From Gammaproteobacteria bacterium (lineage in GTDB: Bacteria > Pseudomonadota > Gammaproteobacteria > Pseudomonadales > JADFDG01), in the NCBI GenBank assembly GCA_018262975.1, contig JADFDG010000008.1:88986-152985 (forward strand): a stretch of 64,000 nt of DNA. The letters are read 5' to 3'. The notes beneath the pieces were generated by a model. The model did not search any database. It saw only the letters and a list, made by a program, of their open reading frames with translations, and was not told the origin of the DNA. Below are positions 1 to 64,000 of this stretch, piece after piece. The position numbers and the translations under genes are program-made. Within the stretch, counting starts at the first letter, position 1; every line of letters starts with the position of its first letter.

Positions 1-638
1 GCCAGCTCGTCGATCACCTCGCCGTCGATCAGCGTGGAATCCATGTCGAACGCCACCAGCCGGCGGTTGCGGCGCCAGGCGTTGTCGCGCTGGAAGGCGA
101 TGTCGACGTTCAGGCGGCTGGCCACGTCGAGGAACTGCCGGCGCATGTCGGCCGAATGGCCAGGTTCGCCGCGCACGGTGAGCTCCACGCAGCCGCGCGC
201 GCTGTCCAGCGCCTGGCCGTCGGCCACCGACTGGCGGCCGGACAGGCGGGCGATGTTCTCCACCGTGAGCCCGTGGCCGGCGATGATGGTGGTGACCTCC
301 GCCAGTTGCTCGGCGGTGATGCGGCGGGCCAGCACGGTGACGATGTAGCGGGCGTGGCCCTCGGTGGCGACCCAGTCCTCGTAGGCGCCGCCCTCAACCG
401 GGCGGAAGCGCACCGACACGCCCATCTCGTGGGCCTGGAAAAGCACGTCCTTGAGCACCACCGACGAATCGACGCCGGCCGGCATTTCCACCAGCACGCC
501 CAGCGACAGCGCGTCGTGGATCACGGCCTGGCCGATGTCGAGGACGTTGACCCGGCTGCGGGCGAGGATGCGCATGAACGCGGCCAGCAGGCCGGGGCGG
601 TCATGACCGGAGACCTGGATGAGCAGGATTTCGCGCAC
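1..638 (-). CDS. serB: Phosphoserine phosphatase SerB, N-terminal part (cut by window edge)
   Basis: SerB is a cytoplasmic HAD-family phosphatase that makes L-serine from phosphoserine, the last step of serine synthesis. Only about 212 residues are inside the window. They cover a regulatory ACT-like region (start VREILLIQVSGHDRPG) and reach the first HAD motif DMDSTLID with its nucleophile Asp; the rest of the catalytic domain lies beyond base 1. I chose the GTG at 636-638 because the homologous sequence begins there and a GGAG lies about 11 bases upstream. The divergent neighbour is smp/ytjB, the same pairing as in Escherichia coli. The call is firm; the start codon is less so. Confidence 0.92.
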   Translation of the reverse strand, partial: MREILLIQVSGHDRPGLLAAFMRILARSRVNVLDIGQAVIHDALSLGVLVEMPAGVDSSVVLKDVLFQAHEMGVSVRFRPVEGGAYEDWVATEGHARYIVTVLARRITAEQLAEVTTIIAGHGLTVENIARLSGRQSVADGQALDSARGCVELTVRGEPGHSADMRRQFLDVASRLNVDIAFQRDNAWRRNRRLVAFDMDSTLIDGEVIDEL

Positions 639-832
639 GGCGACAACGACTCCAGCGGGGGTTGAAAGCGGTGGTCGGAAGCGGCTGCCACTCTACCAGC
701 AAACGCCCGCCCGCTCACCGGTGCCGCGCGGCCGGCGACCCGTCTGCGCCGCGTCTGCTGCCTGCTATACTCGGCGCCATCCCGCGGCCATGTGCCGCCC
801 CGCCCCCGCGCAGCCACGCAAGAACGGACGCC

Positions 833-2137
833 GTGACCTTCAGCGCCAACCCCGCCCGCACCTCGCTGCGCGAACGTCTTCGCCGCATGTCCGGTCCCCG
901 CCGGGCCGTGTTCAACATGCTCGCTACCGCGCTGGCATTGATGGCCGGTGGCGCGGTGCTGGTGTTCTTCCTGGTACGCGCGGTGGTGAACGAGCAGGCC
1001 GGGCACCTTGGCGGGGCACTGGCAGCGGAGTCCGCCGGTCGTGCCGCCGAGTACCTGGTGCACAACGACCTGGTCAGCCTCAACGTGATCACCGGCAGCC
1101 TGTCGAAGCTGCCGGGGGTGGTCGGCGTGACGGTCTACGACCGGCGACGCCAGCCGCTGGCGCAGTCGGGACTGGTGCAGGCCACGCCGGACACCCTGGT
1201 GGCCAGCGCCGACATCCTCACCGAGGAAAATGACCTGCGCGGCACGGTGGAGATCCTCATCGATCCGCACGCCGCGCTGCCGGCGCTCACGCGCTTCGAT
1301 TACACGCTGCTGGGCTGGCTGGGTTTTGCCGCCGTGCTGCTGCTGTTCGTGGCGCGCCTGCAGCGCGACAACCTTGCGCTCGCGGCGGAGGGCGATGCGC
1401 CCGTAGCAGACGCCGGCAGCGCAGCAGGACAGGATGATGCGGCGATCGACGCCGCGGTCGGCGCCACCACCACGGCCGACGGCGAGGGCGACATGCCGGC
1501 CGACGCCAACCCGCTGGCTCGCCTGCCGGACGGTCCGATGCTGCGTATCGACATCGTCAACTACGCCACGCTCGAGCAGCGACTCGCGCCGCGCGTGCTC
1601 GCCGAGCTGGTCGGACTTTACGCCGACATGCTGGCGCGCGCGTGCGCGCTCTACCAGGGCCAGGTAGCGCGCCCGCTCGACCACCAGTGCCTGGTCACCT
1701 TCCCGGCCGCCGGCAGCAGCGACGAAGACGTGCTGTTCCGCGCCATCTGCTGCGCACAACTGTTCTTCGGCGTGGTGCGCGAGACCAACACGCAGCGCAA
1801 GGCCAACGGCAACAAGGTCACCATGCAGTTCACCGCCGCGCTGCACCACGACCCGTCGCTGGCGGTGGACGAACGCGCCATCGTCACCTGGGAAATCTGT
1901 ACGCAGGCCGGCATGGCCGGCCGCCTCACCGTCACCGACACGGTGAGCGACCACGGCTCGCTGGGCGAGCGACTGGAAATCGACGGCGGGCACCGACAGT
2001 TGCTGCAGATCGAGTTGCCGGGCGGCAGCGACGGCGGTGCGCGCCTGCAGGACGTGCTGGCGCTGGGCGTACTGCGCCTGGCCGATCCCTACGAGGAACT
2101 GCTGGCGCGGCAGGTCAGCCGCCTGGTGTCCCCGTAG
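833..2137 (+). CDS. smp: Smp/YtjB-type membrane protein (AhpA family)
   Basis: This is a 434-residue inner-membrane protein whose place next to serB matches smp (ytjB) of enteric bacteria; its biochemical role is not established. There is one membrane helix near the N-terminus (about 23-45), a periplasmic segment of about 120 residues, a second helix (about 160-180), an Ala/Asp-rich linker and a C-terminal domain that looks like a degenerate nucleotide-cyclase fold (my inference). The GTG at 833 is the most likely start because it precedes the basic N-terminal segment; the ATG at 887 is an alternative. The TAG stop belongs to the GTAG foot of the palindromic repeat that follows. A TATACT hexamer at 766-771 could be its -10 element. 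Confidence 0.75.
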   Translation: MTFSANPARTSLRERLRRMSGPRRAVFNMLATALALMAGGAVLVFFLVRAVVNEQAGHLGGALAAESAGRAAEYLVHNDLVSLNVITGSLSKLPGVVGVTVYDRRRQPLAQSGLVQATPDTLVASADILTEENDLRGTVEILIDPHAALPALTRFDYTLLGWLGFAAVLLLFVARLQRDNLALAAEGDAPVADAGSAAGQDDAAIDAAVGATTTADGEGDMPADANPLARLPDGPMLRIDIVNYATLEQRLAPRVLAELVGLYADMLARACALYQGQVARPLDHQCLVTFPAAGSSDEDVLFRAICCAQLFFGVVRETNTQRKANGNKVTMQFTAALHHDPSLAVDERAIVTWEICTQAGMAGRLTVTDTVSDHGSLGERLEIDGGHRQLLQIELPGGSDGGARLQDVLALGVLRLADPYEELLARQVSRLVSP

Positions 2138-2230
2138 CGAGGGGGCCATGCCCCCGACAAAAAAACGCCGCGCAATGCGCGGCGTTTTTGCTTGCGAGGA
2201 AAGCGGTCGGGGGCATGGCCCCCTCGCTAC
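2134..2230. repeat. REPIN-like inverted repeat, copy 1
   Basis: Two perfect 25-base inverted arms (2134-2158 and 2206-2230) each start with a GTAG foot, followed by CGAG and the small hairpin GGGGGC-CAT-GCCCCC. The architecture is that of paired REP sequences (REPINs). The element lies between the convergent genes smp and parC, supplies the smp stop codon, and encloses a separate intrinsic terminator in its spacer. Confidence 0.9.
2159..2190. terminator. Bidirectional Rho-independent terminator inside REPIN copy 1
   Basis: An 8-bp GC stem (2166-2173 pairs with 2177-2184) with an AAT loop is flanked by an A tract (2159-2165) and a T tract (2185-2189). It can therefore end transcripts from both smp (plus) and parC (minus). 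It lies in the spacer between the two REP arms. Confidence 0.85.
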
Positions 2231-2242
2231 AAGGTGGAGCGG

Positions 2243-4477
2243 TCAGCGTTCGATGGCGAGGCGCTCGACTTTCTGGAAGCCGCGCGGCAGCAGCGCGCCA
2301 CGCCGGCCACGTTCGCCACGGTAGTGCTCCAGGTCGCTACCCTTGAGTTTCAGGTAGCGCTTGCCGGATTCCACGATCACCGTGTCGCCCTTCGACACCA
2401 CCACCACCGACACCATCAGCTCCTCGCGCGCGGCGGCGGACTTGGAGGGGATGTCGATGATCTTGTTGCCCTTGCCCTTGGACATTTCCGGCAGGTCCTT
2501 CACCGGGAACACCAGCAGCTTGCCCTCGCTCGACACGGCAACGAGCAGGTCGTTGTCGAGTTCGCGGATCACCACCGGCGGCAACGCCAGTGCGTGTTCC
2601 GGACAATTGAGCACGGCCTTGCCGGCCTTCTTCGGGCTGGCGAGCTCACCCAGCGGCGCCACGAAACCGTAGCCGGCGTCGGACGCCAGCAGCACGCGCG
2701 CGCGATCCTCGCCCATCACCAGGCCGACGAACTGCGCGCCCGACGGCGGATCGAGACGACCGGACAAGGGCTCGCCCTGGCCGCGCGCGCTCGGCAGCGT
2801 GTGCGCCGGCAGCGAATAGCTGCGGCCGGTGGAATCGAGGAAGTACGCGTTCTGGTTCGAGCGACCGAGGGCCTTGGCATAGTACTGGTCGCCGGCCTTG
2901 TAGGAGAGCGCGGCGGCGTCCACGTCGTGGCCCTTGGCGGCGCGCACCCAGCCCTTCTCGGACAGCACCACCGTGACCGGCTCGCTGGGCGTGAGTTCGG
3001 ACTCGTCCATGGCGCGCGCTTCCATGCGCTCGACGATCGGCGAGCGGCGGTCGTCGCCGTACTTCTTCGCGTCGTCCTTCAGCTCGGTCATCACCAGTTT
3101 CTTGAGCAGCGTCATCGAGCCGAGGGTTTCCTGCAGGCCCTTGCGCTCGGTTTCCAGCTCGGCCTGCTCGCCGCGGATCTTGATCTCTTCGAGCTTCGCG
3201 ATCTGGCGCAACTTCAGTTCGAGGATGGCCTCGGCCTGGCGCTCGCTGATGCCGAAACGCTCCTGCAGCTTGTACTTCGGATCATCCTCGGTACGGATGA
3301 TGTGGATGACCTCGTCGATGTTCAGGAACGCGACCAGGTAACCTTCGAGGATGTGCAGGCGGTCCTCCACCTTCTCCAGGCGGTACTGCAGGCGCTTGCG
3401 CACGGTGACCAGGCGGAACTGCAGCCAGTCGGACAGCATGTCCACCAGGCCCATCACCTTCGGTTTGCCGTCCAGGCCGATCACGTTCATGTTGACGCGA
3501 TAGGTGCGCTCGAGGTCGGTGGTGGCGAACAGGTGCGCCATCAGCGGCTCGACTTCCACGCGGTTGCTGCGCGGCACGATCACCAGGCGCGTGGGGTTCT
3601 CGTGGTCGGACTCGTCGCGCAGGTCGGCCACCATCGGCAGCTTCTTCTGCTGCATCTGCTGGGCGATCTGCTCGAGCACCTTGGCGCCCGACACTTGATA
3701 CGGCAGCGCGGTGATGACGATGTCACCGTCTTCCATCGTGTACACGGCGCGGGCGCGGATGGTGCCCTTGCCGGTGATGTAGATCTGGGCGATGTCGTTC
3801 TTCGAGGAAACGATCTCGGCTTCGGTGGGGAAGTCCGGGCCCTGGATGTGCTCCATCAGGTCGGTGACCGAACAGCCCGGGTCCTTGAGCAGCTGGATGC
3901 AGGCGCTGGCCACCTCGCGCAAGTTGTGCGGGAGGATGTCGGTGCTCATGCCGACGGCGATGCCGGTGGTGCCGTTGAGCAGCACGTTGGGCAGGCGCGC
4001 CGGGAGGATCTTCGGTTCCTCCAGCGTGCCGTCGAAGTTCGGCTGCCACGTCACCGTGCCCTGGCCGAGCTCGGTCAGCAGCACTTCCGAGTACTTCGCC
4101 AGGCGCGACTCGGTGTAGCGCATGGCGGCGAAGGATTTCGGGTCGTCCGGCGAGCCCCAGTTGCCCTGGCCGTCCACCAGCGGGTAGCGGTAGCTGAACG
4201 GCTGCGCCATCAGCACCATCGCCTCGTAGCAGGCGGAGTCGCCGTGCGGGTGGAACTTGCCGAGCACGTCACCGACGGTGCGCGCGGACTTCTTGTGCTT
4301 GGCAGTGGCGTTGAGGCCCAGCTCGCTCATCGCGTAGACGATGCGGCGCTGCACGGGCTTGAGGCCGTCGCCGATGTGCGGGAGCGCGCGGTCGAGGATC
4401 ACGTACATCGAGTAGTCGAGGTACGCCTTCTCGGTGAATTCGCGCAGCGGCAGTGTTTCGAGGTTATCGGTGGTCAT
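2243..4477 (-). CDS. parC: DNA topoisomerase IV subunit A (ParC)
   Basis: ParC is the strand-breaking subunit of topoisomerase IV, which unlinks daughter chromosomes; it acts in the cytoplasm as ParC2ParE2. The 744 residues match the family length. The catalytic Tyr is Y121 in AAMRYTE, and the winged-helix region [15 protein letters not shown] carries Ser81 and Glu85, the residues found in quinolone-sensitive enzymes. The C-terminal beta-pinwheel domain follows after about residue 490. The gene starts 2 bases after the parE stop, so the two subunits are co-transcribed, which is tighter than in E. coli where they are separated. Its end faces smp across REPIN copy 1. Confidence 0.98.
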
Positions 4478-4479
4478 GG

Positions 4480-6390
4480 TCAGACACCCACTTCGGCAAG
4501 GTTGCCCTTGGTTTCCAGCCAGTCCTTGCGGTCATTGGCGCGTTTCTTCGACAGCAGCATGTCCATGATGGCATCGGTCTCGGCGTCACCGCCTTCACTG
4601 ACGGCCAGCCGCACCAAGCGGCGCGTATCCGGCGCCATGGTGGTCTCGCGCAACTGCAGCGGGTTCATCTCGCCCAGACCCTTGAAGCGCATGACGCTGG
4701 GCTTGGCACGTTTCTTCTCGGCGGCGATGCGGTCGAGGATGCCCTTCTTTTCGTCCTCGTCCAGCGCGTAGTACACCTCCTGTCCCACGTCGATGCGGAA
4801 CAGCGGCGGCATGGCGACGAACACGTGGCCGGCTTCCACCAACGCGCGGAAGTGCTTGAGGAACAGCGCGCACAGCAGGGTGGCGATGTGCAGGCCGTCG
4901 GAGTCCGCGTCGGCAAGAATGCAGATCTTGCCGTAGCGCAGGCCGGACAGGTCCGGTGAACCCGGCTCCAGGCCGATGGCCACGGCGATGTCGTGCACTT
5001 CCTGCGAGCCGAGCACCTCGTTGCCGTCCACTTCCCAGGTGTTCAGGATCTTGCCGCGCAGCGGCATGATCGCCTGGAACTCGCGGTCGCGCGCCTGCTT
5101 GGCGGAACCGCCGGCGGAGTCGCCTTCCACGAGGAACAGCTCGGTGCGCGTGATGTCCTGGCCGACGCAGTCGGCGAGCTTGCCGGGCAGCGCCGGGCCC
5201 TGGGTGATCTTCTTGCGCTCGACCTTCTTGGCGGCGCGCAGGCGCGATCCGGCGTTGCTGATCGCCATCTCGGCGATCTTCTCGGCCTCGTCGGTGTGCT
5301 GGTTGAGCCACAGCGAGAAGCTGTCCTTCACCACGCCGGCCACGAACGCCGCGGCCTGGCGCGACGACAGGCGCTCCTTGGTCTGGCCGGCGAACTGCGG
5401 GTCCTGCATCTTCAGCGACAGCACGTGCGCGCAGCGGTCCCAGATATCCTCGGGCGCCAGCTTCACGCCGCGCGGCAGCAGGTTGCGGAACTCGCAGAAC
5501 TCGCGCAGCGCTTCCAGCAGGCCGGTGCGCAGGCCGTTGGTGTGGGTGCCGCCCTGCGCAGTAGGAATTAGGTTGACGTAACTCTCGCCGATCACCTCGC
5601 CACCTTCCGGCAGCCAGATCACCGCCCAGTCCACCGCCTCGGTCTCGGCGGCGAAGGTGCCGATGAAGGGCTCGGCAGGCAACAGCACCTCGCCGCGCGT
5701 GCTCTCCATCAGGTAGTCGCGCAGGCCGTCCTCGTAGTGCCACTCGTCCGTCTCGCCCGCTCCCGAATTGCCGGCGATGTTCTTCAGCACCACGCGCAGG
5801 CCCGGGCACAGCACGGCCTTGGCCTTGAGCACGTGCTTGAGCTTCGACACCGAGATGTTCGGCGAATCGAAGTATTTCGCGTCCGGGATGAAGCGCACGC
5901 TGGTGCCGGACTCGCGCTTGCCGGCGGTACCGATAATCTTCAGCTCGCTGGACTTGTCGCCGTTGCGGAACTCCATCTGGTACACGTTGCCGCCGCGCTT
6001 GATGGTGACCACCACGTGCTTCGACAGCGCGTTCACCACCGACACACCCACGCCGTGCAGGCCGCCGGAGAACTGGTAGTTCTTGCCGGAGAACTTGCCG
6101 CCCGCGTGCAGCTTGGTGAGGATCAGCTCGACGCCGCTCACCTTTTCCTCGGGGTGGATGTCCACGGGCATGCCGCGGCCGTCGTCCACCACCTCGATGT
6201 AGCCGTCCGTGTGGAGGATGACCTCGACGTTCTTCGCGTGGCCGGCCAGCGCCTCGTCCACGGAGTTGTCGATGACTTCCTGGGCAAGGTGGTTGGGGCG
6301 GGTGGTGTCGGTGTACATCCCCGGGCGGCGGCGCACGGGGTCGAGGCCGGAGAGGACCTCGATGGAGTCGGCGTTGTACTGGTTGGACAT
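4480..6390 (-). CDS. parE: DNA topoisomerase IV subunit B (ParE)
   Basis: ParE is the ATPase subunit of topoisomerase IV. The 636-residue protein has the GHKL ATPase start ([17 protein letters not shown], then [12 protein letters not shown] with the metal-binding Asn and [14 protein letters not shown]), the transducer domain and the TOPRIM domain ([17 protein letters not shown], then ILADADSDG). The ATG at 6388-6390 is chosen because the homologous sequence [13 protein letters not shown] begins there and AGGA lies about 10 bases upstream; the frame continues upstream without family sequence. parC follows after 2 bases. The upstream gap to yqiA (about 146 bases) contains a GC-rich hairpin. Confidence 0.98.
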
Positions 6391-6444
6391 GGCATTCCTG
6401 CAATGACGGCCGCGCCGGGCCAAAAGCGTGCGGCCGGCTGGCTC

Positions 6445-6500
6445 GGGGGACGGGTCCACCCTCCGCTCGCTCGCGCTCGGGAGGTGGACGCCGGTCCCCC
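6445..6500. repeat. GC-rich imperfect palindrome between yqiA and parE
   Basis: GGGGGAC...TCCACC on the left pairs with GGTGGA...GTCCCCC on the right around a CTCGCTCGCG-type loop, giving a stem of about 20 bp with a small internal mismatch. It lacks a T tract, so it is not a standard intrinsic terminator, and it differs from the GTAG-type REPs elsewhere in the window. It could attenuate yqiA read-through, stabilise the parE mRNA, or be a second REP class. Confidence 0.6.
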
Positions 6501-6536
6501 GGCCGCGCCGGCGGACGGGGGGGCGCCGCGCGGTCG

Positions 6537-7130
6537 TCAGGGTGACGGGGTCAGACCGGCGAAACGATAGAGGAGCGGGAAGCAATCTTCAAAGTGTTCG
6601 AAGGCATGGTTGCCGCCGAGGAGCTTCAGGACCGAGCAGTCGGCGTATTTTTCGGCGGCCTGGCGCCAGTCGAGGGTCTCGTCGGCGGTTTGCAGCAGTA
6701 CCAGCAGGTCCTGCGGGCGCGACGGGCGGGCCACGTCCATGGCGCGCAGGGCCTCCACGTCGCGCTCGCCGAGTATGTACTGTTCGCCGGTGTAGGGGTT
6801 GGTAACCGGACCCAGGAAGCCGCGCAGCAGTTCGAAGGGGCGCACGGCGGGGTTCACCAGCACGGCCTTGAGGCGGCGGCGCTCGGCAAGGATGGTGGCG
6901 TAGAAGCCGCCCATGGAACTGCCCACCAGCACCGGCGCGGGGCACCCCTGGGCGGCCAGCGCATCAAGGGCCGCCTCCAGGGTGGCCAGCGCGGCGGCCG
7001 GGTCGAAGCCCAGCCCCGGGGCGACGAAGCGCACTGACGGGTGGCGGTCGGCCAGGTCGGCGGCCAGTTGCCGGGCCTTGGCCGACTGCGGCGAACTCTG
7101 GAAGCCGTGGATGTAAACGAGGGTCTGCAT
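6537..7130 (-). CDS. yqiA: YqiA-type esterase (alpha/beta hydrolase)
   Basis: This 197-residue cytoplasmic alpha/beta hydrolase belongs to the YqiA family; E. coli YqiA has esterase activity, but its physiological substrate is unknown. The start region TLVYIHGFQSSPQSAKA, the nucleophile elbow GSSMGG, an acidic residue in QTADETLDW and the final His in GGNHAFEHF complete a Ser-Asp-His triad. The start at 7130 aligns with the family; an in-frame ATG at 7139 is possible but lies one base inside REPIN copy 2, and neither has a clear Shine-Dalgarno. The gene sits between cpdA and parE as in E. coli. Confidence 0.9.
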   Translation of the reverse strand: MQTLVYIHGFQSSPQSAKARQLAADLADRHPSVRFVAPGLGFDPAAALATLEAALDALAAQGCPAPVLVGSSMGGFYATILAERRRLKAVLVNPAVRPFELLRGFLGPVTNPYTGEQYILGERDVEALRAMDVARPSRPQDLLVLLQTADETLDWRQAAEKYADCSVLKLLGGNHAFEHFEDCFPLLYRFAGLTPSP

Positions 7131-7140
7131 GCGGGCCATT

Positions 7141-7210
7141 GTAGCGAGGGGGCCATGCCCCCGACCGTTTTGCGGCGGAAATCGGGTCGGGGGCATGGCC
7201 CCCTCGCTAC
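7141..7210. repeat. REPIN-like inverted repeat, copy 2
   Basis: Perfect inverted arms at 7141-7165 and 7186-7210, each with a GTAG foot and the GGGGGC-CAT-GCCCCC hairpin, are separated by a 20-base spacer. The element fills the gap between the cpdA stop and the yqiA start and ends 10 bases from the chosen yqiA start. Confidence 0.9.
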
Positions 7211-7222
7211 GGGGCGGAGGGG

Positions 7223-8029
7223 TCAGTAGCCCTTCACGGAAAAATCGACTTCGAAGCGAATGCCCTGCACGCGCGACACGCCGGTATCGATGCGGCCATC
7301 AGCGTGCAGGTCGAACCAGCGATAACCCGGCGCCGCATCGTCGATGGCGAAATCCTCGGACTGCGGCTTGAACTGCACGCAGGTGGACGGCACCGCGTAG
7401 AGGTTCACATTGTTGCGCTCGCCGTCGTATTCCTGGTGCACGTGGCCCCAGACCACGGCGCGCACGTGGTCGTAGCGGTCGAGGATGTCGAAGAATCGGT
7501 CGGCGGAACTCACCACCTGGGTATCCAGCCACTTGCAGCCCAGCGGGATCGGGTGGTGGTGCAGGCAGACCATCACGTGGCGACCACGCGCCGCGTCCAG
7601 CGACTGCTCGAGGAACGCGAGGTCGCCCTCGTCGAGTTCGCCCGGCACTTCATACGGGATGGTCGAATCGAGCATGACGATCGACCAGTTGCCGATCTCC
7701 ACCACGCACGGACTGAGCTTCTCGGGCGAACCCAGCGACTCGCGCATCGGCGCGGTCACGTCGTGGTTGCCTTCCAGCCAGTAGCAGGGCACCGGGAAGC
7801 GTTCGAGTTTGGCGAGCAAACGCCGATAACTGGCGACCGATGCGTCCTGCGAAAGGTCGCCGGTGGCCAGCAACAAATCCATGGCCGGCTGCTCTTTCTC
7901 GATGAGATCAAGCACGCGGTTGAGGCTGTCGTCCGTGTTCAAGCCCAGCAACTTGCCGTCGGTGCTCGCGAACAGGTGGCTGTCGGAGAACTGGACGACA
8001 CGCAGGGGCCGGTTGGCGTCACGTGCCAA
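7223..8029 (-). CDS. cpdA: 3',5'-cyclic AMP phosphodiesterase (CpdA)
   Basis: CpdA is a cytoplasmic class III cyclic nucleotide phosphodiesterase that hydrolyses cAMP to AMP and so tunes Crp signalling. The metallophosphoesterase ligand motifs are all visible in order: FSDSHLF, GDLSQD, GNHD, HHHP and GHVHQ. The length is 268 residues. No ATG is available in frame before the conserved region, and a stop codon lies 12 codons upstream, so the TTG at 8029 (AGGG about 10 bases upstream) is the best start; this is unusual. The order nudF-yqiB-cpdA-yqiA-parE is the same as in E. coli. Confidence 0.92.
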   Translation of the reverse strand: MARDANRPLRVVQFSDSHLFASTDGKLLGLNTDDSLNRVLDLIEKEQPAMDLLLATGDLSQDASVASYRRLLAKLERFPVPCYWLEGNHDVTAPMRESLGSPEKLSPCVVEIGNWSIVMLDSTIPYEVPGELDEGDLAFLEQSLDAARGRHVMVCLHHHPIPLGCKWLDTQVVSSADRFFDILDRYDHVRAVVWGHVHQEYDGERNNVNLYAVPSTCVQFKPQSEDFAIDDAAPGYRWFDLHADGRIDTGVSRVQGIRFEVDFSVKGY

Positions 8030-8163
8030 GTTGTATATCCCTGAGTCTGTAACTCGTTGATCTTATAACCGAAGAGCCCGAGGCATTTCCAGTGCGGCAC
8101 GCCCCGGAACGGGTGGCGGTGTGAACCAGTTCCGCCCCGCGGGGGCGCGGCAAACACATGCCC

Positions 8164-8655
8164 CTACGCCGTGCAGGCGATCGGGTCACGAGCCTGCCCC
8201 CAGCGCAGGCAGTGGGCCAGCCACTCGCCGAGCAGGCGGTTCACCTGCAGTTTTTCGTCCGGCTGCAGCATGTCGGGGTTCGGGTAGGGGTAACGGGCCT
8301 GCAGGCGGCGGCGATGGAACTCGGTGACCTCGGCCACCCGCGCATCGTGGCTCAGGCGCACGGTGGCGCACATGGGTGCCACCCAGCCGTCGGTGGCATG
8401 GGTCTCGGTGAGCTCGAACAGGGTGGTGAACGGCCCGCGCTCACGCACCACGAAGCGCACCTCGGCCAGTTGACCACCGGGCCCGCTGACGCCGAAGGCC
8501 ACGTCACCTCCATCACGCAGCGCAGGAGCCAGGCGCATCAGCAACGCATAGTTGTGCTCGAAGGCGGCCAGCAGGTCGCGCAGCACGGCGGCGCGCGGCG
8601 AGTCCGACTGAGGCACCACGCGGTTGGCGATGCGGTGGCGATGGCGGCGGTTCAT
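8164..8655 (-). CDS. yqiB: YqiB-family protein (DUF1249)
   Basis: A 163-residue soluble protein of unknown function. Family-typical blocks are visible: FEHNYALLMRLAP near the N-terminus, a central VRLSHDARVAEVTEF and the C-terminal YPYPNPDMLQPDEKLQVN followed by LGEWLAHCL. Its start codon overlaps the nudF stop as ATGA, so translation is probably coupled. Position between nudF and cpdA is conserved in gammaproteobacteria, but no role is established. About 134 non-coding bases separate it from cpdA; I see no clear element there. Confidence 0.88.
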   Translation of the reverse strand: MNRRHRHRIANRVVPQSDSPRAAVLRDLLAAFEHNYALLMRLAPALRDGGDVAFGVSGPGGQLAEVRFVVRERGPFTTLFELTETHATDGWVAPMCATVRLSHDARVAEVTEFHRRRLQARYPYPNPDMLQPDEKLQVNRLLGEWLAHCLRWGQARDPIACTA

Positions 8656-9284
8656 GCGCCGGCACCGGCCGCGGCCGCCAGCGCGGGCAGGCGGTCGCGG
8701 TTGAGCAACAGCCATTGCAGGGCGATGAGGGTGGCGGCATTGCTGACCCGGCCCTGCTCGAGCATGGCGCGCGCCGCGGCCAGCGGGACGAGGTGCACGC
8801 GGATGTCCTCGTGCTCGTCGGGCAGGCCGTGGATGCCGCCGAGACCTTCGCTGTCGACCAGGCCGAGGAACAGGTGCACGAACTCGTCGGAGCCACCCGG
8901 GCTGGGCATGTAGGAGGCAATCGGCAGCAGCGCCACGATCTCGCAGCCGGCCTCCTCGACCGCCTCGCGGCGAGCCACCTCGGCAGGCGATTCATCCTTG
9001 TCGATGAGGCCGGCCACCAGCTCCAGCAGCCAAGGGTTGGCCAGCTTGCCGATCGCCGGGGCGCGGAACTGCTCGATCATCACCACCACGTCGCGCGCCG
9101 GATCGAACAGCAGCACCACCGAGGCCTCGTGGCGCACGAACACCTCGCGGTTGAACGTCTCCGTCCAGCCACCGGCGAACAGCCGGTGGCGGACGCGGTA
9201 ACGCTCGAGGCGGAAGAAGCCGCGATAGAGCGGCTCGCGTTCGACGAGCTCGCAATCGGCGGTGGTGAATTGCTGGTCGATCAT
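8652..9284 (-). CDS. nudF: ADP-ribose pyrophosphatase NudF (Nudix hydrolase)
   Basis: NudF hydrolyses ADP-ribose (and related sugar nucleotides) to AMP and ribose 5-phosphate. The 210-residue protein carries a full Nudix box: GLIDKDESPAEVARREAVEE followed by AGCE, with the REAVEE glutamates that bind metal. The ATG at 9284 is preferred over the directly adjacent TTG at 9287. It is the first gene of the minus-strand nudF-yqiB-cpdA-yqiA-parE-parC run. In E. coli tolC is its divergent neighbour; here thiC and a REPIN are inserted between nudF and tolC. Confidence 0.95.
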   Translation of the reverse strand: MIDQQFTTADCELVEREPLYRGFFRLERYRVRHRLFAGGWTETFNREVFVRHEASVVLLFDPARDVVVMIEQFRAPAIGKLANPWLLELVAGLIDKDESPAEVARREAVEEAGCEIVALLPIASYMPSPGGSDEFVHLFLGLVDSEGLGGIHGLPDEHEDIRVHLVPLAAARAMLEQGRVSNAATLIALQWLLLNRDRLPALAAAAGAGA

Positions 9285-9296
9285 CAAAAAACCCGC

Positions 9297-11252
<1,956 letters not shown>

Positions 11253-11417
11253 CTATATGCCGCGGGTACCGGAGCCGCAATTTTACGGCCCTGGCCCAAT
11301 AAATAACCCATTGAGACAGCGGGACTATTGTCCGATCATCACCGTGACTGATCGTGACCGCCGGGCCACCACGGGCTGCCTGCGCGCTTGCCCGCACCAA
11401 AGACAGGGGTTCCACCG

Positions 11418-12806
11418 ATGCGATTGACCAAGCGATTTGTTCTGGCGGCCGGCCTTCTCGGCCTGGCCATCTCCTCCGCCAGCGCCGAGAACCTCGCCGA
11501 CGTACTGGCCGCCGCCGACGCCAACGACCCGCAGTGGAAGGCCACCCGCGCCAGCTACGACGCCCGCCGCGAGGTGCTCACCCAGGGTCGCGCCGGCGTA
11601 TTGCCGAGCCTGGTGCTGGCCGGCGAGGAAATGAGCAAGGACGTGGAGGACAACACCTCCGGCGTTTCCGGCAGTTATGACAGCTCGGTGCTGTCACTCA
11701 CCCTGACCCAGCCGCTGCTGCGCTTCGACCGCTGGTACCAGTACCAGTCGGCGCGCGCCGCGCGTTCGCAGGTGGACGCCGAGTACGTGCAGTCCGAGCA
11801 GGACTACCTGGTGCGCGTCACCGAGACTTACCTGGCCGTGCTGCGCGCCACCGAGCAGGTGAGTTACGCGCGCGCCGAGGAAGCCGCCCTGTCCCGCCAG
11901 CTCGAGCAGGCCAAACAGCGCTTCAACGTCGGCCTGATCGCCATTACCGACGTGCACGAGACCCAGGCTGCCTACGACCTGGCGAAGGTCGGGCTGATCG
12001 TCGCCAACACCGACCTGTCGGTGGCCCGCTCGCAACTGCAGACGCTCACCGGCAAGCGCTACAGCTCGCTGGCGTTCCCGGGCGAGGACATGCCGGTAGT
12101 CGTGCCGGCGCCCGAGGGCGCCGATGCCTGGGCCGAGAAGGCCCGCGAAGGCAACGCGCAACTGATCGCTGCCCGCCACGCCGCGCGCGCCGCGCAGCAG
12201 AACTCGCGTGCCGCCACCGCCGGCCACCTGCCGAACGTGGACTTCGTCGCCCAGCGCGTGGACAGCCAGGCCGGCTCGTTCAACTCCGCGCCACCGCCGG
12301 TGATCGTCGACACCGACACCACCATCGATTCCATCGGCGTGCAGTTCTCCTGGCCGCTGTTCGCCGGTGGCGCGGTGAACTCGAAGCGCAAGCAGGCCAA
12401 CTACGAGTACGACGCCGCCCAGGAGAACCTGCGCGCCGCCGAGATCACTGCCGTGGAAGGCGCCCGCACCCAGTACCGCATCGTCGAGGCCGACGTGCTG
12501 CGCGTGGAAGCGCGCAAGCAGGCCATCGTGTCGGCACAGAGCGCACTCGATGCGACCAACGCCGGCTACGAAGTGGGTACGCGCAACATCGTCGACGTGC
12601 TGCAGGCCCAGCGCAACGCGTTTGCGGCGCGCCGCGACCTGGCCAACGCCCGTTACGATTACATCGTCGACCTGCTGCGCCTGCACCGCGCCACGGGTTC
12701 GCTGGCGCGCGGCCTGCTCACCGAAAACAACAAGTGGCTGAACGTGACGCTGGCGCTGGACGACGCCCAGCCGACCTTCAACCCGGATGCTGCCGCCAAG
12801 CCCTGA
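11418..12806 (+). CDS. tolC: TolC-family outer membrane efflux channel
   Basis: TolC forms the trimeric outer-membrane/periplasmic exit duct used by RND and ABC efflux pumps and type I secretion. The 462-residue precursor starts with a signal peptide (MRLTKRFVLAAGLLG... cleaved after SASA, before ENL) and shows the two repeated OEP halves with long helices rich in Ala, Gln and Arg, plus TQPLLRFDRW and SWPLFAGGAV as the paired strand regions. The start is placed at 11418 because AGGGG lies 8 bases upstream and the signal peptide begins there. No pump genes are adjacent, so it is probably a general-purpose TolC. It ends 1 base before a cluster of REP arms. Confidence 0.95.
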   Translation: MRLTKRFVLAAGLLGLAISSASAENLADVLAAADANDPQWKATRASYDARREVLTQGRAGVLPSLVLAGEEMSKDVEDNTSGVSGSYDSSVLSLTLTQPLLRFDRWYQYQSARAARSQVDAEYVQSEQDYLVRVTETYLAVLRATEQVSYARAEEAALSRQLEQAKQRFNVGLIAITDVHETQAAYDLAKVGLIVANTDLSVARSQLQTLTGKRYSSLAFPGEDMPVVVPAPEGADAWAEKAREGNAQLIAARHAARAAQQNSRAATAGHLPNVDFVAQRVDSQAGSFNSAPPPVIVDTDTTIDSIGVQFSWPLFAGGAVNSKRKQANYEYDAAQENLRAAEITAVEGARTQYRIVEADVLRVEARKQAIVSAQSALDATNAGYEVGTRNIVDVLQAQRNAFAARRDLANARYDYIVDLLRLHRATGSLARGLLTENNKWLNVTLALDDAQPTFNPDAAAKP

Positions 12807-12807
12807 C

Positions 12808-12911
12808 GTAGCGAGGGGGCCACGCCCCCGACACAGCACCCGACGTAGCGAGGGGGCCACGCCCCCGACCGGTTCCTTGAAGGGCGGTCGGGGGCATGGC
12901 CCCCTCGCTAC
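12808..12911. repeat. REP cluster with three arms, copy 4
   Basis: Two direct copies of the left arm (12808-12832 and 12845-12869, CAC loop variant) are followed by one inverted right arm (12887-12911, CAT loop). All carry the GTAG foot. It lies between the convergent genes tolC and the Ugd-like gene. The extra arm suggests local duplication of one REP. Confidence 0.9.
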
Positions 12912-12923
12912 ATGGGGAACAGG

Positions 12924-14213
12924 TCAGCGGCGGCCGACGCCCTGGTAGAGCAGACCCGACGCGCGCACCGCCTGGGGATCGTAGAGATTGCGGCCGTCGA
13001 GCAATAGCGGCGTGCGCAACAGGGCACGCAGGCGCTGGAAGTCCGGGGCGCGGTATACCTGCCACTCGGTGAGCACCAGCAGCGCGTCGGCACCCTCGAC
13101 GGCCGCATAGGGATCGGCGCACTCCACGAGCCCGGCGTGGTCGCCGAGTTGCTGTCGCAACTGGCCCAGGGCCTTCGGGTCGTGGGCGCGCACCGTGGCG
13201 CCCTGCGCCAGCAACGCCCCGATCACCGCCAGTGACGGCGCGTGGTCCACGCGGTCGGTTTCCGCCTTGAATGCCACGCCCCAGACGGCCACCGTGCGGC
13301 CGGCGACGTCGCCGCGGAAATGCCGCCACAGCTTGCGGAACAGCAGTTCCTTCTGTTCCTCGTTGACCGCCAGCGCGGTGTCGACGAGCTTGGACGCCAC
13401 GCCGGAACCGTCCAGCGTGGCCTTCAGCGAGAGCAGGTCCTGGTAGAAGCCGGTGCCGCCGAAGCCGCAGCCGGCATGCAGGAAGTGGCTGCCGATGCGC
13501 TCGTCGGAACCGACGCCGCGGCGCACGTTCTCGATGTCGATGCCGAGCACCTCGGCGACGTTCGCCATGTCGTTCATGTACGACAGGCGCGTGGCGAGCA
13601 TGCCGTTCACGGCCTGCTTGGTGAACTCGGCGTCGCGCGCCGGCATGACGTGCACGGGCACCCCGTCGGCAGTGCACGGCCGCAGGATCTCGCGCAACAG
13701 GCCCTCTGCCCAGGCGTCGCCGGTACCGACGATGATGCGGTCCGGGCGACGGAAGTTCTCCAGCGCGCTGCCGCGGCGCAGGAAGTCCGGCAGGCTCACC
13801 GCCGAGGTGCGCCAGTTGCCGGTGCGCAGCAACGCGAGGCGCGCCAGCAGGTCGTCGGTGGCGCCGACGCGGAAGTTCACCTGGTTCACCAGCAGCAGGT
13901 CGCCGTCGAACGCCGCCAGCGACGGCAGCAGCGCCGCGGCAATCGCTTCCTCCTCGGGCTGCAGCGCGAGGAAATGCACCGCCACGCGCGCCTGTGGCAC
14001 TTCCGCCGATGCCGTGATCGCCAGCCGGCCCGCCGTGCAGGCGCCGGCCAGCACGACCGCCAGGCCCGGCTCGTCGAACGGCAGGCGGCCGACGGCCAGT
14101 TGCGCGGCGAGCGCGGCGTCGCCGCAGGCCAGCGTGACATCGTGGCCCCCGCCGGCGAGCGACGCGGCGGTGACGAGGGCACCCAGGCCCTGGCCGTGCA
14201 CGAAGAGTTTCAT
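12924..14213 (-). CDS. UDP-glucose/GDP-mannose dehydrogenase family protein lacking the catalytic Cys
   Basis: This 429-residue protein has the three-domain layout of UDP-glucose 6-dehydrogenase: an NAD-binding start (VHGQGLGALVTAASLAGGGH), the LPFDEPGL block, the central EFTKQAVNGMLATRLSYMND helix with Lys199 and Asn203, and a C-terminal UDP-binding domain (VWGVAFKAETD). In the active-site loop the usual GGSCFPKD reads GGTGFYQD, so the Cys nucleophile is Gly255 and the following Lys is Gln; a Cys occurs six residues earlier (C249) at a position normally Pro or Val. I infer a paralogue with changed or partial chemistry. The start overlaps the pgi stop (ATGA). galU and galE nearby place it in UDP-sugar metabolism. 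Confidence 0.82.
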   Translation of the reverse strand: MKLFVHGQGLGALVTAASLAGGGHDVTLACGDAALAAQLAVGRLPFDEPGLAVVLAGACTAGRLAITASAEVPQARVAVHFLALQPEEEAIAAALLPSLAAFDGDLLLVNQVNFRVGATDDLLARLALLRTGNWRTSAVSLPDFLRRGSALENFRRPDRIIVGTGDAWAEGLLREILRPCTADGVPVHVMPARDAEFTKQAVNGMLATRLSYMNDMANVAEVLGIDIENVRRGVGSDERIGSHFLHAGCGFGGTGFYQDLLSLKATLDGSGVASKLVDTALAVNEEQKELLFRKLWRHFRGDVAGRTVAVWGVAFKAETDRVDHAPSLAVIGALLAQGATVRAHDPKALGQLRQQLGDHAGLVECADPYAAVEGADALLVLTEWQVYRAPDFQRLRALLRTPLLLDGRNLYDPQAVRASGLLYQGVGRR

Positions 14214-15868
14214 GCGCCCTCCCCGCCCAGCACACGCCGCATGTGCGCCACCAGTGCGGCGGTGGCCGCATCGTCGATGGCGCCGCCGGCACTGTCCAGT
14301 ACCGACAAGGTCTCGTTCGCGACCTGCTTGCCGAGCTCCACGCCCCACTGGTCGAACGGGTTGATGTTCCAGAGCACGGACTCGACGAACACCTTGTGCT
14401 CGTACAGCGCGATGAGGCCACCCAGCGCGAAGGGCGTGAGTTCGTCGAGCAGCAGCGTGGTTGACGGCTGGTTGCCATGGTAATGGCGCCATGCCGGGCG
14501 CGACGGGTCCACGTCGCCCATCGCCAGCAGGCGCGACTGCGCCAGGCAGTTGGCGAGCGCGAGGCGGTGCTGCGACGCGAGCTCGCGACGCGCCTGCTCG
14601 CCGGCGACGGCATCGATGCCGTGCAGCGGGAATTCGCGGCGGACCGGCGCGATGAAATCGCAGGTCACGGGCACCGTGCCCTGGTGCAGCAGCTGGTAGA
14701 ACGCGTGCTGCGCGTTCGGACCGACGCCGCCCCACAGAACCGGACAGGTGGCGTAGGCGACCGGCCTGCCGGCGCGGTCCACGCCCTTGCCGTTGCTCTC
14801 CATCGCGAGCTGCTCGAGGTACGCGGGGAACATGGCGAGGCGGCCATCATAGGGCAGCACCGCCTGCGCGCGGATGCCGAGGAAGGTGGTGTTCCACACG
14901 CCTGCAAGCCCGAGCAGCACCGGCAGGTTCTGCGCAAAGGCCGCCGTGCGGAAATGCTCGTCGATGGCATGCGCGCCGGCGAGCAGTTCGCGGAAGCGCG
15001 CCATGCCGACCTGCACGGCGATCGGGAAGCCGATGGTCGACCACAGCGAGTAGCGGCCGCCCACCCAGCGCCAGAACAGCAGGATGTGGTCGGCGGCGAT
15101 GCCCCAGGCCACGGCCTTGTCCGGGCTGGCGGTGACGGCGACGAAATGCTGGCGCAGCACCAGTGCCTCGTCGGCCTGGTGCGCGAGCAGCCACTCACGC
15201 GCCGTGCGCGCGTTGGCGAGCGTGTCGGCGGTGGAGAAGGATTTCGACGACACGATGAACAGCGTGGTCTCCGGGTCCAGCACGCGCAGCAGGCGGTTGA
15301 GCTGGCTGCCATCCATGCTGGAGGCGAAGTGCACGCGCAGCTTCGCCGCCCGCGGGTCGGTGAAATCGTGCAGCGCGTCGCACACCATGGCCGGCCCGAG
15401 GTCGGAGCCGCCAACGCCGATGTTGACGATGTCGGTGATCGCGCGCCCGCTGTAGCCGCGCCAGTGGCCGGCGTGCAGCCGCTCGACCATGCCGGCCATC
15501 CGTTGCCGTTCCCGCTCGACGGCCGGGACCAGGTCCTCGCCGCCGACGCGCGCCACGGTCCCGGCCGGCATGCGCAGCACCGTGTGCAGCGCCGCCTGGC
15601 GTTCGGTGTGGTTCACCTCGTCGCCGGCGAACAGGCGGTCGATCCAGCCGCGGAGGTCCGCGGCGACGGCCAGCGCCAGCAGGCGCTCCACGGCCGCGGC
15701 GTCGAGGCGCTGGCGGGACAGGTCGAGCAGGAAGGGGCCATGGCGGAACGCAAACCGGGCCGCGCGGTCCGGGTCGGCGGCGAACTGCTCGCGCAGGTGC
15801 ACCCGCCCGGCGGTACCGGCGTGCGCAAGCAGGGCGTGCCATTCGGGCAGGGCGTCGACGGGCGTCAT
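14210..15868 (-). CDS. pgi: Glucose-6-phosphate isomerase
   Basis: Pgi interconverts glucose 6-phosphate and fructose 6-phosphate in the cytoplasm, linking glycolysis to sugar-nucleotide synthesis. The 552-residue protein shows the family blocks IGVGGSDLGPAMVC, the first signature around FIVSSKSFSTADTLANA, GGRYSLWSTIGFPIAVQVG and the C-terminal catalytic-Lys segment NPFDQWGVELGKQVA. The ATG at 15868 is preceded by a short divergent promoter region shared with galU. The downstream Ugd-like gene overlaps it by ATGA. Confidence 0.97.
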   Translation of the reverse strand: MTPVDALPEWHALLAHAGTAGRVHLREQFAADPDRAARFAFRHGPFLLDLSRQRLDAAAVERLLALAVAADLRGWIDRLFAGDEVNHTERQAALHTVLRMPAGTVARVGGEDLVPAVERERQRMAGMVERLHAGHWRGYSGRAITDIVNIGVGGSDLGPAMVCDALHDFTDPRAAKLRVHFASSMDGSQLNRLLRVLDPETTLFIVSSKSFSTADTLANARTAREWLLAHQADEALVLRQHFVAVTASPDKAVAWGIAADHILLFWRWVGGRYSLWSTIGFPIAVQVGMARFRELLAGAHAIDEHFRTAAFAQNLPVLLGLAGVWNTTFLGIRAQAVLPYDGRLAMFPAYLEQLAMESNGKGVDRAGRPVAYATCPVLWGGVGPNAQHAFYQLLHQGTVPVTCDFIAPVRREFPLHGIDAVAGEQARRELASQHRLALANCLAQSRLLAMGDVDPSRPAWRHYHGNQPSTTLLLDELTPFALGGLIALYEHKVFVESVLWNINPFDQWGVELGKQVANETLSVLDSAGGAIDDAATAALVAHMRRVLGGEGA

Positions 15869-15941
15869 TTTTTGTTCGGTTACACGTGCGGCGCGCGGTA
15901 AAATGCGCCGCCAACTCTAGCACATCGAGCCTGCCCTCCTC

Positions 15942-16811
15942 ATGCACCGCGACATCCGCAAGGTCGTGCTCCCGGTCGCCGGCCTCGGCACCCGCTGCCT
16001 GCCGGCCACCAAGGTCCTGCCCAAGGAAATGCTGCCGGCGTGGGACCGGCCGCTGATCCAGTACGCGGTCGAGGAGGCGGCGGCCGCCGGGATCCGCGAG
16101 GTGATCCTGGTGACGGCACCGGGCAAGGAGATGCTCGAGCAGCACTTCCGCCCTGCACCGGCGCTCGAGGCGTCACTCGCGGCGCGTGGCAAGCACGACC
16201 TGCTGGCGCAGGCGCGCGGCACGCTGCCCGCCGGAGTCGGCATTGCCAGCGTGCTGCAGCCGGAGGCTCTTGGCCTGGGCCACGCGGTGTGGTGCGCGCG
16301 CGAGCTCGTGGGCAACGAACCTTTCGCGGTGATGCTGCCCGACGACCTGGTGCTCGCCGACACGCCGTGCCTCGCACAGATGATTTCCGCGTGGCGGGAG
16401 ACCGGCGGCAACATGGCGGCGGTGGAGGAAGTGCCGGCGGCGGACACGGCGCGCTACGGCATCCTGCGCGTTACCGGCGAGCGCGGGCCGCTGGTTGCCG
16501 CCGACAGCCTGGTGGAGAAGCCGGCGCCGCAGGACGCGCCGTCGCGGCTGGCCATCATCGGCCGCTACATCCTCGAGCCGTCCGTTCTGCGTGCGCTGGA
16601 CGCCGGCAAGCGCGGCGCCGGCGGCGAGATCCAGCTCACCGACGCACTGGTGGACAGCATGGCCACCACGCCGTTCCACGGCCTGCGCTTCGCGGGCCGC
16701 CGCATCGACTGCGGCTCGGCCGCCGGCCTGCTGGAAGCGTCGGTACGCATCGCGGCGCGGCAGCCGGGGATGGGTGAGAAAATCCACGCCTGGTTGTCCC
16801 GGGACAGGTAA
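15942..16811 (+). CDS. galU: UTP--glucose-1-phosphate uridylyltransferase GalU
   Basis: GalU makes UDP-glucose from UTP and glucose 1-phosphate for LPS and capsule precursors. The nucleotidyltransferase signature VVLPVAGLGTRCLPATK is followed by LPKEMLP, and DDLVLADT is the metal-binding acidic region; length 289 residues. It is divergent from pgi; a TAAAAT hexamer at 15899-15904 is a plausible -10 element, but I see no good -35. galE starts 6 bases downstream, so both are in one transcript that would supply UDP-glucose and UDP-galactose. Confidence 0.96.
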   Translation: MHRDIRKVVLPVAGLGTRCLPATKVLPKEMLPAWDRPLIQYAVEEAAAAGIREVILVTAPGKEMLEQHFRPAPALEASLAARGKHDLLAQARGTLPAGVGIASVLQPEALGLGHAVWCARELVGNEPFAVMLPDDLVLADTPCLAQMISAWRETGGNMAAVEEVPAADTARYGILRVTGERGPLVAADSLVEKPAPQDAPSRLAIIGRYILEPSVLRALDAGKRGAGGEIQLTDALVDSMATTPFHGLRFAGRRIDCGSAAGLLEASVRIAARQPGMGEKIHAWLSRDR

Positions 16812-16817
16812 CGCATC

Positions 16818-17837
16818 ATGAGCAGGCCACGCATCCTGGTTACCGGTGGTACCGGCTACATCGGCTCCCATGCCTGCGTCTGCCTGATCGAGGCGGGATT
16901 CGAGCCGGTGATCGTGGACAACCTCTCGAACAGCAGCCGCATCGTGACGGAGCGCGTGGCGCGGATTACCGGCTTCCAGCCGGTGCTGCACGAGACCGAC
17001 CTCCGTGACAGCGAAGCAATCGCACGGCTGGTCCGCGAGATCCGCCCGGCCGCCACCCTGCACTTCGCGGGGCTCAAGGCGGTTGGCGAATCGGTGTCCG
17101 ATCCCCTGCGCTACTACGACAACAACGTCTGCGGCACCGTGAGCCTGCTGCAGGCGCTCGATGCCGGCGGATGCCGCGTGCTCGTGTTCAGCTCCTCTGC
17201 CACGGTGTACGGGGACCCGGACACGGTGCCGATCCCGGAGACGGCCCCGGTACGACCGACGAACCCGTACGGGCAGACCAAGGTCATCGTCGAGAAGCTG
17301 CTTCTCGACCTTTGCGCCGCGGATCCGCGCTGGCACGTGTCGATCCTGCGCTATTTCAATCCCGTGGGCGCGCACGAATCGGGCCTGATCGGCGAGGCGC
17401 CCCGGGGCACGCCCAACAACCTGGTCCCGTACATCGCGCAAGTGGCCGCCGGCAAGCGGGCGCATCTCTCGGTGTTCGGCGACGACTGGCCCACGGCCGA
17501 CGGATCGGGCGTCAGGGACTACCTCCACGTCATGGATCTCGCGGAAGGCCATGTTGCGGCCCTCCGGCATGCGCTCGCCAACCCCGGCCCGCTGACGCTG
17601 AACCTGGGCACGGGACAGGGCGTCAGCGTCAAGGAGATGATCCGGGCCTATGAGGCGGCGTGCGGATCGCAGATTCCCTTCCGGATCTCGCCCCGCAGGC
17701 CGGGCGACATCGCGACCTGTTATGCCGACGCATCAAGGGCGCGCGAGGTTCTCGGCTGGCAGCCACGGCGCTCGCTCGCGGCAATGTGCAAGGACAGCTG
17801 GCACTGGCAAAGCAACAATCCGGACGGCTATCAGTAG
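16818..17837 (+). CDS. galE: UDP-glucose 4-epimerase GalE
   Basis: GalE interconverts UDP-glucose and UDP-galactose. It is an extended SDR enzyme of 339 residues with the NAD motif VTGGTGYIGSH at the start, the FSSSATVYG segment carrying the catalytic Ser, and the YGQTK motif with Tyr and Lys. The substrate-domain block LRYFNPVGAHESGLIGE is typical of GalE. It follows galU by 6 bases, and its TAG stop directly abuts the waaA stop on the other strand, with no space for a terminator between the convergent genes. Confidence 0.96.
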   Translation: MSRPRILVTGGTGYIGSHACVCLIEAGFEPVIVDNLSNSSRIVTERVARITGFQPVLHETDLRDSEAIARLVREIRPAATLHFAGLKAVGESVSDPLRYYDNNVCGTVSLLQALDAGGCRVLVFSSSATVYGDPDTVPIPETAPVRPTNPYGQTKVIVEKLLLDLCAADPRWHVSILRYFNPVGAHESGLIGEAPRGTPNNLVPYIAQVAAGKRAHLSVFGDDWPTADGSGVRDYLHVMDLAEGHVAALRHALANPGPLTLNLGTGQGVSVKEMIRAYEAACGSQIPFRISPRRPGDIATCYADASRAREVLGWQPRRSLAAMCKDSWHWQSNNPDGYQ

Positions 17838-19097
17838 TCAGCCCGCACCCAGGACCAGCGCCTGCGTCCTGGCGCAGGCACCGCGGTTGGCGGCGACGTA
17901 GTCGCGGCCACGCGTGCCGACCACGGCGCGCTGTTGCGGATTCCCGAGCAGGATGACGAGCTTGACCGCGAGTGCGGCCGCGTCGGTGGCAATGTCCAGC
18001 GCGCCGGCGTGGCGCAGGTCGTCTGCGATCTGCTGGAAGTTGAACAGGTGCGGTCCGGAGAGCAGCGGCAGGCCAAGTGCCGCGGGCTCCACGAAGTTGT
18101 GGCCACCCACCGGCACCAGGCTGCCGCCCACGAACGCCACGTCGGCCAGCGCGTACAGCAGCGGCATCTCGCCCATGGTGTCGCCGAGGTACACGGCCGT
18201 TGCGGCAGCCGGCAGCTCGCCCCGCGAGCGCCGCGCGCACGGAAAGCCGCTGCGCGCCACCAGCGCCGCGACGTCATCGAAGCGCTCGGGATGGCGCGGC
18301 ACCAGCACCAGCAACGCGTCCGGCAGGCTGGCCAGCAGGTCGCGGTGCGCGGCGAGCAGGACCTCGTCCTCGCCGGCGTGCGTGCTGGCGGCAATCCACA
18401 CCGGGCGCGCACCGAAGCCGGCACGCAAGACCCGTGCCTTGTCGCGCGCCTGTTCGTCCACGGCGACATCGAACTTCAGGTTGCCGTTCACCTGCACGCG
18501 ACCGGCCGGCGCACCGAGCGCACGGAACCGTTCCGCGTCGGCCTCGGCCTGCGCGGAAATCGCCACGAGGCAACGCAGCATGTCACGCGCCAGTGCCCCC
18601 GTGCGTGCGTAGCCGCGCGCCGAACGCGCCGACAGCCGCGCGTTCACCAGCAGCACCGGGATACGGCGCCGCGCGCAGGCCTGCAGCAGGTTGGGCCACA
18701 ACTCGGTCTCGAGGATGACGAGGCGTGCCGGGCGCACCCGCGCGAGGAAGCGGGCAACCGCGCCGGGCGTGTCCCAGGGCATGAAGCAATGGCGGACGCG
18801 GCTGCCGTAGCGGGCGCGCACGCGCGCGGCGCCGGTGAAGGTGGTGCTGGTGACCAGCAGCGGTTCGCCGGCGGCGAGCAGCGCGTCGATGAGCGGCTCG
18901 GCGGCCACCGTCTCGCCGACCGACACGCAGTGGATCCAGGTGGGGGACGGTGCGCCCGGTGGCGTGGGCGGCACGAAGCCCAGCCGTGCCGCGAAACTGC
19001 CCGCCGGCACCGCCTGGCCGCGGCCACGCCACGCCTGCCGCAGCGCGATCACGGGCAGCAGCAGGTACCACAACGCGGTGTAGAGCAGGCGGGACAT
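17838..19097 (-). CDS. waaA: 3-deoxy-D-manno-octulosonic acid transferase WaaA
   Basis: WaaA (KdtA) transfers Kdo from CMP-Kdo to lipid IVA at the inner face of the cytoplasmic membrane. The 419-residue protein has an N-terminal membrane anchor (LLYTALWYLLLPVIALR), the acceptor-site block CVSVGETVAAEPL, LETELWPN, and the C-terminal GT-B donor block GGSLVPVGGHNFVEPAALG. The start at 19097 (MSRLLYT) aligns with the family; the frame stays open upstream without homology. It is convergent with galE and divergent from the lpxL-like gene. Confidence 0.95.
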   Translation of the reverse strand: MSRLLYTALWYLLLPVIALRQAWRGRGQAVPAGSFAARLGFVPPTPPGAPSPTWIHCVSVGETVAAEPLIDALLAAGEPLLVTSTTFTGAARVRARYGSRVRHCFMPWDTPGAVARFLARVRPARLVILETELWPNLLQACARRRIPVLLVNARLSARSARGYARTGALARDMLRCLVAISAQAEADAERFRALGAPAGRVQVNGNLKFDVAVDEQARDKARVLRAGFGARPVWIAASTHAGEDEVLLAAHRDLLASLPDALLVLVPRHPERFDDVAALVARSGFPCARRSRGELPAAATAVYLGDTMGEMPLLYALADVAFVGGSLVPVGGHNFVEPAALGLPLLSGPHLFNFQQIADDLRHAGALDIATDAAALAVKLVILLGNPQQRAVVGTRGRDYVAANRGACARTQALVLGAG

Positions 19098-19222
19098 TCG
19101 GGCCTCGGGATGCGGTGGCGGGCCTGGCTGCGCGCATTGTACCCGCAGCCCGGGCGCCGGCACCCCGGCCCGTGCCGCCGTGCGATACTGGCGCCCGCCC
19201 GACCGATGCCCCGCCGCCCGAG

Positions 19223-20140
19223 ATGACCGACCTGCGCCGCCGCCTCGCCCTCGCCCACCCCCGCTACTGGCACGTGTGGCTGTTCCTCGTGCCGCTGACG
19301 TTGCTGGTGGCGTGGATCCCGTGGCCGGTGCAGCGCTTCGTCGGCAACCGGCTGGGCGACCTCACCTGGGCGCTGCTGCGCCGCCGCCGGCGCATCACGC
19401 TGCGCAACCTCGAACTGTGTTTCCCGGACCGGCCCGCGGCCTGGCACCGGCAAGTGGCGCTCGACTGCTTCCGCAGTGCCGGCATCGCCCTGTTCGAGTC
19501 GTCGCGCGCCTGGTGGCAATCACCGGCCCGCATCGCGCGCGACTTCGATATCCGGGGCCTGGAACACCTGCGTGCGGCGCAGGCGCGCGGCAAGGGCGTG
19601 ATCATCCTCGGCGCGCACTACATGCACCTGGAGATCGCCGGTGCCGCCGTGTCGGCGGTGCAGCCGCTGGACACCATCTACCGGCCGCAGAACAACCCGG
19701 CGCTGGAGGCGTTCGTGAGCTGGCGCCGCACGCGCATCTACACCTGGCAGATCGATCGCCGCGACGTGCGCCTGATCTACAAGGCGTTCAAGGCCAACCA
19801 CGCCGTGTGGTACACGGGCGACCAGGACTTCGGCACGAAGCACGCGGTGTTCGTGCCGTTCTTCGGCGTGCCGGCGGCGACCGTGACCGCGGCCACCCGC
19901 TTCGTGCGGGCGAACGACGCGCTGGCGGTGAGCGTGGATTTCCGGCGCGACGACCGCAGCGGCCGCTACGTGGTGGAATTCTCGCCGCCGATCGCCAGCT
20001 TCCCGGGCGCCAGCGAGGAAGAGGACGCGCAGACCATGAACCGCCACATCGAGGCCGGCATCCGCAAGGCGCCCGGGCAGTACATGTGGTTCCACCGCCG
20101 CTTCAAGTCGCGGCCGCCGGGCATGCCGCCGGTCTACTGA
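19223..20140 (+). CDS. lpxL: Lipid A biosynthesis acyltransferase (LpxL/HtrB family)
   Basis: A 305-residue inner-membrane acyltransferase that would add a secondary acyl chain to Kdo2-lipid IVA. There is one N-terminal membrane helix (WHVWLFLVPLTLLVAWI), followed by the HX4E catalytic motif in GAHYMHLE and the later block YTGDQDFGTKHAVFVPFFG. The ATG at 19223 is chosen by homology; the ribosome site is weak. It lies next to waaA, which makes its usual substrate. It overlaps the end of a convergent glycosyltransferase gene by 7 bases. LpxL, LpxM and LpxP cannot be told apart safely from motifs alone. Confidence 0.88.
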   Translation: MTDLRRRLALAHPRYWHVWLFLVPLTLLVAWIPWPVQRFVGNRLGDLTWALLRRRRRITLRNLELCFPDRPAAWHRQVALDCFRSAGIALFESSRAWWQSPARIARDFDIRGLEHLRAAQARGKGVIILGAHYMHLEIAGAAVSAVQPLDTIYRPQNNPALEAFVSWRRTRIYTWQIDRRDVRLIYKAFKANHAVWYTGDQDFGTKHAVFVPFFGVPAATVTAATRFVRANDALAVSVDFRRDDRSGRYVVEFSPPIASFPGASEEEDAQTMNRHIEAGIRKAPGQYMWFHRRFKSRPPGMPPVY

Positions 20141-21093
20141 CAGGCGATCCCGATCATGGTGCGTACGCGGTGCGCGTACGTGTGCTCGCGCACGCAGCGC
20201 GCGCGGCCACGCGCGGCAATGCGCGCGCCGGCTGCATCATCCGCCGCCAGGCGGGCCAGCGTGGCATCCAGCGCCGGGGCACCGTCATACACGACGACCT
20301 CTTCGCCCGGGATGTAGCACCGCGGAAGATCCTGCACGTTGTCGGTGACCAGGCAGGCACCGGCGGCCGGCGCCTCGAAGCAGCGCATGTTCAGGCCGGA
20401 AACGATGTTCGCACTGTTGATCACGTTGAGTACGTAGCGGTGCTCGCCGTACAGCCGCGCGACGCGGGACAACGCGATGTTGGCGGCATGGATCCGGTGC
20501 GGCGTACCGCGCAGGCGGTCCCAGCCCTTGCCGTAGATCGCCAGTGGCGTGCGCACGCCGGCGAGCAGTTGCTCGCGGTTCTCGGACCAGGCGCCCACGA
20601 ACAGCGGCTCCGGCGAGCGCTCCTCCCACGGCAGGCCGCCGGAGAACACATCCGGGTTCATGGCCAGCGGGAGGTAGTGGCCTCGCGTACAACCCAGTCG
20701 CTCCGCCTCGGCCAGCAAGGCGGAATCGGTGAAAAAGAAGTGCGTGACACTGCGGTTGGCAAACAGCCTGCCGTCGAACCGGTCCCCGACCCACTGGCAT
20801 ACCGGCACGCCCATGCCCGCGATGGCGCCATCGATGCGGGCATCGAGGTAGTAGCGATCCGTGATCACGCACAGGTCAGGCCGGTAACGGCCAAGCAGCC
20901 GGCGCAATCGGTCCCGGACGATGTCGGCCGGATCCCGGCCGAAAAACCGCTGGACATGCCCGGCGATACGCTCGCCGGCATTGCCGTGGTTCAGGGCAAA
21001 TCCCCGCAGATCCACGCCGTCCACCCGGGCAGCACACACGTGCTCATGCCATTGCAGGATGCCGCCCCGCTTGCCGAGGACCAGCACGTTCAC
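20134..21093 (-). CDS. Glycosyltransferase with CgeB-like C-terminal half
   Basis: A 319-residue cytoplasmic protein that resembles glycosyltransferases with a C-terminal Glyco_trans_1_2 (CgeB-like) region: GLNMRCFEAPAAGACLVTDN followed by LPRCYIPGEEVVVYD is the typical donor-binding end. The N-terminal half has RPDLCVITDRYYLD and VGAWSENREQL. The sugar and acceptor are unknown. The GTG at 21093 (VNVLVLGKRGG) best fits a GT-B start; another GTG at 21144 directly follows the stop of the upstream gene. It is the last gene of the glycosyltransferase operon and overlaps the lpxL-like gene by 7 bases. Confidence 0.75.
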   Translation of the reverse strand: MNVLVLGKRGGILQWHEHVCAARVDGVDLRGFALNHGNAGERIAGHVQRFFGRDPADIVRDRLRRLLGRYRPDLCVITDRYYLDARIDGAIAGMGVPVCQWVGDRFDGRLFANRSVTHFFFTDSALLAEAERLGCTRGHYLPLAMNPDVFSGGLPWEERSPEPLFVGAWSENREQLLAGVRTPLAIYGKGWDRLRGTPHRIHAANIALSRVARLYGEHRYVLNVINSANIVSGLNMRCFEAPAAGACLVTDNVQDLPRCYIPGEEVVVYDGAPALDATLARLAADDAAGARIAARGRARCVREHTYAHRVRTMIGIACQ

Positions 21094-21144
21094 GGCGCCT
21101 GCCCCGCTACGCCAACCGGCACGACCGGACCCATGCACCCGCAC

Positions 21145-22077
21145 TCACCGGCCAACCGCGCGGGCCAGGCAACACTCGACGAGCCGGCCCAGCGTCTTGC
21201 CCACCACGCGGTAGCGCAACGCATGGCGGTAGTACGCCAGCGCCACCCGGTAATTCCTGCGGCGCTGGTACGTACGACCGGTCCGGTGCAGGGATTTCCA
21301 TACGACGAAGTCGATGCCGTCCGTGTATTTCGTGCCGGGTTCGCGACGGATGCTTGCCATGGTCTTTTCGAGACGGCGGCTGAAAAGTATCCGGCTCTTC
21401 TCATCCGGGCGGCTGGACAATTGGCCGGACGCGATCGACTTGAGCTTGTTACGGTAGTAGACGGGTTCCGACGCATGGCGGATCCAGTCTCCCTGGGTGC
21501 TCACCTTGAGGAACAGCAACTTGTCCTCGGCATAGCGCAGGCCGGTATCGAAGAGGCCGCACCGGACAAGGACGTCACGCCGGATGACCGAGGTCGAGGT
21601 GTGCGGCATCGAGCAGCCCAGTGCCGCGGGACCGACCAGCGTCCGTGGCGGTGGTACTGAAACGAGCCGCTGGCTCACCACGCGACCGTCTGCATCCTCG
21701 AAGGACTCCATGCTCTGCCCGGCATAAGCCACGGCATCCGGCTGGTCCGCCAGCATGCGGGCTGCGGTCGCGAGATGCGTCGGCGGCCAGCGATCGTCCG
21801 AGTCGAGGAACGCAATGTACGTGCAATCCCCGGCCGCCAGTATCCCCCGGTTCCTTGCCGCGCTCACCCCCTGGTTCTCCTGCCGGATGCACTCGAAGCG
21901 AAAGCCGGGGCGACGATCGCGCACCCAGGCGGCGAGCGCCTCCCCGGTCGCGTCGGTGGACCCGTCATCCACGACGATGACCCGGTCCGGCGGCGTCGCC
22001 TGGGCGAGCACCGAGTCGAGCGCCTCGATGATCAGCGCGGCCCGGTTATAGGTGGGAATGACCACGGCGATACTCAT
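21145..22077 (-). CDS. Family 2 glycosyltransferase
   Basis: A 310-residue GT-A fold transferase. The N-terminal block VVIPTYNRAALIIEALDSVL, VVDDGSTD, SAARNRGI and the metal-binding FLDSDD motif define family GT2. A basic C-terminal region of about 80 residues follows and has no predicted membrane helix. The substrate cannot be read from the sequence; the context points to LPS core or exopolysaccharide assembly. Its start overlaps the stop of the upstream ELM1-family gene (ATGA). Confidence 0.88.
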   Translation of the reverse strand: MSIAVVIPTYNRAALIIEALDSVLAQATPPDRVIVVDDGSTDATGEALAAWVRDRRPGFRFECIRQENQGVSAARNRGILAAGDCTYIAFLDSDDRWPPTHLATAARMLADQPDAVAYAGQSMESFEDADGRVVSQRLVSVPPPRTLVGPAALGCSMPHTSTSVIRRDVLVRCGLFDTGLRYAEDKLLFLKVSTQGDWIRHASEPVYYRNKLKSIASGQLSSRPDEKSRILFSRRLEKTMASIRREPGTKYTDGIDFVVWKSLHRTGRTYQRRRNYRVALAYYRHALRYRVVGKTLGRLVECCLARAVGR

Positions 22078-23099
22078 GAACGCTCCAGGCGACTTGCCAG
22101 CAACGATGCCAGCGTATCCAGCGGATCCGCTTGCAAACAACGGAAATCTTCCTCGCCGGGCGGCTGCGCCAGCCGGTCGATATCCACAGGGACGACCCGG
22201 CGTGCCGCGGCCAGCCGGCCAAGCACCGCGCGGTAGCGCGCATCCGGCCTGCAGGCGCGCGGCTGCATGGCGTAGACCGGGCGGCCGGCCACGACGGATT
22301 CCATCAGCATCGACATGGAATCGGCCGTGCAATACACCCGCGAGGCGGCGCCCAGGTATTCGGCCATCACCGCGCGTGGCGCGACGGAGTACCAGACGGC
22401 GTCAGCCAGCACCGCCTGATCGAATTCCGCGCGCAACAACGCGTCCGCGTCCGCACCGGTGCGTCGCGACGTGGTGACGAGCAGGCGCGCGCCGGCGGCG
22501 CGGGCGCGTTCGGACATTCCCCGGGCCAGGGCGCGCCAGTCGGCGTCATCGTAGGAAAAACCCGCACCGTCGCCGCCGACCAGCACGGCCCAGAGCGGCG
22601 TATCGCCCGCGGAAAGGCGCGCCCGGAGCTCCGCTCCGCGGCGCGCGGCATCGTCGCGATCGACGGGCATCGGCGGAAACTCGACGACGACGTTCGCCGG
22701 GTGATCTGCCTGCCGCTCCAGCGTCAGCACGGCAGTGAAGTGGCGCGGCGCCAGCCGGCGCAGGGAGCCGCAGTACACGAGGGCCGCGCCGGTGCGGCGC
22801 GCCAGGAGGATGGCCGCGAACACCGCTCGCCCGCCTGCCACCACGATGACGTCCGGGGGCGAGTCGGGCAGCGGATCGTGCTCATAGGCCCACGCCAGGG
22901 GAAAGGCACGCAACGTGCCCGGCACCCGGTTGAGCAGAAGCGTCAGCGGCACCCGCCACAGCCCGCTGCGCAGGCGCACGTTGATCCAGGACTGCTCGAC
23001 CTGGCCGAGGCGCTGCAGCGCGAGCACCACGCCGCGCGACTGGTTGTAGTGGCCCGGCTTCCCGTCACTGACGACCCAGACCCGTCGCGGACCGTTCAT
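22074..23099 (-). CDS. ELM1-family (DUF1022) GT-B-like protein, paralogue A
   Basis: A 341-residue protein of the family named after plant mitochondrial-fission factor ELM1, whose bacterial members are common in LPS loci. It begins with the hallmark VWVVSDGKPGHYNQSRGV and carries a central TTSRRTGADAD block and a late YCTADSMSMLMESVVAGRPVY segment resembling a nucleotide-sugar site. I infer a glycosyltransferase-like role; no enzymatic function is established. Both ends overlap neighbours by ATGA. A second paralogue lies at 26102-27049. Confidence 0.78.
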   Translation of the reverse strand: MNGPRRVWVVSDGKPGHYNQSRGVVLALQRLGQVEQSWINVRLRSGLWRVPLTLLLNRVPGTLRAFPLAWAYEHDPLPDSPPDVIVVAGGRAVFAAILLARRTGAALVYCGSLRRLAPRHFTAVLTLERQADHPANVVVEFPPMPVDRDDAARRGAELRARLSAGDTPLWAVLVGGDGAGFSYDDADWRALARGMSERARAAGARLLVTTSRRTGADADALLRAEFDQAVLADAVWYSVAPRAVMAEYLGAASRVYCTADSMSMLMESVVAGRPVYAMQPRACRPDARYRAVLGRLAAARRVVPVDIDRLAQPPGEEDFRCLQADPLDTLASLLASRLERS

Positions 23100-24142
23100 G
23101 ACGGCGTCCGCCGGGCCAGCACGTCGCGATACACCGCGACCGTCCTGTCCACCATGGCGTCGAGCGTCAACTCCTCCTGCGCCATGCGGAACGCATCCTG
23201 GAAGTCACCCGCCAGCGAATCGCCCAGCCCGATGGCGGACACCAGCGCGCCATGCAGCGCCGGAACGTCCTCGACCGGGACTACCCACCGGTCCGGCAGC
23301 CAATCCGGCACCGGCCCGACCGCGGTCGATACCACCGGGCGGCCCGCCAGCAGCGCCTCGATCAGCGTGTAGGGGCATCCTTCCCACCGCGACGAGATGA
23401 CGAGGAACGAGGAAAGCGCGAGCAACGGGAAGATGTCGCGGCGCTGGCCCAGGAGGTGGATGCGATCCGCCAGCCCGAGTGCCGCTGCCTGTCGCTGCAG
23501 CTCGGGCAAGTCCGGGCCTTCGCCGGCAATGAGCAGGTGCGCGTCAATGCCCTGCCAGGCGCCGATGAGGAGGTCGAATCCCTTGACCGGCACCGCGCGC
23601 CCGATCGCAAGCACGACCGGGGCCCCGGCGGGAACACCCAGTTGCGCGCGCAGCGCCTCCGTGTCGATGTCGACGCGCGGTGGCGGCGCGATGCCGTTGT
23701 GCACGATGGTCACGGCAGGATGGTCCAGGTGCCGCACTGCCGTCCGGCTCACCGCGATGACGTGGTCGAACCGCCGGAACATGCGCGTCGAGCGCTTGGT
23801 GCTGTGCAACGTTGCAACGGAGGCCACCCGGAGAAACGGCAGCACCCTGGAGACCATGGCCGCGGCCTTGTTCGCGTGGGCGTGCACGACCGCGGGCGCG
23901 TGGCGCACGATTGCCTGCCGCAGCCGCCACAGCGCCCAGGGATTGTTGCGGCCACGCGACAGGTCCTGCGCCTCGAACACCACCGCAGGAGAGAACCGGT
24001 CGCGGTACTTCTCGTGCGCGATAACCGTCACCCGGTGACCATGCCGGGCCAGCGCATTGCTCAGCTCGACAACGTGCTTCTCGAGGCCGCCCTCCTCGTC
24101 GCCGGCGAGGATCTGGCAAATTGCCAGGCCAGGTCCGTTCAT
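23096..24142 (-). CDS. Family 4 glycosyltransferase
   Basis: A 348-residue GT-B retaining transferase. The N-terminal half has a GGLEKHVVELSNALARHGH block, and VVHAHANKAA and HNGIAPPP follow. The donor domain shows LAIGRAVPVKGFDLLI and the E-X7-E type motif WEGCPYTLIEALLAGRPVV. The likely job is addition of a sugar to LPS core or O-chain; donor and acceptor are unknown. It overlaps the deacetylase gene upstream and the ELM1-family gene downstream by ATGA. Confidence 0.9.
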   Translation of the reverse strand: MNGPGLAICQILAGDEEGGLEKHVVELSNALARHGHRVTVIAHEKYRDRFSPAVVFEAQDLSRGRNNPWALWRLRQAIVRHAPAVVHAHANKAAAMVSRVLPFLRVASVATLHSTKRSTRMFRRFDHVIAVSRTAVRHLDHPAVTIVHNGIAPPPRVDIDTEALRAQLGVPAGAPVVLAIGRAVPVKGFDLLIGAWQGIDAHLLIAGEGPDLPELQRQAAALGLADRIHLLGQRRDIFPLLALSSFLVISSRWEGCPYTLIEALLAGRPVVSTAVGPVPDWLPDRWVVPVEDVPALHGALVSAIGLGDSLAGDFQDAFRMAQEELTLDAMVDRTVAVYRDVLARRTPS

Positions 24143-24951
24143 TTCGGGAACCCCCGCTTGCCGCTCCGCATGCGCAACACGAAGGCCAGGAAATTGTCCT
24201 TGCCGCTGATCTTCACCCGGCGGATGCGCAGCGGATCGGCGTAGGGGTGCGCATCGATGCCGTCGACGGTGGTCACGGCGTTGCTGTAACCGGCCGCGCG
24301 CGCGGCCTCCACGTCGGGGTCGCCGAAGATGCCGAACGGGTAGGCGAAGCTGGTGACCGGCACGCCGTATTGCCGCTCGAGTTCGGCGCGTGCACCGGCG
24401 ACTTCCCGATCCCTCGCCGCGGCGTCGAGCGTGGGCAGGTTGGCGTGGGTGATCGTGTGGGCGCCGAGCTCGAACACGCCGGACTGCACCATTTCGCGCA
24501 CCTGCGCGTCGGTGAGCTTGGGCTCACGCATCAGTTCGCCGGACGCGTGGTGCGCCTTCTTGTAGGTGGACCAGTCGCGGTCGTGGCGGTCCACGACGAG
24601 GTAGAGCGTGGCCTTCGCACCGTACCGCTTCAGCAGCGGGAAAGCGTTGACGTAGTTGTCCTGGTAGCCGTCGTCGAACGTGATGGCCACGGTCTTGGCC
24701 GGCACCGAGCCCTCGACCAGGTCGCTCATGGTCGCGAAGTGGAAGCCGTTGGCCGCGAGCCACGCCAGCTGGCGCTCGAAGGCTGCCGGCGACACGCGCA
24801 GGCCGTTGAACTTCGCGCCGGGGACCGGGTCGCTGACCATGTGGTACATCAGCACGCGCGGGCGACGCCAGTCGGTGGCGGGCCGCCACCAGGCGTAGCG
24901 CAGCGAGAACGCGAGCGCCAGCACGCCGGCCACCGCGAAGAGCCAGCTCAC
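24139..24951 (-). CDS. Polysaccharide deacetylase (NodB domain)
   Basis: A 270-residue carbohydrate esterase of family CE4 type. An N-terminal membrane helix (SWLFAVAGVLALAFSL) is followed by the NodB domain with TFDDGYQDN (catalytic Asp and metal Asp) and the HTITHANL metal-binding His pair, then SFAYPFG. It would deacetylate a surface glycan on the periplasmic face. Homologues often lie between glycosyltransferases in LPS or exopolysaccharide operons, as here. It overlaps both neighbours by ATGA. Confidence 0.9.
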   Translation of the reverse strand: MSWLFAVAGVLALAFSLRYAWWRPATDWRRPRVLMYHMVSDPVPGAKFNGLRVSPAAFERQLAWLAANGFHFATMSDLVEGSVPAKTVAITFDDGYQDNYVNAFPLLKRYGAKATLYLVVDRHDRDWSTYKKAHHASGELMREPKLTDAQVREMVQSGVFELGAHTITHANLPTLDAAARDREVAGARAELERQYGVPVTSFAYPFGIFGDPDVEAARAAGYSNAVTTVDGIDAHPYADPLRIRRVKISGKDNFLAFVLRMRSGKRGFPK

Positions 24952-26105
24952 CGGCGCAACTCCTCGTATACCGCCAGCGTACGCGCCTGCATGGTCGACA
25001 GCAGGAAACGCTCGTTGCGGATCACGGCCGGCGCGCTGCCGGTCTCGCTGCCCTGCAGCACGTCCACCAGCCGCGCCGCGACGCCCTTGGCGTCGCCGTT
25101 GGCCACCGCGCCGAACGGGTACAGCGCGTCGAGGATCTCGGCGACCCCGCCGTGCGCGTAGCCCACGACCGGGCGGCCGAGCGCCAGCGCCTCCAGCACG
25201 GTGCGACCGAACGCTTCGGGCTTCGTGGACAGGGTCAGTACGCAGTCGGACACGGCGTAGAGTTCGCGCATGTCGGCGCGGTGCCCGAGGAACAGCACGC
25301 GTTCGCCGAGGCCCTCGCGGGCGACGCGCGCGCGGATTTCCTGCGCGTAGCCGGGGCGCTTCGGGTCGTCGCCGCCGACCACGAGTCCCACCACGTCCAG
25401 ACCGAGACCGGCGAGCGTGCCGATGATGGTAATGAAATCATGGTGCCCCTTCAGGCGCGTGAGGCGACCCGGCAGCGTGACCACGAAGCGCCCGTCCAGC
25501 GACGGGTACGCCGAGCGGAACGCGGCCAGCCAGTCGGTGGTCGGCCGGTATTGCCACGGGAACTCCGCCGGGTCGACGCCGCGCGGAACGGTGACCACCC
25601 GGTCCATGCCGATGCGCGGCCAGTGCGCGTTCTCGCCGCCCACCGCGTAATTGCGCGCGATGTAGTCGCGCACGGTGTCGCTCACCGCGATCACGCGCTC
25701 GCCGCGGCACATGATGCCGCTGTACGCGCTGACGGAGTGCATGCCGTGCACGGTGGTGACGAAGCGCGGCCGCGTCGCCGGGTCCATGCCGCGCCAGGCG
25801 AGGAACGTGACCCACGCCGGCAGGCGCGAGCGCGCGTGCACGATGTCAAAGCCTTCCCCGGCAATCAGCCGACGCAACGCCGGGAAGCGCAGGAAGGTTT
25901 GCGGCGCCTTGCGCCCGAGGTCCATCGTGATGTGCTCGCTGCCCTCGCGCTCCAGTTGCGCGACCAGGCGGCCGCCCTTGGACAGCACGCAGGAGCGGTG
26001 GCCGCTGGCCACCAGCGCGCGCGCGATCTCCAGCGTGCCGCGCTCGACGCCGCCGCCGTCCAGCGACGGCAGGACCTGCAGCACCTTCAGCGGCCGGGCG
26101 CTCAT
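24948..26105 (-). CDS. Family 4 glycosyltransferase
   Basis: A 385-residue GT-B protein. It starts with VLQVLPSLDGGGVERGTLEIA, a block typical of GT4 enzymes of LPS assembly, then DIVHARSRLPAW, and in the donor domain LPGRLTRLKGHHDFI and EAFGRTVLEALALGRPVVGY (E-X7-E). The start at 26105 (MSARPLKVL) is chosen by homology and by its ATGA overlap with the upstream ELM1-family gene. The transferred sugar is unknown. Confidence 0.9.
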   Translation of the reverse strand: MSARPLKVLQVLPSLDGGGVERGTLEIARALVASGHRSCVLSKGGRLVAQLEREGSEHITMDLGRKAPQTFLRFPALRRLIAGEGFDIVHARSRLPAWVTFLAWRGMDPATRPRFVTTVHGMHSVSAYSGIMCRGERVIAVSDTVRDYIARNYAVGGENAHWPRIGMDRVVTVPRGVDPAEFPWQYRPTTDWLAAFRSAYPSLDGRFVVTLPGRLTRLKGHHDFITIIGTLAGLGLDVVGLVVGGDDPKRPGYAQEIRARVAREGLGERVLFLGHRADMRELYAVSDCVLTLSTKPEAFGRTVLEALALGRPVVGYAHGGVAEILDALYPFGAVANGDAKGVAARLVDVLQGSETGSAPAVIRNERFLLSTMQARTLAVYEELRR

Positions 26106-27049
26106 GCCTTCCACCACGAGAGCACGTGTTGCGCCACGCGGTCCGCCTCGTTGATCGGTACCGGCGGCTTCACCAGCAGGTGCGTTTCCTTCCAGGCCAG
26201 GAACGGCGTGACCAGCCCCTCCTTGACCAGTTGTTCGACGCCCTCGGTCACGCGGTCGAGGTCCTGGCGCGGCACCCACAGCAGGCCGGTGGCGGCGCCG
26301 GAGGTGAGCGACTCGTAGATCATCGACACGCTGTCCTCGGTGACCCACACCTGCGAGCTCACGGTGATGGCGTCGATCACCCAGCCCGGGTCGGTCTGCT
26401 CGAAGGGGATCACTTCCACGCCGACGCGCCGCAGCGCGGCGAGCGCCTCGACCGTCGCCGGCGGCGTGCGCCGCGAGGTGGTGAGCGCCCAGCGCATGTC
26501 GGGCGTTTCCTTCACGACCTGGCGGATCTGGGTGAGCAGCGTCTTGTCATCCCACTTGTGGTGCTTCGACGGACCACCGATGAGGAACAGCCCCTGCGTG
26601 GGCTTCTGGTGCACGGACGCACGTGCGGTGTTGAGCACGCCGCGGGTGGCGATGACGTTGTCACGCGCCGGCGGGTGGTCGTGCTGCGGGATCACGCACA
26701 GGTCGAACCAGCCCAGCGGCAGGCTCGGCTTCATCAGGATGACGCTGCGCCCGCCACGCGCGCGGCGCGCGGCGAGCACCGGCAGGTGGGTGGCGTGGCC
26801 GCAACCGACCACAAAATCAGGATCCGGCAGGCCATCGCCGGCGGGAAAACGACCGCGCAACAACGCCGCCAGCGAGGCGCCGCGCGTTGGCGCATCGATC
26901 CAGCGCGCATCCACCTCGGCGTGGCGCGCCAGCGCGCGCGCCAACCCTTCCAGCTGCGAGCGGTGGCCGGGCTTGCCATCGGTGACAAGCCAGAGGATCA
27001 GGCGCTGGCCAACCGGGGGATGCACGCCGGGCTCCGGGGTCGCGGGCAT
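26102..27049 (-). CDS. ELM1-family (DUF1022) GT-B-like protein, paralogue B
   Basis: A 315-residue member of the same family as 22074-23099, with LILWLVTDGKPGHRSQLEGL at the start, GGPSKHHKWDD, ALTTSRRTPPATVEAL and WVTEDSVSMIYESLTSGAATG. It is the first gene of the seven-gene glycan operon. Its ATG lies in the loop of a single REP palindrome, so the true start may instead be the GTG at 27025, which would remove eight residues of non-conserved leader. ilvE ends 10 bases upstream, so it may be co-transcribed with glnE-ilvE. Confidence 0.78.
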   Translation of the reverse strand: MPATPEPGVHPPVGQRLILWLVTDGKPGHRSQLEGLARALARHAEVDARWIDAPTRGASLAALLRGRFPAGDGLPDPDFVVGCGHATHLPVLAARRARGGRSVILMKPSLPLGWFDLCVIPQHDHPPARDNVIATRGVLNTARASVHQKPTQGLFLIGGPSKHHKWDDKTLLTQIRQVVKETPDMRWALTTSRRTPPATVEALAALRRVGVEVIPFEQTDPGWVIDAITVSSQVWVTEDSVSMIYESLTSGAATGLLWVPRQDLDRVTEGVEQLVKEGLVTPFLAWKETHLLVKPPVPINEADRVAQHVLSWWKA

Positions 27050-27063
27050 GGCCCGCTCGCTAC
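27039..27063. repeat. Single REP, variant stem
   Basis: One 25-base REP arm on the minus strand with GTAG foot and the compensated stem GCGGGC-CAT-GCCCGC (C replaces G on one side, G replaces C on the other). The foot supplies the ilvE TAG stop (complement of 27060-27062), and the loop holds the annotated ATG of the next gene. The paired change keeps the hairpin, which suggests the structure matters. Confidence 0.75.
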
Positions 27064-27983
27064 AGACAGGGCGTGAGCCAGCCGGCGTGCTTCGCGCTCT
27101 TGCCGCGGACCACGTCGAAGTACAGGTCCTGCAGCCTGCCGGTGATCTCGCCGCGCTTGCCGGCGCCGATCTGGCGGCCGTCGAGTTCGCGGATCGGCGT
27201 GACCTCGGCGGCGGTGCCGGTGAAGAACGCCTCGTCGGCGATGTACACCTCGTCGCGCGTGATGCGCTTTTCCTTCACCGTGTAGCCGAGTTCGCCGGCC
27301 AGCTGCATGATGGTCTTGCGGGTGATGCCGTCCAGGCAGCTGGTGACGTCCGGCGTGTAGATCACGCCGTCACGCACGATGAACACGTTCTCGCCGGAGC
27401 CCTCGGCGACGTAGCCTTCCGGGTCCAGCAGCAGGGCTTCCTCGGCACCGCCGGTAAGCGCCTCGTTGAGCGCCAGCATCGAGTTGATGTAGTTGCCGTT
27501 GGCCTTGGCGCGCGTCATGGCGATGTTGACGTGGTGGCGCGTATAGCTGGACGTGCGCACCTTGATGCCGAGTTCGAGCGCTTCCGGCGACATGTAGGCC
27601 GGCCATTCCCAGGCAGCCACGATCACGTTCACCGACAGGCCCTTGGCGCGCAGGCCGAGCGCTTCCGAACCGAGGAACACCATCGGGCGCAGGTAGGCAT
27701 GCGGCAGCTTGTTCTCGCGGATGGCGGCGATGTGTGCGTCGTTGATCTCGTCCTGCGTGAACGGGATCTTCATGCCCATGATGTGCGCGGAATCAAACAG
27801 GCGGCGGGTGTGTTCCTTGAGCCGGAAGATCGCCGGACCCTTTTCGGTCGCGTAGGCGCGCACGCCCTCGAACACACCCATCCCATAGTGCAGCGTGTGC
27901 GTGAGCACGTGCGTGTTCGCCTCGCGCCACGGAACCAGCTTGCCGTTGTACCAGATGACGCCGTTGCGGTCGGCCATGGACAT
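27060..27983 (-). CDS. ilvE: Branched-chain amino acid aminotransferase IlvE
   Basis: IlvE is a PLP-dependent class IV aminotransferase that makes Ile, Val and Leu from their 2-keto acids. The 307-residue protein has the N-terminal VIWYNGKLVPWREANTHVLTH block, RAKANGNYINSMLAL with the PLP Lys, and EGSGENVFIVRDGVIYTP. The ATG at 27983 has GGAG about 11 bases upstream; an internal ATG at 27977 is less well placed. glnE ends 30 bases upstream, and the glycan operon follows after a REP that contains the ilvE stop codon. ilvD is in the same window at 39.2 kb. Confidence 0.97.
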   Translation of the reverse strand: MSMADRNGVIWYNGKLVPWREANTHVLTHTLHYGMGVFEGVRAYATEKGPAIFRLKEHTRRLFDSAHIMGMKIPFTQDEINDAHIAAIRENKLPHAYLRPMVFLGSEALGLRAKGLSVNVIVAAWEWPAYMSPEALELGIKVRTSSYTRHHVNIAMTRAKANGNYINSMLALNEALTGGAEEALLLDPEGYVAEGSGENVFIVRDGVIYTPDVTSCLDGITRKTIMQLAGELGYTVKEKRITRDEVYIADEAFFTGTAAEVTPIRELDGRQIGAGKRGEITGRLQDLYFDVVRGKSAKHAGWLTPCL

Positions 27984-28013
27984 GGGTGGTGCTCCTCGAG
28001 TGTTCGCAAGAAA

Positions 28014-30968
28014 TCAGTGGATCGACGCGCCGGCACCGGCGGCACCGAACACCGCGTGCCAGATGCGGCGTACCGCCGCGCGCTCGGCCGTGAACTCGGC
28101 CGCCGCCACCCGGGACTTGCCCTTGGCCAGCGCCTGCTGGTGGGTACGGGAGCGGTAAGCGAGCCAGGCCGCGCGCAGCAATTCGGCATCCGTGGCGGGC
28201 AACAGCCCGGCAGCGGCGATGGCTTCCAGCTGGCGGACGTTGTCGGTGTAGCGGGCCAGTGCCGGATGTTCGCCGGCACCGCGCAGGACGAGATATTGAA
28301 CCAGAAATTCGATATCCACGATACCGCCGGGGTCGTGCTTGACGTCGAACAGGGCCGCCTTGTCGGCAGCACTGGCGGTGCTGTCGGCGGCCAGCCCGAG
28401 GTGGGCGACCATCTTGTCGCGCATGGCGACCACTTCGCCCGCCAGCTTGCCGGCATCGCGCGGATTGGCCAGGGTGGCCAGGCGGATGGCGTCGAACGAC
28501 TCGGCGACCGCCGGGTCACCGGCCACCGGGCGGGCGCGCACCAGCGCCTGGTGCTCCCAGGTCCAGGCGCTGTCGCGCTGGTACTGCGCGAAGGCCGCCA
28601 CCGAGGACACCAGCAGGCCGGAGGCGCCGGACGGGCGCAGGCGCATGTCCACCTCGTACAACTCGCCGGAGAACGTGCGCGTGGTGAGGATGGTGATGAT
28701 GCGCTGCACCAGGCGCGTGTAGAACGCCTCGTTGGCGATCTCGCGCGCACCGTCGGTGGTGCCGTCGGCCGGGGCGTCGTAGAGGAACACCAGGTCGAGG
28801 TCGGACCCGTAGGACAGTTCGATCCCGCCCAGCTTGCCGTAGCCGATGATCGCAAAACCGCGGCTGGCGGCCGTGCTGCCGATGGGCTGGCCATCGGCGT
28901 CGCGCGGGCAGCCATGCTTCGACGCCACTTCGTGCCAGGCGATTTCCAGCACCTGCGCCAGCACCGCCTCCGCGATCCAGGTCAGGTAGTCGCTCACTTT
29001 CATCAGCGGCAACGTGCCCATCACGTCCGATGCCGCCACCTTGAGCACGTGCGCCAGCCGGAAATGGCGCAGCGCCTCCATCAACTGCTCGACATCGTCG
29101 ATGGGGATGCGCGCCAGTTGCGCGCGCAGGTCGGCGCGCAGGGCATCGAGTTGCGGCGGCGCGTACAGCGTGCCGGCATTGAGCAACTCGTCGAGCAAGG
29201 ACGGGTGGCGGGTGATCTCGTCGGCGATCCATTCGCTGGCACCGCACAGGCGCACCAGCTCCGACAACGCCGCCGGATTTTCGCTGAGCATCACCAGGTA
29301 GGCCGAGCGGCGCAGCACCGCGGCAAACACCTTGAGCACGCGCGGCAACACGGCGGCCGGCACCGCGCAACCGGCCAGCGCGCGCGGCAGCAGCGGCATG
29401 ACCTTGTCCAGGCGCTCGCGGGCGATGGCCTGCAGGTGCACGACGTGGCGATCCTCGCGGAAGGACACCAGCGCGGCGACCACCGCCGGCGCGTCGGCAA
29501 CCCCGGCCGACTCCAGCAGCGACAGCGCCGCCGGTTCCGGCAGCCGGCCCAGCCAGAGGTCCAGCCACTCGTCGCCGGCGGCCACGCCGTCCTCGTCGGG
29601 CAGGGTAATCACTTCCCGGAAGTGCCGGTCGACGCGCGCACGGTGCGCGTCAAGTTCGGCCATGAACGCCTCCCACCCGGCGAAGCCCATCGCATGGGCA
29701 ATGCGCAGGCGCGTCAGTTCGTCGTCCGGCAACATCTGCGTCTGCGCGTCGGCGATGGCCTGCAGGCGGTGCTCGACGCGACGCAGGAAATCGTTGGCGG
29801 CGGCAAGTTCGTCACGCACCTGCGGGGCAATCACGCCCAGCTCCGCCAGCGTACCCAGCACCGGCAACAGGGCGCGCTCCTGCAGGCGCTTGTCGACGCC
29901 GCCGCGGATCAGCTGGAAGGCCTGGGCGATGAACTCCACCTCGCGGATGCCGCCGGGGCCGAGCTTGACATTCATCTCCATGCCCTTGCGCTTGACCTCG
30001 CGGGAAATCATGCCCTTGAGTTCGCGCAACGATTCGAAGGCGCTGAAGTCGATGTAGCGCCGGTACACGAACGGGCGCAGCGCCTGGACGAGTTTCTCGC
30101 CGGCCACCGCATCACCACCGCATACGCGCGCCTTGATCATCGCGTAGCGCTCCCACGGGCGCCCCTGCTCCTCGTAGTACGCTTCCATGGCATCGAAGCC
30201 GCAGGCCAGCGCGCCGCTGGAACCCCACGGCCGCAGACGCATATCCACGCGGAACACGAAACCGTCGGCAGTGGTCGCGTCGAGCACCTTGATCAGGCGG
30301 CGACCCAACCGGGTGAAGAACTCGTGGTTGGACATCTCCTTGGGATTGCCCTGCGTGTCACCCTCTTCCGGGTACGCGAAGATGAGGTCGATGTCGCTGG
30401 ACAGGTTCAACTCGCGGGCACCGAGCTTGCCCATGCCCAGCACGACCAGCTTCTGCGGCGTGCCGGAGTGCTCGCCGGTGGGCACGCCCAGCGCCGCCTC
30501 GCTCCAGGCAGTGACCTTTTGCAACGCCAGGTCGATGCAGGCATCGGCCAGCGCGCTGAGGTCCTCGACGGTTTGCTGCAGGGTCGCGCCGCAGGCGAGG
30601 TCGCGCCAGATGATGCGCACCATCTCGCGGTGACGCGCCGCGCGCAGCGCGGCCATCAGCGCCTCGTCGTCACCGGCATCGGCCAGCGCCGCCGCCACGC
30701 GCAGGCGCAACTCGCCGGGCGCGTATTCGCGCTGCAGGTCACCGCTGGCCAGCAAGTCCTGCAGCAGTCGCGGGTTGCGCGCGCACTGCTGCGCCACGTA
30801 GTCGCTGCCAGCCCAGGTCGTGAACAGTTCGCCCAGCGTGGCCGCCGTGAATTCCGGCATGGCAACACCGGCGTCCTCGCACCGCTGGCTGAAGTTTTCC
30901 CAGTGGGTGCGCACCAGTGCCGCCAGCGGCGACGGCAAGGCACCGAGCGCGTCGTCGACGCCGGTCAC
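28014..30968 (-). CDS. glnE: Bifunctional glutamine synthetase adenylyltransferase/deadenylase GlnE
   Basis: GlnE adenylylates and deadenylylates glutamine synthetase in response to PII and glutamine. At 984 residues it is close to the usual 950. Two nucleotidyltransferase domains are visible: NLSSDIDLIFAYPEEG in the first (deadenylylase) half and SYGSDLDLVFLYD in the second (adenylyltransferase) half, each followed by an RVDMRLRPWG or VDMRLRPSG block. The GTG at 30968 overlaps the nfeD stop (GTGA), so the start is set by coupling and homology; the frame continues upstream without family sequence. ilvE follows 30 bases downstream. Confidence 0.97.
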   Translation of the reverse strand: MTGVDDALGALPSPLAALVRTHWENFSQRCEDAGVAMPEFTAATLGELFTTWAGSDYVAQQCARNPRLLQDLLASGDLQREYAPGELRLRVAAALADAGDDEALMAALRAARHREMVRIIWRDLACGATLQQTVEDLSALADACIDLALQKVTAWSEAALGVPTGEHSGTPQKLVVLGMGKLGARELNLSSDIDLIFAYPEEGDTQGNPKEMSNHEFFTRLGRRLIKVLDATTADGFVFRVDMRLRPWGSSGALACGFDAMEAYYEEQGRPWERYAMIKARVCGGDAVAGEKLVQALRPFVYRRYIDFSAFESLRELKGMISREVKRKGMEMNVKLGPGGIREVEFIAQAFQLIRGGVDKRLQERALLPVLGTLAELGVIAPQVRDELAAANDFLRRVEHRLQAIADAQTQMLPDDELTRLRIAHAMGFAGWEAFMAELDAHRARVDRHFREVITLPDEDGVAAGDEWLDLWLGRLPEPAALSLLESAGVADAPAVVAALVSFREDRHVVHLQAIARERLDKVMPLLPRALAGCAVPAAVLPRVLKVFAAVLRRSAYLVMLSENPAALSELVRLCGASEWIADEITRHPSLLDELLNAGTLYAPPQLDALRADLRAQLARIPIDDVEQLMEALRHFRLAHVLKVAASDVMGTLPLMKVSDYLTWIAEAVLAQVLEIAWHEVASKHGCPRDADGQPIGSTAASRGFAIIGYGKLGGIELSYGSDLDLVFLYDAPADGTTDGAREIANEAFYTRLVQRIITILTTRTFSGELYEVDMRLRPSGASGLLVSSVAAFAQYQRDSAWTWEHQALVRARPVAGDPAVAESFDAIRLATLANPRDAGKLAGEVVAMRDKMVAHLGLAADSTASAADKAALFDVKHDPGGIVDIEFLVQYLVLRGAGEHPALARYTDNVRQLEAIAAAGLLPATDAELLRAAWLAYRSRTHQQALAKGKSRVAAAEFTAERAAVRRIWHAVFGAAGAGASIH

Positions 30969-31414
30969 TCCAGCACGACCACGTCGTACAGGTTGCCGTC
31001 CAGGGCGACGATGCGCACCGCGGTGCCGGCCGGCGCATCGGCGCCGCGCACGCCCCAAAGGGTGTCATCGATGCGGATGCGGCCACGGCCATTGACGATG
31101 GCCTCCTCGAGGCGCACCACCTGGCCGATGTGCTCGGCACCACGACGATTGAGCACCACGCCCTCGGCCACCGGCACGTCCTTCACGTAGCGACGCCACA
31201 GCAGCACGCTGGCTACCGAGCTGACGCCGAACAGCACCAGCTGCAACTGCCAGCCCAGCACCGGCAACAGGAACGTCACCACGCCGGTGACCAGCGCGGC
31301 GAAGCCCACCCACATCAGGAAGCTGGCGCCACCGGCGGCCACCTCCGCCACCAGCAGCAGGATGCCCAGCGTCAGCCAGTGCCAGTACTCCAGGGCCTGC
31401 ACGGAAACGTCCAT
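30965..31414 (-). CDS. NfeD-family membrane protein
   Basis: A 149-residue short NfeD (NfeD1b type) protein with about four hydrophobic segments in the first 75 residues and a soluble C-terminal OB-fold domain (VVLNRRGAEHIGQVVRLEEAIVNG...). NfeD proteins accompany stomatin-family SPFH proteins and are thought to help them organise membrane microdomains or proteolysis. The stomatin-like gene ends 15 bases upstream, the classical pairing. The glnE start overlaps its stop. Confidence 0.9.
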   Translation of the reverse strand: MDVSVQALEYWHWLTLGILLLVAEVAAGGASFLMWVGFAALVTGVVTFLLPVLGWQLQLVLFGVSSVASVLLWRRYVKDVPVAEGVVLNRRGAEHIGQVVRLEEAIVNGRGRIRIDDTLWGVRGADAPAGTAVRIVALDGNLYDVVVLE

Positions 31415-31428
31415 CGGTTACCTCGCCG

Positions 31429-32349
31429 TCACTTCTGCTTCTGCTTGCTGATCGACTCGTTCACCAGCTCGGCGATGCCGGCCACCGACCCGGCGACGCT
31501 GGTGGCCTCCAGCGGCAGCAGGATGATCTTCGAGTTGCCACTGGCGGACAGCTGGCCGAGCGCCTCGACGTATTTCTGCGCGATGAAGTAGTTGATGGCC
31601 TGCACGCTGCCCTTCTCGATCGCCTGCGACACCATGTGCGTCGCGCGCGCCTCGGCCTCGGCCTGGCGCTCGCGGGCCTCGGACTGCAGGAACGCCGCCT
31701 GCTTTTCACCCTCGGCGCGCAGCACGTCGCTCTGCTTCTCGCCCTCGGCCTTGAGGATGGCGGCCTGGCGGAAGCCCTCGGCCTCGAGGATGTTGGCGCG
31801 CTTCTCGCGCTCGGCCTTCATCTGCGAGGCCATCGCCGCGACCAGGTCGGCCGGCGGGCGGATGTCCTTGATCTCGATGCGGGTGATCTTCACGCCCCAC
31901 GGGTTGGTGGCATGGTCAACCACGTTCAGCAGCTTGGCGTTGATCTGGTCGCGCTGGCTGAGCATCTCGTCGAGATCCATGGAACCCAGCACGGTACGGA
32001 TGTTGGTCATCACCAGGTTGCGGATGGCGTGCTCGAGGTGGCTGACCTGGTAGGCGGCCTTGGCGGCATCGATCACCTGGTAGAAGGTGACGGCGTCGAT
32101 GGTGACCATCGCGTTGTCGCGCGAGATCACTTCCTGCGGCGGCACGTCGAGCACCTGCTCCATCACGTTCATCTTGCGGCCGACCGAGTACACGTACGGC
32201 ATGAACACGTTAAGGCCCGGCTGCAGGGTCTGCGTGTACTTGCCGAAGCGCTCGAGCGTCCACTCGTAGCCTTGCGGCACGAAGCGCACGCCCTTGAACA
32301 CGGTCAACAGCGCCAGCACCACGAACGCGACGAAAATTGCACTGCCCAT
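31429..32349 (-). CDS. qmcA: Stomatin/SPFH-family membrane protein (QmcA-like)
   Basis: A 306-residue SPFH protein. One N-terminal membrane helix ([14 protein letters not shown]) leads to the SPFH domain ([22 protein letters not shown] and a later [15 protein letters not shown]). A long Ala/Glu-rich coiled coil from about residue 190 to 260 carries [18 protein letters not shown]-type heptads, and the C-terminus is charged. AAGGAG precedes the ATG at 32349. It pairs with the NfeD gene. A degenerate REP hairpin separates it from the ATPase gene upstream. Confidence 0.9.
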
Positions 32350-32373
32350 CTTGGTCTCCTTGTTGTGAAAAGC

Positions 32374-32391
32374 GTCGGGGGCATGCCCCCG
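32374..32391. repeat. Degenerate single REP hairpin
   Basis: The core GTCGGGGGCATGCCCCC is present but the GTAG foot and the rest of the outer arm are missing. It lies between the stomatin-like gene and the GspE-type ATPase gene, 3 bases beyond the stop of the latter. Probably a decayed REP. Confidence 0.6.
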
Positions 32392-32393
32392 GT

Positions 32394-34232
32394 TCATGCG
32401 TCGAACATTTCCATCGTCGGCGTGAGACGCATGACCTCCTCGATGGTGGTCAGGCCCGCGGCGATCTTCTGCGCGCCGGACAGGCGCAACGGCCGCATGC
32501 CCTCCTTGATGGCGAGCTTGCGGATGTCGGCGACATCCGCGTGCTGGGCCACCAGCCGGCGCAGGCCGGGCGACAGCGGCATGATCTCGTACACGCCCAT
32601 GCGGCCGAGGTAACCGGTGTCGCGGCATTCCAGGCAGCCGACCGGCTCGCAGACTTTCGCCGGCACGCGCGACTTGAACGGCGCGACCAGCTGCTTCCAC
32701 GCCTCCTCGTCGGTGGCCACCTCGCGCTTGCAGTGCGGGCACAGCGTGCGCACCAGGCGCTGCGCCATGATGCCGTTCACCGTGGCGCTGATCAGGTACG
32801 GCGGCACGCCGAGGTCGAGCAGGCGGGTAATGGCGCTGGGCGCATCGTTGGTGTGCAGCGTGGACAGCACCAGGTGGCCGGTGAGCGAAGCCTGCACCGC
32901 CACGTCGGCGGTGGCGAGGTCGCGGATCTCGCCGACCATGATGATGTCCGGATCCTGGCGCAGGAGTGCCTTCACGCCGTCGGCGAAGCCGAGGTCGATG
33001 TTGGCCTGCACCTGCATCTGGTTGAACGCGGGCTCCACCATCTCGATGGGGTCCTCGATGGTGCACACGTTCACTTCCGAGGTAGCCAGGCGCTTGAGCG
33101 TGGAATACAGGGTGGTGGTCTTGCCCGAGCCGGTGGGACCGGTGACAAACACGATGCCGTGCGGCGCGTCGGTCATCGACTGCCACTTCTGGTAGTCCTC
33201 GGCGGCCAGGCCCAGTTGCTCGAACGAGCGCACCAGTACTTCCGGGTCGAAGATACGCATCACCATCTTCTCGCCGAAGGCGGTCGGCAGTGTGGAAAGG
33301 CGCAACTCGATCTCGTCGCCGCCGGGCGAACGCGTCTTGATGCGGCCGTCCTGCGGCTTGCGCTTCTCGGCGACGTTGAGGCGGCCGAGGATCTTCAGGC
33401 GCGCGGTCACCGCCGTCATGATCAGCGCCGGCAGCTCGTAGACGTCGTGCAGCACGCCGTCGATGCGGAAGCGCATCTTGCCGGTCTCGCGACGCGGCTC
33501 GAGGTGGATGTCGCTGGCGCGCTGCTCGAAGGCGTAGCCGAGGATCCAGTCGACGATGGCGACGATGTGCTGGTCGTTGGCGTCGGCCGACGCCTTGCCC
33601 ATCTCCAGCAACTGCTCGAAGTTGCCGATACCGGCCGAGGACTGGCCCTCGTTGCCGCTGGCGCGCTGGATGGAACGCGACAGGTTGTAGAACTCCAGCC
33701 GGTAGCGCACCAGCGCCTCGGGGCTGGCCACCACCACCTTGATTTCCTTGCCGCGCGCCGTCTGCTCGAGCTGGCCCAGCCAGTCGGTGTAGAACGGCTG
33801 GTCGGTGGCGATGACGAGGTCTTCCTTGCCCACCTGCACCGCCAGGATGTGGTGGCGCTCGGCGAACTTGTACGACATCACCTCGGCGACCTTCGCCACG
33901 TTCACCTTCAGCGGATCGAGGTGGAACCAGGGCAACCCGGCCTTCTGGGCGAACCACTGGGTCAACCAGTCGAGGGTCAGGCGGATGGACGGATCCGAGG
34001 CATGGGTGAACTGGTGCTTGGCCACCATCTGCAGGCCGTGCCAGTGCAGTTCGTGCTTCTCGCGGGTGTAGCCGGCGACGATGTTGGCGTCCTTCTGGGT
34101 GAGGATGCCGTCGGCCATCAGCTGGTCGAGGACCCAGCGGGTGTCCACGGTGTAACTGGCCTGGCGCAGGCGCTCGGCCAGCGGCTTCGCGGCGGCCTTG
34201 GGGGAGGTGTCGGGGGTGGGGGCTGTGCTCAC
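32394..34232 (-). CDS. GspE/PilB-type secretion or pilus assembly ATPase (solitary)
   Basis: A protein of about 612 residues of the type II/IV ATPase family. An N-terminal T2SSE-like domain (about 30-190) precedes the ATPase core with Walker [10 protein letters not shown], the Asp box ([13 protein letters not shown]), Walker [13 protein letters not shown] and the His box [10 protein letters not shown]. The tetra-Cys zinc site CPHC...CLEC follows. No pilin, GspF or GspD gene is nearby, so its partner machine is unknown. The GTG at 34232 is my best start; further upstream a perfect GGAGG is followed by an ATG that runs directly into TGA, so the true start is uncertain. Confidence 0.85.
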
Positions 34233-34309
34233 CGGGGGGCTCGTCCGTGCTGCCGGGGCTTTGCCCGGGTTGGGGTCACATCCTCCTACTTTATACCCAG
34301 TCCCGTGCT

Positions 34310-34366
34310 GTAGAGAGGGGGCCATGCCCCCGATTGCCCAACTCGGGGGCGTGGCCCCCTCTCTAC
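34310..34366. repeat. REPIN-like inverted repeat, copy 5
   Basis: GTAGAGAG-type arms with GGGGGC-CAT-GCCCCC on the left and a CGT loop variant on the right, separated by only 7 bases between the stem regions; the shortest copy in the window. It lies in the 271-base divergent region between the GspE-type ATPase and the DUF47 gene, where a TATACT hexamer at 34427-34432 may be the -10 of the latter. Confidence 0.88.
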
Positions 34367-34503
34367 GAGGAGCGGTCGCGAAACGAACGCTGCTCCCGGT
34401 CAACTGGCGAAATGCCGGTTCGCCCCTATACTGCGCGCCCACGACATGACAGTTCCGTGACGACCGCCCGCCCGGGCGGCCTCCGCAGCCAGGAGAGCGT
34501 GCC

Positions 34504-35184
34504 ATGCCTATCGGATCCGCCCTGGGCGGCCTGTTCGGCCAGTCCCCCATCAAGCCCCTGCAAGCCCACATCCGCAAGGCGCACCAGTGCGCCGAGTTGC
34601 TGGTGCCGTTCACCGAGGCGCTGATCGCCGCCGACTGGACGCTGGCCAGCGACACCCAGCAGAAGATCTCCGCCCTCGAGAAGGAGGCCGACGAACTCAA
34701 GCGCGAGATCCGTCGCCGCCTGCCCAAGAGCCTGTTCCTGTCCTTCCCGCGCGAGGACCTGCTGGACCTGCTGTCCTCCCAGGACAAGGTCGCCAACAAG
34801 GCCAAGGACATCGCCGGCCTGATGTATGGCCGCCGCATGACCATCCCGCAGCCGCTGGCCGAGTCGATGCTGCGCTACGTGCGCGCCTCGGTGGCGGCCT
34901 CGTCGCAGGCGGTGAAGGCCATCGGCGAGCTCGACGAACTGATCGAGACCGGCTTTGGCGGCCACGAGATCAAGCTGGTGGAGAAGCTCATCGCCGACCT
35001 CGACAACCTCGAGCAGGACACCGACGAGCAGCAGGTGGTGATCCGCAACCAGCTGTTCGCCATCGAGAAGGAACTGCACGCGGTGGACGTGATGTTCCTG
35101 TACCGGATCATCGAGGAAGTGGGCGAGCTCGCCGACCGCGCGCAGCGCGTGGGCGGGCAACTGCAGATGCTGCTGGCACGCTGA
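34504..35184 (+). CDS. DUF47/PhoU-like phosphate transport accessory protein
   Basis: A 226-residue, almost entirely helical cytoplasmic protein of the DUF47 (TIGR00153) family, related to PhoU. Residues such as ALEKEADELKREIRRRL and LFAIEKELHAVDVMFLYRIIEEVGELADRA carry the family's acidic metal-binding helices. It is paired with the phosphate permease gene 55 bases downstream; such proteins are thought to control Pit-type transporters. GGAG lies about 9 bases before the ATG. Confidence 0.9.
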   Translation: MPIGSALGGLFGQSPIKPLQAHIRKAHQCAELLVPFTEALIAADWTLASDTQQKISALEKEADELKREIRRRLPKSLFLSFPREDLLDLLSSQDKVANKAKDIAGLMYGRRMTIPQPLAESMLRYVRASVAASSQAVKAIGELDELIETGFGGHEIKLVEKLIADLDNLEQDTDEQQVVIRNQLFAIEKELHAVDVMFLYRIIEEVGELADRAQRVGGQLQMLLAR

Positions 35185-35239
35185 CCCATCCTTTTAAAAA
35201 ACACTGCGACGTTACATTCCGGTTACGAGGCCTTTCCTC

Positions 35240-36508
35240 ATGGAACTGCTCACCCAGTACGGTGACATCCTGCTCATCCTCGCCTGCGTCTTCGGCCTTT
35301 TCATGGCTTGGGGCGTGGGCGCCAACGACGTTTCCAATGCCATGGGCACCTCGGTGGGTTCGAAAGTGCTCACCCTCAAGCAGGCACTGATCGTGGCGAT
35401 GATCTTCGAGTTCGCCGGCGCCTACCTGGCCGGCGGCGAAGTCACCAGCACCATCCGCAGCGGCATCGTCGACCCGGAGGCATTCGCCGGCCAGGGCCAC
35501 CTGCTGGTCTACGGCATGATCGGCTCGCTGCTGGCCGCCGGCGTGTGGCTGCTGGTCGCCTCGATGGCCGGCTGGCCGGTGTCCACCACCCACTCGATCG
35601 TCGGCGCCATCATCGGTTTTGCGATCGTCGCGCTCGGCGCGGACGCGGTGAAGTGGGACAAGACGGCGGTGATCGCCGCCAGCTGGGTGGTGTCGCCGCT
35701 CTGCGGTGCGCTGGTGGCCTACCTGCTGTTCCGCTCCGCGCAGCGCCTGATCCTCGATACCGACGATCCGTTCACCAACGCCAAGAAGTTCGTCCCCTAC
35801 TACATGTTCGCCGTCGGCTTCATCCTGTCGATGGTGACCATGACCAAGGGCCTCAAGCACGTGGGCCTGCACCTGACCACGGCGGAGTCGCTGATGATCG
35901 CCGCCGGCATCGGCCTGCTGGTGATGGCGCTGGGCATCCTGCTCATGCGCCGCATCGAGCCGGATCCGGAGGCTGACCGTGACTTCCGCTACGCCAGCGT
36001 GGAAAAGGTGTTTGCGGTGCTGATGATCTTCACCGCCTGCTCGATGGCCTTCGCGCACGGCTCCAACGACGTGGCCAACGCGGTGGGGCCATTGGCGGCC
36101 GTGTTCAGCGTGGTGCAGTCGGGCGGCGAAATCGCGGCCAAGGCCGCCACCCCGCACTGGATCCTGCTGCTGGGCGCCGTCGGCATCGTGATCGGCCTGG
36201 CCACCTACGGTTACAAGGTGATGGCCACCATCGGCGAGAAGATTACCGAGCTCACCCCGAGCCGCGGCTTCGCCGCCGAGTTCGCCGCCGCCACCGTGGT
36301 GGTGGTGGCATCCGGCGCCGGCCTGCCGATCTCCACCACGCACACGCTGGTGGGCGCGGTGCTCGGCGTGGGCCTGGCGCGTGGCCTCAGTTCGCTGAAC
36401 ATCGGCGTGGTCGGCGGCATCTTTGCCTCGTGGGTGATCACCCTGCCGGCCGGCGCCATCCTGTCGATGATCTTCTTCGTGATCCTGCGCGCCATCTTCG
36501 GCGCCTGA
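35240..36508 (+). CDS. pitA: Inorganic phosphate permease (PiT family)
   Basis: A 422-residue inner-membrane transporter that imports metal-phosphate with protons. The duplicated PHO4 signature GANDVSNAMGTSVGSKVL near the N-terminus and GSNDVANAVGPLAAVF in the second half define the family, along with the repeated STTHSIVGAIIG and STTHTLVGAVLG motifs. About 10-11 membrane segments are visible. It forms a unit with the DUF47 gene. GAGG precedes the ATG at 35240. A REPIN separates it from argE. Confidence 0.96.
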   Translation: MELLTQYGDILLILACVFGLFMAWGVGANDVSNAMGTSVGSKVLTLKQALIVAMIFEFAGAYLAGGEVTSTIRSGIVDPEAFAGQGHLLVYGMIGSLLAAGVWLLVASMAGWPVSTTHSIVGAIIGFAIVALGADAVKWDKTAVIAASWVVSPLCGALVAYLLFRSAQRLILDTDDPFTNAKKFVPYYMFAVGFILSMVTMTKGLKHVGLHLTTAESLMIAAGIGLLVMALGILLMRRIEPDPEADRDFRYASVEKVFAVLMIFTACSMAFAHGSNDVANAVGPLAAVFSVVQSGGEIAAKAATPHWILLLGAVGIVIGLATYGYKVMATIGEKITELTPSRGFAAEFAAATVVVVASGAGLPISTTHTLVGAVLGVGLARGLSSLNIGVVGGIFASWVITLPAGAILSMIFFVILRAIFGA

Positions 36509-36532
36509 CCGCGTCCCGGCACCGCACGACCC

Positions 36533-36607
36533 GTAGGGAGGGGGCCATGCCCCCGACCCCGCCTGGCACCCGCCGTGTCAGAATCGGGGGCATGGCCCCC
36601 TCTCTAC
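36533..36607. repeat. REPIN-like inverted repeat, copy 6
   Basis: The left arm (36533-36557, GTAGGGAG subtype) and right arm (36583-36607, GTAGAGAG subtype on the minus strand) form GGGGGC-CAT-GCCCCC hairpins with a 25-base spacer. It lies between pitA and argE, ending 13 bases before the argE start. Confidence 0.9.
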
Positions 36608-36620
36608 GGGATTCGGTTCG

Positions 36621-37811
36621 ATGTCGCGCAACTCCCTCCCCCCGCTCACCCGCCAGCTCGCCGAACTCGTCGCCGCACCGTCGGTGAGTTCCACCGATCC
36701 GCGCCACGACACCGGCAACCTCGGCGTCGTCGAGTTGCTCGATGGCTGGCTGCGCGACCTCGGCTTCCGCACCGAAATCCAGTTACTGCCCGGCGCGCCG
36801 CACAAGGCCAACCTGGTGGCCGTGCTCGGCGCGGCGCGCGATGACTCCGCACGCGAAGGACTGGTGCTGGCCGGGCACATCGACACCGTGCCGTTCGACG
36901 CCGGCCGCTGGAGCAGCGATCCGTTCACGCTGACCGAGCGCGACGGCGCCCTTTACGGCCTCGGCAGCGCCGACATGAAAGGCTTCTTCCCGCTGGTGAT
37001 CGAGGCGCTGCGTGCGTTCGAGGAGCGCGACCTCAACGCGCCCCTGTGGGTGGTGGCGACCGCCGACGAGGAAAGCACCATGGCCGGCGTGAAGGCGCTG
37101 GTTTCCAGCGGCAAGCCGCGCGCCCGCCACGCGGTGATCGGCGAGCCGACCAACCTGCGGCCGGTGCGCGCACACAAGGGCATCCTCATGGAGTCCATCC
37201 GCCTGTCCGGGCGCAGCGGGCACTCCTCGGACCCGTCGCTGGGCGTGAACGCGCTCGACGCCATGCACGCGGTGATGGGCGAGCTGATGCGATGGCGCGA
37301 AGACCTGAAGACGCGCTTCCGCGACGACGGCTTCGCGGTGCCGCACCCGACGCTGAACCTCGGCTGCATCCACGGCGGCGACTCGCCCAACCGCATCTGC
37401 GCGCTGTGCGAGCTGCATATCGACCTGCGGCTGATGCCAGGCATGCTGCCCGACGCCATGCGCGAAGAGATCGACCGCCTGATCCGCCCGCTGGCCGAGC
37501 GCCACCGGGTCGGGCTGGAGATCGTGCCGCTGTATGACGGCACCGGCGCCCTGGCCACCCCGGCCGATGCCCCCATTGTCCGTGCGGTGGAAGCCCTCAC
37601 CGGCCAGCCGGCCGGCAGCGTGGCCTTCTGTACCGAGGGACCCTTCCTGGCCGAACTCGGCATGGAAACGGTGATCCTCGGCCCCGGCGACATCGCCGTG
37701 GCCCACCAGCCGGACGAGCACCTGCGCCTGGACCGCATCGCCCCGACGGTGGACCTGCTGCGCCAACTCGTCCGCCGCTTCTGCGTGGACCTGCCGGCGC
37801 CGGCTGTATAA
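36621..37811 (+). CDS. argE: Acetylornithine deacetylase ArgE
   Basis: ArgE hydrolyses N-acetylornithine to ornithine in arginine synthesis. It is a 396-residue M20-family metallohydrolase. Zinc ligands lie in LAGHIDTVPFD and LGSADMKGF, the catalytic Glu in ATADEESTM, and the dimerisation domain has RSGHSSDP. The C-terminal AVAHQPDEHL supplies the last metal ligand. It sits 13 bases after a REPIN and just before argA. Its end contains the putative argA promoter. Confidence 0.95.
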   Translation: MSRNSLPPLTRQLAELVAAPSVSSTDPRHDTGNLGVVELLDGWLRDLGFRTEIQLLPGAPHKANLVAVLGAARDDSAREGLVLAGHIDTVPFDAGRWSSDPFTLTERDGALYGLGSADMKGFFPLVIEALRAFEERDLNAPLWVVATADEESTMAGVKALVSSGKPRARHAVIGEPTNLRPVRAHKGILMESIRLSGRSGHSSDPSLGVNALDAMHAVMGELMRWREDLKTRFRDDGFAVPHPTLNLGCIHGGDSPNRICALCELHIDLRLMPGMLPDAMREEIDRLIRPLAERHRVGLEIVPLYDGTGALATPADAPIVRAVEALTGQPAGSVAFCTEGPFLAELGMETVILGPGDIAVAHQPDEHLRLDRIAPTVDLLRQLVRRFCVDLPAPAV

Positions 37812-37812
37812 T
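37807..37812 (+). promoter_or_regulatory. Putative argA -10 element
   Basis: A perfect TATAAT hexamer overlaps the end of argE, 35 bases before the argA start. A TGGACC at 37786-37791 is a possible but poorly spaced -35 (15 bases). I see no recognisable ArgR box. Confidence 0.45.
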
Positions 37813-37847
37813 CGGGGGTTGACCCACCCCAACCCGGGATACCGCCA

Positions 37848-39158
37848 GTGAAACTGGACGCCGCCGCGTACGTGCAGTGGTTCCGCAACTCGTCGCCGTA
37901 CATCAATGCCCACCATGGCCGCACCTTCGTGGTGTACGTGCCCGGGGAGGCGCTGGCCGGCGACTGCTTCGCGACCATCACCCACGACATCGCCCTGCTC
38001 GACAGCCTCGGCATCCGCCTGGTGCTGGTGCATGGCGCGCGCAAGCAGATCGGCGAGGCGCTGGCCGAGCACGGCGTGGAGACGCGCTTCGAGAACCAGA
38101 CGCGCGTGACCACCGCCGAGGCGCTGCCCTACATCGAGGACGCCGTCGGTCGCGTGCGCATCCGCCTGGAATCGCAGCTGTCGCTGGGGCTGGCCAACTC
38201 GCCCATGCACAACGCGCGGCTGCGCGTGGTGTCCGGAAACTTCGTGACGGCGCGCCCGGTGGGCGTGCGCGACGGCTTCGACTACCAGTACACCGGCGAG
38301 GTGCGCCGCATCGACGTGCCTGCCATCACCGCCGCACTGGACGCCTCGTTCATCGTGTTGCTGTCGCCGCTCGGCTATTCACCCACCGGCGAGGTGTTCA
38401 ACCTCGACAGCGAAGACGTGGCCACCGCCGCTGCCGTGGCGCTCAAGGCGGACAAGCTGATCTTCCTCGGCGAGGACGACGGCGTCCGCGTGGGCAAGAA
38501 GCTGCTGCGCGACCTCACGCCGATGAAGGCCAGCGAGCTGCTGGCCGCGAAGAAGGTGAAGCCGGAAAGCGTCATGTGGCAACTGGAAGCCGCCGCGCAC
38601 GCCGCCAGCAACGGCGTCGGCCGCGTGCACCTGATCAGCTATGACCGCGACGGCGCGCTGCTGCAGGAACTGTTCACACGCGACGGTTGCGGCACCCTGG
38701 TCACGGCGCAGCGTTACGAGCAGGTGCGTGCCGCCGGCGTCGAGGACGTGGGCGGCATCCTCGAGCTCATCCGTCCGCTGGAGGAAGCCGGCATCCTGGT
38801 GCGCCGCTCGCGCGAGCGCCTGGAAACGGAGATCCGCCACTTCCACGTGATCGAACGCGACGGCATGGTGATTGGCTGCGCCGCGCTGTACCCGCTCGCC
38901 GACAAGTCCGGCGAGCTGGCCTGCGTGGCGGTGCACGAGGATTACCGCGGCAACGGCCGCGCCAGCACCCTGCTCGCCGAGATCGAGAAGCGCGCCCGCG
39001 CCATGGGCATGAAGCAATTGTTCACGCTGACCACGCGCACGGCGCACTTCTTCCAGGAGCGCGGCTTCGAGTCCACGAAGCCCGATGCGCTGCCGGAACC
39101 GCGCAAGTCGCTGTACAACTGGCAGCGCGGCTCGAAAGTTTTCGCGAAGAACCTCTGA
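37848..39158 (+). CDS. argA: Amino-acid N-acetyltransferase ArgA
   Basis: ArgA acetylates glutamate with acetyl-CoA, the first and feedback-controlled step of arginine synthesis. The 436-residue protein has an N-terminal amino-acid-kinase-like domain ([11 protein letters not shown], then [16 protein letters not shown]) that binds arginine, and a C-terminal GNAT domain ([24 protein letters not shown] with the acetyl-CoA loop). It starts with GTG at 37848 in the position expected for the family. It follows argE, and ilvD begins 13 bases downstream, so amino-acid genes are grouped here. Confidence 0.95.
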
Positions 39159-39171
39159 CAGGAACACGACC

Positions 39172-41019
39172 ATGCCGCAGTATCGCTCGAAGACTTCCAC
39201 CGGCGGCCGAAACATGGCCGGCGCCCGCGCCCTGTGGCGCGCCACCGGCATGAAGGACGGTGATTTCGGCAAGCCGATCATCGCCGTGTGCAACTCGTTC
39301 ACCCAGTTCGTGCCCGGCCACGTGCACCTGAAGGATCTCGGCCAGCTGGTGGCACGCGAGATCGAGAAGGCCGGCGGCGTGGCGAAGGAGTTCAATACCA
39401 TCGCCGTGGACGACGGCATCGCCATGGGCCACGACGGCATGCTGTACTCGCTGCCCTCGCGCGAGTTGATCGCCGACGCGGTGGAGTACATGGCCAACGC
39501 CCACTGCGCCGACGCGCTGGTGTGCATCTCCAACTGCGACAAGATCACCCCGGGGATGCTGCTGGCCGCCATGCGCCTGAACATCCCGGTGGTGTTCGTC
39601 TCCGGTGGCCCGATGGAAGCCGGCAAGACCAAGCTGGCCGACCACAAGCTCGACCTCGTCGACGCGATGGTCGCCGCGGTCGATCCGAGCGTGAGCGACG
39701 AGCAGATCAACGAGATCGAGCGCTCGGCCTGCCCGACCTGCGGCTCCTGCTCGGGCATGTTCACCGCCAACTCGATGAACTGCCTGACCGAGGCGCTGGG
39801 CCTGTCGCTGCCGGGCAACGGCACCGTGGTCGCCACCCACGCCGACCGCGAGCAACTGTTCCTCGAAGCGGGCCGCCTGATCGTCGACATCACCCGCCGC
39901 TACTACGAGCAGGACGACGAGTCGGTACTGCCGCGCTCGATCGCCTCGTTCAAGGCCTTCGAGAACGCCATGACGCTGGACATCGCCATGGGCGGCTCCA
40001 CCAACACCGTGCTGCACATCCTGGCCGCGGCGCAGGAAGGCGGCGTGGACTTCACCATGCAGGACATCGACCGCCTGTCGCGGCGCGTGCCGCAGCTGTG
40101 CAAGGTCGCACCGTCCACGCCGAAAGTGCACATCGAGGACGTGCACCGCGCCGGCGGCATCCCCGGCATTCTCGGCGAGCTGGCGCGCGCCGGCCTGCTG
40201 CACACCGACGTACCGACCGTGCACGCGCCGACCATGGGCGAGGCGCTCGCGAAGTGGGACATCGCCGGCAACGTCAGCGAGCCGGTGAAGACGTTCTTCC
40301 GCGCCGGTCCGGCGGGCATCCCGACGCAGGTGGCGTTCTCGCAGTCCACCCGCTGGCCGTCGCTGGACACCGACCGCGCCGGTGGCGTGATCCGCAGCAA
40401 GGAGCACGCCTTCAGCCAGGACGGCGGCCTGGCCGTGCTGTACGGCAACATCGCGCCCAACGGCTGCATCGTGAAGACCGCCGGCGTGGACGATTCCATC
40501 CTGGTGTTCACCGGCCGTGCACGCGTGTTCGAGAGCCAGGATTCGGCGGTGGATGCCATCCTCGCCGACCAGATCGTGCCGGGCGACGTGGTGGTGATCC
40601 GCTACGAGGGCCCGCGCGGCGGGCCGGGCATGCAGGAAATGCTCTACCCGACCTCGTACCTGAAGTCGAAAGGCCTCGGGAAGGTCTGCGCGCTGCTCAC
40701 CGACGGCCGCTTCTCCGGCGGCACCTCCGGGCTGTCCATCGGCCACGTCTCGCCGGAAGCCGCCGAGAAGGGGCCGATCGCGCTGGTGCATGAGGGCGAC
40801 ACCATCCACATCGACATCCCGCAGCGCACCATCACGCTGCAGGTGAGCGACGAGGAGCTGGCGCACCGCCGCAACAAGCAGGACTCGCGCGGCAAGCTCG
40901 GCTGGCAGCCGGCGAAGATGCGCAACCGCCGCGTGTCGGCGGCGCTGCAGGCCTACGCCGCGATGACCACCAGCGCCGACCGCGGCGCGGTGCGCGACGT
41001 CTCGCAACTGCACAAGTAA
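39172..41019 (+). CDS. ilvD: Dihydroxy-acid dehydratase IlvD
   Basis: IlvD dehydrates dihydroxy acids to the keto-acid precursors of valine, leucine and isoleucine. The 615-residue protein has the cluster cysteines in [18 protein letters not shown] and [18 protein letters not shown], and the C-terminal [16 protein letters not shown] block. The start at 39172 (MPQYRSKT) has AGGA 10 bases upstream; the frame is open further upstream within argA but without homology. A clear intrinsic terminator follows. Confidence 0.97.
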
Positions 41020-41038
41020 CGTTCGATAGCACGCGCAT

Positions 41039-41067
41039 GAAAAAGGCGAGCCTGGCTCGCCTTTTTC
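41039..41067 (+). terminator. Rho-independent terminator after ilvD
   Basis: A 7-bp stem (GGCGAGC at 41045-41051 with GCTCGCC at 41055-41061), a CTG loop and a run of five T follow the ilvD stop by about 20 bases. An A tract on the other side would make it work on the minus strand too. Confidence 0.9.
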
Positions 41068-41085
41068 GTATCGGAGAACTACACC

Positions 41086-41439
41086 ATGCCCGTCATCCTG
41101 CAGACATCACTGCTGCTCATCGCCTCGAACGTTTTCATGACGTTCGCCTGGTACGCGCACCTGAAGAACCTCAACGACAAACCATGGTTCATCGCCGCCA
41201 TCGCCAGCTGGGGCATCGCGCTGTTCGAATACCTGCTGCAGGTGCCGGCCAACCGCATCGGCTACACGGTGATGGATCTCGGCCAGCTGAAGATCCTGCA
41301 GGAAGTGATCACCCTGGCGGTGTTCGTGCCGTTCGCGGTGCTGTACATGAAGCAACCGCTGAAGCTGGACTTCCTGTGGGCGGGGCTTTGCCTGGTGGGG
41401 GCGGTCTACTTCATGTTCCGGTCTTCGGCAGCCGCTTGA
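41086..41439 (+). CDS. DMT-superfamily small membrane protein (DUF486)
   Basis: A 117-residue protein with four membrane helices (about 5-25, 35-53, 68-88 and 92-110), matching the DUF486 family of drug/metabolite-transporter-like proteins. Conserved blocks FAWYAHLKNLNDKPWFIAA and NRIGYTVMDLGQLKILQEVI are visible. Substrate unknown. GGAG lies about 10 bases before the ATG. Its last 29 bases overlap the end of a convergent thioesterase gene. Confidence 0.88.
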   Translation: MPVILQTSLLLIASNVFMTFAWYAHLKNLNDKPWFIAAIASWGIALFEYLLQVPANRIGYTVMDLGQLKILQEVITLAVFVPFAVLYMKQPLKLDFLWAGLCLVGAVYFMFRSSAAA

Positions 41440-41821
41440 TCACGCCGCTGGCGGTCATTATCACGCGGTCCCCGGCACGGATCACCGCGCGGGTGAACAC
41501 CAGCGAACCGCCGGCGCGCACGCGCTCGCCTTCACCGGCCAGCACCTCGCCGGCCTTCGCGCCGGATACGAAGTCGCAATTGGCACTGACCGTCACCACC
41601 GCATCCTGCTCGCTGTCGATGGCGGCGAGGCACAGGGTGTAATCGGCCAGCGTCATCAACACGCCGCCATGTACGCCCCCGTAGGCGTTGCAGTGGTGCG
41701 CCAGGACTTCGCAGTGCGCGATCACGCGCCCAGGCGCTTCCAGCCGGTAGAAGAACGGACCGATGCGGTCCTCGGCAGGGTCGGGCCAGTGGCGAAAGCC
41801 GGGCGGGGGCGTGGTGGTCAT
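41411..41821 (-). CDS. PaaI-type hotdog-fold thioesterase
   Basis: A 136-residue hotdog-fold protein. NAYGGVHGGVLMTLADYTLCLA is the characteristic central helix with the catalytic acidic residue, and SGAKAGEVLAGEGERVRAG the following strands. It probably hydrolyses an acyl-CoA. The start at 41821 overlaps the stop of the START-domain gene (ATGA). It is the last gene of a three-gene operon with a crotonase and a START protein, so the three may act on the same lipid or acyl-CoA. Confidence 0.85.
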   Translation of the reverse strand: MTTTPPPGFRHWPDPAEDRIGPFFYRLEAPGRVIAHCEVLAHHCNAYGGVHGGVLMTLADYTLCLAAIDSEQDAVVTVSANCDFVSGAKAGEVLAGEGERVRAGGSLVFTRAVIRAGDRVIMTASGVIKRLPKTGT

Positions 41822-42525
41822 GGCGATTCCGGGAAGCGGATGCGGCCGTGCAGCTCGCGCAGCAGCGGGTCGGCGGCGAAGATCTTCGCGGGGTCGCGGT
41901 ACTTGGGCGCATCCATCTGCTCGCGCAGGCGCTTGAGCGTTTCCTTGGGCATCAGGGTGACCACCGAGTTGGCCAGCCACAGCGGGATCATGCCGCCGGG
42001 GTCGGCATTGCCGATCAGCTCGACCTCGGTGCGCGTCGGCGACAACGGCGTGAGCTTCCATCCGGACTTCATCGCCGGCATGCGCACGCGGCCCTTGACC
42101 GGCGGGATGCGCGCCGGCACGGCGTCGGCGTTCATCGACAGCGCCAGCGTGCGCGGGTCCTGGGTGACGGTGGCGCGGATCACCGCGTCGCGCGCGCTCA
42201 CCGGCCAGATGCCGCCGATGACGAAATACACGTGCACGTCGTCGAGCGTCTTGCCGTCGAGCAGGCGCGCTTCCTTCATCTGGAAGAACCACTCGGGATA
42301 GGCGGCAACGTCGGCGACCGCGGCAACGACCACGTCCAGCGGCTTGTCCACCACCATCACGCCGCGGAAGTCCTTCAGCTGCGCGCCGGGAATGGTGCGC
42401 GTCCACACCTTGATGCCGTGGCTTTCGCCGGAAAAATCCCAGCCCGGCGTGGCGGCCCGCAGGGCGGGCGCGCACAACGACAGCAGCAGGGCCAGACCGA
42501 GAGCGCGGCGAAGAACCGTCTTCAT
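41818..42525 (-). CDS. Exported START-domain protein
   Basis: A 235-residue protein with a clear signal peptide (MKTVLRRALGLALLLSLCAPALRA) and a START/Bet v1-like lipid-binding domain: IKVWTRTIPGAQLKDFRGVM, AYPEWFFQMKEARLLDG and the ISARDAVIR-type strand (here PVSARDAVIRATV). Such periplasmic START proteins probably carry a hydrophobic ligand, which is unknown here. Both ends overlap neighbours by ATGA (crotonase before, thioesterase after). Confidence 0.85.
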   Translation of the reverse strand: MKTVLRRALGLALLLSLCAPALRAATPGWDFSGESHGIKVWTRTIPGAQLKDFRGVMVVDKPLDVVVAAVADVAAYPEWFFQMKEARLLDGKTLDDVHVYFVIGGIWPVSARDAVIRATVTQDPRTLALSMNADAVPARIPPVKGRVRMPAMKSGWKLTPLSPTRTEVELIGNADPGGMIPLWLANSVVTLMPKETLKRLREQMDAPKYRDPAKIFAADPLLRELHGRIRFPESP

Positions 42526-43388
42526 TTCAGCTCCGGCTCCGTCCACCAGGGATAGGACGACGGCAGGTCGCTGCTCGCCTTCGCATGGAACACCGGGGCG
42601 CGCTTCTCGAGGAAGGCCGCGAAGCCATCCTTGCCGTCCGGCATCTGGTAGGTCTGGTACATCAGTTTCGAGTCGATCACGTGCGCCTGCATCGGGTGGT
42701 CGAGCGCGCTGCTGCGCCACATCATCTGGCGGGCGATCGCCACCGACACCGCCGAAGTGCGGTCGCGGATGCGCGCGGCCAGCGCGTATGCGGCCGGCAG
42801 CAGGTCGTCCGGCGCGTGCACCGAGCGCACGAAGCCGGCGCGCAGCGCCTCCTGCGCATCGAACAGGTCGCCGGTGAGCGTCCACTCGAGCGCCCACTGC
42901 ATGCCGACGATGCGCGTCAGGAAATACATCGAGCAGGACTCCGGCACGATGCCGCGCTGGGTGAACACGAAGCCGAAGCGCGCCTTGTGCGAGCACAGGC
43001 GGAAGTCGAACGGCAGCGTCATGGTGACGCCCACGCCCACCGCGGCGCCGTTGATGGCGGCAATCATCGGCTTGCGGCAGTTGTACACCGCCAGCACCAC
43101 CTCGCCGCCGGAGTCACGGATTTCGTGCAGGTTGAGGGTGTCGCCCTGCGGGATGTCGTAGCCAAAGATGTCGCCCTCGGCTTCCAGCTCCATGCCGGCA
43201 CAAAAGGCCTTGCCGTCGCCGGTGAAGATCGCCACGCGCACATTGTCGTCGCGATCGATGCGGCCGATCACGTCGACCAGTTCGTTCTTCATGCCGATGG
43301 TGAAGGCATTCATGCGGCCGGGGCGGCACAGCACCACTTCGGCGATGCCGTCCTTCACCGTGTAGCGGATCTCGCGGTAGTCGCTCAT
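42522..43388 (-). CDS. Enoyl-CoA hydratase/isomerase family protein (crotonase)
   Basis: A 288-residue crotonase-fold protein. AFCAGMELEAEG gives the first oxyanion-hole region, AAINGAAVGVGVTMTLPFDFRL the second, and FGFVFTQRGIVPESCSMYFL carries the Glu expected for hydratase chemistry. The long C-terminal helices match the usual hexamer form. Substrate unknown. It is the first gene of the crotonase-START-thioesterase operon and is divergent from the copper-receptor gene. Confidence 0.88.
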   Translation of the reverse strand: MSDYREIRYTVKDGIAEVVLCRPGRMNAFTIGMKNELVDVIGRIDRDDNVRVAIFTGDGKAFCAGMELEAEGDIFGYDIPQGDTLNLHEIRDSGGEVVLAVYNCRKPMIAAINGAAVGVGVTMTLPFDFRLCSHKARFGFVFTQRGIVPESCSMYFLTRIVGMQWALEWTLTGDLFDAQEALRAGFVRSVHAPDDLLPAAYALAARIRDRTSAVSVAIARQMMWRSSALDHPMQAHVIDSKLMYQTYQMPDGKDGFAAFLEKRAPVFHAKASSDLPSSYPWWTEPELK

Positions 43389-43453
43389 CTTTTCCTCCCG
43401 GGGCAGCAGACCTGCAGCCTAGACAGCGGCCGCGCCGCTGGGAAGGGCAGGCG

Positions 43454-43500
43454 TGCGACATCGTGTCACATCCCGCCGGGCGGACGGTCGGACCTAGAAT
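43454..43500 (+). promoter_or_regulatory. Candidate RegA-type site and -10 of the copper receptor gene
   Basis: TGCGAC-ATCGT-GTCACA at 43454-43470 is an imperfect palindrome that matches the published RegR box (GNGRCRTTNNGNCGC) except at two positions. A TAGAAT hexamer at 43495-43500 lies 24 bases downstream, 36 bases before the start of the receptor. The same pairing and spacing recurs before the second receptor gene. Confidence 0.5.
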
Positions 43501-43530
43501 CCGCGCGCCAACACCATGCCCGGAGGCCAC

Positions 43531-45618
43531 ATGCAGTCCGTTGCCCGCTCCGCCCTTGCCGTCGCCACGCTCGCCCTGTGCGGCCACGTTGCCGCCGAAA
43601 CCGCAGCCGGCGCCACGGACCCGGCCTCCGGCCAGGCCCCGCAGGCCGACGCCGTCGCCACGCCGGCCACCGACGCGGCAGCCCCGGTCACCCTGGAGCC
43701 GGTGGTGGTGACCGCGCCGGCCATGTCGGCGCCGCTGACCGTGACCACCGACCCGCAGGCCCCGCGCCAGCCGGTGCCCGCCCACGACGGCGCCGACTAC
43801 CTCAAGACCATCCCGGGCTTCTCGGTGATCCGCAAGGGCGGGACCGACGGCGACCCGGTGTTCCGCGGCATGGCCGGCTCGCGCCTGAACATCCTGCTCG
43901 ACGACGAGCAGATCCTCGGCGGCTGCGGCATGCGCATGGATCCGCCCACCGCCTACGTGTTCCCGGAATCCTACGACCGCATCACCGTGCTCAAGGGCCC
44001 GCAGACCGTGCTGTACGGCCCGGGCAATTCCGCCGGCACGGTGCTGTTCGAGCGCGACCACACCCGCCGCACCGAGGCCGGCGTGGAAGGACGGGCCAGC
44101 GTGACCGTGGGCAGTTTCGACCGCGACGACGAGGTACTGGCGGTCAGCGGCGGCAACAGCGACGTGCAGGGCCGCCTGAACGCCACCCGCTCGCACGCCA
44201 ACAATTACAAGGACGGCGACGGCGTGCCGGTGCACTCGCAGTACGAGCGCTGGAGCACGGATGGCGCGCTGGCGTGGACGCCGGACGACGACACCTGGGT
44301 CGAGTTGTCCGGCGGGCAGAGCGACGGCGAGGCTGCCTACCGCGACCGCAGCATGGACGGCACGAAGTTCGCGCGCGACAACATCGGCCTGCGCGCCGGG
44401 CGACGCAATATCTCGTCGCTGGTGAAGAACGTGGAAGTGAACACCTGGCGCAACTACATCGACCACGTGATGGACAACTACACGCTGCGCACCTTCGTGC
44501 CGACGATGATGATGCCCAACCCGGCGGCCAGCAACCCCGACCGCCTGACGCTGGGCAACCGCGTGGCGGTGGAGCTGGCGCCAACCGCATCGCTGCAAGT
44601 CACCGTTGGTGCCGACCAGCAATCCAACCAGCACACGCTGCGCTCGTCGATGAACCAGCCGATGATGCCCTACGAGTCCATGCCGCGCGTCGATGACGCG
44701 AAATTCCGTAACTACGGCGTGTTCGGCGAGGCCACGCAGGCCATCGGCGACGTCGACCGGCTGATCGGCGGCGTACGCGCGGATCGCTGGACCGCCTGGG
44801 ACCAGCGCACCACCACCGTCACTGCCGGCACCTCGCGCAGCGAATCACTGACCAGCGGCTTCCTGCGCCACGAGCACGACATCGGCGGCAGCGACACGCT
44901 GTATGCCGGCATCGGTCGCAGCCTGCGCTTCCCCGACTACTGGGAGCTGATCGGCCAGGGCAAGCAGAGCGAGACCACCAACAGCGCCTTCCTCACCCGG
45001 CCCGAGCAGACCACGCAGGTGGACATGGGCTGGCTGCGCGAGGCCGGCGCGGTGAACCTCAGCGTGTCCGGTTTCATCGCCGACATCGAGGACTTCATCC
45101 TGATCGACACTGTCATCAAGGCACCGGCGACGGTGACGCGCAACGTCGATGCGCAGACCTACGGCGCGGAGGCGGGCGCCGGCTGGGCATTTGCCACGAA
45201 CTGGAAGGCGGACGTGACGCTGGCGTGGGTGCGCGGCCGCAACGACACCGACGGCACCCCGCTGGCGCAGCTGCCGCCGCTGGAAATGCGCACCGGCCTC
45301 ACCTGGGACAACGGCACCTGGTCGGCGGGCGGCCTGCTGCGCGCGGTGGACCGCCAGGATCGCGTGGCGCCGGGCACCGGCAATATCGTCGGCCAGGACA
45401 TCGGCGTGACGCCGGGCTTCGCGGTGTTCTCGCTCAACGGCAGCTGGCGACCGCAAAAGCGGATGCTGGTGGCCGCCGGCATCGACAACCTGTTCGACGT
45501 CGCCTACGCGGAGCACATCAGCCGCAGCGGCACCGCGATGATCAGCGGCTTCGAGCAGACCACCCGCGTGAACGAGCCGGGGCGTAACGCGTGGCTGAAA
45601 GTGTCGCTGGACTTCTGA
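43531..45618 (+). CDS. oprC: TonB-dependent copper receptor (OprC/NosA type)
   Basis: A 695-residue outer-membrane receptor that imports copper using TonB. A signal peptide (ending GHVAA) precedes the TonB box region (EPVVVTAP), the plug (DYLKTIPGFSVIRKGG...) and the beta barrel. The plug carries GGCGMRMDPPTAY with the C-x3-M pair (C132, M136) that binds copper in Pseudomonas OprC, and extracellular Met-rich segments (FVPTMMMPNP, MNQPMMPYESMP). I chose the ATG at 43531 because GGAGG lies 4-8 bases upstream; an ATG at 43516 is less likely. Proximity to the nos genes suggests it feeds copper to NosZ, as NosA does in Pseudomonas stutzeri. Confidence 0.93.
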   Translation: MQSVARSALAVATLALCGHVAAETAAGATDPASGQAPQADAVATPATDAAAPVTLEPVVVTAPAMSAPLTVTTDPQAPRQPVPAHDGADYLKTIPGFSVIRKGGTDGDPVFRGMAGSRLNILLDDEQILGGCGMRMDPPTAYVFPESYDRITVLKGPQTVLYGPGNSAGTVLFERDHTRRTEAGVEGRASVTVGSFDRDDEVLAVSGGNSDVQGRLNATRSHANNYKDGDGVPVHSQYERWSTDGALAWTPDDDTWVELSGGQSDGEAAYRDRSMDGTKFARDNIGLRAGRRNISSLVKNVEVNTWRNYIDHVMDNYTLRTFVPTMMMPNPAASNPDRLTLGNRVAVELAPTASLQVTVGADQQSNQHTLRSSMNQPMMPYESMPRVDDAKFRNYGVFGEATQAIGDVDRLIGGVRADRWTAWDQRTTTVTAGTSRSESLTSGFLRHEHDIGGSDTLYAGIGRSLRFPDYWELIGQGKQSETTNSAFLTRPEQTTQVDMGWLREAGAVNLSVSGFIADIEDFILIDTVIKAPATVTRNVDAQTYGAEAGAGWAFATNWKADVTLAWVRGRNDTDGTPLAQLPPLEMRTGLTWDNGTWSAGGLLRAVDRQDRVAPGTGNIVGQDIGVTPGFAVFSLNGSWRPQKRMLVAAGIDNLFDVAYAEHISRSGTAMISGFEQTTRVNEPGRNAWLKVSLDF

Positions 45619-45644
45619 GGGCGAGCAGCGCGTGACATGACCAA

Positions 45645-45660
45645 CGGCAAGATGTGTCGC
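45645..45660 (+). promoter_or_regulatory. Weak RegA-like half-sites upstream of cytochrome c gene
   Basis: CGGC at 45645-45648 and GTCGC at 45656-45660 flank seven bases. These are the two half-sites of the RegA/PrrA motif with wider spacing than in the other candidates. It is about 110 bases before the cytochrome c start. Treat as tentative. Confidence 0.25.
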
Positions 45661-45769
45661 TGGTATCGGGGTTATGCTCGGTCACGCGTCGGGTTCGTGT
45701 GCGTCACGGCTTTACTCCCGGCGACTTAACCACACGACCAACGCTGTCTTTACTTCGAGGAGATTCACC

Positions 45770-46195
45770 ATGAAGAAGTTTGCCCTCGCGATGACACTGT
45801 CTGCCACGGCCCTGCTGGTGGCCTGCGGCAAGCAGGAGACCCCGCCGGCAGCACCGGCCCCCGAAGCCGCCGCCCCGGCAGCAGCGCCAGCGGCTCCGGC
45901 CGCGCCGGCCGAGGCCCCGGCCGTGGCCGAGGCGCCCGCCAACGAACTGGGCGAGAAGACCTACAAGGGCACCTGTTCGATGTGCCACGCCTCCGGCACC
46001 GCCGGTGCGCCGATCCCCGGCAACAAGGCCGACTGGGAAGCGCGCATCGCGCAAGGCAACGACACGCTCTACAAGCACGCGCTCGAAGGCTTCACCGGTG
46101 CGAAGGGCATGATGCCGGCGCGCGGTGGCATGGCATCGCTGAGCGACGAGCAGGTCAAGGCCGCCGTCGATTACATGGTCGCCAAGTCGCAGTAA
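45770..46195 (+). CDS. Lipoprotein cytochrome c (c5-like)
   Basis: A 141-residue monohaem cytochrome. The signal peptide ends in a lipobox (LLVAC, Cys near residue 18), so the protein is anchored to a membrane; a Pro/Ala-rich linker of about 45 residues follows, then a cytochrome domain with CSMCH haem binding and the Met ligand probably in GMMPARGGM, the arrangement of cytochrome c5. GAGGAG precedes the ATG. Between the copper receptor and the second receptor operon it is a plausible electron donor for NosZ, but that is inference. Confidence 0.9.
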   Translation: MKKFALAMTLSATALLVACGKQETPPAAPAPEAAAPAAAPAAPAAPAEAPAVAEAPANELGEKTYKGTCSMCHASGTAGAPIPGNKADWEARIAQGNDTLYKHALEGFTGAKGMMPARGGMASLSDEQVKAAVDYMVAKSQ

Positions 46196-46211
46196 TCCCG
46201 ACCCGCTCCAT

Positions 46212-46275
46212 GTAGAGAGGGGGCCACGCCCCCGATGCTCTTCTTGAGTCATCGGGGGCATGGCCCCCTCTCTGC
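46212..46275. repeat. REPIN-like inverted repeat, copy 7
   Basis: GTAGAGAG-type left arm (46212-46236, CAC loop) and right arm (46251-46275, CAT loop) with a 14-base spacer. The outer foot of the right arm reads GCAG instead of GTAG on the minus strand. It lies between the cytochrome c gene and the RegA-type site of the second receptor operon. Confidence 0.87.
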
Positions 46276-46300
46276 ATAAGGGTTACCACCGAAGTATCGG

Positions 46301-46345
46301 TGCGACGTTATGTCGCAGCCCGCGCTCCGGTGCTCTGCCTAGACT
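46301..46345 (+). promoter_or_regulatory. Candidate RegA site and -10 of the second receptor operon
   Basis: TGCGAC-GTTAT-GTCGCA at 46301-46317 is a perfect palindrome and matches the RegR box GNGRCRTTNNGNCGC at every defined position. TAGACT at 46340-46345, 22 bases downstream, is a likely -10, about 50 bases before the start codon. The layout closely copies the one at 43454-43500. Confidence 0.6.
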
Positions 46346-46394
46346 GCGCGCGATGACCTCGCGCCCGGCTGGTCGGGCACAACCGGAGAGCAGC

Positions 46395-48545
46395 ATGAAG
46401 TCCTCCCGCACACCCCTCCCGCGCGCGCTGACAATGTCATTGCTGGGGCTCGCCATCGGCGCCGCCCACGCCGCCGAAGACGTCACCACCCTCGGCGAGG
46501 TCACCGTCACCGGCACCCGCGAAGCCACGTCCGTGGCCGAGACGCCCGCCACCGTCAACGAGGTGTCCGCCGACACCATCGCCACCAGCCGGCCACAGCA
46601 CCCCAGGGAAGTGCTCAACCAGCTGCCTGGCGTGTGGGTGAGCAACCTCTCCGGCGAAGGGCACTCGACATCGATCCGCCAGCCGCTCACTACCGGCGCG
46701 GTCTACCTGTATCTCGAGGACGGCATTCCCACCCGCTCCACCGGTTTCTTCAACCACAACGCCCTCTACGAGATCAACGTGCCGCAGTCCGGCGGGCTGG
46801 AGGTCATGAAGGGCCCGGGTAGCGCACTGTACGGTTCGGATGCGATCGGCGGCACCATCAACGTGCTGACGCGCACGCCGCCCACCAGCACGGAATTCGA
46901 CGTCACCGCCGAGGGCGGCTCCTGGGGCTGGGGACGCCTGATGGTGAGCGGCGGCGATGCACGCGGCAACGATGCCTGGCGCGCCAGCATCAACGTCACG
47001 CACAGCGATGGCTGGCACGACAGCGCCGGCTACGACCGCCAGGCCGGCACCCTGCGCTGGGACCGCGCCATCGGCGACACCACGCTGGCGAAGACGGTGC
47101 TGTCGTTCTCGCACGTTGACCAGCAGCACGTCGGCAACGTCAACCTCACGGAATTCGAGCGCACGCCGGAGCGCAACAACATCCCGTTTTCCTACCGCGA
47201 GGTCGATGCGCTGCGGGTTTCCACCGCAATCGAAAAGGAAGAGGGCAACACGCTGTGGTCGGTCACGCCCTACCTGCGTGACAACAGCATGGAGATCATC
47301 CCCAGCTGGTCGGTGAGTTACGACCCGACATGGTACGAAACGGGCAACCGCTCGGCGGGCGTGCTGGCCAAGTACCGGCGCGACTTCGCGCCCATGCGCG
47401 CACGCCTGATCGCGGGCGTCGACGTCGACTACAGCCCGGGGTCGCGCGACGAGGACTCCATCAGTCTCATACGCACCACCAATGCCGAGGGTGGCACCAC
47501 CTACGCACTCAACACCGCCGTCGCGCCGGTGCAGATCTTTGACTACGACGTGACCTACACCGGCGTGTCGCCGTACGTGCACGCCGAGTTTTCGCCGCTG
47601 GAACGCCTGCGCGTCACCGCCGGTCTGCGCTACGACGACATGCGCTACGACTACGACAACCGCTTCAACGGCGGCGCGGCCACGGCGACCCAGGGCGTGC
47701 CCGGCACGTTCCCGGCCGGCGGCTGGTACGGCCACGTAGCCAGCACCTCGGTCGACTATTCGCACACCGGCCCGAAACTGGGCGCCACCTGGGCGTTCAG
47801 CGAACGGACCAACGGCTTCATCGCCCTCGCCAACTCCTTCCGCACCCCTTCGGAAGGCCAGGTGTTCCGCGGCAGCCGCGAAAGCACGTCGGTGAAGGCC
47901 CAGGCCGCGGCCGAATCGCTGCTCGACCTCAAGCCGGTGGTGGTGGACAACATTGAGCTGGGCCTGCGTACCCATCCCGGCAAGGCGCGCGTGGATGTCT
48001 CCGTGTACCACATGACCAAGCAGGACGACATTGTCAGCTACACGGACCCGCTGACCACGCAACGCACGGTGGTCAATGCCGGCGAGACCCTGCACCGCGG
48101 CATCGAGCTGGCCGTGCAGGCACCGCTCGCCGACACGCTGTCCGCGCAGCTGGGCTACTCGCATGCGCGCCACAGCTACGAGCAGTGGGTGGTCTCCGGC
48201 ACGGCCGACTACAGCGGCAAGGACATGGAGACTGCGCCGCGCAACATCGCCAACGCGCGACTGGCGTGGACACCGGCGTTCCTCGCCGGCGGTCGCCTGC
48301 AGGTCGAGTACGTTTACCTGGGATCCTACTGGCGCGATGCCGCCAACACCGGCAAGTACGACGGCCATGAACTGGTGAACCTCGCTGCCAACCGTCCCTT
48401 CGGCAAACAGCTGGAAATCTACGCGCGCGTCAGCAACCTGTTCGACCAGCGCTACGCGGAAACCGCCGGCGGTACGGCCGCGGCGCCCACCAACACCGTC
48501 GGCCTGCCGCTGGGCGCCACGCTCGGCGTCACGGCAAGCTGGTGA
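46395..48545 (+). CDS. TonB-dependent outer membrane receptor, first gene of a propeller/Trx/TonB operon
   Basis: A 716-residue receptor with signal peptide (ending AHAA), TonB box region (TLGEVTVTGTRE), plug (RQPLTTGAVYLYLEDGIPT, GLEVMKGPGSALYGSDAIGG) and a 22-strand-type barrel ending in GVTASW with a C-terminal aromatic. The ligand is not readable; the operon and site suggest copper or a copper chelate. GGAGAG precedes the ATG at 46395; the frame is open upstream into the REPIN without signal-peptide character. The next gene starts at the last base of its stop codon (TGATG). Confidence 0.92.
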   Translation: MKSSRTPLPRALTMSLLGLAIGAAHAAEDVTTLGEVTVTGTREATSVAETPATVNEVSADTIATSRPQHPREVLNQLPGVWVSNLSGEGHSTSIRQPLTTGAVYLYLEDGIPTRSTGFFNHNALYEINVPQSGGLEVMKGPGSALYGSDAIGGTINVLTRTPPTSTEFDVTAEGGSWGWGRLMVSGGDARGNDAWRASINVTHSDGWHDSAGYDRQAGTLRWDRAIGDTTLAKTVLSFSHVDQQHVGNVNLTEFERTPERNNIPFSYREVDALRVSTAIEKEEGNTLWSVTPYLRDNSMEIIPSWSVSYDPTWYETGNRSAGVLAKYRRDFAPMRARLIAGVDVDYSPGSRDEDSISLIRTTNAEGGTTYALNTAVAPVQIFDYDVTYTGVSPYVHAEFSPLERLRVTAGLRYDDMRYDYDNRFNGGAATATQGVPGTFPAGGWYGHVASTSVDYSHTGPKLGATWAFSERTNGFIALANSFRTPSEGQVFRGSRESTSVKAQAAAESLLDLKPVVVDNIELGLRTHPGKARVDVSVYHMTKQDDIVSYTDPLTTQRTVVNAGETLHRGIELAVQAPLADTLSAQLGYSHARHSYEQWVVSGTADYSGKDMETAPRNIANARLAWTPAFLAGGRLQVEYVYLGSYWRDAANTGKYDGHELVNLAANRPFGKQLEIYARVSNLFDQRYAETAGGTAAAPTNTVGLPLGATLGVTASW

Positions 48546-49741
48546 TGACCATGCGCGCGCACTGGCTCGCACTGTTCGCCGCCATCGCCCTGCCGGGCGT
48601 GGCAGCGGCCGCCGATGGCATGGCGCCCAGCGCCGCGGCGATGCCGCACGCGCACGCCAGTTCGCTGGCAGTTTCCGTGACGGCCGACGCTGAAGGTGGG
48701 TTGTGGCTGGCACGCGTGCAGGACGGCCAGGTGCGAGTCAGCCGTTCCGTCGATGGCGGCCGCCACTTCGGCGACGAGACCGTGGTGAATGCGGTCGCCG
48801 AGAATGTGCGGGCCGAGGGCCAGAACCGTCCGCAACTGGCCGTGCACGGCGAGCGCGTTGCCGTTGCGTGGTCACAGGCACTGGCCAAGCGCTTCAGCGG
48901 ACACGTGCGCTTCGCGCGATCGATCGATGGAGGCCGCAGCTTCCTGCCGCCGGTGACCATCAACGACGACCTGCAGGAGATCGGCCACGGCTTTACCGCC
49001 ATGGCCATGCACGACGACGGTCGCCTGGCGATTGCCTGGCTGGACTCCCGCGACAGCACGGCCGCCAGGTCTGCGGGCAAGGAGTGGACGGGCAGCAGTC
49101 TCTACTACGTGCAGTCCGCTGACGGTGGCGCGACGTTTTCGCCCAACACGCGGCTGGCGGCGCACACCTGCCAGTGCTGCCGCATCGCCATCGACTTCGC
49201 GCCCGACGGCGTGGCCGTGGCGCTTTGGCGGCACGTGTTCGGCACCGACACCCGCGACTTCGCGATGGCACGCCTGGCACCCGGTAGCCGCATCGTGCGC
49301 GCCAGCGAGGACGGCTGGCACATCGATGGCTGCCCGCACCACGGCGGCGCGCTGCATGTCGATGCACGCGGACGCCGTCACCTTGCCTGGTTCACCGGTG
49401 GCGGCGAGCAGCCCGGCCTTTACTACCGGCGCGCCGACGGCAAGCGCATGACGCGCCCGATGGCCTTCGGCGACGGCGGCGCGCAGGCGGGCCACCCGGC
49501 GGTATTTTCGCGCGGCGACGACGTCTGGCTGGCCTGGCGCGAATACGCGGACAACACCTTCCGCCTGCAGGTGATGGAATCGCGCGATGGCGGCAGGAAA
49601 TGGTCCACGCCGAGCACGCTGGCAAGCGCGACCGGCAACACCGACCTGCCGCTGTTCGTGACCGGCACGGGGGAGCCGCTGCTCTACTGGAATACCCCGG
49701 CCAGCGGCCTGCAACTGTTCAGGCTGGAGGCGCGGCCATGA
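48545..49741 (+). CDS. Exported sialidase-fold beta-propeller protein with Cys/His motifs
   Basis: A 398-residue exported protein (signal peptide to about residue 22). Four Asp-box repeats are visible (SRSVDGGRHF, ARSIDGGRSF, VQSADGGATF, MESRDGGRKW), so it is a six-bladed propeller of the BNR/sialidase fold. The sialidase Arg triad is not evident. Instead it has HTCQCC around residue 200 and DGCPHHGG about 55 residues later, which look like a metal site. It lies between a TonB receptor and a thioredoxin-like gene with overlapping start/stop codons. I infer a periplasmic metal-binding or receptor-partner role. The start could also be the ATG at 48551. Confidence 0.85.
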   Translation: MTMRAHWLALFAAIALPGVAAAADGMAPSAAAMPHAHASSLAVSVTADAEGGLWLARVQDGQVRVSRSVDGGRHFGDETVVNAVAENVRAEGQNRPQLAVHGERVAVAWSQALAKRFSGHVRFARSIDGGRSFLPPVTINDDLQEIGHGFTAMAMHDDGRLAIAWLDSRDSTAARSAGKEWTGSSLYYVQSADGGATFSPNTRLAAHTCQCCRIAIDFAPDGVAVALWRHVFGTDTRDFAMARLAPGSRIVRASEDGWHIDGCPHHGGALHVDARGRRHLAWFTGGGEQPGLYYRRADGKRMTRPMAFGDGGAQAGHPAVFSRGDDVWLAWREYADNTFRLQVMESRDGGRKWSTPSTLASATGNTDLPLFVTGTGEPLLYWNTPASGLQLFRLEARP

Positions 49742-50244
49742 ACACGCGCGCGGCAACGCGGTGGCTGCTGGCCAGCCTGCTGCTGGCCGGCACCACGGCA
49801 CTGGCTTCGCCGCCACCAGCCCCTGCAGCACAGGTGCAACCGATGACGCGTGGCAGCCTGGCGAAGATCGTGGCGGCCCGGCCCGGCAAGGCGTTCATCG
49901 TGGCCTACTGGTCGGTGGGCTGCGCGCATTGTCCGAAGGAATTGCGCACGCTCGGCGAACTGAAGCGTCGCCACCCGCAACTGGATGTCGTGCTGGTCTC
50001 CACCGACACGCCCGCGGAGGCGCAGGAAGCGGCGCAACTGGCCGCGGGGTTCGGCCTCGGCCAAGCAGAGCAATGGGTCTTCGCCGCCGATGCACCGGAA
50101 ATGCTGCGCGCGGAAATCGATCTGCGCTGGCATGGCGAACTGCCGCGCACGGCGTTCTATGACCGCCAGCATCGCGTCCAGGCGGTGTCGGGCGTGGTGC
50201 CCGCACAGCGCCTGCAGGCATGGATCGAGGCCAACGTCCCATGA
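49738..50244 (+). CDS. Exported thioredoxin-like (TlpA-type) protein
   Basis: A 168-residue periplasmic protein with an N-terminal signal sequence (WLLASLLLAGTTALA) and a thioredoxin fold. The active site WSVGCAHCPKE (CXXC) lies near residue 60, and the cis-Pro strand is LPRTAFYD. Such proteins reduce disulfides or deliver copper in the periplasm. It overlaps the propeller gene before it and tonB after it by ATGA, so the four genes form one translationally coupled unit. A role in keeping the CQCC/CPHH motifs of the propeller reduced is inference. Confidence 0.88.
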   Translation: MNTRAATRWLLASLLLAGTTALASPPPAPAAQVQPMTRGSLAKIVAARPGKAFIVAYWSVGCAHCPKELRTLGELKRRHPQLDVVLVSTDTPAEAQEAAQLAAGFGLGQAEQWVFAADAPEMLRAEIDLRWHGELPRTAFYDRQHRVQAVSGVVPAQRLQAWIEANVP

Positions 50245-50936
50245 CTGCGCAGGCCTCGATAACCGCATCGCCGGATTGCGGCCTGGGGGCGGCGGCGCGG
50301 CCACCGCTGCGGACGCATTTCGGCCGGATCCTCGCCGTGGCGCTGGTCGCGCACGCGGCGTTGCTGGCCATCGAGGTTTCACCCTGGGAGACGCCGGGCG
50401 CCATGCAACGCATGGCGGTGAAACTGATCTCTGCCGGGGCTGCGCCGGCCACCACCGCGCCTGCGCCGGCAGAACCTGCGGCACGCCCGGAACCACGACC
50501 GCGCGCCGAACCGGTGGCAGTGCCACCGCCGTCAGTACCGGCCGCGACGAGCGCGCCGGTGCAGGCAACCGACGCCTTGCCCGATACCGGCATCGTGGCC
50601 GGCAGCGCGCCAGCCGAACCGGCCGCCGCGCCGGCCAGCGAGCCACTGACCGAGGCCCGCGTCGATACCGCCTACCTGGACAATCCGCGCCCGGGCTACC
50701 CGCCGATGTCACGCCGCCTGGGCGAAGAGGGCACCGTGCTGCTGCGCGTCACCGTGAACGCGCAGGGCCAGGCCACGTTCGTCGCCGTGGAGAAAAGTTG
50801 CGGACACGAGCGCCTCGATGCCGCCGCGCGCGCCGCCGTGCGCCAGTGGCGCTTCATTGCCGCGCGGCGCGGCGACACGACGGTCGCATCGACCGTGCTG
50901 GTGCCAGTCACGTTCGCACTGGCCGGCGGCCGCTGA
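50241..50936 (+). CDS. tonB: TonB energy-transducing protein (dedicated copy)
   Basis: A 231-residue TonB. One N-terminal membrane helix (FGRILAVALVAHAALLAIEV with the His typical of TonB helices), a Pro/Ala-rich periplasmic spacer (about 60-150) and a C-terminal domain starting at YLDNPRPGYPPMSRRLGEEG, with LLRVTVNAQGQ, LDAAARAAVRQWRF. No exbB or exbD is in the window. As last gene of the receptor-propeller-Trx operon it is probably a dedicated TonB for the nearby receptors. It converges with the nosL-like gene, 28 bases apart. Confidence 0.92.
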   Translation: MTAQASITASPDCGLGAAARPPLRTHFGRILAVALVAHAALLAIEVSPWETPGAMQRMAVKLISAGAAPATTAPAPAEPAARPEPRPRAEPVAVPPPSVPAATSAPVQATDALPDTGIVAGSAPAEPAAAPASEPLTEARVDTAYLDNPRPGYPPMSRRLGEEGTVLLRVTVNAQGQATFVAVEKSCGHERLDAAARAAVRQWRFIAARRGDTTVASTVLVPVTFALAGGR

Positions 50937-50964
50937 CGCGGCACCGCCGCACGTCCGCTGCCAC

Positions 50965-51555
50965 TCAGTGGTGATGGTGTCCCGCTGCCGGCGCGGCCAC
51001 CACCGCGGCAGCAGCCTCGCTGAACGACAGTACGCGTCCACCGTTGTTCGCCACGAAGGCATCGGCACTTTCCCTGCGCGCGAACGCCGGCAGCGCATCA
51101 ACGCGCATCGGCCCCGTCACCTTCGAGCCTTGCACGTACCAGGCTGCGCCGGCCTGCACCCAGCCATTGCCGGGGTAGTCGGTAACCCAGGCCACCATCA
51201 CGTCGCCCGCGGCCACCGGTGCCCTGCCGCGTGACACGCGGTCCACGAACACGAAGAACTCCCGCGGCGAATCGAAGAAGCGCACGCTGCCATCGCGCAG
51301 TGCCAGCTGTGCCGCCCATTTCGGGAAGCGCGCCGGGTACATGCCGCACACCGGACAGCGTGCATCCGCCGGCACCGCACGGGCAGCAAACCGCGCTGCC
51401 TCCGTTGCTCCACCTTCCAGTACCACGGGGGCGGCAAGCGCCTGCACCACGGCCACGGGCGCGTCCTGCTGCGCACAGTGCACGAGGCCAGCCACCAGGC
51501 TGCCCACCGAAAACAGCATCCCGGCCAGCAGGTAATGACGTGCGGCAACGGCCAT
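50965..51555 (-). CDS. Second NosL-like protein with CPVCGM motif and His-rich tail
   Basis: A 196-residue protein with an N-terminal membrane or signal segment (YLLAGMLFSVGSLVAGLVH) and a NosL-type domain: DARCPVCGMYPARFPKWAAQL carries the C-X2-CGM copper motif, then SVRFFDSPREFFVFV and the ANNGGRVLSFSEA end. The C-terminus is GHHHH. NosL proteins hold Cu(I) and pass it to NosZ maturation. It is the last gene of the minus-strand nos operon, 3 bases after the unknown protein. Its motif differs from the canonical nosL gene at 52.2 kb, so the two may divide copper delivery tasks. Confidence 0.82.
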   Translation of the reverse strand: MAVAARHYLLAGMLFSVGSLVAGLVHCAQQDAPVAVVQALAAPVVLEGGATEAARFAARAVPADARCPVCGMYPARFPKWAAQLALRDGSVRFFDSPREFFVFVDRVSRGRAPVAAGDVMVAWVTDYPGNGWVQAGAAWYVQGSKVTGPMRVDALPAFARRESADAFVANNGGRVLSFSEAAAAVVAAPAAGHHHH

Positions 51556-51558
51556 GGG

Positions 51559-52203
51559 TCAGTCCTCCAGCGCGAAGCGCGGATTGGCGAGCAAGGCGTC
51601 CAGCAGCGCGCGCAGGTTCGCGGCCGGATCCGCGCCGGGCCGCGTCAGCGGATCAGCATGGACGGCGCCATCGGCGCGGTGCAGGTGATTGGGAACGGTC
51701 GCGAGGTGCGGATGCACGGGCGCGGTATCGATGCCCGCCTCTCGCGGCGCGCCGCCGGCCCCGACGGCACGCCAGCGCAGCGAGTACGCGTCCGCTGCCG
51801 CGACGTGCACCTCCACCGTCACCCCGGATTTCAGAGTGAACGACAGTGCGTCCTGCGACACCTGCGATGGACCGGCGAGCGCGCCGACATATTCGCCCTC
51901 CACCATCGCCTGCAGCACGAGGTGCCAGGGCTGTGCCTCGCCGTCGTCGCGCCCCTTGGCCGCGATCATGCGGCGCACCGACTCGCGCGTTTCGTGCAGC
52001 ACGCGCAACGCCAGCACGTGCTCCCAGGTCGGGTGCTCGGCGCAGTCGCCCGCGGCAATGCGACCTGCGAGGGCGGCGTCGCTGTCCACGCCGTAATGGC
52101 GCAGCACCGCCTTGTGCGCCTCACGCAGCTCCAGCGAGAGCCGCGCCAGGGACTCGAGGCGCTGGGCGGCCTCCCACTCGACGTTGTCGAAGAAATCAGC
52201 CAC
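51559..52203 (-). CDS. Unrecognised protein between two NosL genes
   Basis: I do not recognise this 214-residue protein with confidence. There is no signal peptide or membrane segment. Residues 1-105 look helical (EWEAAQRLESLARLSLELR; TWEHVLALRVLHETRESVRRM); residues 120-190 look beta-rich and contain IDTAPVHPHLATVPNHLH and RADGAVHADPLTRPG, with five His spread over 25 residues, a pattern vaguely like DUF6516/TumE-type domains. It starts with GTG at 52203, with GGAGG six bases upstream overlapping the nosL stop. Its place inside the nos operon suggests a role in NosZ biogenesis or control. Confidence 0.8.
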   Translation of the reverse strand: MADFFDNVEWEAAQRLESLARLSLELREAHKAVLRHYGVDSDAALAGRIAAGDCAEHPTWEHVLALRVLHETRESVRRMIAAKGRDDGEAQPWHLVLQAMVEGEYVGALAGPSQVSQDALSFTLKSGVTVEVHVAAADAYSLRWRAVGAGGAPREAGIDTAPVHPHLATVPNHLHRADGAVHADPLTRPGADPAANLRALLDALLANPRFALED

Positions 52204-52212
52204 GCGAACCTC

Positions 52213-52743
52213 CTACATCACGCTGTCGTGCAGCGCGCCACCGTCGAGTACGGCCATGTCGGCAGTGACCCCGGCGAACGGGTAAACCTTGCCGCCATGT
52301 TCGGCGGCGAACTTGTCGGCATCCGCCTGCCGCGCGAAGCTGGCAATGGTCGGACCCATCGATCCGTGGCGCTTGCTGCCCACCACGTAGAACGCCTGGC
52401 GCGCATCGATCCACTGGCCCAGCGGGTTGTCCCAGTCGGCCTTGCCCATGTCCTGCACGTACATGACCCGTACCACGCGCACCTGCTCGGGGTTCAGGTA
52501 GACGTTGAACATCTCGACGGTATCGCAGAACCAGTCCGGCTCCGCGCGATTGGCGTAGTGGATCTGCGCCTTCGGCCCCGGATAGTCCGCCAGCAGCATG
52601 CCGTCGAGCGAGCAGGAGGTCGATGCGGTGATTTCCTGCGGGCCGCTCGCCCCGCCCTCGCTGCCCGACTGGCCGCAACCGGCCAGCATTGCCGCCACCA
52701 GCAGCGCCAGCAACGGCGCCTGCCACGAAGAAAGCTGTTTCAT
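52213..52743 (-). CDS. nosL: NosL copper-binding lipoprotein
   Basis: A 176-residue lipoprotein (lipobox MLAGC at about 20-24) of the NosL family, which binds Cu(I) and works with NosDFY to assemble the CuZ site of NosZ. The family block DGMLLADYPGPKAQIHY is clear, as are FVFV-equivalent YLNPEQVRVVRVMYVQDMG and GSMGPTIASFA. Only one Cys (STSCSLDGM) precedes the Met, unlike the CXXCGM of the second NosL-like protein. The start overlaps the nosY stop (ATGA). Confidence 0.92.
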   Translation of the reverse strand: MKQLSSWQAPLLALLVAAMLAGCGQSGSEGGASGPQEITASTSCSLDGMLLADYPGPKAQIHYANRAEPDWFCDTVEMFNVYLNPEQVRVVRVMYVQDMGKADWDNPLGQWIDARQAFYVVGSKRHGSMGPTIASFARQADADKFAAEHGGKVYPFAGVTADMAVLDGGALHDSVM

Positions 52744-53555
52744 CGACGGAACCTCCAGGTTGCAACGGCGAGCGGCGCGACGATCCAGCCGGCCATCACC
52801 GACGCGAGCAGCGCCGGCGATGCCAGCGCCTCGGGAAACACGGTGGCCAGCCCGTACAGGGTGCGGACCTCCGCCAGCGAGAACATGTTGAGCACGCGGA
52901 ACACGTCGGCCGGGTTGAGCAGCAGCAGATAGGGGAATGCCTCGCCGCCGTAACTGCCACCGGTCACCACCAGCGCGCCGAGCAGCAGCAGGTCGAACAC
53001 CAGCACGAAGAAGAACCACAGCGCGATCGCGAGGCCCGATGCACGCGTGCGGTCGGCGGCGAACACCGACACCATCACCGCCAGGCTCAGGAATGCCATG
53101 CCCAGCAACACCGAACTCGCCATGAAGCCGACATAGTGGAACAACGCGCTGCCGTCGAGCTCGGCGGCCAGCAGCATGGCCACCAGACCGAAACCGGCCA
53201 CCGTCGAGGCCGCCAGCGCACCGGCCAACCCCAGGTACTTGCCGAGCAGCAGCTCGAAGCGGGTGATGGGCATGGACAGCAACAGGTCGAGCGAACCGCG
53301 CTCGCGCTCACCGACGATGGCATCGAAGCCGAGCATCAGCGCGATCAGCGGCACCAGGTAGATGACCAGGCTCACCAGACTGGCAATGGTGAACTCGATG
53401 GAGCGGAACCCCACGGTGCCTTGCTGGGCGCCGCCGAAATAGGCGATCACCAGCGCGAAGGCGGTGAACACCAGCGCCACCGCGAGCACCCAGCGATTGC
53501 GGATGCGGTCGCGGAACTCCTTGGCGGCAATGCTCCAGACCTGCGTGAATTCCAT
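52740..53555 (-). CDS. nosY: NosY ABC transporter permease
   Basis: A 271-residue ABC-2 type permease with six membrane helices, part of the NosDFY complex needed for copper-sulfur cluster assembly in NosZ. The N-terminal VWSIAAKEFRDRIRNRWVLAVALVF and the ERERGSLDLLLSMPITRFELLLGKYLG coupling region are typical. The start at 53555 (MEFTQVW) is set by homology; the frame continues upstream through the nosF end. It lies 13 bases after nosF and overlaps nosL by ATGA. Confidence 0.93.
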   Translation of the reverse strand: MEFTQVWSIAAKEFRDRIRNRWVLAVALVFTAFALVIAYFGGAQQGTVGFRSIEFTIASLVSLVIYLVPLIALMLGFDAIVGERERGSLDLLLSMPITRFELLLGKYLGLAGALAASTVAGFGLVAMLLAAELDGSALFHYVGFMASSVLLGMAFLSLAVMVSVFAADRTRASGLAIALWFFFVLVFDLLLLGALVVTGGSYGGEAFPYLLLLNPADVFRVLNMFSLAEVRTLYGLATVFPEALASPALLASVMAGWIVAPLAVATWRFRR

Positions 53556-53568
53556 GGCTACCCCGCTC

Positions 53569-54483
53569 TCAGTCCGCGAATCCGAAGAACACGTCCTCGA
53601 GCGACGGCTCGCGCACGTGGATGTCCAGCACCTCGTTGCGCAGCGCGCTGACCGCATCCAGCACCTGCAGCTTGGCCGTGCGCGGGCAGGTCAGCACCAG
53701 CTCCTCACCGCTGCCGCTGATGCCGGCCAGCGGCAAACCCTGCAGGGCCGCGCGCACGGTATCCGCCACACCCGGGCGCAGCACCACGCGCAGGGTGAGC
53801 GGCAGCGCCATGTCCTCGCGCAACTGCTGCACGGTACCGCGGGCGCGCACCTTGCCAGCGGCCATGATGGCCAGCCGGTCCACGCGCTCCTGGATCTCGG
53901 CGAGGATGTGCGAGGTGATCACCACGGTGACGCCCTCGCTGCGCAGTTCGCGGAGAATGGCGTAGAAACTGCGGATGGCCTCGGGATCCAGGCCGGTGGT
54001 GGGCTCGTCGAGGAACAGCAGGCGCGGCTTGCCGAGCAGGGCCTGCGCGAAACCCAGGCGCTGGCGCATGCCCTTGGAATATTCCACCACCCGGCGGTTG
54101 GCGGCGTGGGCCAGGCCGACCCGCGCCAGCACGGCGGCGCAGCCATCGGCGGGCACGCCCTTCAGGCGCGCGAAGAACACCAGCGTTTCCAGCCCGGTGA
54201 GGTTGTCGTAGAGCACGACGTTTTCGGGCAGGTAGCCGATGCCGCGGCGCACGCGGCGGAAGTCACTCCCGCGCACCGGCACGCCATCGATGAGGATGTC
54301 GCCGGAGGTCACCGGCACCAGGCCCAGCATCATCTTGAACAGCGTGCTCTTGCCGGCGCCGTTGTGGCCGATCAGGCCGAACAGCTCGCCGCGCCCGATG
54401 TCCAGGTCGACGCCGTCCACCGCGTGGATGGTGCCGTAGTGGCGCGTGACGCCACGCACCGAAATCATCGCCTCGCCTGTCAT
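53569..54483 (-). CDS. nosF: NosF ABC transporter ATPase
   Basis: A 304-residue ATP-binding subunit that powers NosDFY. Walker A GHNGAGKST, the Q-loop region LPENVVLYDNLTG, the signature YSKGMRQRLGFAQALLG, Walker B LLFLDEPTTGLDP and the H-loop ITSHIL are all intact. The C-terminal 90 residues form the accessory domain found in this subfamily. The start overlaps the nosD stop (ATGA); nosY follows after 13 bases. Confidence 0.95.
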   Translation of the reverse strand: MTGEAMISVRGVTRHYGTIHAVDGVDLDIGRGELFGLIGHNGAGKSTLFKMMLGLVPVTSGDILIDGVPVRGSDFRRVRRGIGYLPENVVLYDNLTGLETLVFFARLKGVPADGCAAVLARVGLAHAANRRVVEYSKGMRQRLGFAQALLGKPRLLFLDEPTTGLDPEAIRSFYAILRELRSEGVTVVITSHILAEIQERVDRLAIMAAGKVRARGTVQQLREDMALPLTLRVVLRPGVADTVRAALQGLPLAGISGSGEELVLTCPRTAKLQVLDAVSALRNEVLDIHVREPSLEDVFFGFAD

Positions 54484-55787
54484 TGCGCCTCCGCCTTCAC
54501 CGGGAACTGCTTGCCCAGCCACGCCTGCCAGCCGGGGTGGGCCGGCTGCATGCGCGGCGCCGGGTCCACCACGCTGGGCGCACGCAGCAACGGGAACTGC
54601 TGGCCCACCAGGCGCAGCGCCTGCACCGCCGGGCTGGCCAGCAGCAGTTTCATCATCGGGTGCCGCCAGGACAGGCGGTCCACCATGTCGTTGGCCTCGT
54701 AGGGCACATCGCCGGCACCGTCGCCGTTGCGGTCCCAGCCCACGTAGTTGCTCCAGTGGTTGCCGGCCTCGCCGCCCCACGGCATGTCCCTGGCGCCGAC
54801 ATAGCGCACCTGTTCGCGGTTGGCGATGAAGTCGTTGTCGTCCACGACGTTGTTCTTGGAACCTGCCCACAGGTGCACGCCGACGCCGTTGTCGACCACC
54901 AGGTTGCCGCGCAGCGTGTTGTATTCCGCGTCGTAGATGAAGAAGCCGCGCGCATTGCCGGCCACGACGTTGTTCTCCACCACCGCGTCCTGGATGGTGC
55001 GCAGCATGATGCCATGGTCGGAGTTCCCCCAGGCGCGGTTGTTGCGCACCGTCTGGTAGCGCACTTCCATCAGCGCCAGGCCACCGCGGTTGTAGTAGGC
55101 CTCGTTGTCCTCCCACAGGTTGCGGTAGGAGTTCATGTAGTGGGTGCCGTAGCGACTGTGGTGCAGGCGATTGCCGCGGAACACCGCGTCGTGCGAAACA
55201 TCCACGTAGATGGCATCGCGCACGAAGCCGATGTTGTTGCGCTCGATGCGCGCGCGCCGCGTGTTGTAGAGCTGGATGCCATTGCCGCGCTGGGATGACG
55301 CGTAGTCGCGCTTGCCGGTGATCAGGTTGTCGGCCACCACCACGTCGTTGGCCTTCTCGATCCACAGGCCGAACAGGTTGTAGACGAGATCGCAGTGGCG
55401 CACCACCGTGCGGTCGGCGCCCGGCTGCACGTAGATGCCGGCGTTCTGGGCCAGCAGGCTGTCGCCGGAATCGCGGACGATGAACCCTTCGATGGTCACG
55501 TCGGTGGCAACAACGCGGATGGTGTCACCGGACAGGCCACCGGACAGCGTCGGCCGGCCGACGCCGCGCAGGGTGACCGGCTTGTCGATACGCAGGTTCC
55601 CGCGGTAATGGCCGCGCGCCACCTCCACCACGTCGCCGGGCGCGGCGGCATCGAGTGCCGCCTGTATGGATCCGCCGGGCGCCACCGGGATCGTCGCGGC
55701 CGTGGCGGACACGCAGGCGACCAGCAGCAGCACTGCCGCGCCGCCAACCCGGCGCCGCGCACCGGACATCCACCCCGCCACCAACAT
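54480..55787 (-). CDS. nosD: NosD periplasmic copper-processing protein
   Basis: A 435-residue periplasmic right-handed beta-helix protein (signal peptide ending ATAA). Many imperfect parallel-helix rungs of the type NAGIYVQPGADRTVVRHCDL and NNVVAGNARGFFIYDAEYNT are visible, and CASH/NosD features such as NHWSNYVGWDRNGDGAGDVPY. It captures copper-loaded NosL and delivers to NosZ. The start at 55787 has GGGAG 7 bases upstream; an ATG at 55769 would give a more compact signal peptide. nosR ends 30 bases upstream. Confidence 0.94.
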   Translation of the reverse strand: MLVAGWMSGARRRVGGAAVLLLVACVSATAATIPVAPGGSIQAALDAAAPGDVVEVARGHYRGNLRIDKPVTLRGVGRPTLSGGLSGDTIRVVATDVTIEGFIVRDSGDSLLAQNAGIYVQPGADRTVVRHCDLVYNLFGLWIEKANDVVVADNLITGKRDYASSQRGNGIQLYNTRRARIERNNIGFVRDAIYVDVSHDAVFRGNRLHHSRYGTHYMNSYRNLWEDNEAYYNRGGLALMEVRYQTVRNNRAWGNSDHGIMLRTIQDAVVENNVVAGNARGFFIYDAEYNTLRGNLVVDNGVGVHLWAGSKNNVVDDNDFIANREQVRYVGARDMPWGGEAGNHWSNYVGWDRNGDGAGDVPYEANDMVDRLSWRHPMMKLLLASPAVQALRLVGQQFPLLRAPSVVDPAPRMQPAHPGWQAWLGKQFPVKAEAQ

Positions 55788-55817
55788 CGCCGCTCCCGTT
55801 GCCTTTTCCCTGGTACC

Positions 55818-58466
55818 TCAGAGTACCAGCAAGCCCATCGACTTGAGCAGGATGAAGAACACCGCTCCTATGAGCAGGTTCTTGAAGCCCACGTAACTGA
55901 TCATGTCCATCCAGGTGGCGACGCGGTAATGACGCTGCCACCAGGGGCCTTCCTTCACGTAGGGCCGCGCACCCATGCGCACCAGTACCTCGAAGAAACT
56001 CCAGCCTACCCACGCGAAGATCACTGCGGCTGCATCGAGCGTGCCGTTGACGGCCAGCACCAGCACCAGCGCCGCCGCGAGCAGCACCGCGAAACCGGAT
56101 GCCTGTAGCCACGCATTGCGGCGGATACCCACCAGGCTCCACGGCCACAGGTGATCCTGCAGCTCGGCGAGCACGAAGCGCACCAGCGACGCCTGGTGTG
56201 CGTACGGGAGGTCGACCGGATCGGAAGGCATGCGCGGGTCGACGTGGCTGCGCGCGTGCACCGGCTTCGCGACCGGTGCCGGCTCGTCGATGTTCACCAC
56301 CGGGATGAAGTAGCCGTCGGCGGCGATCTTCGTCAGCGGCAGGCCCTTCTTCTCGCGCTGCTTCCGCTCCTGCGCCAGCGGCGGACAGGCGTGGTCGTCG
56401 GTGTACAGCACCATGCAGTCCAGGCACAGCAGGCATTCCCGCTGGTCGATGCGACCGTCACGGTCAATGGCCAGCGAGCCGCAGCCCACCGCGCAGGCCG
56501 TGCAGGTGTTGCACTCCTGCTTGCGCTTCAGCCCGAACCAGCGGAACGTCGATGGCATGGCGAGGCCGGCGCCCAGCGGGCACAGGTACTTGCAGAACGG
56601 CCGCTCGATCAGGATCGACATGCCGAGGATCACCGCCACGAACAGCGTGTACGGCCAGGCGCGGTTGAGCACGCCCACCAGGAAGGTGGTCTTGAACGGC
56701 TCGATCTCCGCCATCTTCTCGGCCAGGCCCATCGAGAAGAACGACACCGCCAGCAGCACGAAGAACGCCACGTACTTCACCCACTTGAGGCGGTCGTGCC
56801 ATTGCCTGGGCAGCTTCGACTGGAAGCGGCGCAAGCCGATCCAGCCGGCCACCTTGTAGATCGCTTCCTGCAACGAGCCGAACGGGCACAGCCAGCCGCA
56901 GAACAGCCCGCGTCCCCACAGGAACACCGTCACGAAGATGAAGATCCAGAAGATGAAGATGAACGGGTCGGTGAGGAACAGCTCCCAGGTCCACTGGAAC
57001 AGCAGCGCGTGGAACCAGGTGAGCACCTGCGTCACCGAGGGCTGCGCCATCAGGTGGAAACCGATGAAGCCGATGCTCAGCACCCACGCCGTGTACTTGA
57101 AGGCGTTCACCGGCCACTTGTTGTGGCGGTTGGAGGCACGCGTCAGGCGGTCGCGGAACGCGTAGACAGTGGCCACGCCCAGCAGCAGCGCGGTGAACAG
57201 CGCGATCTCCAGCGCGCGATCCTTCCAGATCTTCACCCACGCCGCCTGCGGCCGCACCACTTCCGGGCGGCCACCCTTCAGGTACTTGCCCGGCAGCCAG
57301 TATTCGCTGTCGAAGTTGGCGAACTCGCGGTGGCCGGTCTTCTTGTCGAGCTTGTTGCCGAGGAACACCAGGCTCCAGGGCAGCGCCGCGCTGAAGTTCT
57401 CGCCGCGGACAATGAAGATGGACGACTCGGTGAACGCCGGCGCCCCCTTTGCCTCCACGCTGTACAGGTTCAGGTAATCGGTGTCGCGGAAGGTGAAGGT
57501 GTCGACATCCTGCGCCACCTGCACGCGATCAAAGATGCCGCCACGCACGAAGCCCGAGCCCTTGAAGGTGGTGCGCCCGTTGGCCACGAGGAAGATGGCG
57601 TGATCGTTCGGACCCAGGCCCGACATCAGCCGCTGCCAGTTTTCCTGGCCGAGGACACTGCGACCGATCGTGGGTTCGTTGAGGTAACCGAAATGGATGT
57701 CGATGAGCGGCTCGCGGGTGTCGGTCTCGCCGACGTCTGCGGCACTGACGGTCAACTGGCGGATGCTGCCCTCGTCGACCAGCGCATCCCAGTCCAGCAG
57801 TGCGCCGGCTGGCAGGAACTCGGCCTTCGGGCGCGGCTCGGCCTTGACGATGCCGACCTGGCGCGCAATGAGGTAGGCGCTGCGCATCACCACCTGGTTC
57901 TGGGCGATCACCGTGACGGTGGCACCGCTGATGGCATCGATACCGATATAGCCGCCGCTGGCGCGTGCCTTGCCGATCTCGACCTTGTCCCAGGCCTTCT
58001 TGCCGAGGAACTGCATGATGAATTTCGTGAGCTCCGCCTCGGGAATGCCCACCAGCAGGATCGGTTCGCTGTGCTTGAGGATCTTCACGCCGACGATGGT
58101 GCCGGTCGCATCCATGCCCATCAGCGTGACCACCGGCTTGCCGGAGTACGCGGGGATGTCGACGACGTCGGTGGACAGGAATACATAGCCAACCAGCACC
58201 GGCTGGCCATCACGCGTCTGGTAGGCCTCGACGTAGGCGGGCCGGCCCTTGCGCGGCGAGAAACTGTCGGCGCCCGGCATTACGTCGGCACAAGGCAGCC
58301 AGTTGCACATCTGCGGGTCGGTGGCCAGTTGCGGTGGCAGCGGCGCCTCGTACGAGGAGGCATTTGCCAGCGGCGCGATGCCGAGCGCCAGCAGCAACAG
58401 CGCAAGGCCCACGATCAATCCGCGTGCACCCTGCAGTGCGTGCGCATCCCGGTTCGTGCAGTTCAT
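55818..58466 (-). CDS. nosR: NosR polytopic flavo-iron-sulfur protein
   Basis: NosR is needed for nos expression and feeds electrons to NosZ. The 882-residue protein has a signal sequence, a periplasmic FMN-binding domain with the covalent flavin Thr in ISGATVT (about residue 200), five or six membrane helices, the two CXXXCP motifs CGWLCP and CKYLCP, and two ferredoxin-type clusters (CNTCTACAVGC, CLLCLDC) on the cytoplasmic side. Length is slightly above the Pseudomonas protein. AGGAGGAAAG lies 7 bases before the ATG. It has its own promoter region because a terminator separates it from nosZ upstream. Confidence 0.95.
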   Translation of the reverse strand: MNCTNRDAHALQGARGLIVGLALLLLALGIAPLANASSYEAPLPPQLATDPQMCNWLPCADVMPGADSFSPRKGRPAYVEAYQTRDGQPVLVGYVFLSTDVVDIPAYSGKPVVTLMGMDATGTIVGVKILKHSEPILLVGIPEAELTKFIMQFLGKKAWDKVEIGKARASGGYIGIDAISGATVTVIAQNQVVMRSAYLIARQVGIVKAEPRPKAEFLPAGALLDWDALVDEGSIRQLTVSAADVGETDTREPLIDIHFGYLNEPTIGRSVLGQENWQRLMSGLGPNDHAIFLVANGRTTFKGSGFVRGGIFDRVQVAQDVDTFTFRDTDYLNLYSVEAKGAPAFTESSIFIVRGENFSAALPWSLVFLGNKLDKKTGHREFANFDSEYWLPGKYLKGGRPEVVRPQAAWVKIWKDRALEIALFTALLLGVATVYAFRDRLTRASNRHNKWPVNAFKYTAWVLSIGFIGFHLMAQPSVTQVLTWFHALLFQWTWELFLTDPFIFIFWIFIFVTVFLWGRGLFCGWLCPFGSLQEAIYKVAGWIGLRRFQSKLPRQWHDRLKWVKYVAFFVLLAVSFFSMGLAEKMAEIEPFKTTFLVGVLNRAWPYTLFVAVILGMSILIERPFCKYLCPLGAGLAMPSTFRWFGLKRKQECNTCTACAVGCGSLAIDRDGRIDQRECLLCLDCMVLYTDDHACPPLAQERKQREKKGLPLTKIAADGYFIPVVNIDEPAPVAKPVHARSHVDPRMPSDPVDLPYAHQASLVRFVLAELQDHLWPWSLVGIRRNAWLQASGFAVLLAAALVLVLAVNGTLDAAAVIFAWVGWSFFEVLVRMGARPYVKEGPWWQRHYRVATWMDMISYVGFKNLLIGAVFFILLKSMGLLVL

Positions 58467-58529
58467 GCAGCTTTCCTCCTGCGCGCACGCCCGGAAGACC
58501 CGGGACCTGCGTCACGACTTGTCACCGCT

Positions 58530-58543
58530 TTGATTATGGCCAA
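58530..58543 (-). promoter_or_regulatory. FNR/DNR-like site upstream of nosR
   Basis: TTGAT-TATG-GCCAA matches eight of ten defined bases of the FNR/DNR consensus TTGAT-N4-ATCAA. It is about 64-77 bases before the nosR start. Two substitutions are in one half-site, so binding may be weak. Confidence 0.4.
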
Positions 58544-58574
58544 TCCGTGCGCGAACGGCGTGAGCAATGTCCGT

Positions 58575-58610
58575 AAAAAAAGAACCAGGGAGCGCGAGGC
58601 CCCCCGGTTC
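58575..58610 (-). terminator. Rho-independent terminator after nosZ
   Basis: Read on the minus strand, GAACC and GGTTC (58606-58610 and 58582-58586) bracket a G/C-rich stem continuing through GGG/CCC pairs and are followed by seven T. It lies about 95 bases after the nosZ stop and before the nosR promoter region, so nosZ and nosR are probably separate transcripts. Confidence 0.75.
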
Positions 58611-58705
58611 CGTCCCTGGGCATCCCTGTGATGCCGTTTCGCGCGTGTTGCCCGGCTCACGCGTAACCCTTGCAGCGCACAAGGATTACGCGATCAGGCG
58701 TGGCG

Positions 58706-60664
58706 TCAACCTTCCACGATCATGCGCGAACGCATCTCGAGGTGCAGCGCATGGCAGAAGTGCGTGCAGTAGCACCAGTACACGCCCGGCTTGTCGGCCT
58801 TGAAGGTGACCGACGCCGTTTCCTGCGGGTTGACGATGAAGTTGATGTTGTACTTCGGAATCGCGAAGCCGTGCGTCAGGTCCTCGATGTTGTCGAGGTT
58901 GGTGAGGACCAGCGTGACCTCGTCGCCCTTCTTCACCGTGAACTCGCGCAGGCTGAATGCCGGCGCCTGCGACGTGATCTTCACCGTGACCTTGTTCCCG
59001 TTGCGGAACACGCCGGACTCCTTCGGGTCCTTGATCGCGTTCGGGAAGTCATCCAGGTTGTAGATCTGCTTCGTCTTGATGATGTCGCGCTTGAAGATGA
59101 TGAAGTCGTGCGGTTCCGGGCGCACCGGGTGATCCGCGACCAGCACCATCTTCTCGCCGGAAATGTCGATCAGCTGCTCGGTCTCGGCGTGCAGCGGACC
59201 CACCGGCAGGAAGCGGTCCTTGGAGAACTTGCAGCCAACACACAGCCACTTGCCGTCGGCAGCGCGCGTCTCGGACTGCGAGGCGTTGATGTGGCCCGGC
59301 TGGTAGGTGACGTCCAGGCGGTCAACAACGTACTTGGCGTTCTTGTCACCGGCGTGGAACTTGATGGCGGCTTCGATGTTCCACTTGACCACCTGGCTGT
59401 CGAGGAACAGCGTGGTATAGGCGTTGCCGCGGCCGTCGAATGCGGTGTGCAACGGCCCCAGCCCGATCTCGACCTCGGCCACGATGGCCTTGTCCGCGTT
59501 GTCGAGCTTGCCGTCGAACCAGTCGAGCACCTTCTGCAGCTCGATCACGGTCGCGGTCGGGTTCAGCTTGCCGGCGCAGATGAAGTACTTCGCGTCCGGC
59601 GAGGCGTTCACGCCGTGCGGGTTCTTCGGCACCGACACGTAGGCAACCAGCGCGGTCTTCGGATCGGCGTTGGCGGCACGGGTGGCGTCGACCACCGGCA
59701 CCTTCGAATCGCCGTAGGTCTTCGTCTTGCCGGCCTTCACCGCTTCCTCGATGCGGGCGATGTTGAAGAACAGGCAGGCATCGCGCTCTGCGGACATCAT
59801 GTCCTCGTAGTGCGCGCCCATCTCGGTGTTGTACTGGTTGGTGGCAGCCAGCTTGCCGTCGAACGACGTGGCGACCAGGTCGCAGTTGCCGTCGATCAGC
59901 GCCTGCCAGCGCACTTCCATGGTCTCGGCGTCGACGCAGGAGAACAGCGACCGGTACTTGGTCGCGTCGGCCGCGTCCTTGCCGTTGTTCGGCAGCGGGA
60001 TGCTGAACTCGGAGCCGCAGAATACGCGGGTGGTGTAGTTGATGGCCGGATCGACCGGGTCGGCCTTGTCCGGGAAGATGCCGTGGAAGCCCTGGACGTT
60101 GGGCAGCTCGGTGATCTTGTCGCAGGTGAAGGTATCGAGGCGCACACGGGCGATGCGGCTGTTGATCTTGTCGTTGATCCAGGCATAGCGGCCGTCGTAG
60201 TTGCCGTCCTTGTAGGAGGCATGGGTGTGGTGGGTATCGGCCACCGTGTACTTCAGGCTGCCGTCGGGCCTGGTGCCCATGATCTTCCTGGATTCGTTGG
60301 TGATGCCCCAGCCCACCAGGGCGTCCGGGGTGAACACCGGTACGCGGTGGATCTCGCGGCCGGAGGGCAGGCCGAGGATGCGCATGTCGCCGGTATGGCC
60401 GCCGCTCCAGATGCCGTAGTAGGTGTCCAGCTCACCGGGCTTGAGGTGCGGCGAGCCCGCACCACCGTGCGCCGGGGCGGCAGCATGGCCGTCGCCCGCC
60501 GGGGCAGCAGCACCACCTTCTTCCTTGCGGCAACCGGCCAGACCCATCGACAGGCCCGCGCCCACCAGGCCGGCCACGCCGGCCGCACCGAGGAAACTGC
60601 GACGGCCGGCGTTGGGGACGCTGTCGGCGGTCATTTCCGGATTCTTGCTCTGCCCTTCGCTCAT
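58706..60664 (-). CDS. nosZ: Nitrous-oxide reductase NosZ (Tat type)
   Basis: NosZ reduces N2O to N2 in the periplasm. The 652-residue precursor has a twin-arginine leader (GRRSFLGAAG) typical of clade I. The propeller carries CuZ ligands in DTHHTH; the C-terminal cupredoxin has CuA ligands in LTHGFAI and CYCTHFCHALHLEMR (C-x3-C-x3-H-x2-M). The Trp usually seen between the CuA cysteines is His here. The Tat leader ends in LAGC, a lipobox (Cys45), followed by a 30-residue Ala/Gly/His-rich linker, so the enzyme may be membrane-anchored. AAGGAG precedes the ATG. It is divergent from regBA. Confidence 0.96.
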   Translation of the reverse strand: MSEGQSKNPEMTADSVPNAGRRSFLGAAGVAGLVGAGLSMGLAGCRKEEGGAAAPAGDGHAAAPAHGGAGSPHLKPGELDTYYGIWSGGHTGDMRILGLPSGREIHRVPVFTPDALVGWGITNESRKIMGTRPDGSLKYTVADTHHTHASYKDGNYDGRYAWINDKINSRIARVRLDTFTCDKITELPNVQGFHGIFPDKADPVDPAINYTTRVFCGSEFSIPLPNNGKDAADATKYRSLFSCVDAETMEVRWQALIDGNCDLVATSFDGKLAATNQYNTEMGAHYEDMMSAERDACLFFNIARIEEAVKAGKTKTYGDSKVPVVDATRAANADPKTALVAYVSVPKNPHGVNASPDAKYFICAGKLNPTATVIELQKVLDWFDGKLDNADKAIVAEVEIGLGPLHTAFDGRGNAYTTLFLDSQVVKWNIEAAIKFHAGDKNAKYVVDRLDVTYQPGHINASQSETRAADGKWLCVGCKFSKDRFLPVGPLHAETEQLIDISGEKMVLVADHPVRPEPHDFIIFKRDIIKTKQIYNLDDFPNAIKDPKESGVFRNGNKVTVKITSQAPAFSLREFTVKKGDEVTLVLTNLDNIEDLTHGFAIPKYNINFIVNPQETASVTFKADKPGVYWCYCTHFCHALHLEMRSRMIVEG

Positions 60665-60731
60665 GGCGTCTACTCCTTATGCTGGACACGGGGCGGGCCC
60701 CTCCCGGAACCCGCCTGCGGCGTTTTGCCGC

Positions 60732-60748
60732 TGCGACATTTCGCCGCA
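60732..60748. promoter_or_regulatory. Candidate RegA/RegR box between nosZ and regB
   Basis: TGCGACATTTCGCCGCA matches the Bradyrhizobium RegR box GNGRCRTTNNGNCGC at every defined base and is nearly palindromic (TGCGAC-N5-GCCGCA). It is 68 bases before the nosZ start and about 100 bases before the regB start, so it could serve either promoter. Confidence 0.6.
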
Positions 60749-60815
60749 CCTCGTCATGGTAGGTAGCGCACCGCTTGCAAGTTTGACTTGGCACAATGTT
60801 CCGCGACCAAACACC

Positions 60816-60831
60816 TACCCCTGAGGGAGTA
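60816..60831. promoter_or_regulatory. NarL-type 7-2-7 palindrome upstream of regB
   Basis: TACCCCTGAGGGAGTA matches the NarL/NarP heptamer pair TACYYMT-N2-AKRRGTA at 13 of 14 defined positions. It lies 19 bases before the chosen regB start and about 150 bases before nosZ. A LuxR-type response regulator, perhaps nitrate responsive, could bind here. Confidence 0.45.
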
Positions 60832-60849
60832 GGCCCGACCCCCGAGACC

Positions 60850-62133
60850 ATGCCCCTGCCCATCCCGCCCCCCGCTCCCGCCGCATCCAGCGCCAGCCAG
60901 CTGGCCAGCCTGCGCTGGCTGTCCGCCGGCCTGATGGGACTGGTGGTCCTGCTCGGCCCGGGGCTGGCCGGCATCGCCCTGCCCACCTTTGCGTTGCTGG
61001 CCGTGGCCCTGGCCATGGCGGCGCTGAACCTGTTCACCCTGGCCTGGCTGGCCGCCAGGCGCCCGGTGACGCCACGCGCCCTGGCCCTGCAACTGCTGGG
61101 CGATGTCGCCGGCTGGTCCTGCTTCCTGCATTTCACCGGCGGGGCAACCAACCCGCTCATCACGATGTTGCTGCCGCTGGTGGCGATCGGCGCCGCGATC
61201 CTGCCGGCCGGATTGGCATGGTTGCTGGCAGCCGTCGCCGTGGCCGCCTACACGCTGCTGTGGCAGTACTACCGGCCGCTGGCCATTGGCGACGATGCGC
61301 TGGCCATGCAGTTGCACCTGGGCGGCATGTGGCTCACGTTCGCGCTGTCGGCGCTGGTGGTGGTGGGCTTCGTGGTGCGCATGAACCGCGCGCTGCGTCG
61401 CCGCGAACAGGCACTGGCCGAAGCCAATGCCGCCATCGCCCGCGACGAGAAGATCGTGGCGCTGGGCAACCTCGCCGCCGGCGCCGCGCACAGTCTGGGC
61501 ACGCCGCTGGGCACCATGCGCATCGTGATCGACGAGTTGCTGCGTGAAACGCCCCCGCCGGCACAGTTGCGCGAAGACCTGCAACTGCTCGGCGAGCAGG
61601 TTGAACAGGGCCGGCGGATACTGACGCAGCTGACGGCGGAGGCCGGCAGCACCCGCGCCGAAGGCGGCGGCCGGATGACCGCGGGCGCCTGGCTGCGCGA
61701 AACCGTGCAGCAATGGCAGGTGCAACGACCCGGCACGACGGTGCGCATCGACAGCACGCCGGCACTCGACGCACAGGTGCTGGTGACGGACCTCACCCTG
61801 TCACAGGCACTGCACACGCTGGTCAACAACGCCGCCGACGCCCACCCGCCCGGACACGCGGAACCGGTCACCGTGCTCGCTTGCACCGACGGCGCCTCGC
61901 TGGTCATCGACGTGTGCGACCGCGGGCCCGGGATGAACGCGCAACAACGCGCCAGCGCCGGCCTCGCGCCGCAGGCAGACGGCAACGGCATGGGCATCGG
62001 CCTGTTCCTGGCGCGGCGCGCACTGGAGCGTTGCGGCGGCAAGCTGTCGTTTGCGCCGCGCGAAGGCGGCGGCACTGCCGCGCGCATGACGATTCCCCTG
62101 GCGTCCCTGTCACCCGGCACGAGCAGTCCATGA
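60850..62133 (+). CDS. regB: RegB/PrrB-type redox sensor histidine kinase
   Basis: A 427-residue membrane kinase. About six membrane helices contain GGATNPLI, matching the quinone-binding GGXXNPF heptad of RegB. The kinase core has the H-box LAAGAAHSLGTPLGTM, the N-box LVNNAADAHPP, DRGPGM and GNGMGIGLFLARRALERCGG. In RegB a redox-active Cys sits shortly after the H-box within an RCRxIL-like segment; here the corresponding stretch reads EQVEQGRRIL, with Gly. The start at 60850 is tentative because no strong ribosome site is seen (an ATG at 60796 is in frame). regA overlaps its stop. Confidence 0.92.
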   Translation: MPLPIPPPAPAASSASQLASLRWLSAGLMGLVVLLGPGLAGIALPTFALLAVALAMAALNLFTLAWLAARRPVTPRALALQLLGDVAGWSCFLHFTGGATNPLITMLLPLVAIGAAILPAGLAWLLAAVAVAAYTLLWQYYRPLAIGDDALAMQLHLGGMWLTFALSALVVVGFVVRMNRALRRREQALAEANAAIARDEKIVALGNLAAGAAHSLGTPLGTMRIVIDELLRETPPPAQLREDLQLLGEQVEQGRRILTQLTAEAGSTRAEGGGRMTAGAWLRETVQQWQVQRPGTTVRIDSTPALDAQVLVTDLTLSQALHTLVNNAADAHPPGHAEPVTVLACTDGASLVIDVCDRGPGMNAQQRASAGLAPQADGNGMGIGLFLARRALERCGGKLSFAPREGGGTAARMTIPLASLSPGTSSP

Positions 62134-62684
62134 TGTCGCAGAACCACGATGACCATGCCCCCCACCTGCTGGTGGTGGACGATGACGAAGCGTTCAACCG
62201 CGTGCTGTCGCGCGCGCTGGGGCAGCGCGGCTACGCGGTGTTCAGCGCCCGCACTACCGACGAGGCACTCGCGCTGGCGCGCGCCCACGAACCGGAATAC
62301 ATCGTGCTCGACCTGAACATCGGCGGCGAATCGGGCCTGCGCCTGATCCGGCCGCTGCTGGAGGTCAACCCCGACGCGCGCATCCTCGTGCTCACCGGCT
62401 ACGCCAGCATCACCACCGCCGTCGATGCGGTGAAACTCGGCGCCACCCAGTACCTGGCCAAGCCCGCCGACGTGGCGTCGATCCTGCACGCCCTCACCAC
62501 CGGCGAAGGGCAGGACAGCGGCGCCGCGCCGGACACGCCCATGTCGGTGTCGCGCCTGGAGTGGGAGCACCTGCAGCGCGTGCTGGCCGAGCACGGCGGC
62601 AACATCTCCGCCACCGCGCGCGCCCTGAAAATGCACCGCCGCACGCTGCAGCGAAAACTCGCCAAGAAGCCGGCGCAAGCCTGA
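62130..62684 (+). CDS. regA: RegA/PrrA/ActR-type response regulator
   Basis: A 184-residue regulator that, when phosphorylated by RegB, binds DNA to control respiration and denitrification genes. The receiver domain has LLVVDDDEAF, the phospho-acceptor Asp in YIVLDLNIGGESG, LTGYAS and LAKPA. The Fis-type HTH is nearly identical in pattern to RegA proteins: EHLQRVLAEHGGNISATARA and LKMHRRTLQRKL. The start overlaps the regB stop (ATGATG; second ATG at 62133). Confidence 0.96.
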   Translation: MMSQNHDDHAPHLLVVDDDEAFNRVLSRALGQRGYAVFSARTTDEALALARAHEPEYIVLDLNIGGESGLRLIRPLLEVNPDARILVLTGYASITTAVDAVKLGATQYLAKPADVASILHALTTGEGQDSGAAPDTPMSVSRLEWEHLQRVLAEHGGNISATARALKMHRRTLQRKLAKKPAQA

Positions 62685-62709
62685 CGGCGACGCCGGCATC
62701 GTCCATAAT
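62681..62709 (+). promoter_or_regulatory. Putative sigma-70 promoter of the epimerase gene
   Basis: CTGACG (62681-62686) and CATAAT (62704-62709) are spaced by 17 bases and precede the epimerase start by about 55 bases. The -35 matches four of six bases, the -10 five of six. Confidence 0.45.
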
Positions 62710-62763
62710 CCCGGCGGCCCGCGCGTGCCCGGCGCCGCCACCAACCAACGGGGAATCCCTGCC

Positions 62764-63762
62764 GTGAAAAAAGTCCTGGTCACCGGCGCCGCCGGCTTCA
62801 TTGGCTCGCATGTCGTGGAAGAACTCACCCGCCGGGGCGTCGAGGTGCGCGCCGCCGTGCTGCCGAAGGAGTCCACCGCCAACATCGAGCACCTCAAGCC
62901 GGAGATCATTCGCGGCAACGTGCTCGACAAGGACTTCGTGGAGAAAGCCATTGCCGGCGTGGACCACGTGTTCCACCTGGCTGCCGTCTACAGCACCTGG
63001 ATGCCGGACTGGAAGCCGCTGTGGGAAGTGAACAGCCAGGGCACCCGCAACATCTGCTGGGCCTGCAAGCATTCCGACAGCGTGCAGCGCGTGGTCTACA
63101 CCAGTTCGCTGTCGGCGATCGGCATCAAGCCCGGCAAGGAAGTCTCCGACGAGGACACGCCGTTCAACCAGTACAGCGCCACGCCCTACGTGCTGTCGAA
63201 GTACCTGTCGCAGCAGGAAGCGCTGGGCTTCGCGCAGAACGGCCTCGACCTCGTGGTGGTCAATCCCTGCTTCCCGTTCGGCCCGGGTGACGTGGCGCCG
63301 ACGCCCACCGGCAACATCATCCTGCAGATGATGAAGGGCCTGACGCGCCTGAAGGTCGAGGGCGGCTTCAACGTGGTGGACGTGCGCGACGTGGCGCTCG
63401 GCCACGTGCTGGCGGCGGAAAAGGGCCGTACCGGCGAGAAGTACCTGCTGGGCAACGTCAACATGACCGGCGTGGAGTTCTCGCAGCTGGTGGCACGAAC
63501 GCTGGGCCTCGAGCACCGTTTCATGATCCCGGTGCCGGCCAATGCCATGAAGGCGATCGCCGTGGCGGCCGAACTGGTCACCGACAACATCCTCAAGGAC
63601 AAGCGCCCGCCGTTCACCCTCGGCGAGATCAAGTACGGCACGCAGTACGCGTTCATGTCGGTGGACAAGGCGCGCCGCGAACTGGGCTATGCACCGCGCG
63701 ACGTCAGCATTTCCATCAGCGATGCCATCCGCTGGTTCCGCGACAACGGTTACACGGCATGA
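62764..63762 (+). CDS. NAD-dependent epimerase/dehydratase, HpnA-like
   Basis: A 332-residue extended SDR with VLVTGAAGFIGSH at the start, the catalytic YVLSKYLSQQEA (YXXXK) and a substrate region DVRDVALGHVLAAEKGRTGEKYLLG. It resembles the hopanoid-associated sugar epimerase HpnA and flavonol-reductase-like SDRs, but no other hopanoid gene is visible, so the substrate is open. The GTG at 62764 (VKKVLVTG) is the natural start. The next gene begins with an ATGA overlap. Confidence 0.85.
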   Translation: MKKVLVTGAAGFIGSHVVEELTRRGVEVRAAVLPKESTANIEHLKPEIIRGNVLDKDFVEKAIAGVDHVFHLAAVYSTWMPDWKPLWEVNSQGTRNICWACKHSDSVQRVVYTSSLSAIGIKPGKEVSDEDTPFNQYSATPYVLSKYLSQQEALGFAQNGLDLVVVNPCFPFGPGDVAPTPTGNIILQMMKGLTRLKVEGGFNVVDVRDVALGHVLAAEKGRTGEKYLLGNVNMTGVEFSQLVARTLGLEHRFMIPVPANAMKAIAVAAELVTDNILKDKRPPFTLGEIKYGTQYAFMSVDKARRELGYAPRDVSISISDAIRWFRDNGYTA

Positions 63763-64000
63763 ACGCAAGCGGCGGCACCGTGACGCCGCTGGAGGCGCTC
63801 GGGCAGCGCCTCGCCGACTTGCGGCCACGCGAGTTGCTGTACGTCAGCGCACGCCCGGCACTCGCACCGGACTTGCTGCCGGTGACCGTACGCAGTGACA
63901 TCCGCGACGCCGCCGACCTGGCCGGCGAGGGCCGCCACGACTGCGTGCTGGTGGCCGACTTCCTCGAGCACCTGCCGAAAGCCGGCGGGCTGGCCGTACT
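63759..64000 (+). CDS. Unknown protein, N-terminal part (cut by window edge)
   Basis: About 80 residues are visible from the ATG that overlaps the stop of the epimerase gene. ELLYVSARPALAPDLLP, then RHDCVLVADFLEHLPKAGG suggest a small soluble protein, perhaps of the DUF6231 type (SAM-methyltransferase-like beginning). Translational coupling supports it as a real gene. The rest is outside the window. Confidence 0.6.
   Translation, partial: MNASGGTVTPLEALGQRLADLRPRELLYVSARPALAPDLLPVTVRSDIRDAADLAGEGRHDCVLVADFLEHLPKAGGLAV

Follow-up and report, generated by a model that had tools for sequence, protein, structure and literature searches.

Four overlapping genes in a 64,000-nucleotide stretch of DNA from a Gammaproteobacteria bacterium (the window) probably constitute a copper-acquisition module that is controlled together with the other copper genes of the cell. 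As the preliminary description had proposed, the genes encode a TonB-dependent receptor (TBDR), a β-propeller, a thioredoxin-like protein, and TonB, and overlaps of 1–4 bases were found at every junction of the operon.

46395–48545, plus strand: TBDR gene, FNHN plug type (PF00593, PF07715)
48545–49741, plus strand: exported Asp-box β-propeller gene, probably seven-bladed, with Cys/His loops (AF2 model, fold matches, BNR families)
49163–49180, plus strand: HTCQCC motif of the propeller (residues 207–212, with C209, C211, and C212) in the blade 3 to 4 loop
49325–49348, plus strand: DGCPHHGG motif of the propeller (residues 261–268, with C263, H265, and H266) in the blade 4 to 5 loop
49738–50244, plus strand: exported thioredoxin-like gene with a CAHC active site and a GELPR cis-Pro loop (alignment, ResA match)
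49921–49932, plus strand: CAHC active site of the thioredoxin-like protein (residues 62–65, from the translation)
50241–50936, plus strand: TonB gene (TIGR01352, PF03544)

The propeller start was placed at ATG 48545, with GTG 48542 as an alternative. Both TBDR domains were present in the receptor (PF07715 plug, 57.2 bits; PF00593 barrel, 136.8 bits), and the last gene, called a TonB from the outset, scored 71.8 bits with TIGR01352 (cut-off 27.1) and 66.4 with PF03544 (cut-off 24.6). The Asp boxes and both Cys/His motifs reported for the propeller, and the CAHC site reported for the third gene, were likewise present in the translations.

Genes for copper proteins lie on both sides of the operon, and a 17-bp palindrome, TGCGACA-N3-TGTCGCA, occurs before the operon and before two of these genes.

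43454–43470: operator copy 1 (TGCGACATCGTGTCACA, one mismatch), 46 bp before the NosA/OprC-type receptor gene
43516–45618, plus strand: TonB-dependent copper receptor of the NosA/OprC type, plug motif CGMRM (TIGR01778, 701.7 bits; cut-off 472.45)
46301–46317: operator copy 2 (TGCGACGTTATGTCGCA, one mismatch), 78 bp before the four-gene operon
50965–51555, minus strand: NosL-family copper chaperone gene, convergent with the operon (PF05573, 79.1 bits)
58706–60664, minus strand: NosZ, the copper nitrous-oxide reductase (TIGR04244, 999.6 bits)
60732–60748: operator copy 3 (two mismatches), 68 bp before the nosZ start

The NosA/OprC-type receptor, 2.8 kb upstream, belongs to the same regulon and lies outside the four-gene operon; a small cytochrome c gene is also found upstream. 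Downstream, the convergent nos cluster comprises NosL, an unknown gene, a second NosL-like gene, NosY, NosF, NosD, NosR, and NosZ, with NosY, NosF, NosD, and NosR named by eye from translations.

Several lines of evidence connect the operon to copper. First, the window contains three palindrome copies with two or fewer mismatches, compared to about 0.7 expected, and the only copies with one mismatch or fewer in the 3.3-Mb genome are the two before the NosA/OprC-type receptor and the operon. Because palindromes with two mismatches are common by chance in this genome (28 places; control 44), support for the nosZ copy comes from its position and from recurrence of the operator before nosZ elsewhere. 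The family was surveyed twice: the whole protein was searched against 244 genomes of the order, which gave 17 genomes with close relatives and 9 with a weaker group, and GTDB species genomes were scanned, which gave at least 580 relatives, from which 79 loci were kept (including Nitrosomonas, Nitrosospira, Nitrotoga, Thiobacillus, Sulfuricella, Gallionella, Methylobacter, Methylophilaceae, Denitromonas, Azonexus, and others). Viral contigs gave no relative. The palindrome preceded 57 of 96 homologous operons with at most 2 mismatches in 14 positions, compared to 0.05 expected from mononucleotide shuffles. Only the 3-bp spacer gave this number, as other spacers from 0 to 10 bp gave 0–3 operons, and palindromes were 49-fold denser upstream of homologous operons than elsewhere in these loci.

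Second, the operator stood before copper genes in other genomes, as expected for a copper-responsive regulon. It occurred in 5 of 52 nosZ upstream regions (0.26 expected), divided as 3 of 10 in propeller-bearing genomes and 2 of 42 in the others. Individual sites lay before nosZ-nosR in a Methylophilaceae genome (locus L217), NosL and SCO1 (L223), SCO1 with an FtsX-type ABC system (L157), a multicopper oxidase/NirK-like operon (L214), Csp1 (L065; TIGR04401, 152 bits), TonB-ExbB-ExbD (L148, L155, L222), and TBDRs with the plug motif C(P/A/G)NHMNPPLSY (L038, L047, L054, L078, L216, L158), in which CxNHM resembles the CxxxM of OprC. Operators were also found before KatG (L218) and, in Nitrosomonas, before FecI-FecR-TBDR operons and PepSY proteins (L149–L154, L221). 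Many of the named targets are copper proteins, and the FecIR, PepSY, and KatG targets leave room for iron.

Iron is the main rival to copper, and we regard it as unlikely. In that case a Fur-type regulator would govern the uptake of iron, as xenosiderophore or haem, by the operon, and joint control of iron and copper would have brought in the copper genes. FecI-FecR-TBDR operons and PepSY proteins are typical of iron uptake, KatG would fit as well, the top NCBIfam score of the operon's TBDR, although sub-threshold, is to a siderophore family, and the 7-3-7 layout and TGCGA arms of the palindrome are reminiscent of Fur-family sites. However, FecIR-type regulators also serve copper-methanobactin loci, the best two operator copies in the window genome precede a copper receptor and the four-gene operon, and the targets NosZ, NosL, SCO1, Csp1, and multicopper oxidase are copper proteins. 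Moreover, the one Fur box given for N. europaea, TAATAATACGTATCTTTAT, is unrelated to the palindrome (PMC3050691) and was rejected as the operator. Zur was also discarded as the regulator, as its published Paracoccus motif, GTAATGTAATAACAT, differs from the palindrome (PMC5387054). When a self-regulated regulator was sought behind operator copies, none but FecI sigma factors appeared. Control by a riboswitch was dropped: the window contains no Rfam match, and six homologous loci yielded nothing but a tmRNA.

Third, the propeller tends to occur in genomes that carry copper enzymes, and not in those with narG. In a sample of 369 genomes of the class, 21 with the close propeller family, nosZ was present in 10 of 21 propeller-positive genomes compared to 52 of 348 negative genomes (p 0.0007), AMO/PMO in 4 of 21 compared to 7 of 348 (p 0.002), and either in 13 of 21 compared to 58 of 348 (p 1e-5, or 3e-5 minus the window genome), with kinship ignored in all of these p values. 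The non-copper control narG was present in 2 of 21 propeller-positive and 61 of 348 negative genomes. Within the few mixed families, propeller-negative members had nosZ too and the signal was absent; the association between propeller and copper enzymes is at the level of lineages. Adjacency to nosZ, which the preliminary description had suggested looking for in other genomes, was seen in the window genome only, among about 100 loci, and we dropped it as a general rule. The link to nosZ elsewhere runs through co-occurrence and the shared control site instead. The weaker group of homologues (CDCC...GCPVNGP) keeps the cysteines, has lost the histidines, and did not co-occur with nosZ (0 of 9).

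The propeller itself matched general BNR_2/BNR models alone, and no NCBIfam model. Its AF2 model (pLDDT 90, pTM 0.87) has PLL lectins, CylK, and GH145 as fold neighbours, all of which are seven-bladed, and also sialidases. The sequence contains four Asp boxes (S68-D70-G72, S126-D128-G130, S191-D193-G195, and S346-D348-G350). C209, C211, C212, C263, and H265 were invariant across 18 homologues, an unbiased set gathered by comparing whole proteins and not chosen by motif. In an 80-sequence alignment, where full conservation results partly from selection because 79 loci were retrieved with CxCC or CPH patterns, H266 was kept in 70 of 80 sequences, and H148, D167, R169, R229, R237, and D238 were also fixed in this partly biased set. 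Whether the CQCC and CPHH motifs lie apart had been raised as a check. By strand order in the AF2 model, C209–C212 fall on the loop between blades 3 and 4, C263–H266 on the loop between blades 4 and 5, and H148 at the end of the loop between blades 2 and 3, which would place the two motifs on neighbouring blades and the same face. Loops of this kind lie on a common face close to the axis, so C209–C212, C263–H266, and H148 probably form one pocket. Such a cluster, at the propeller mouth, would be comparable in position to the CuZ site of NosZ, which is also in a propeller.

The thioredoxin-like protein probably serves as a dedicated partner of the propeller, as suggested by fusion of the two into one protein in four other genomes; one fusion was modelled as a propeller plus a thioredoxin fold (pLDDT 90, pTM 0.80). 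Profile matches to AhpC-TSA and TlpA were weak, and among solved structures the family is nearest to ResA (4nmu, E 1.7e-10). It shares with ResA/TlpA thioredoxins a CxxC (in nearly all members), a cis-Pro loop (GELPR, kept in the family), and an export signal (judged by eye), but constitutes a distinct WSxxCxxC/DxxWxGELPR family tied or fused to the propeller. Across about 100 loci the gene order recurred, with overlaps: the thioredoxin gene was usually 3' of the propeller gene, often overlapping it, and the TBDR gene came before or after; Nitrosospira loci lacked the thioredoxin gene. TonB, ExbB, and ExbD recurred in about a third of these loci, and no other gene recurred.

A second alternative is a role in redox repair, in which thioredoxin and propeller together maintain the reduced state of exported copper proteins or their chaperones and the TBDR is a separate, co-regulated gene. 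TlpA/ResA-type thioredoxins do reduce copper-site cysteines during oxidase assembly, and this explanation would account for the fusions and for a pair that stays constant while the receptor varies or sits downstream. We nevertheless consider it improbable, as in many lineages the genes for TBDR and propeller overlap and TonB, often with ExbBD, is encoded within the operon. Least probable is that the propeller, as a relative of lectins or sialidases, binds glycans or glycoconjugates and feeds a sugar-type TBDR, for although its fold neighbours, Asp boxes, and BNR_2 match would fit, it has an invariant Cys/His set, a thioredoxin partner, a copper regulon, and only weak sequence matches to solved sialidases, and no glycan-degradation gene recurred among about 100 homologous loci. 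The sugar-processing reading was dropped on gene context and co-regulation. The model and fold matches do reproduce the Asp-box propeller fold of GH33 sialidases, and the operon's propeller shares this fold and its Asp boxes with GH33 sialidases, PLL lectins, and GH145 enzymes; it differs from them in the invariant CxCC...CPH set and in having no sugar context. The top VIA-align structural matches were mostly not sialidases.

The receptor appears to be the exchangeable part of the module. Receptor types differ by lineage (FNHN in about a third, PRW in about 40%, and others), and propeller and thioredoxin remain constant. The operon's TBDR scored 33.5 bits with TIGR01778, far under the cut-off of 472.45, and the plug loop equivalent to the CxxxM copper site of OprC reads GFFNHN, so this site is absent. 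Compared to NosA/OprC (TIGR01778), the operon shares a TonB-dependent outer-membrane step, a link to copper, and a position beside, and co-regulation with, nosZ, but its receptor is of another TBDR lineage and is accompanied by a propeller, a thioredoxin, and TonB.

At the level of sequence, copper acquisition is argued from operon structure, gene order, fusions, the invariant Cys/His set, and an operator common to the NosA-type receptor and nosZ. The expectation in the preliminary description of copper or metal-chelate uptake, not sugar processing, is supported by that operator and by the copper targets elsewhere. The operon would most likely be switched on at copper scarcity, a response that we favour over detoxification because the genes are for TonB-linked import and because OprC is repressed by high copper (PMC7558416).

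A detailed propeller-thioredoxin mechanism can be offered only tentatively. The TBDR, energised by the TonB encoded in the operon, would admit a copper chelate or copper ion across the outer membrane, and the periplasmic propeller would bind the copper in the predicted one-face pocket (C209, C211, C212, C263, H148, and H265/H266). The thioredoxin would keep the propeller cysteines reduced and may aid reduction of Cu(II) to Cu(I) or release of copper. NosL and NosZ would then receive the copper; in other species the recipients would be SCO1, Csp1, or AMO/PMO. NosZ would be both a user of the imported copper and a member of the regulon. Methanobactin uptake also combines a copper-chelate TBDR (MbnT) with a periplasmic partner (MbnE) (PMC7558416), but the partner here is a Cys/His propeller with a thioredoxin, not an oligopeptide-type binding protein, and no methanobactin biosynthesis gene recurred in the homologous loci.

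Few bacterial copper importers are known, and the control of OprC has been called unclear (reviews, PMC9470648). The literature found contained no paper describing the four-gene operon or its operator, and nothing relevant on the palindrome motif or on the propeller protein with copper. As read here, the operon acquires copper by a TonB-linked route, and both the periplasmic partner and the operator are new. We give about even chances to a broader proposal, in which an undescribed copper-limitation regulon with its own 7-3-7 operator would have at its core a new class of periplasmic copper-handling propeller. This propeller would be served by a dedicated thioredoxin and by TonB receptors that can be exchanged, and would supply NosZ, AMO/PMO, and oxidases. 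The palindrome provides a DNA motif for finding the copper-scarcity regulator and its regulon, and a widespread family, now recognised merely as BNR/sialidase-like, gains a testable function. Because NosZ is the main biological sink for N2O and needs copper, the gathering of scarce copper by denitrifiers, ammonia oxidisers, and methane oxidisers bears on N2O emission.

A strong inverted repeat, which probably serves as the cytochrome gene's terminator, lies in the window just ahead of the operator:

Window 46205-46277, strong inverted repeat, AGAGAGGGGGCC...GGCCCCCTCTCT

Within the nos cluster, the gene at window 51559-52203 is flanked by two NosL-family genes and had no Pfam match. The window's own genome has both nosZ and an AMO/PMO-family gene (contig C25 28315-29019; 8.5e-79).

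A related group of propellers, marked by CDCC...GCPVNGP, keeps the four cysteines and has lost the histidines (loci L018-L026 and L124-L127 from other genomes; class sample), and no co-occurrence of this group with nosZ was found in the class sample. Some genomes contain two propeller genes, in tandem or with a few kb between them (L037, L097, L113, L029, L030). In Nitrosomonas (L153 1730-6312), a second propeller gene is divergent to DUF2325 and CbiX-like (chelatase) genes, with the operator between them.

The operator also controls an exported protein (L151 4195-5058) that had no Pfam match. Because its mature end may begin with histidine (AHTRFETGT...), the sequence is suggestive of a histidine-brace copper protein. 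Elsewhere, the operator controls an ABC operon:

L146 6723-10449, operator-controlled ABC operon
L157 5201-9646, operator-controlled ABC operon
L223 10170-14243, operator-controlled ABC operon
L226, operator-controlled ABC operon

This operon encodes a small membrane protein, an FtsX-type ABC permease and ATPase, a CCG membrane protein, and a TlpA-like protein, with SCO1 present in some but not all of the four loci, and is possibly a further copper-handling ABC system.

What the first reader, a model, noticed from the sequence alone, without database searches (positions are those of the whole stretch)
51559..52203. Unknown 214-residue protein embedded in the nos operon
It lies between nosL and the second NosL-like gene, has no export signal, and has a helical N-terminal half and a His-rich C-terminal half with a remote look of DUF6516. 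Strong translation signals (GGAGG, GTG) and tight packing show it is a real gene. A cytoplasmic component in NosZ maturation or nos regulation is not part of the known set.
Basis: partly seen in the sequence, partly recalled or inferred. Interest (0 to 1): 0.6.

Follow-up and report, generated by a model that had tools for sequence, protein, structure and literature searches.

The report
Toxin-antitoxin-like pair in nitrous-oxide operon
A previously unnamed gene inside a bacterial nitrous-oxide-reduction operon is a fusion of two small genes that sit in the same place in many other denitrifying bacteria, one of them a relative of a bacterial growth-stopping toxin, which suggests that a toxin-antitoxin pair was recruited into the pathway that destroys this greenhouse gas.

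Summary
The 214-residue gene is real and lies between two nosL genes. It is a fusion: in 80 of 80 related loci the halves are two adjacent ORFs (about 87 and 116 aa), mostly overlapping by 4 bases (51 of 80), directly after a nosL gene. The C half is a relative of TumE (formerly DUF6516): 58 of 59 members match Pfam TumE at E<=0.1, best 3.7e-8; hhalign against nine non-nos TumEs gives E 5.8e-10; the model has the published TumE layout; the D...HxH motif is kept. The N half is an unnamed helical family in the antitoxin position; homology to TumA is only hinted at. Both halves are under purifying selection and follow nos phylogeny; none was found on plasmids, phages or viral contigs. Best reading: a TumE-type toxin-antitoxin pair domesticated as a cytoplasmic, probably RNA-directed, part of some nos operons. 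My searches found no paper linking the two.

The parts
51559..52203 (-). the finding: fused gene, 214 aa, N partner + TumE-like domain
   Evidence: ORF; fusion shown by two-ORF relatives
52209..52214 (-). AGGAGG ribosome-binding site, 5 nt before GTG, overlapping the TAG stop of the upstream nosL gene
   Evidence: read from sequence
51940..52203 (-). N domain (residues 1-88): helices 10-37, 42-51, 56-82; equals the separate ~87-90 aa ORF of relatives
   Evidence: model; alignments
51559..51933 (-). C domain (residues 91-214): TumE-like, two helices and seven strands; equals the separate ~116 aa ORF of relatives
51679..51729 (-). D159...H164...H173-x-H175, the superfamily motif (D...HxH)
52213..52743 (-). 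first NosL-type lipoprotein gene (here 'NosLb'), directly upstream; the same NosL type is directly upstream in 80 of 80 relatives
50965..51555 (-). second NosL-type gene, directly downstream; also downstream in 37 of 80 relatives
52740..53657 (-). nosY (ABC-2 permease; true start probably inside this ORF)
53569..54504 (-). nosF (ATPase; start chosen by eye)
54480..55787 (-). nosD
55818..58466 (-). nosR (FMN_bind, Fer4_5)
58706..60664 (-). nosZ, N2O reductase

Best explanation
The gene is a natural fusion of a two-gene module that belongs to the nos (N2O reduction) operons of some Beta- and Gammaproteobacteria. SHOWN: the C half is a member of the TumE superfamily by sequence and by predicted fold; the N half is a separate small helical protein encoded directly upstream and mostly in translational-coupling distance; the pair sits directly after a nosL gene in every relative examined, is under purifying selection and is inherited with nos. 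INFERRED: the pair descends from a TumE-type toxin-antitoxin module. The N half binds the C half and holds it in check; the C half keeps the nuclease-like D...HxH site and acts on RNA in the cytoplasm. It has been domesticated, so the N-C complex, not a free toxin, is the working form, tuning translation or mRNA of nos (or of the cell while it respires N2O). Fusion in this genome makes a permanent 1:1 complex, which fits a domesticated role better than an addiction module.
For: TumE homology: 5 of 5 first relatives match PF20126, best 1.2e-7; 58 of 59 at E<=0.1, best 3.7e-8; 29 of 59 match NCBIfam TumE at E<=1, best 2.3e-5; hhalign E 5.8e-10. Fold: two helices and a sheet with seven strand segments, pLDDT 90 and 94, as the TumE paper describes. 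Motif: Y140, D159, P171, H173, H175 invariant in 59 of 59 nos forms and 9 of 9 other TumEs; D...HxH in 24 of 24 further PF20126 places scored. Partner upstream and overlapping, as in the closest TumA-TumE pairs. nosL-N-C order in 80 of 80 loci; Mantel r C-NosF 0.83, N-NosF 0.71, N-C 0.74, 0 of 500 permutations as high, 49 loci; dN/dS medians 0.15 and 0.21. No match on 72,556 plasmid or 50,697 phage records; none confirmed in viral contigs.
Against: N versus TumA is not significant by hhalign (probability 1.3% and 3.3%) and by hmmsearch nos-N scores no better than shuffled controls, so 'antitoxin' rests on position, size and helix layout. TumE's own RNase activity is called unproven by its authors. 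The H that is invariant in the nine closest TumEs (window position 163) is L or V in all 59 nos forms, with H at 164 instead, so chemistry may have changed. The pair is absent from most NosZ genomes (5 of 61 have it), so it is not needed for N2O reduction as such. Nothing here tests toxicity, binding or any effect on nos.
Confidence: 0.45

Rival explanations
1. Cytoplasmic maturation factor: the fold has been reused and the invariant His/Asp residues bind metal or an apo-protein; the pair serves copper or NosL/NosZ handling before export.
For: Invariant H164, H173, H175, D159, D184 in 59 of 59; always next to a nosL gene; best fold look-alikes of the C half include frataxin/CyaY and secretion chaperones.
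Against: Those fold matches are Z 7.0 or less (C half) or 7.4 or less (whole model), which the tool calls common arrangements. H173 and H175 are shared with toxin TumEs, so they need no metal role specific to nos. The known Cu route (NosL, NosDFY) acts outside or in the membrane (recalled).
Confidence: 0.25
2. Selfish or guard toxin-antitoxin module that has lodged in nos operons and punishes loss of the operon.
For: Antitoxin-first overlapping layout and retained motif; present in some and absent from other closely related nos operons: five operons with NosZ 66-80% identical to the window's lack it.
Against: Never found outside the nosL slot (80 of 80), not on plasmids or phages, phylogeny follows nos, and fusion in the window ties toxin to antitoxin, which would disarm an addiction module.
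Confidence: 0.2
3. Chance ORF, decaying gene or unrelated passenger with no function.
For: The window protein alone has no family match at a curated cut-off and no recognisable relative in the rest of its order sample (1 of 293 genomes, itself, apart from five weak matches of which the two inspected were chance).
Against: Relatives in 80 loci, purifying selection, conserved slot, confident fold.
Confidence: 0.03

Closest known systems
TumE toxin (Pfam PF20126, NCBIfam NF045777, formerly DUF6516), Durairaj et al. 2023, PMC10584680 (passages read)
   Same: Sequence profile, predicted fold (two helices on a seven-stranded sheet), D...HxH motif, two-gene layout with the partner upstream.
   Different: Locked into nos operons; motif reads [RG]-I-D-T-A-P-x-H...N-H-x-H instead of [RG]-[YFW]-D-N...H-x-H; partner not recognisable as TumA; toxicity not tested. 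The paper's text does not mention nos, nitrous or denitrification.
TumA-TumE pairs of cyanobacterial plasmids and Gammaproteobacteria (PADLOC candidate PDC-M44A/B)
   Same: The nine TumE proteins compared in A8 are of this type, the closest seen; partner upstream and near or overlapping; C half matches PDC-M44B in 18 of 59 members, best 2.3e-5.
   Different: N half matches no PDC-M44A; not in nos context; some on conjugative plasmids.
Cis-fused TumE proteins (subcluster 5 of the TumE paper)
   Same: One polypeptide with a TumE domain fused to a proposed antitoxin domain (passage).
   Different: Only the passage was read; I did not compare sequences. In the nos family 80 of 80 relatives are unfused.
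Known nos accessory proteins NosL, NosX, NosR, NosD, NosF, NosY
   Same: Same gene cluster.
   Different: No sequence relation seen; this one appears cytoplasmic and belongs to none of these families.

Membership tests
TumE superfamily (PF20126) | profile match above curated cut-off | tested here: inconclusive
   Window protein itself: 11.8 bits, cut-off 23.4. Relative L019-type: 28.1 bits, over the cut-off; 58 of 59 C proteins at E<=0.1.
TumE superfamily (PF20126) | profile-profile similarity to known TumEs | tested here: met
   hhalign of 59 nos C proteins against 9 TumEs, E 5.8e-10, probability 96.6%
TumE superfamily (PF20126) | fold: two helices packed on an antiparallel sheet with seven strands | tested here: met
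   secondary structure of two models, pLDDT 90 and 94.4 against the paper's wording; no coordinates superposed
TumE superfamily (PF20126) | D...HxH motif (my own reading of the alignments; catalytic role not proven in print) | tested here: met
   59 of 59; 24 of 24 other TumE places that were scored
TumE superfamily (PF20126) | toxicity / inhibition of translation | not testable with these tools
   needs expression assay
TumA antitoxin | encoded next to and upstream of the TumE gene | tested here: met
   80 of 80 relatives in the order nosL-N-C
TumA antitoxin | sequence similarity to known TumA | tested here: inconclusive
   hhalign probability 1.3% and 3.3% on the core; core score 16.65 against a maximum of 14.24 in 100 column shuffles and 9.3 reversed, but hmmsearch no better than shuffled controls; no PDC-M44A match
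TumA antitoxin | neutralises the toxin by binding | not testable with these tools
   needs co-expression or pull-down
nos accessory gene | constant linkage to nos genes | tested here: met
   80 of 80 loci have nosL upstream; 78 of 80 also nosD/F/Y/Z/R, the other two are contig ends; in a class sample 5 of 5 carriers also have NosZ
nos accessory gene | needed for or affecting N2O reduction | not testable with these tools
   needs deletion and assay

The most novel reading that the evidence does not exclude
A toxin-antitoxin module has been domesticated into a dedicated RNA-level controller of nitrous-oxide respiration: a TumE-type ribonuclease domain, held by its partner, cuts or blocks specific messages (nos or competing denitrification mRNAs) in response to a cytoplasmic signal such as copper, redox state or NosZ supply. 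It would be a new regulatory class in denitrification and the first TumE with a metabolic job.
Probability: 0.3. Interest if true: 0.8.

Novelty: new variant of a known kind. Interest (0 to 1): 0.6.

Why it matters
N2O reductase is the only known enzyme sink for N2O (recalled). Many cultured denitrifiers used in research (Thauera, Aromatoleum, Azoarcus, Zoogloea, Thiobacillus; record titles) carry an unexamined two-gene module in the nos operon whose second protein is kin to a translation-stopping toxin. If it controls nos expression, it is a new handle on when bacteria emit or consume N2O; if it is a guard module, it explains how an operon keeps itself. Either outcome can be tested directly with a two-gene deletion.

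Tried and rejected
Single-protein scan of genome contigs found nothing (594 pattern stretches, 0 relatives); tblastn on plasmids found nothing. Order-wide search: 6 of 293 genomes at E<=0.01; apart from the window's own genome these are weak; I opened two (L003, L005) and both matches lie across peptide-synthetase or ABC-transporter type genes; three were not opened.

MAFFT could not align N-only and C-only rows together with the fused protein; four read-through rows fixed this. Fold searches of the fused model and of the C half found no clear relative in the PDB or viral library; look-alikes (frataxin, capping protein, secretion chaperones, phage MotA) have Z of 7.4 or less and were not used. 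The N half was not modelled alone. Sequence search of solved structures: nothing significant for N, C or TumE. Weak N matches to MukF (18 of 60 members at E<=1, best 1.1e-4) were judged helix look-alikes and not followed.

Attempt to survey the order of the Betaproteobacterial carriers failed; G503's order gave 0 of 36 genomes and holds no known positive, so it says nothing. I did not scan a collection with the N half, so 'N never without C' is untested. Six of the 86 confirmed loci were not returned and were not seen. Of 80 loci, four (L027, L091, L094, L096) were left out of alignments because of odd starts or frames; near-duplicates were removed to leave 59; L070's long C protein is in A3 but was left out of A4.

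Literature: ten searches, listings only except PMC10584680, of which I read passages. None of the listings linked TumE/DUF6516 to nos; subscription papers are not covered.

Full report
OBSERVATION. The ORF at 51559-52203 (-) exists, starts with GTG, and encodes 214 residues. An AGGAGG that overlaps the stop of the upstream gene lies 5 nt before the GTG; 9 nt and 3 nt separate the gene from its neighbours. Both neighbours are NosL proteins, and the strand continues upstream with nosY, nosF, nosD, nosR and nosZ.

IT IS A FUSION. The protein alone has no family match at a curated cut-off: Pfam TumE at E 0.25 only, NCBIfam none. A search of 369 genomes of the class found matches in four other genomes; in each the match falls into two neighbouring ORFs, one for residues 1 to about 87 and one for about 91 to 211, and each lies in a nos cluster after nosL. 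A profile of the C parts then found 86 loci among 84,980 species genomes; 80 were returned. In 80 of 80 loci the order on one strand is nosL, N ORF, C ORF; 78 of 80 also show nosD, F, Y, Z or R, and the other two are short contigs. In 80 of 80 the two halves are separate ORFs; the C start overlaps the N stop by 4 bases in 51, lies at -1 in 7 and at +2 to +5 in 19; three are odd (-17, 88, 93) and may hold frame errors. The median distance from the nosL stop to the N start is 7 nt. The window copy is the only fusion among these 81. Its C half has lost the start codon as well as the intervening stop (sequence), which argues against a simple sequencing slip, but I could not check reads.

CAVEAT ON THE 80 OF 80. 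The scan pattern ([IV]DTAP[LV]H[PRK]xL) came from nos members, so it would miss distant TumEs elsewhere. As a less biased check, a 59-row profile run over 369 genomes rang in 7: five nos carriers, one non-nos TumE at E 3e-5 (G407) and one short stretch with stops at E 0.002 (G480). All five carriers have NosZ; NosZ was found in 61 of 369 genomes, so 0 of 308 genomes without a NosZ match carry the nos form. Leaving out the window's own genome, 4 of 4 carriers falling among the 60 other NosZ genomes of 368 has a chance of about 6e-4 (hand arithmetic).

THE C HALF IS TumE-LIKE. 58 of 59 C proteins match Pfam TumE (formerly DUF6516) at E<=0.1, best 3.7e-8; 29 of 59 match NCBIfam TumE at E<=1, best 2.3e-5; hhalign against nine non-nos TumEs gives E 5.8e-10. 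The model of the window protein (63 rows, pLDDT 90, pTM 0.70) shows a C domain of two helices and seven strands; a model of the Aromatoleum C protein alone gives pLDDT 94.4 and pTM 0.88 with the same layout, one strand being only two residues long. The TumE paper describes two helices on a seven-stranded antiparallel sheet. Y140, D159, P171, H173 and H175 are invariant in 59 nos forms and 9 TumEs, and 24 of 24 other non-nos TumE places from a Pfam search have a D...HxH pattern, typically [RG]-Y-D-N...H-x-H (two fragments with stops and one short fragment were set aside, and in several rows the simple pattern starts too early). The nos form differs: I for the aromatic residue, T for N, L/V at position 163 where the nine closest TumEs have H, and its own invariant H164, W144, D184, N196 and P208.

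THE N HALF. It has no Pfam match and no credible NCBIfam match. The model gives helices 10-37, 42-51 and 56-82. The closest TumE genes are also preceded by a small partner, overlapping or within 17 nt (L127, L099, L100, L129-L132), annotated TumA in L129 and L133. The nos N motif YG...G...EHPxYExYL looks like the TumA motif YG.SxxEF...G...DFxEW, but statistics do not settle it: hhalign probability 1.3% and 3.3% on the core. The core score of 16.65 exceeds 100 of 100 column shuffles (maximum 14.24) and the reversed control (9.3), yet hmmsearch scores of nos N are like those of shuffled sequences. I treat kinship with TumA as open.

SELECTION AND INHERITANCE. Median dN/dS is 0.149 for N (64 pairs) and 0.209 for C (72 pairs). 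In 49 loci with all five genes, distances correlate: N-C 0.74, C-NosF 0.83, C-NosL 0.77, N-NosF 0.71, against NosL-NosF 0.84; 0 of 500 permutations reached any of these. In a NosD tree of 60 operons, presence of the pair is clustered but needs at least 5 changes (shuffled mean 9.4, 0 of 500 as low); the window sits among Thiobacillus and Aromatoleum operons, and operons without the pair occur close by (L173, ten lacking operons inspected). So the pair is an old, optional part of one kind of nos operon. It need not be last: in Paraburkholderia-type clusters nosR follows it (L079, L090, L092, L093, L095). No match was found in 72,556 plasmid records (two queries) or 50,697 phage records, and none was confirmed in viral contigs.

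HOW IT PROBABLY WORKS. Shown: TumE superfamily, partner upstream, nos-locked, selected. Known from the literature (passages): TumE proteins of six gammaproteobacterial species stop growth of E. coli and are neutralised by co-expressed partners; one inhibits protein synthesis; its RNase activity is proposed, not proven; one subcluster is fused to a proposed antitoxin domain. Inferred: the nos C half acts on RNA and the N half restrains it. Fixed location, co-inheritance, absence from mobile elements and a fused copy speak for domestication rather than a selfish module. A maturation role (metal or chaperone) remains the main rival. I put 0.45 on the RNA-acting domesticated pair, 0.25 on maturation, 0.2 on a guard module.

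NOVELTY. A new nos-specific branch of a known superfamily with an unnamed partner family. The TumE paper's text does not mention nos, nitrous or denitrification, and no listing or 124 linked the two; figures and subscription papers were not seen.

Noticed in passing
window 43516-50936 (+): Opposite-strand set next to the nos operon: two TonB-dependent receptors, a cytochrome c, a BNR-repeat protein, a thioredoxin-like protein and TonB. It could be a copper-uptake set for NosZ (inferred, not tested).
   Followed up: partly
window 52213-52743 and 50965-51555: Two NosL paralogues flank the finding; a second NosL also follows the pair in 37 of 80 related loci. The downstream one has a CPVCGM motif, the upstream one CSLDGM. 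Why two are kept is unexplained.
   Followed up: no
L079, L090, L092, L093, L095: In Paraburkholderia/Trinickia nos clusters nosR lies downstream of the pair, so the pair is internal to the gene cluster there.
   Followed up: no
L100 and L177 (both genome G489): One genome has a TumA-TumE pair of the non-nos type and, on another contig, a nos operon without the nos pair.
   Followed up: no
L129, L131, L100, L127: TumA and TumE pairs match PADLOC candidate defence genes PDC-M44A and PDC-M44B (down to 3e-43 and 7e-67), so this PADLOC candidate and TumE-TumA appear to be the same thing.
   Followed up: partly
nos N family (alignment A5): 18 of 60 members match NCBIfam MukF weakly (best 1.1e-4); probably helix composition, not followed.
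   Followed up: no
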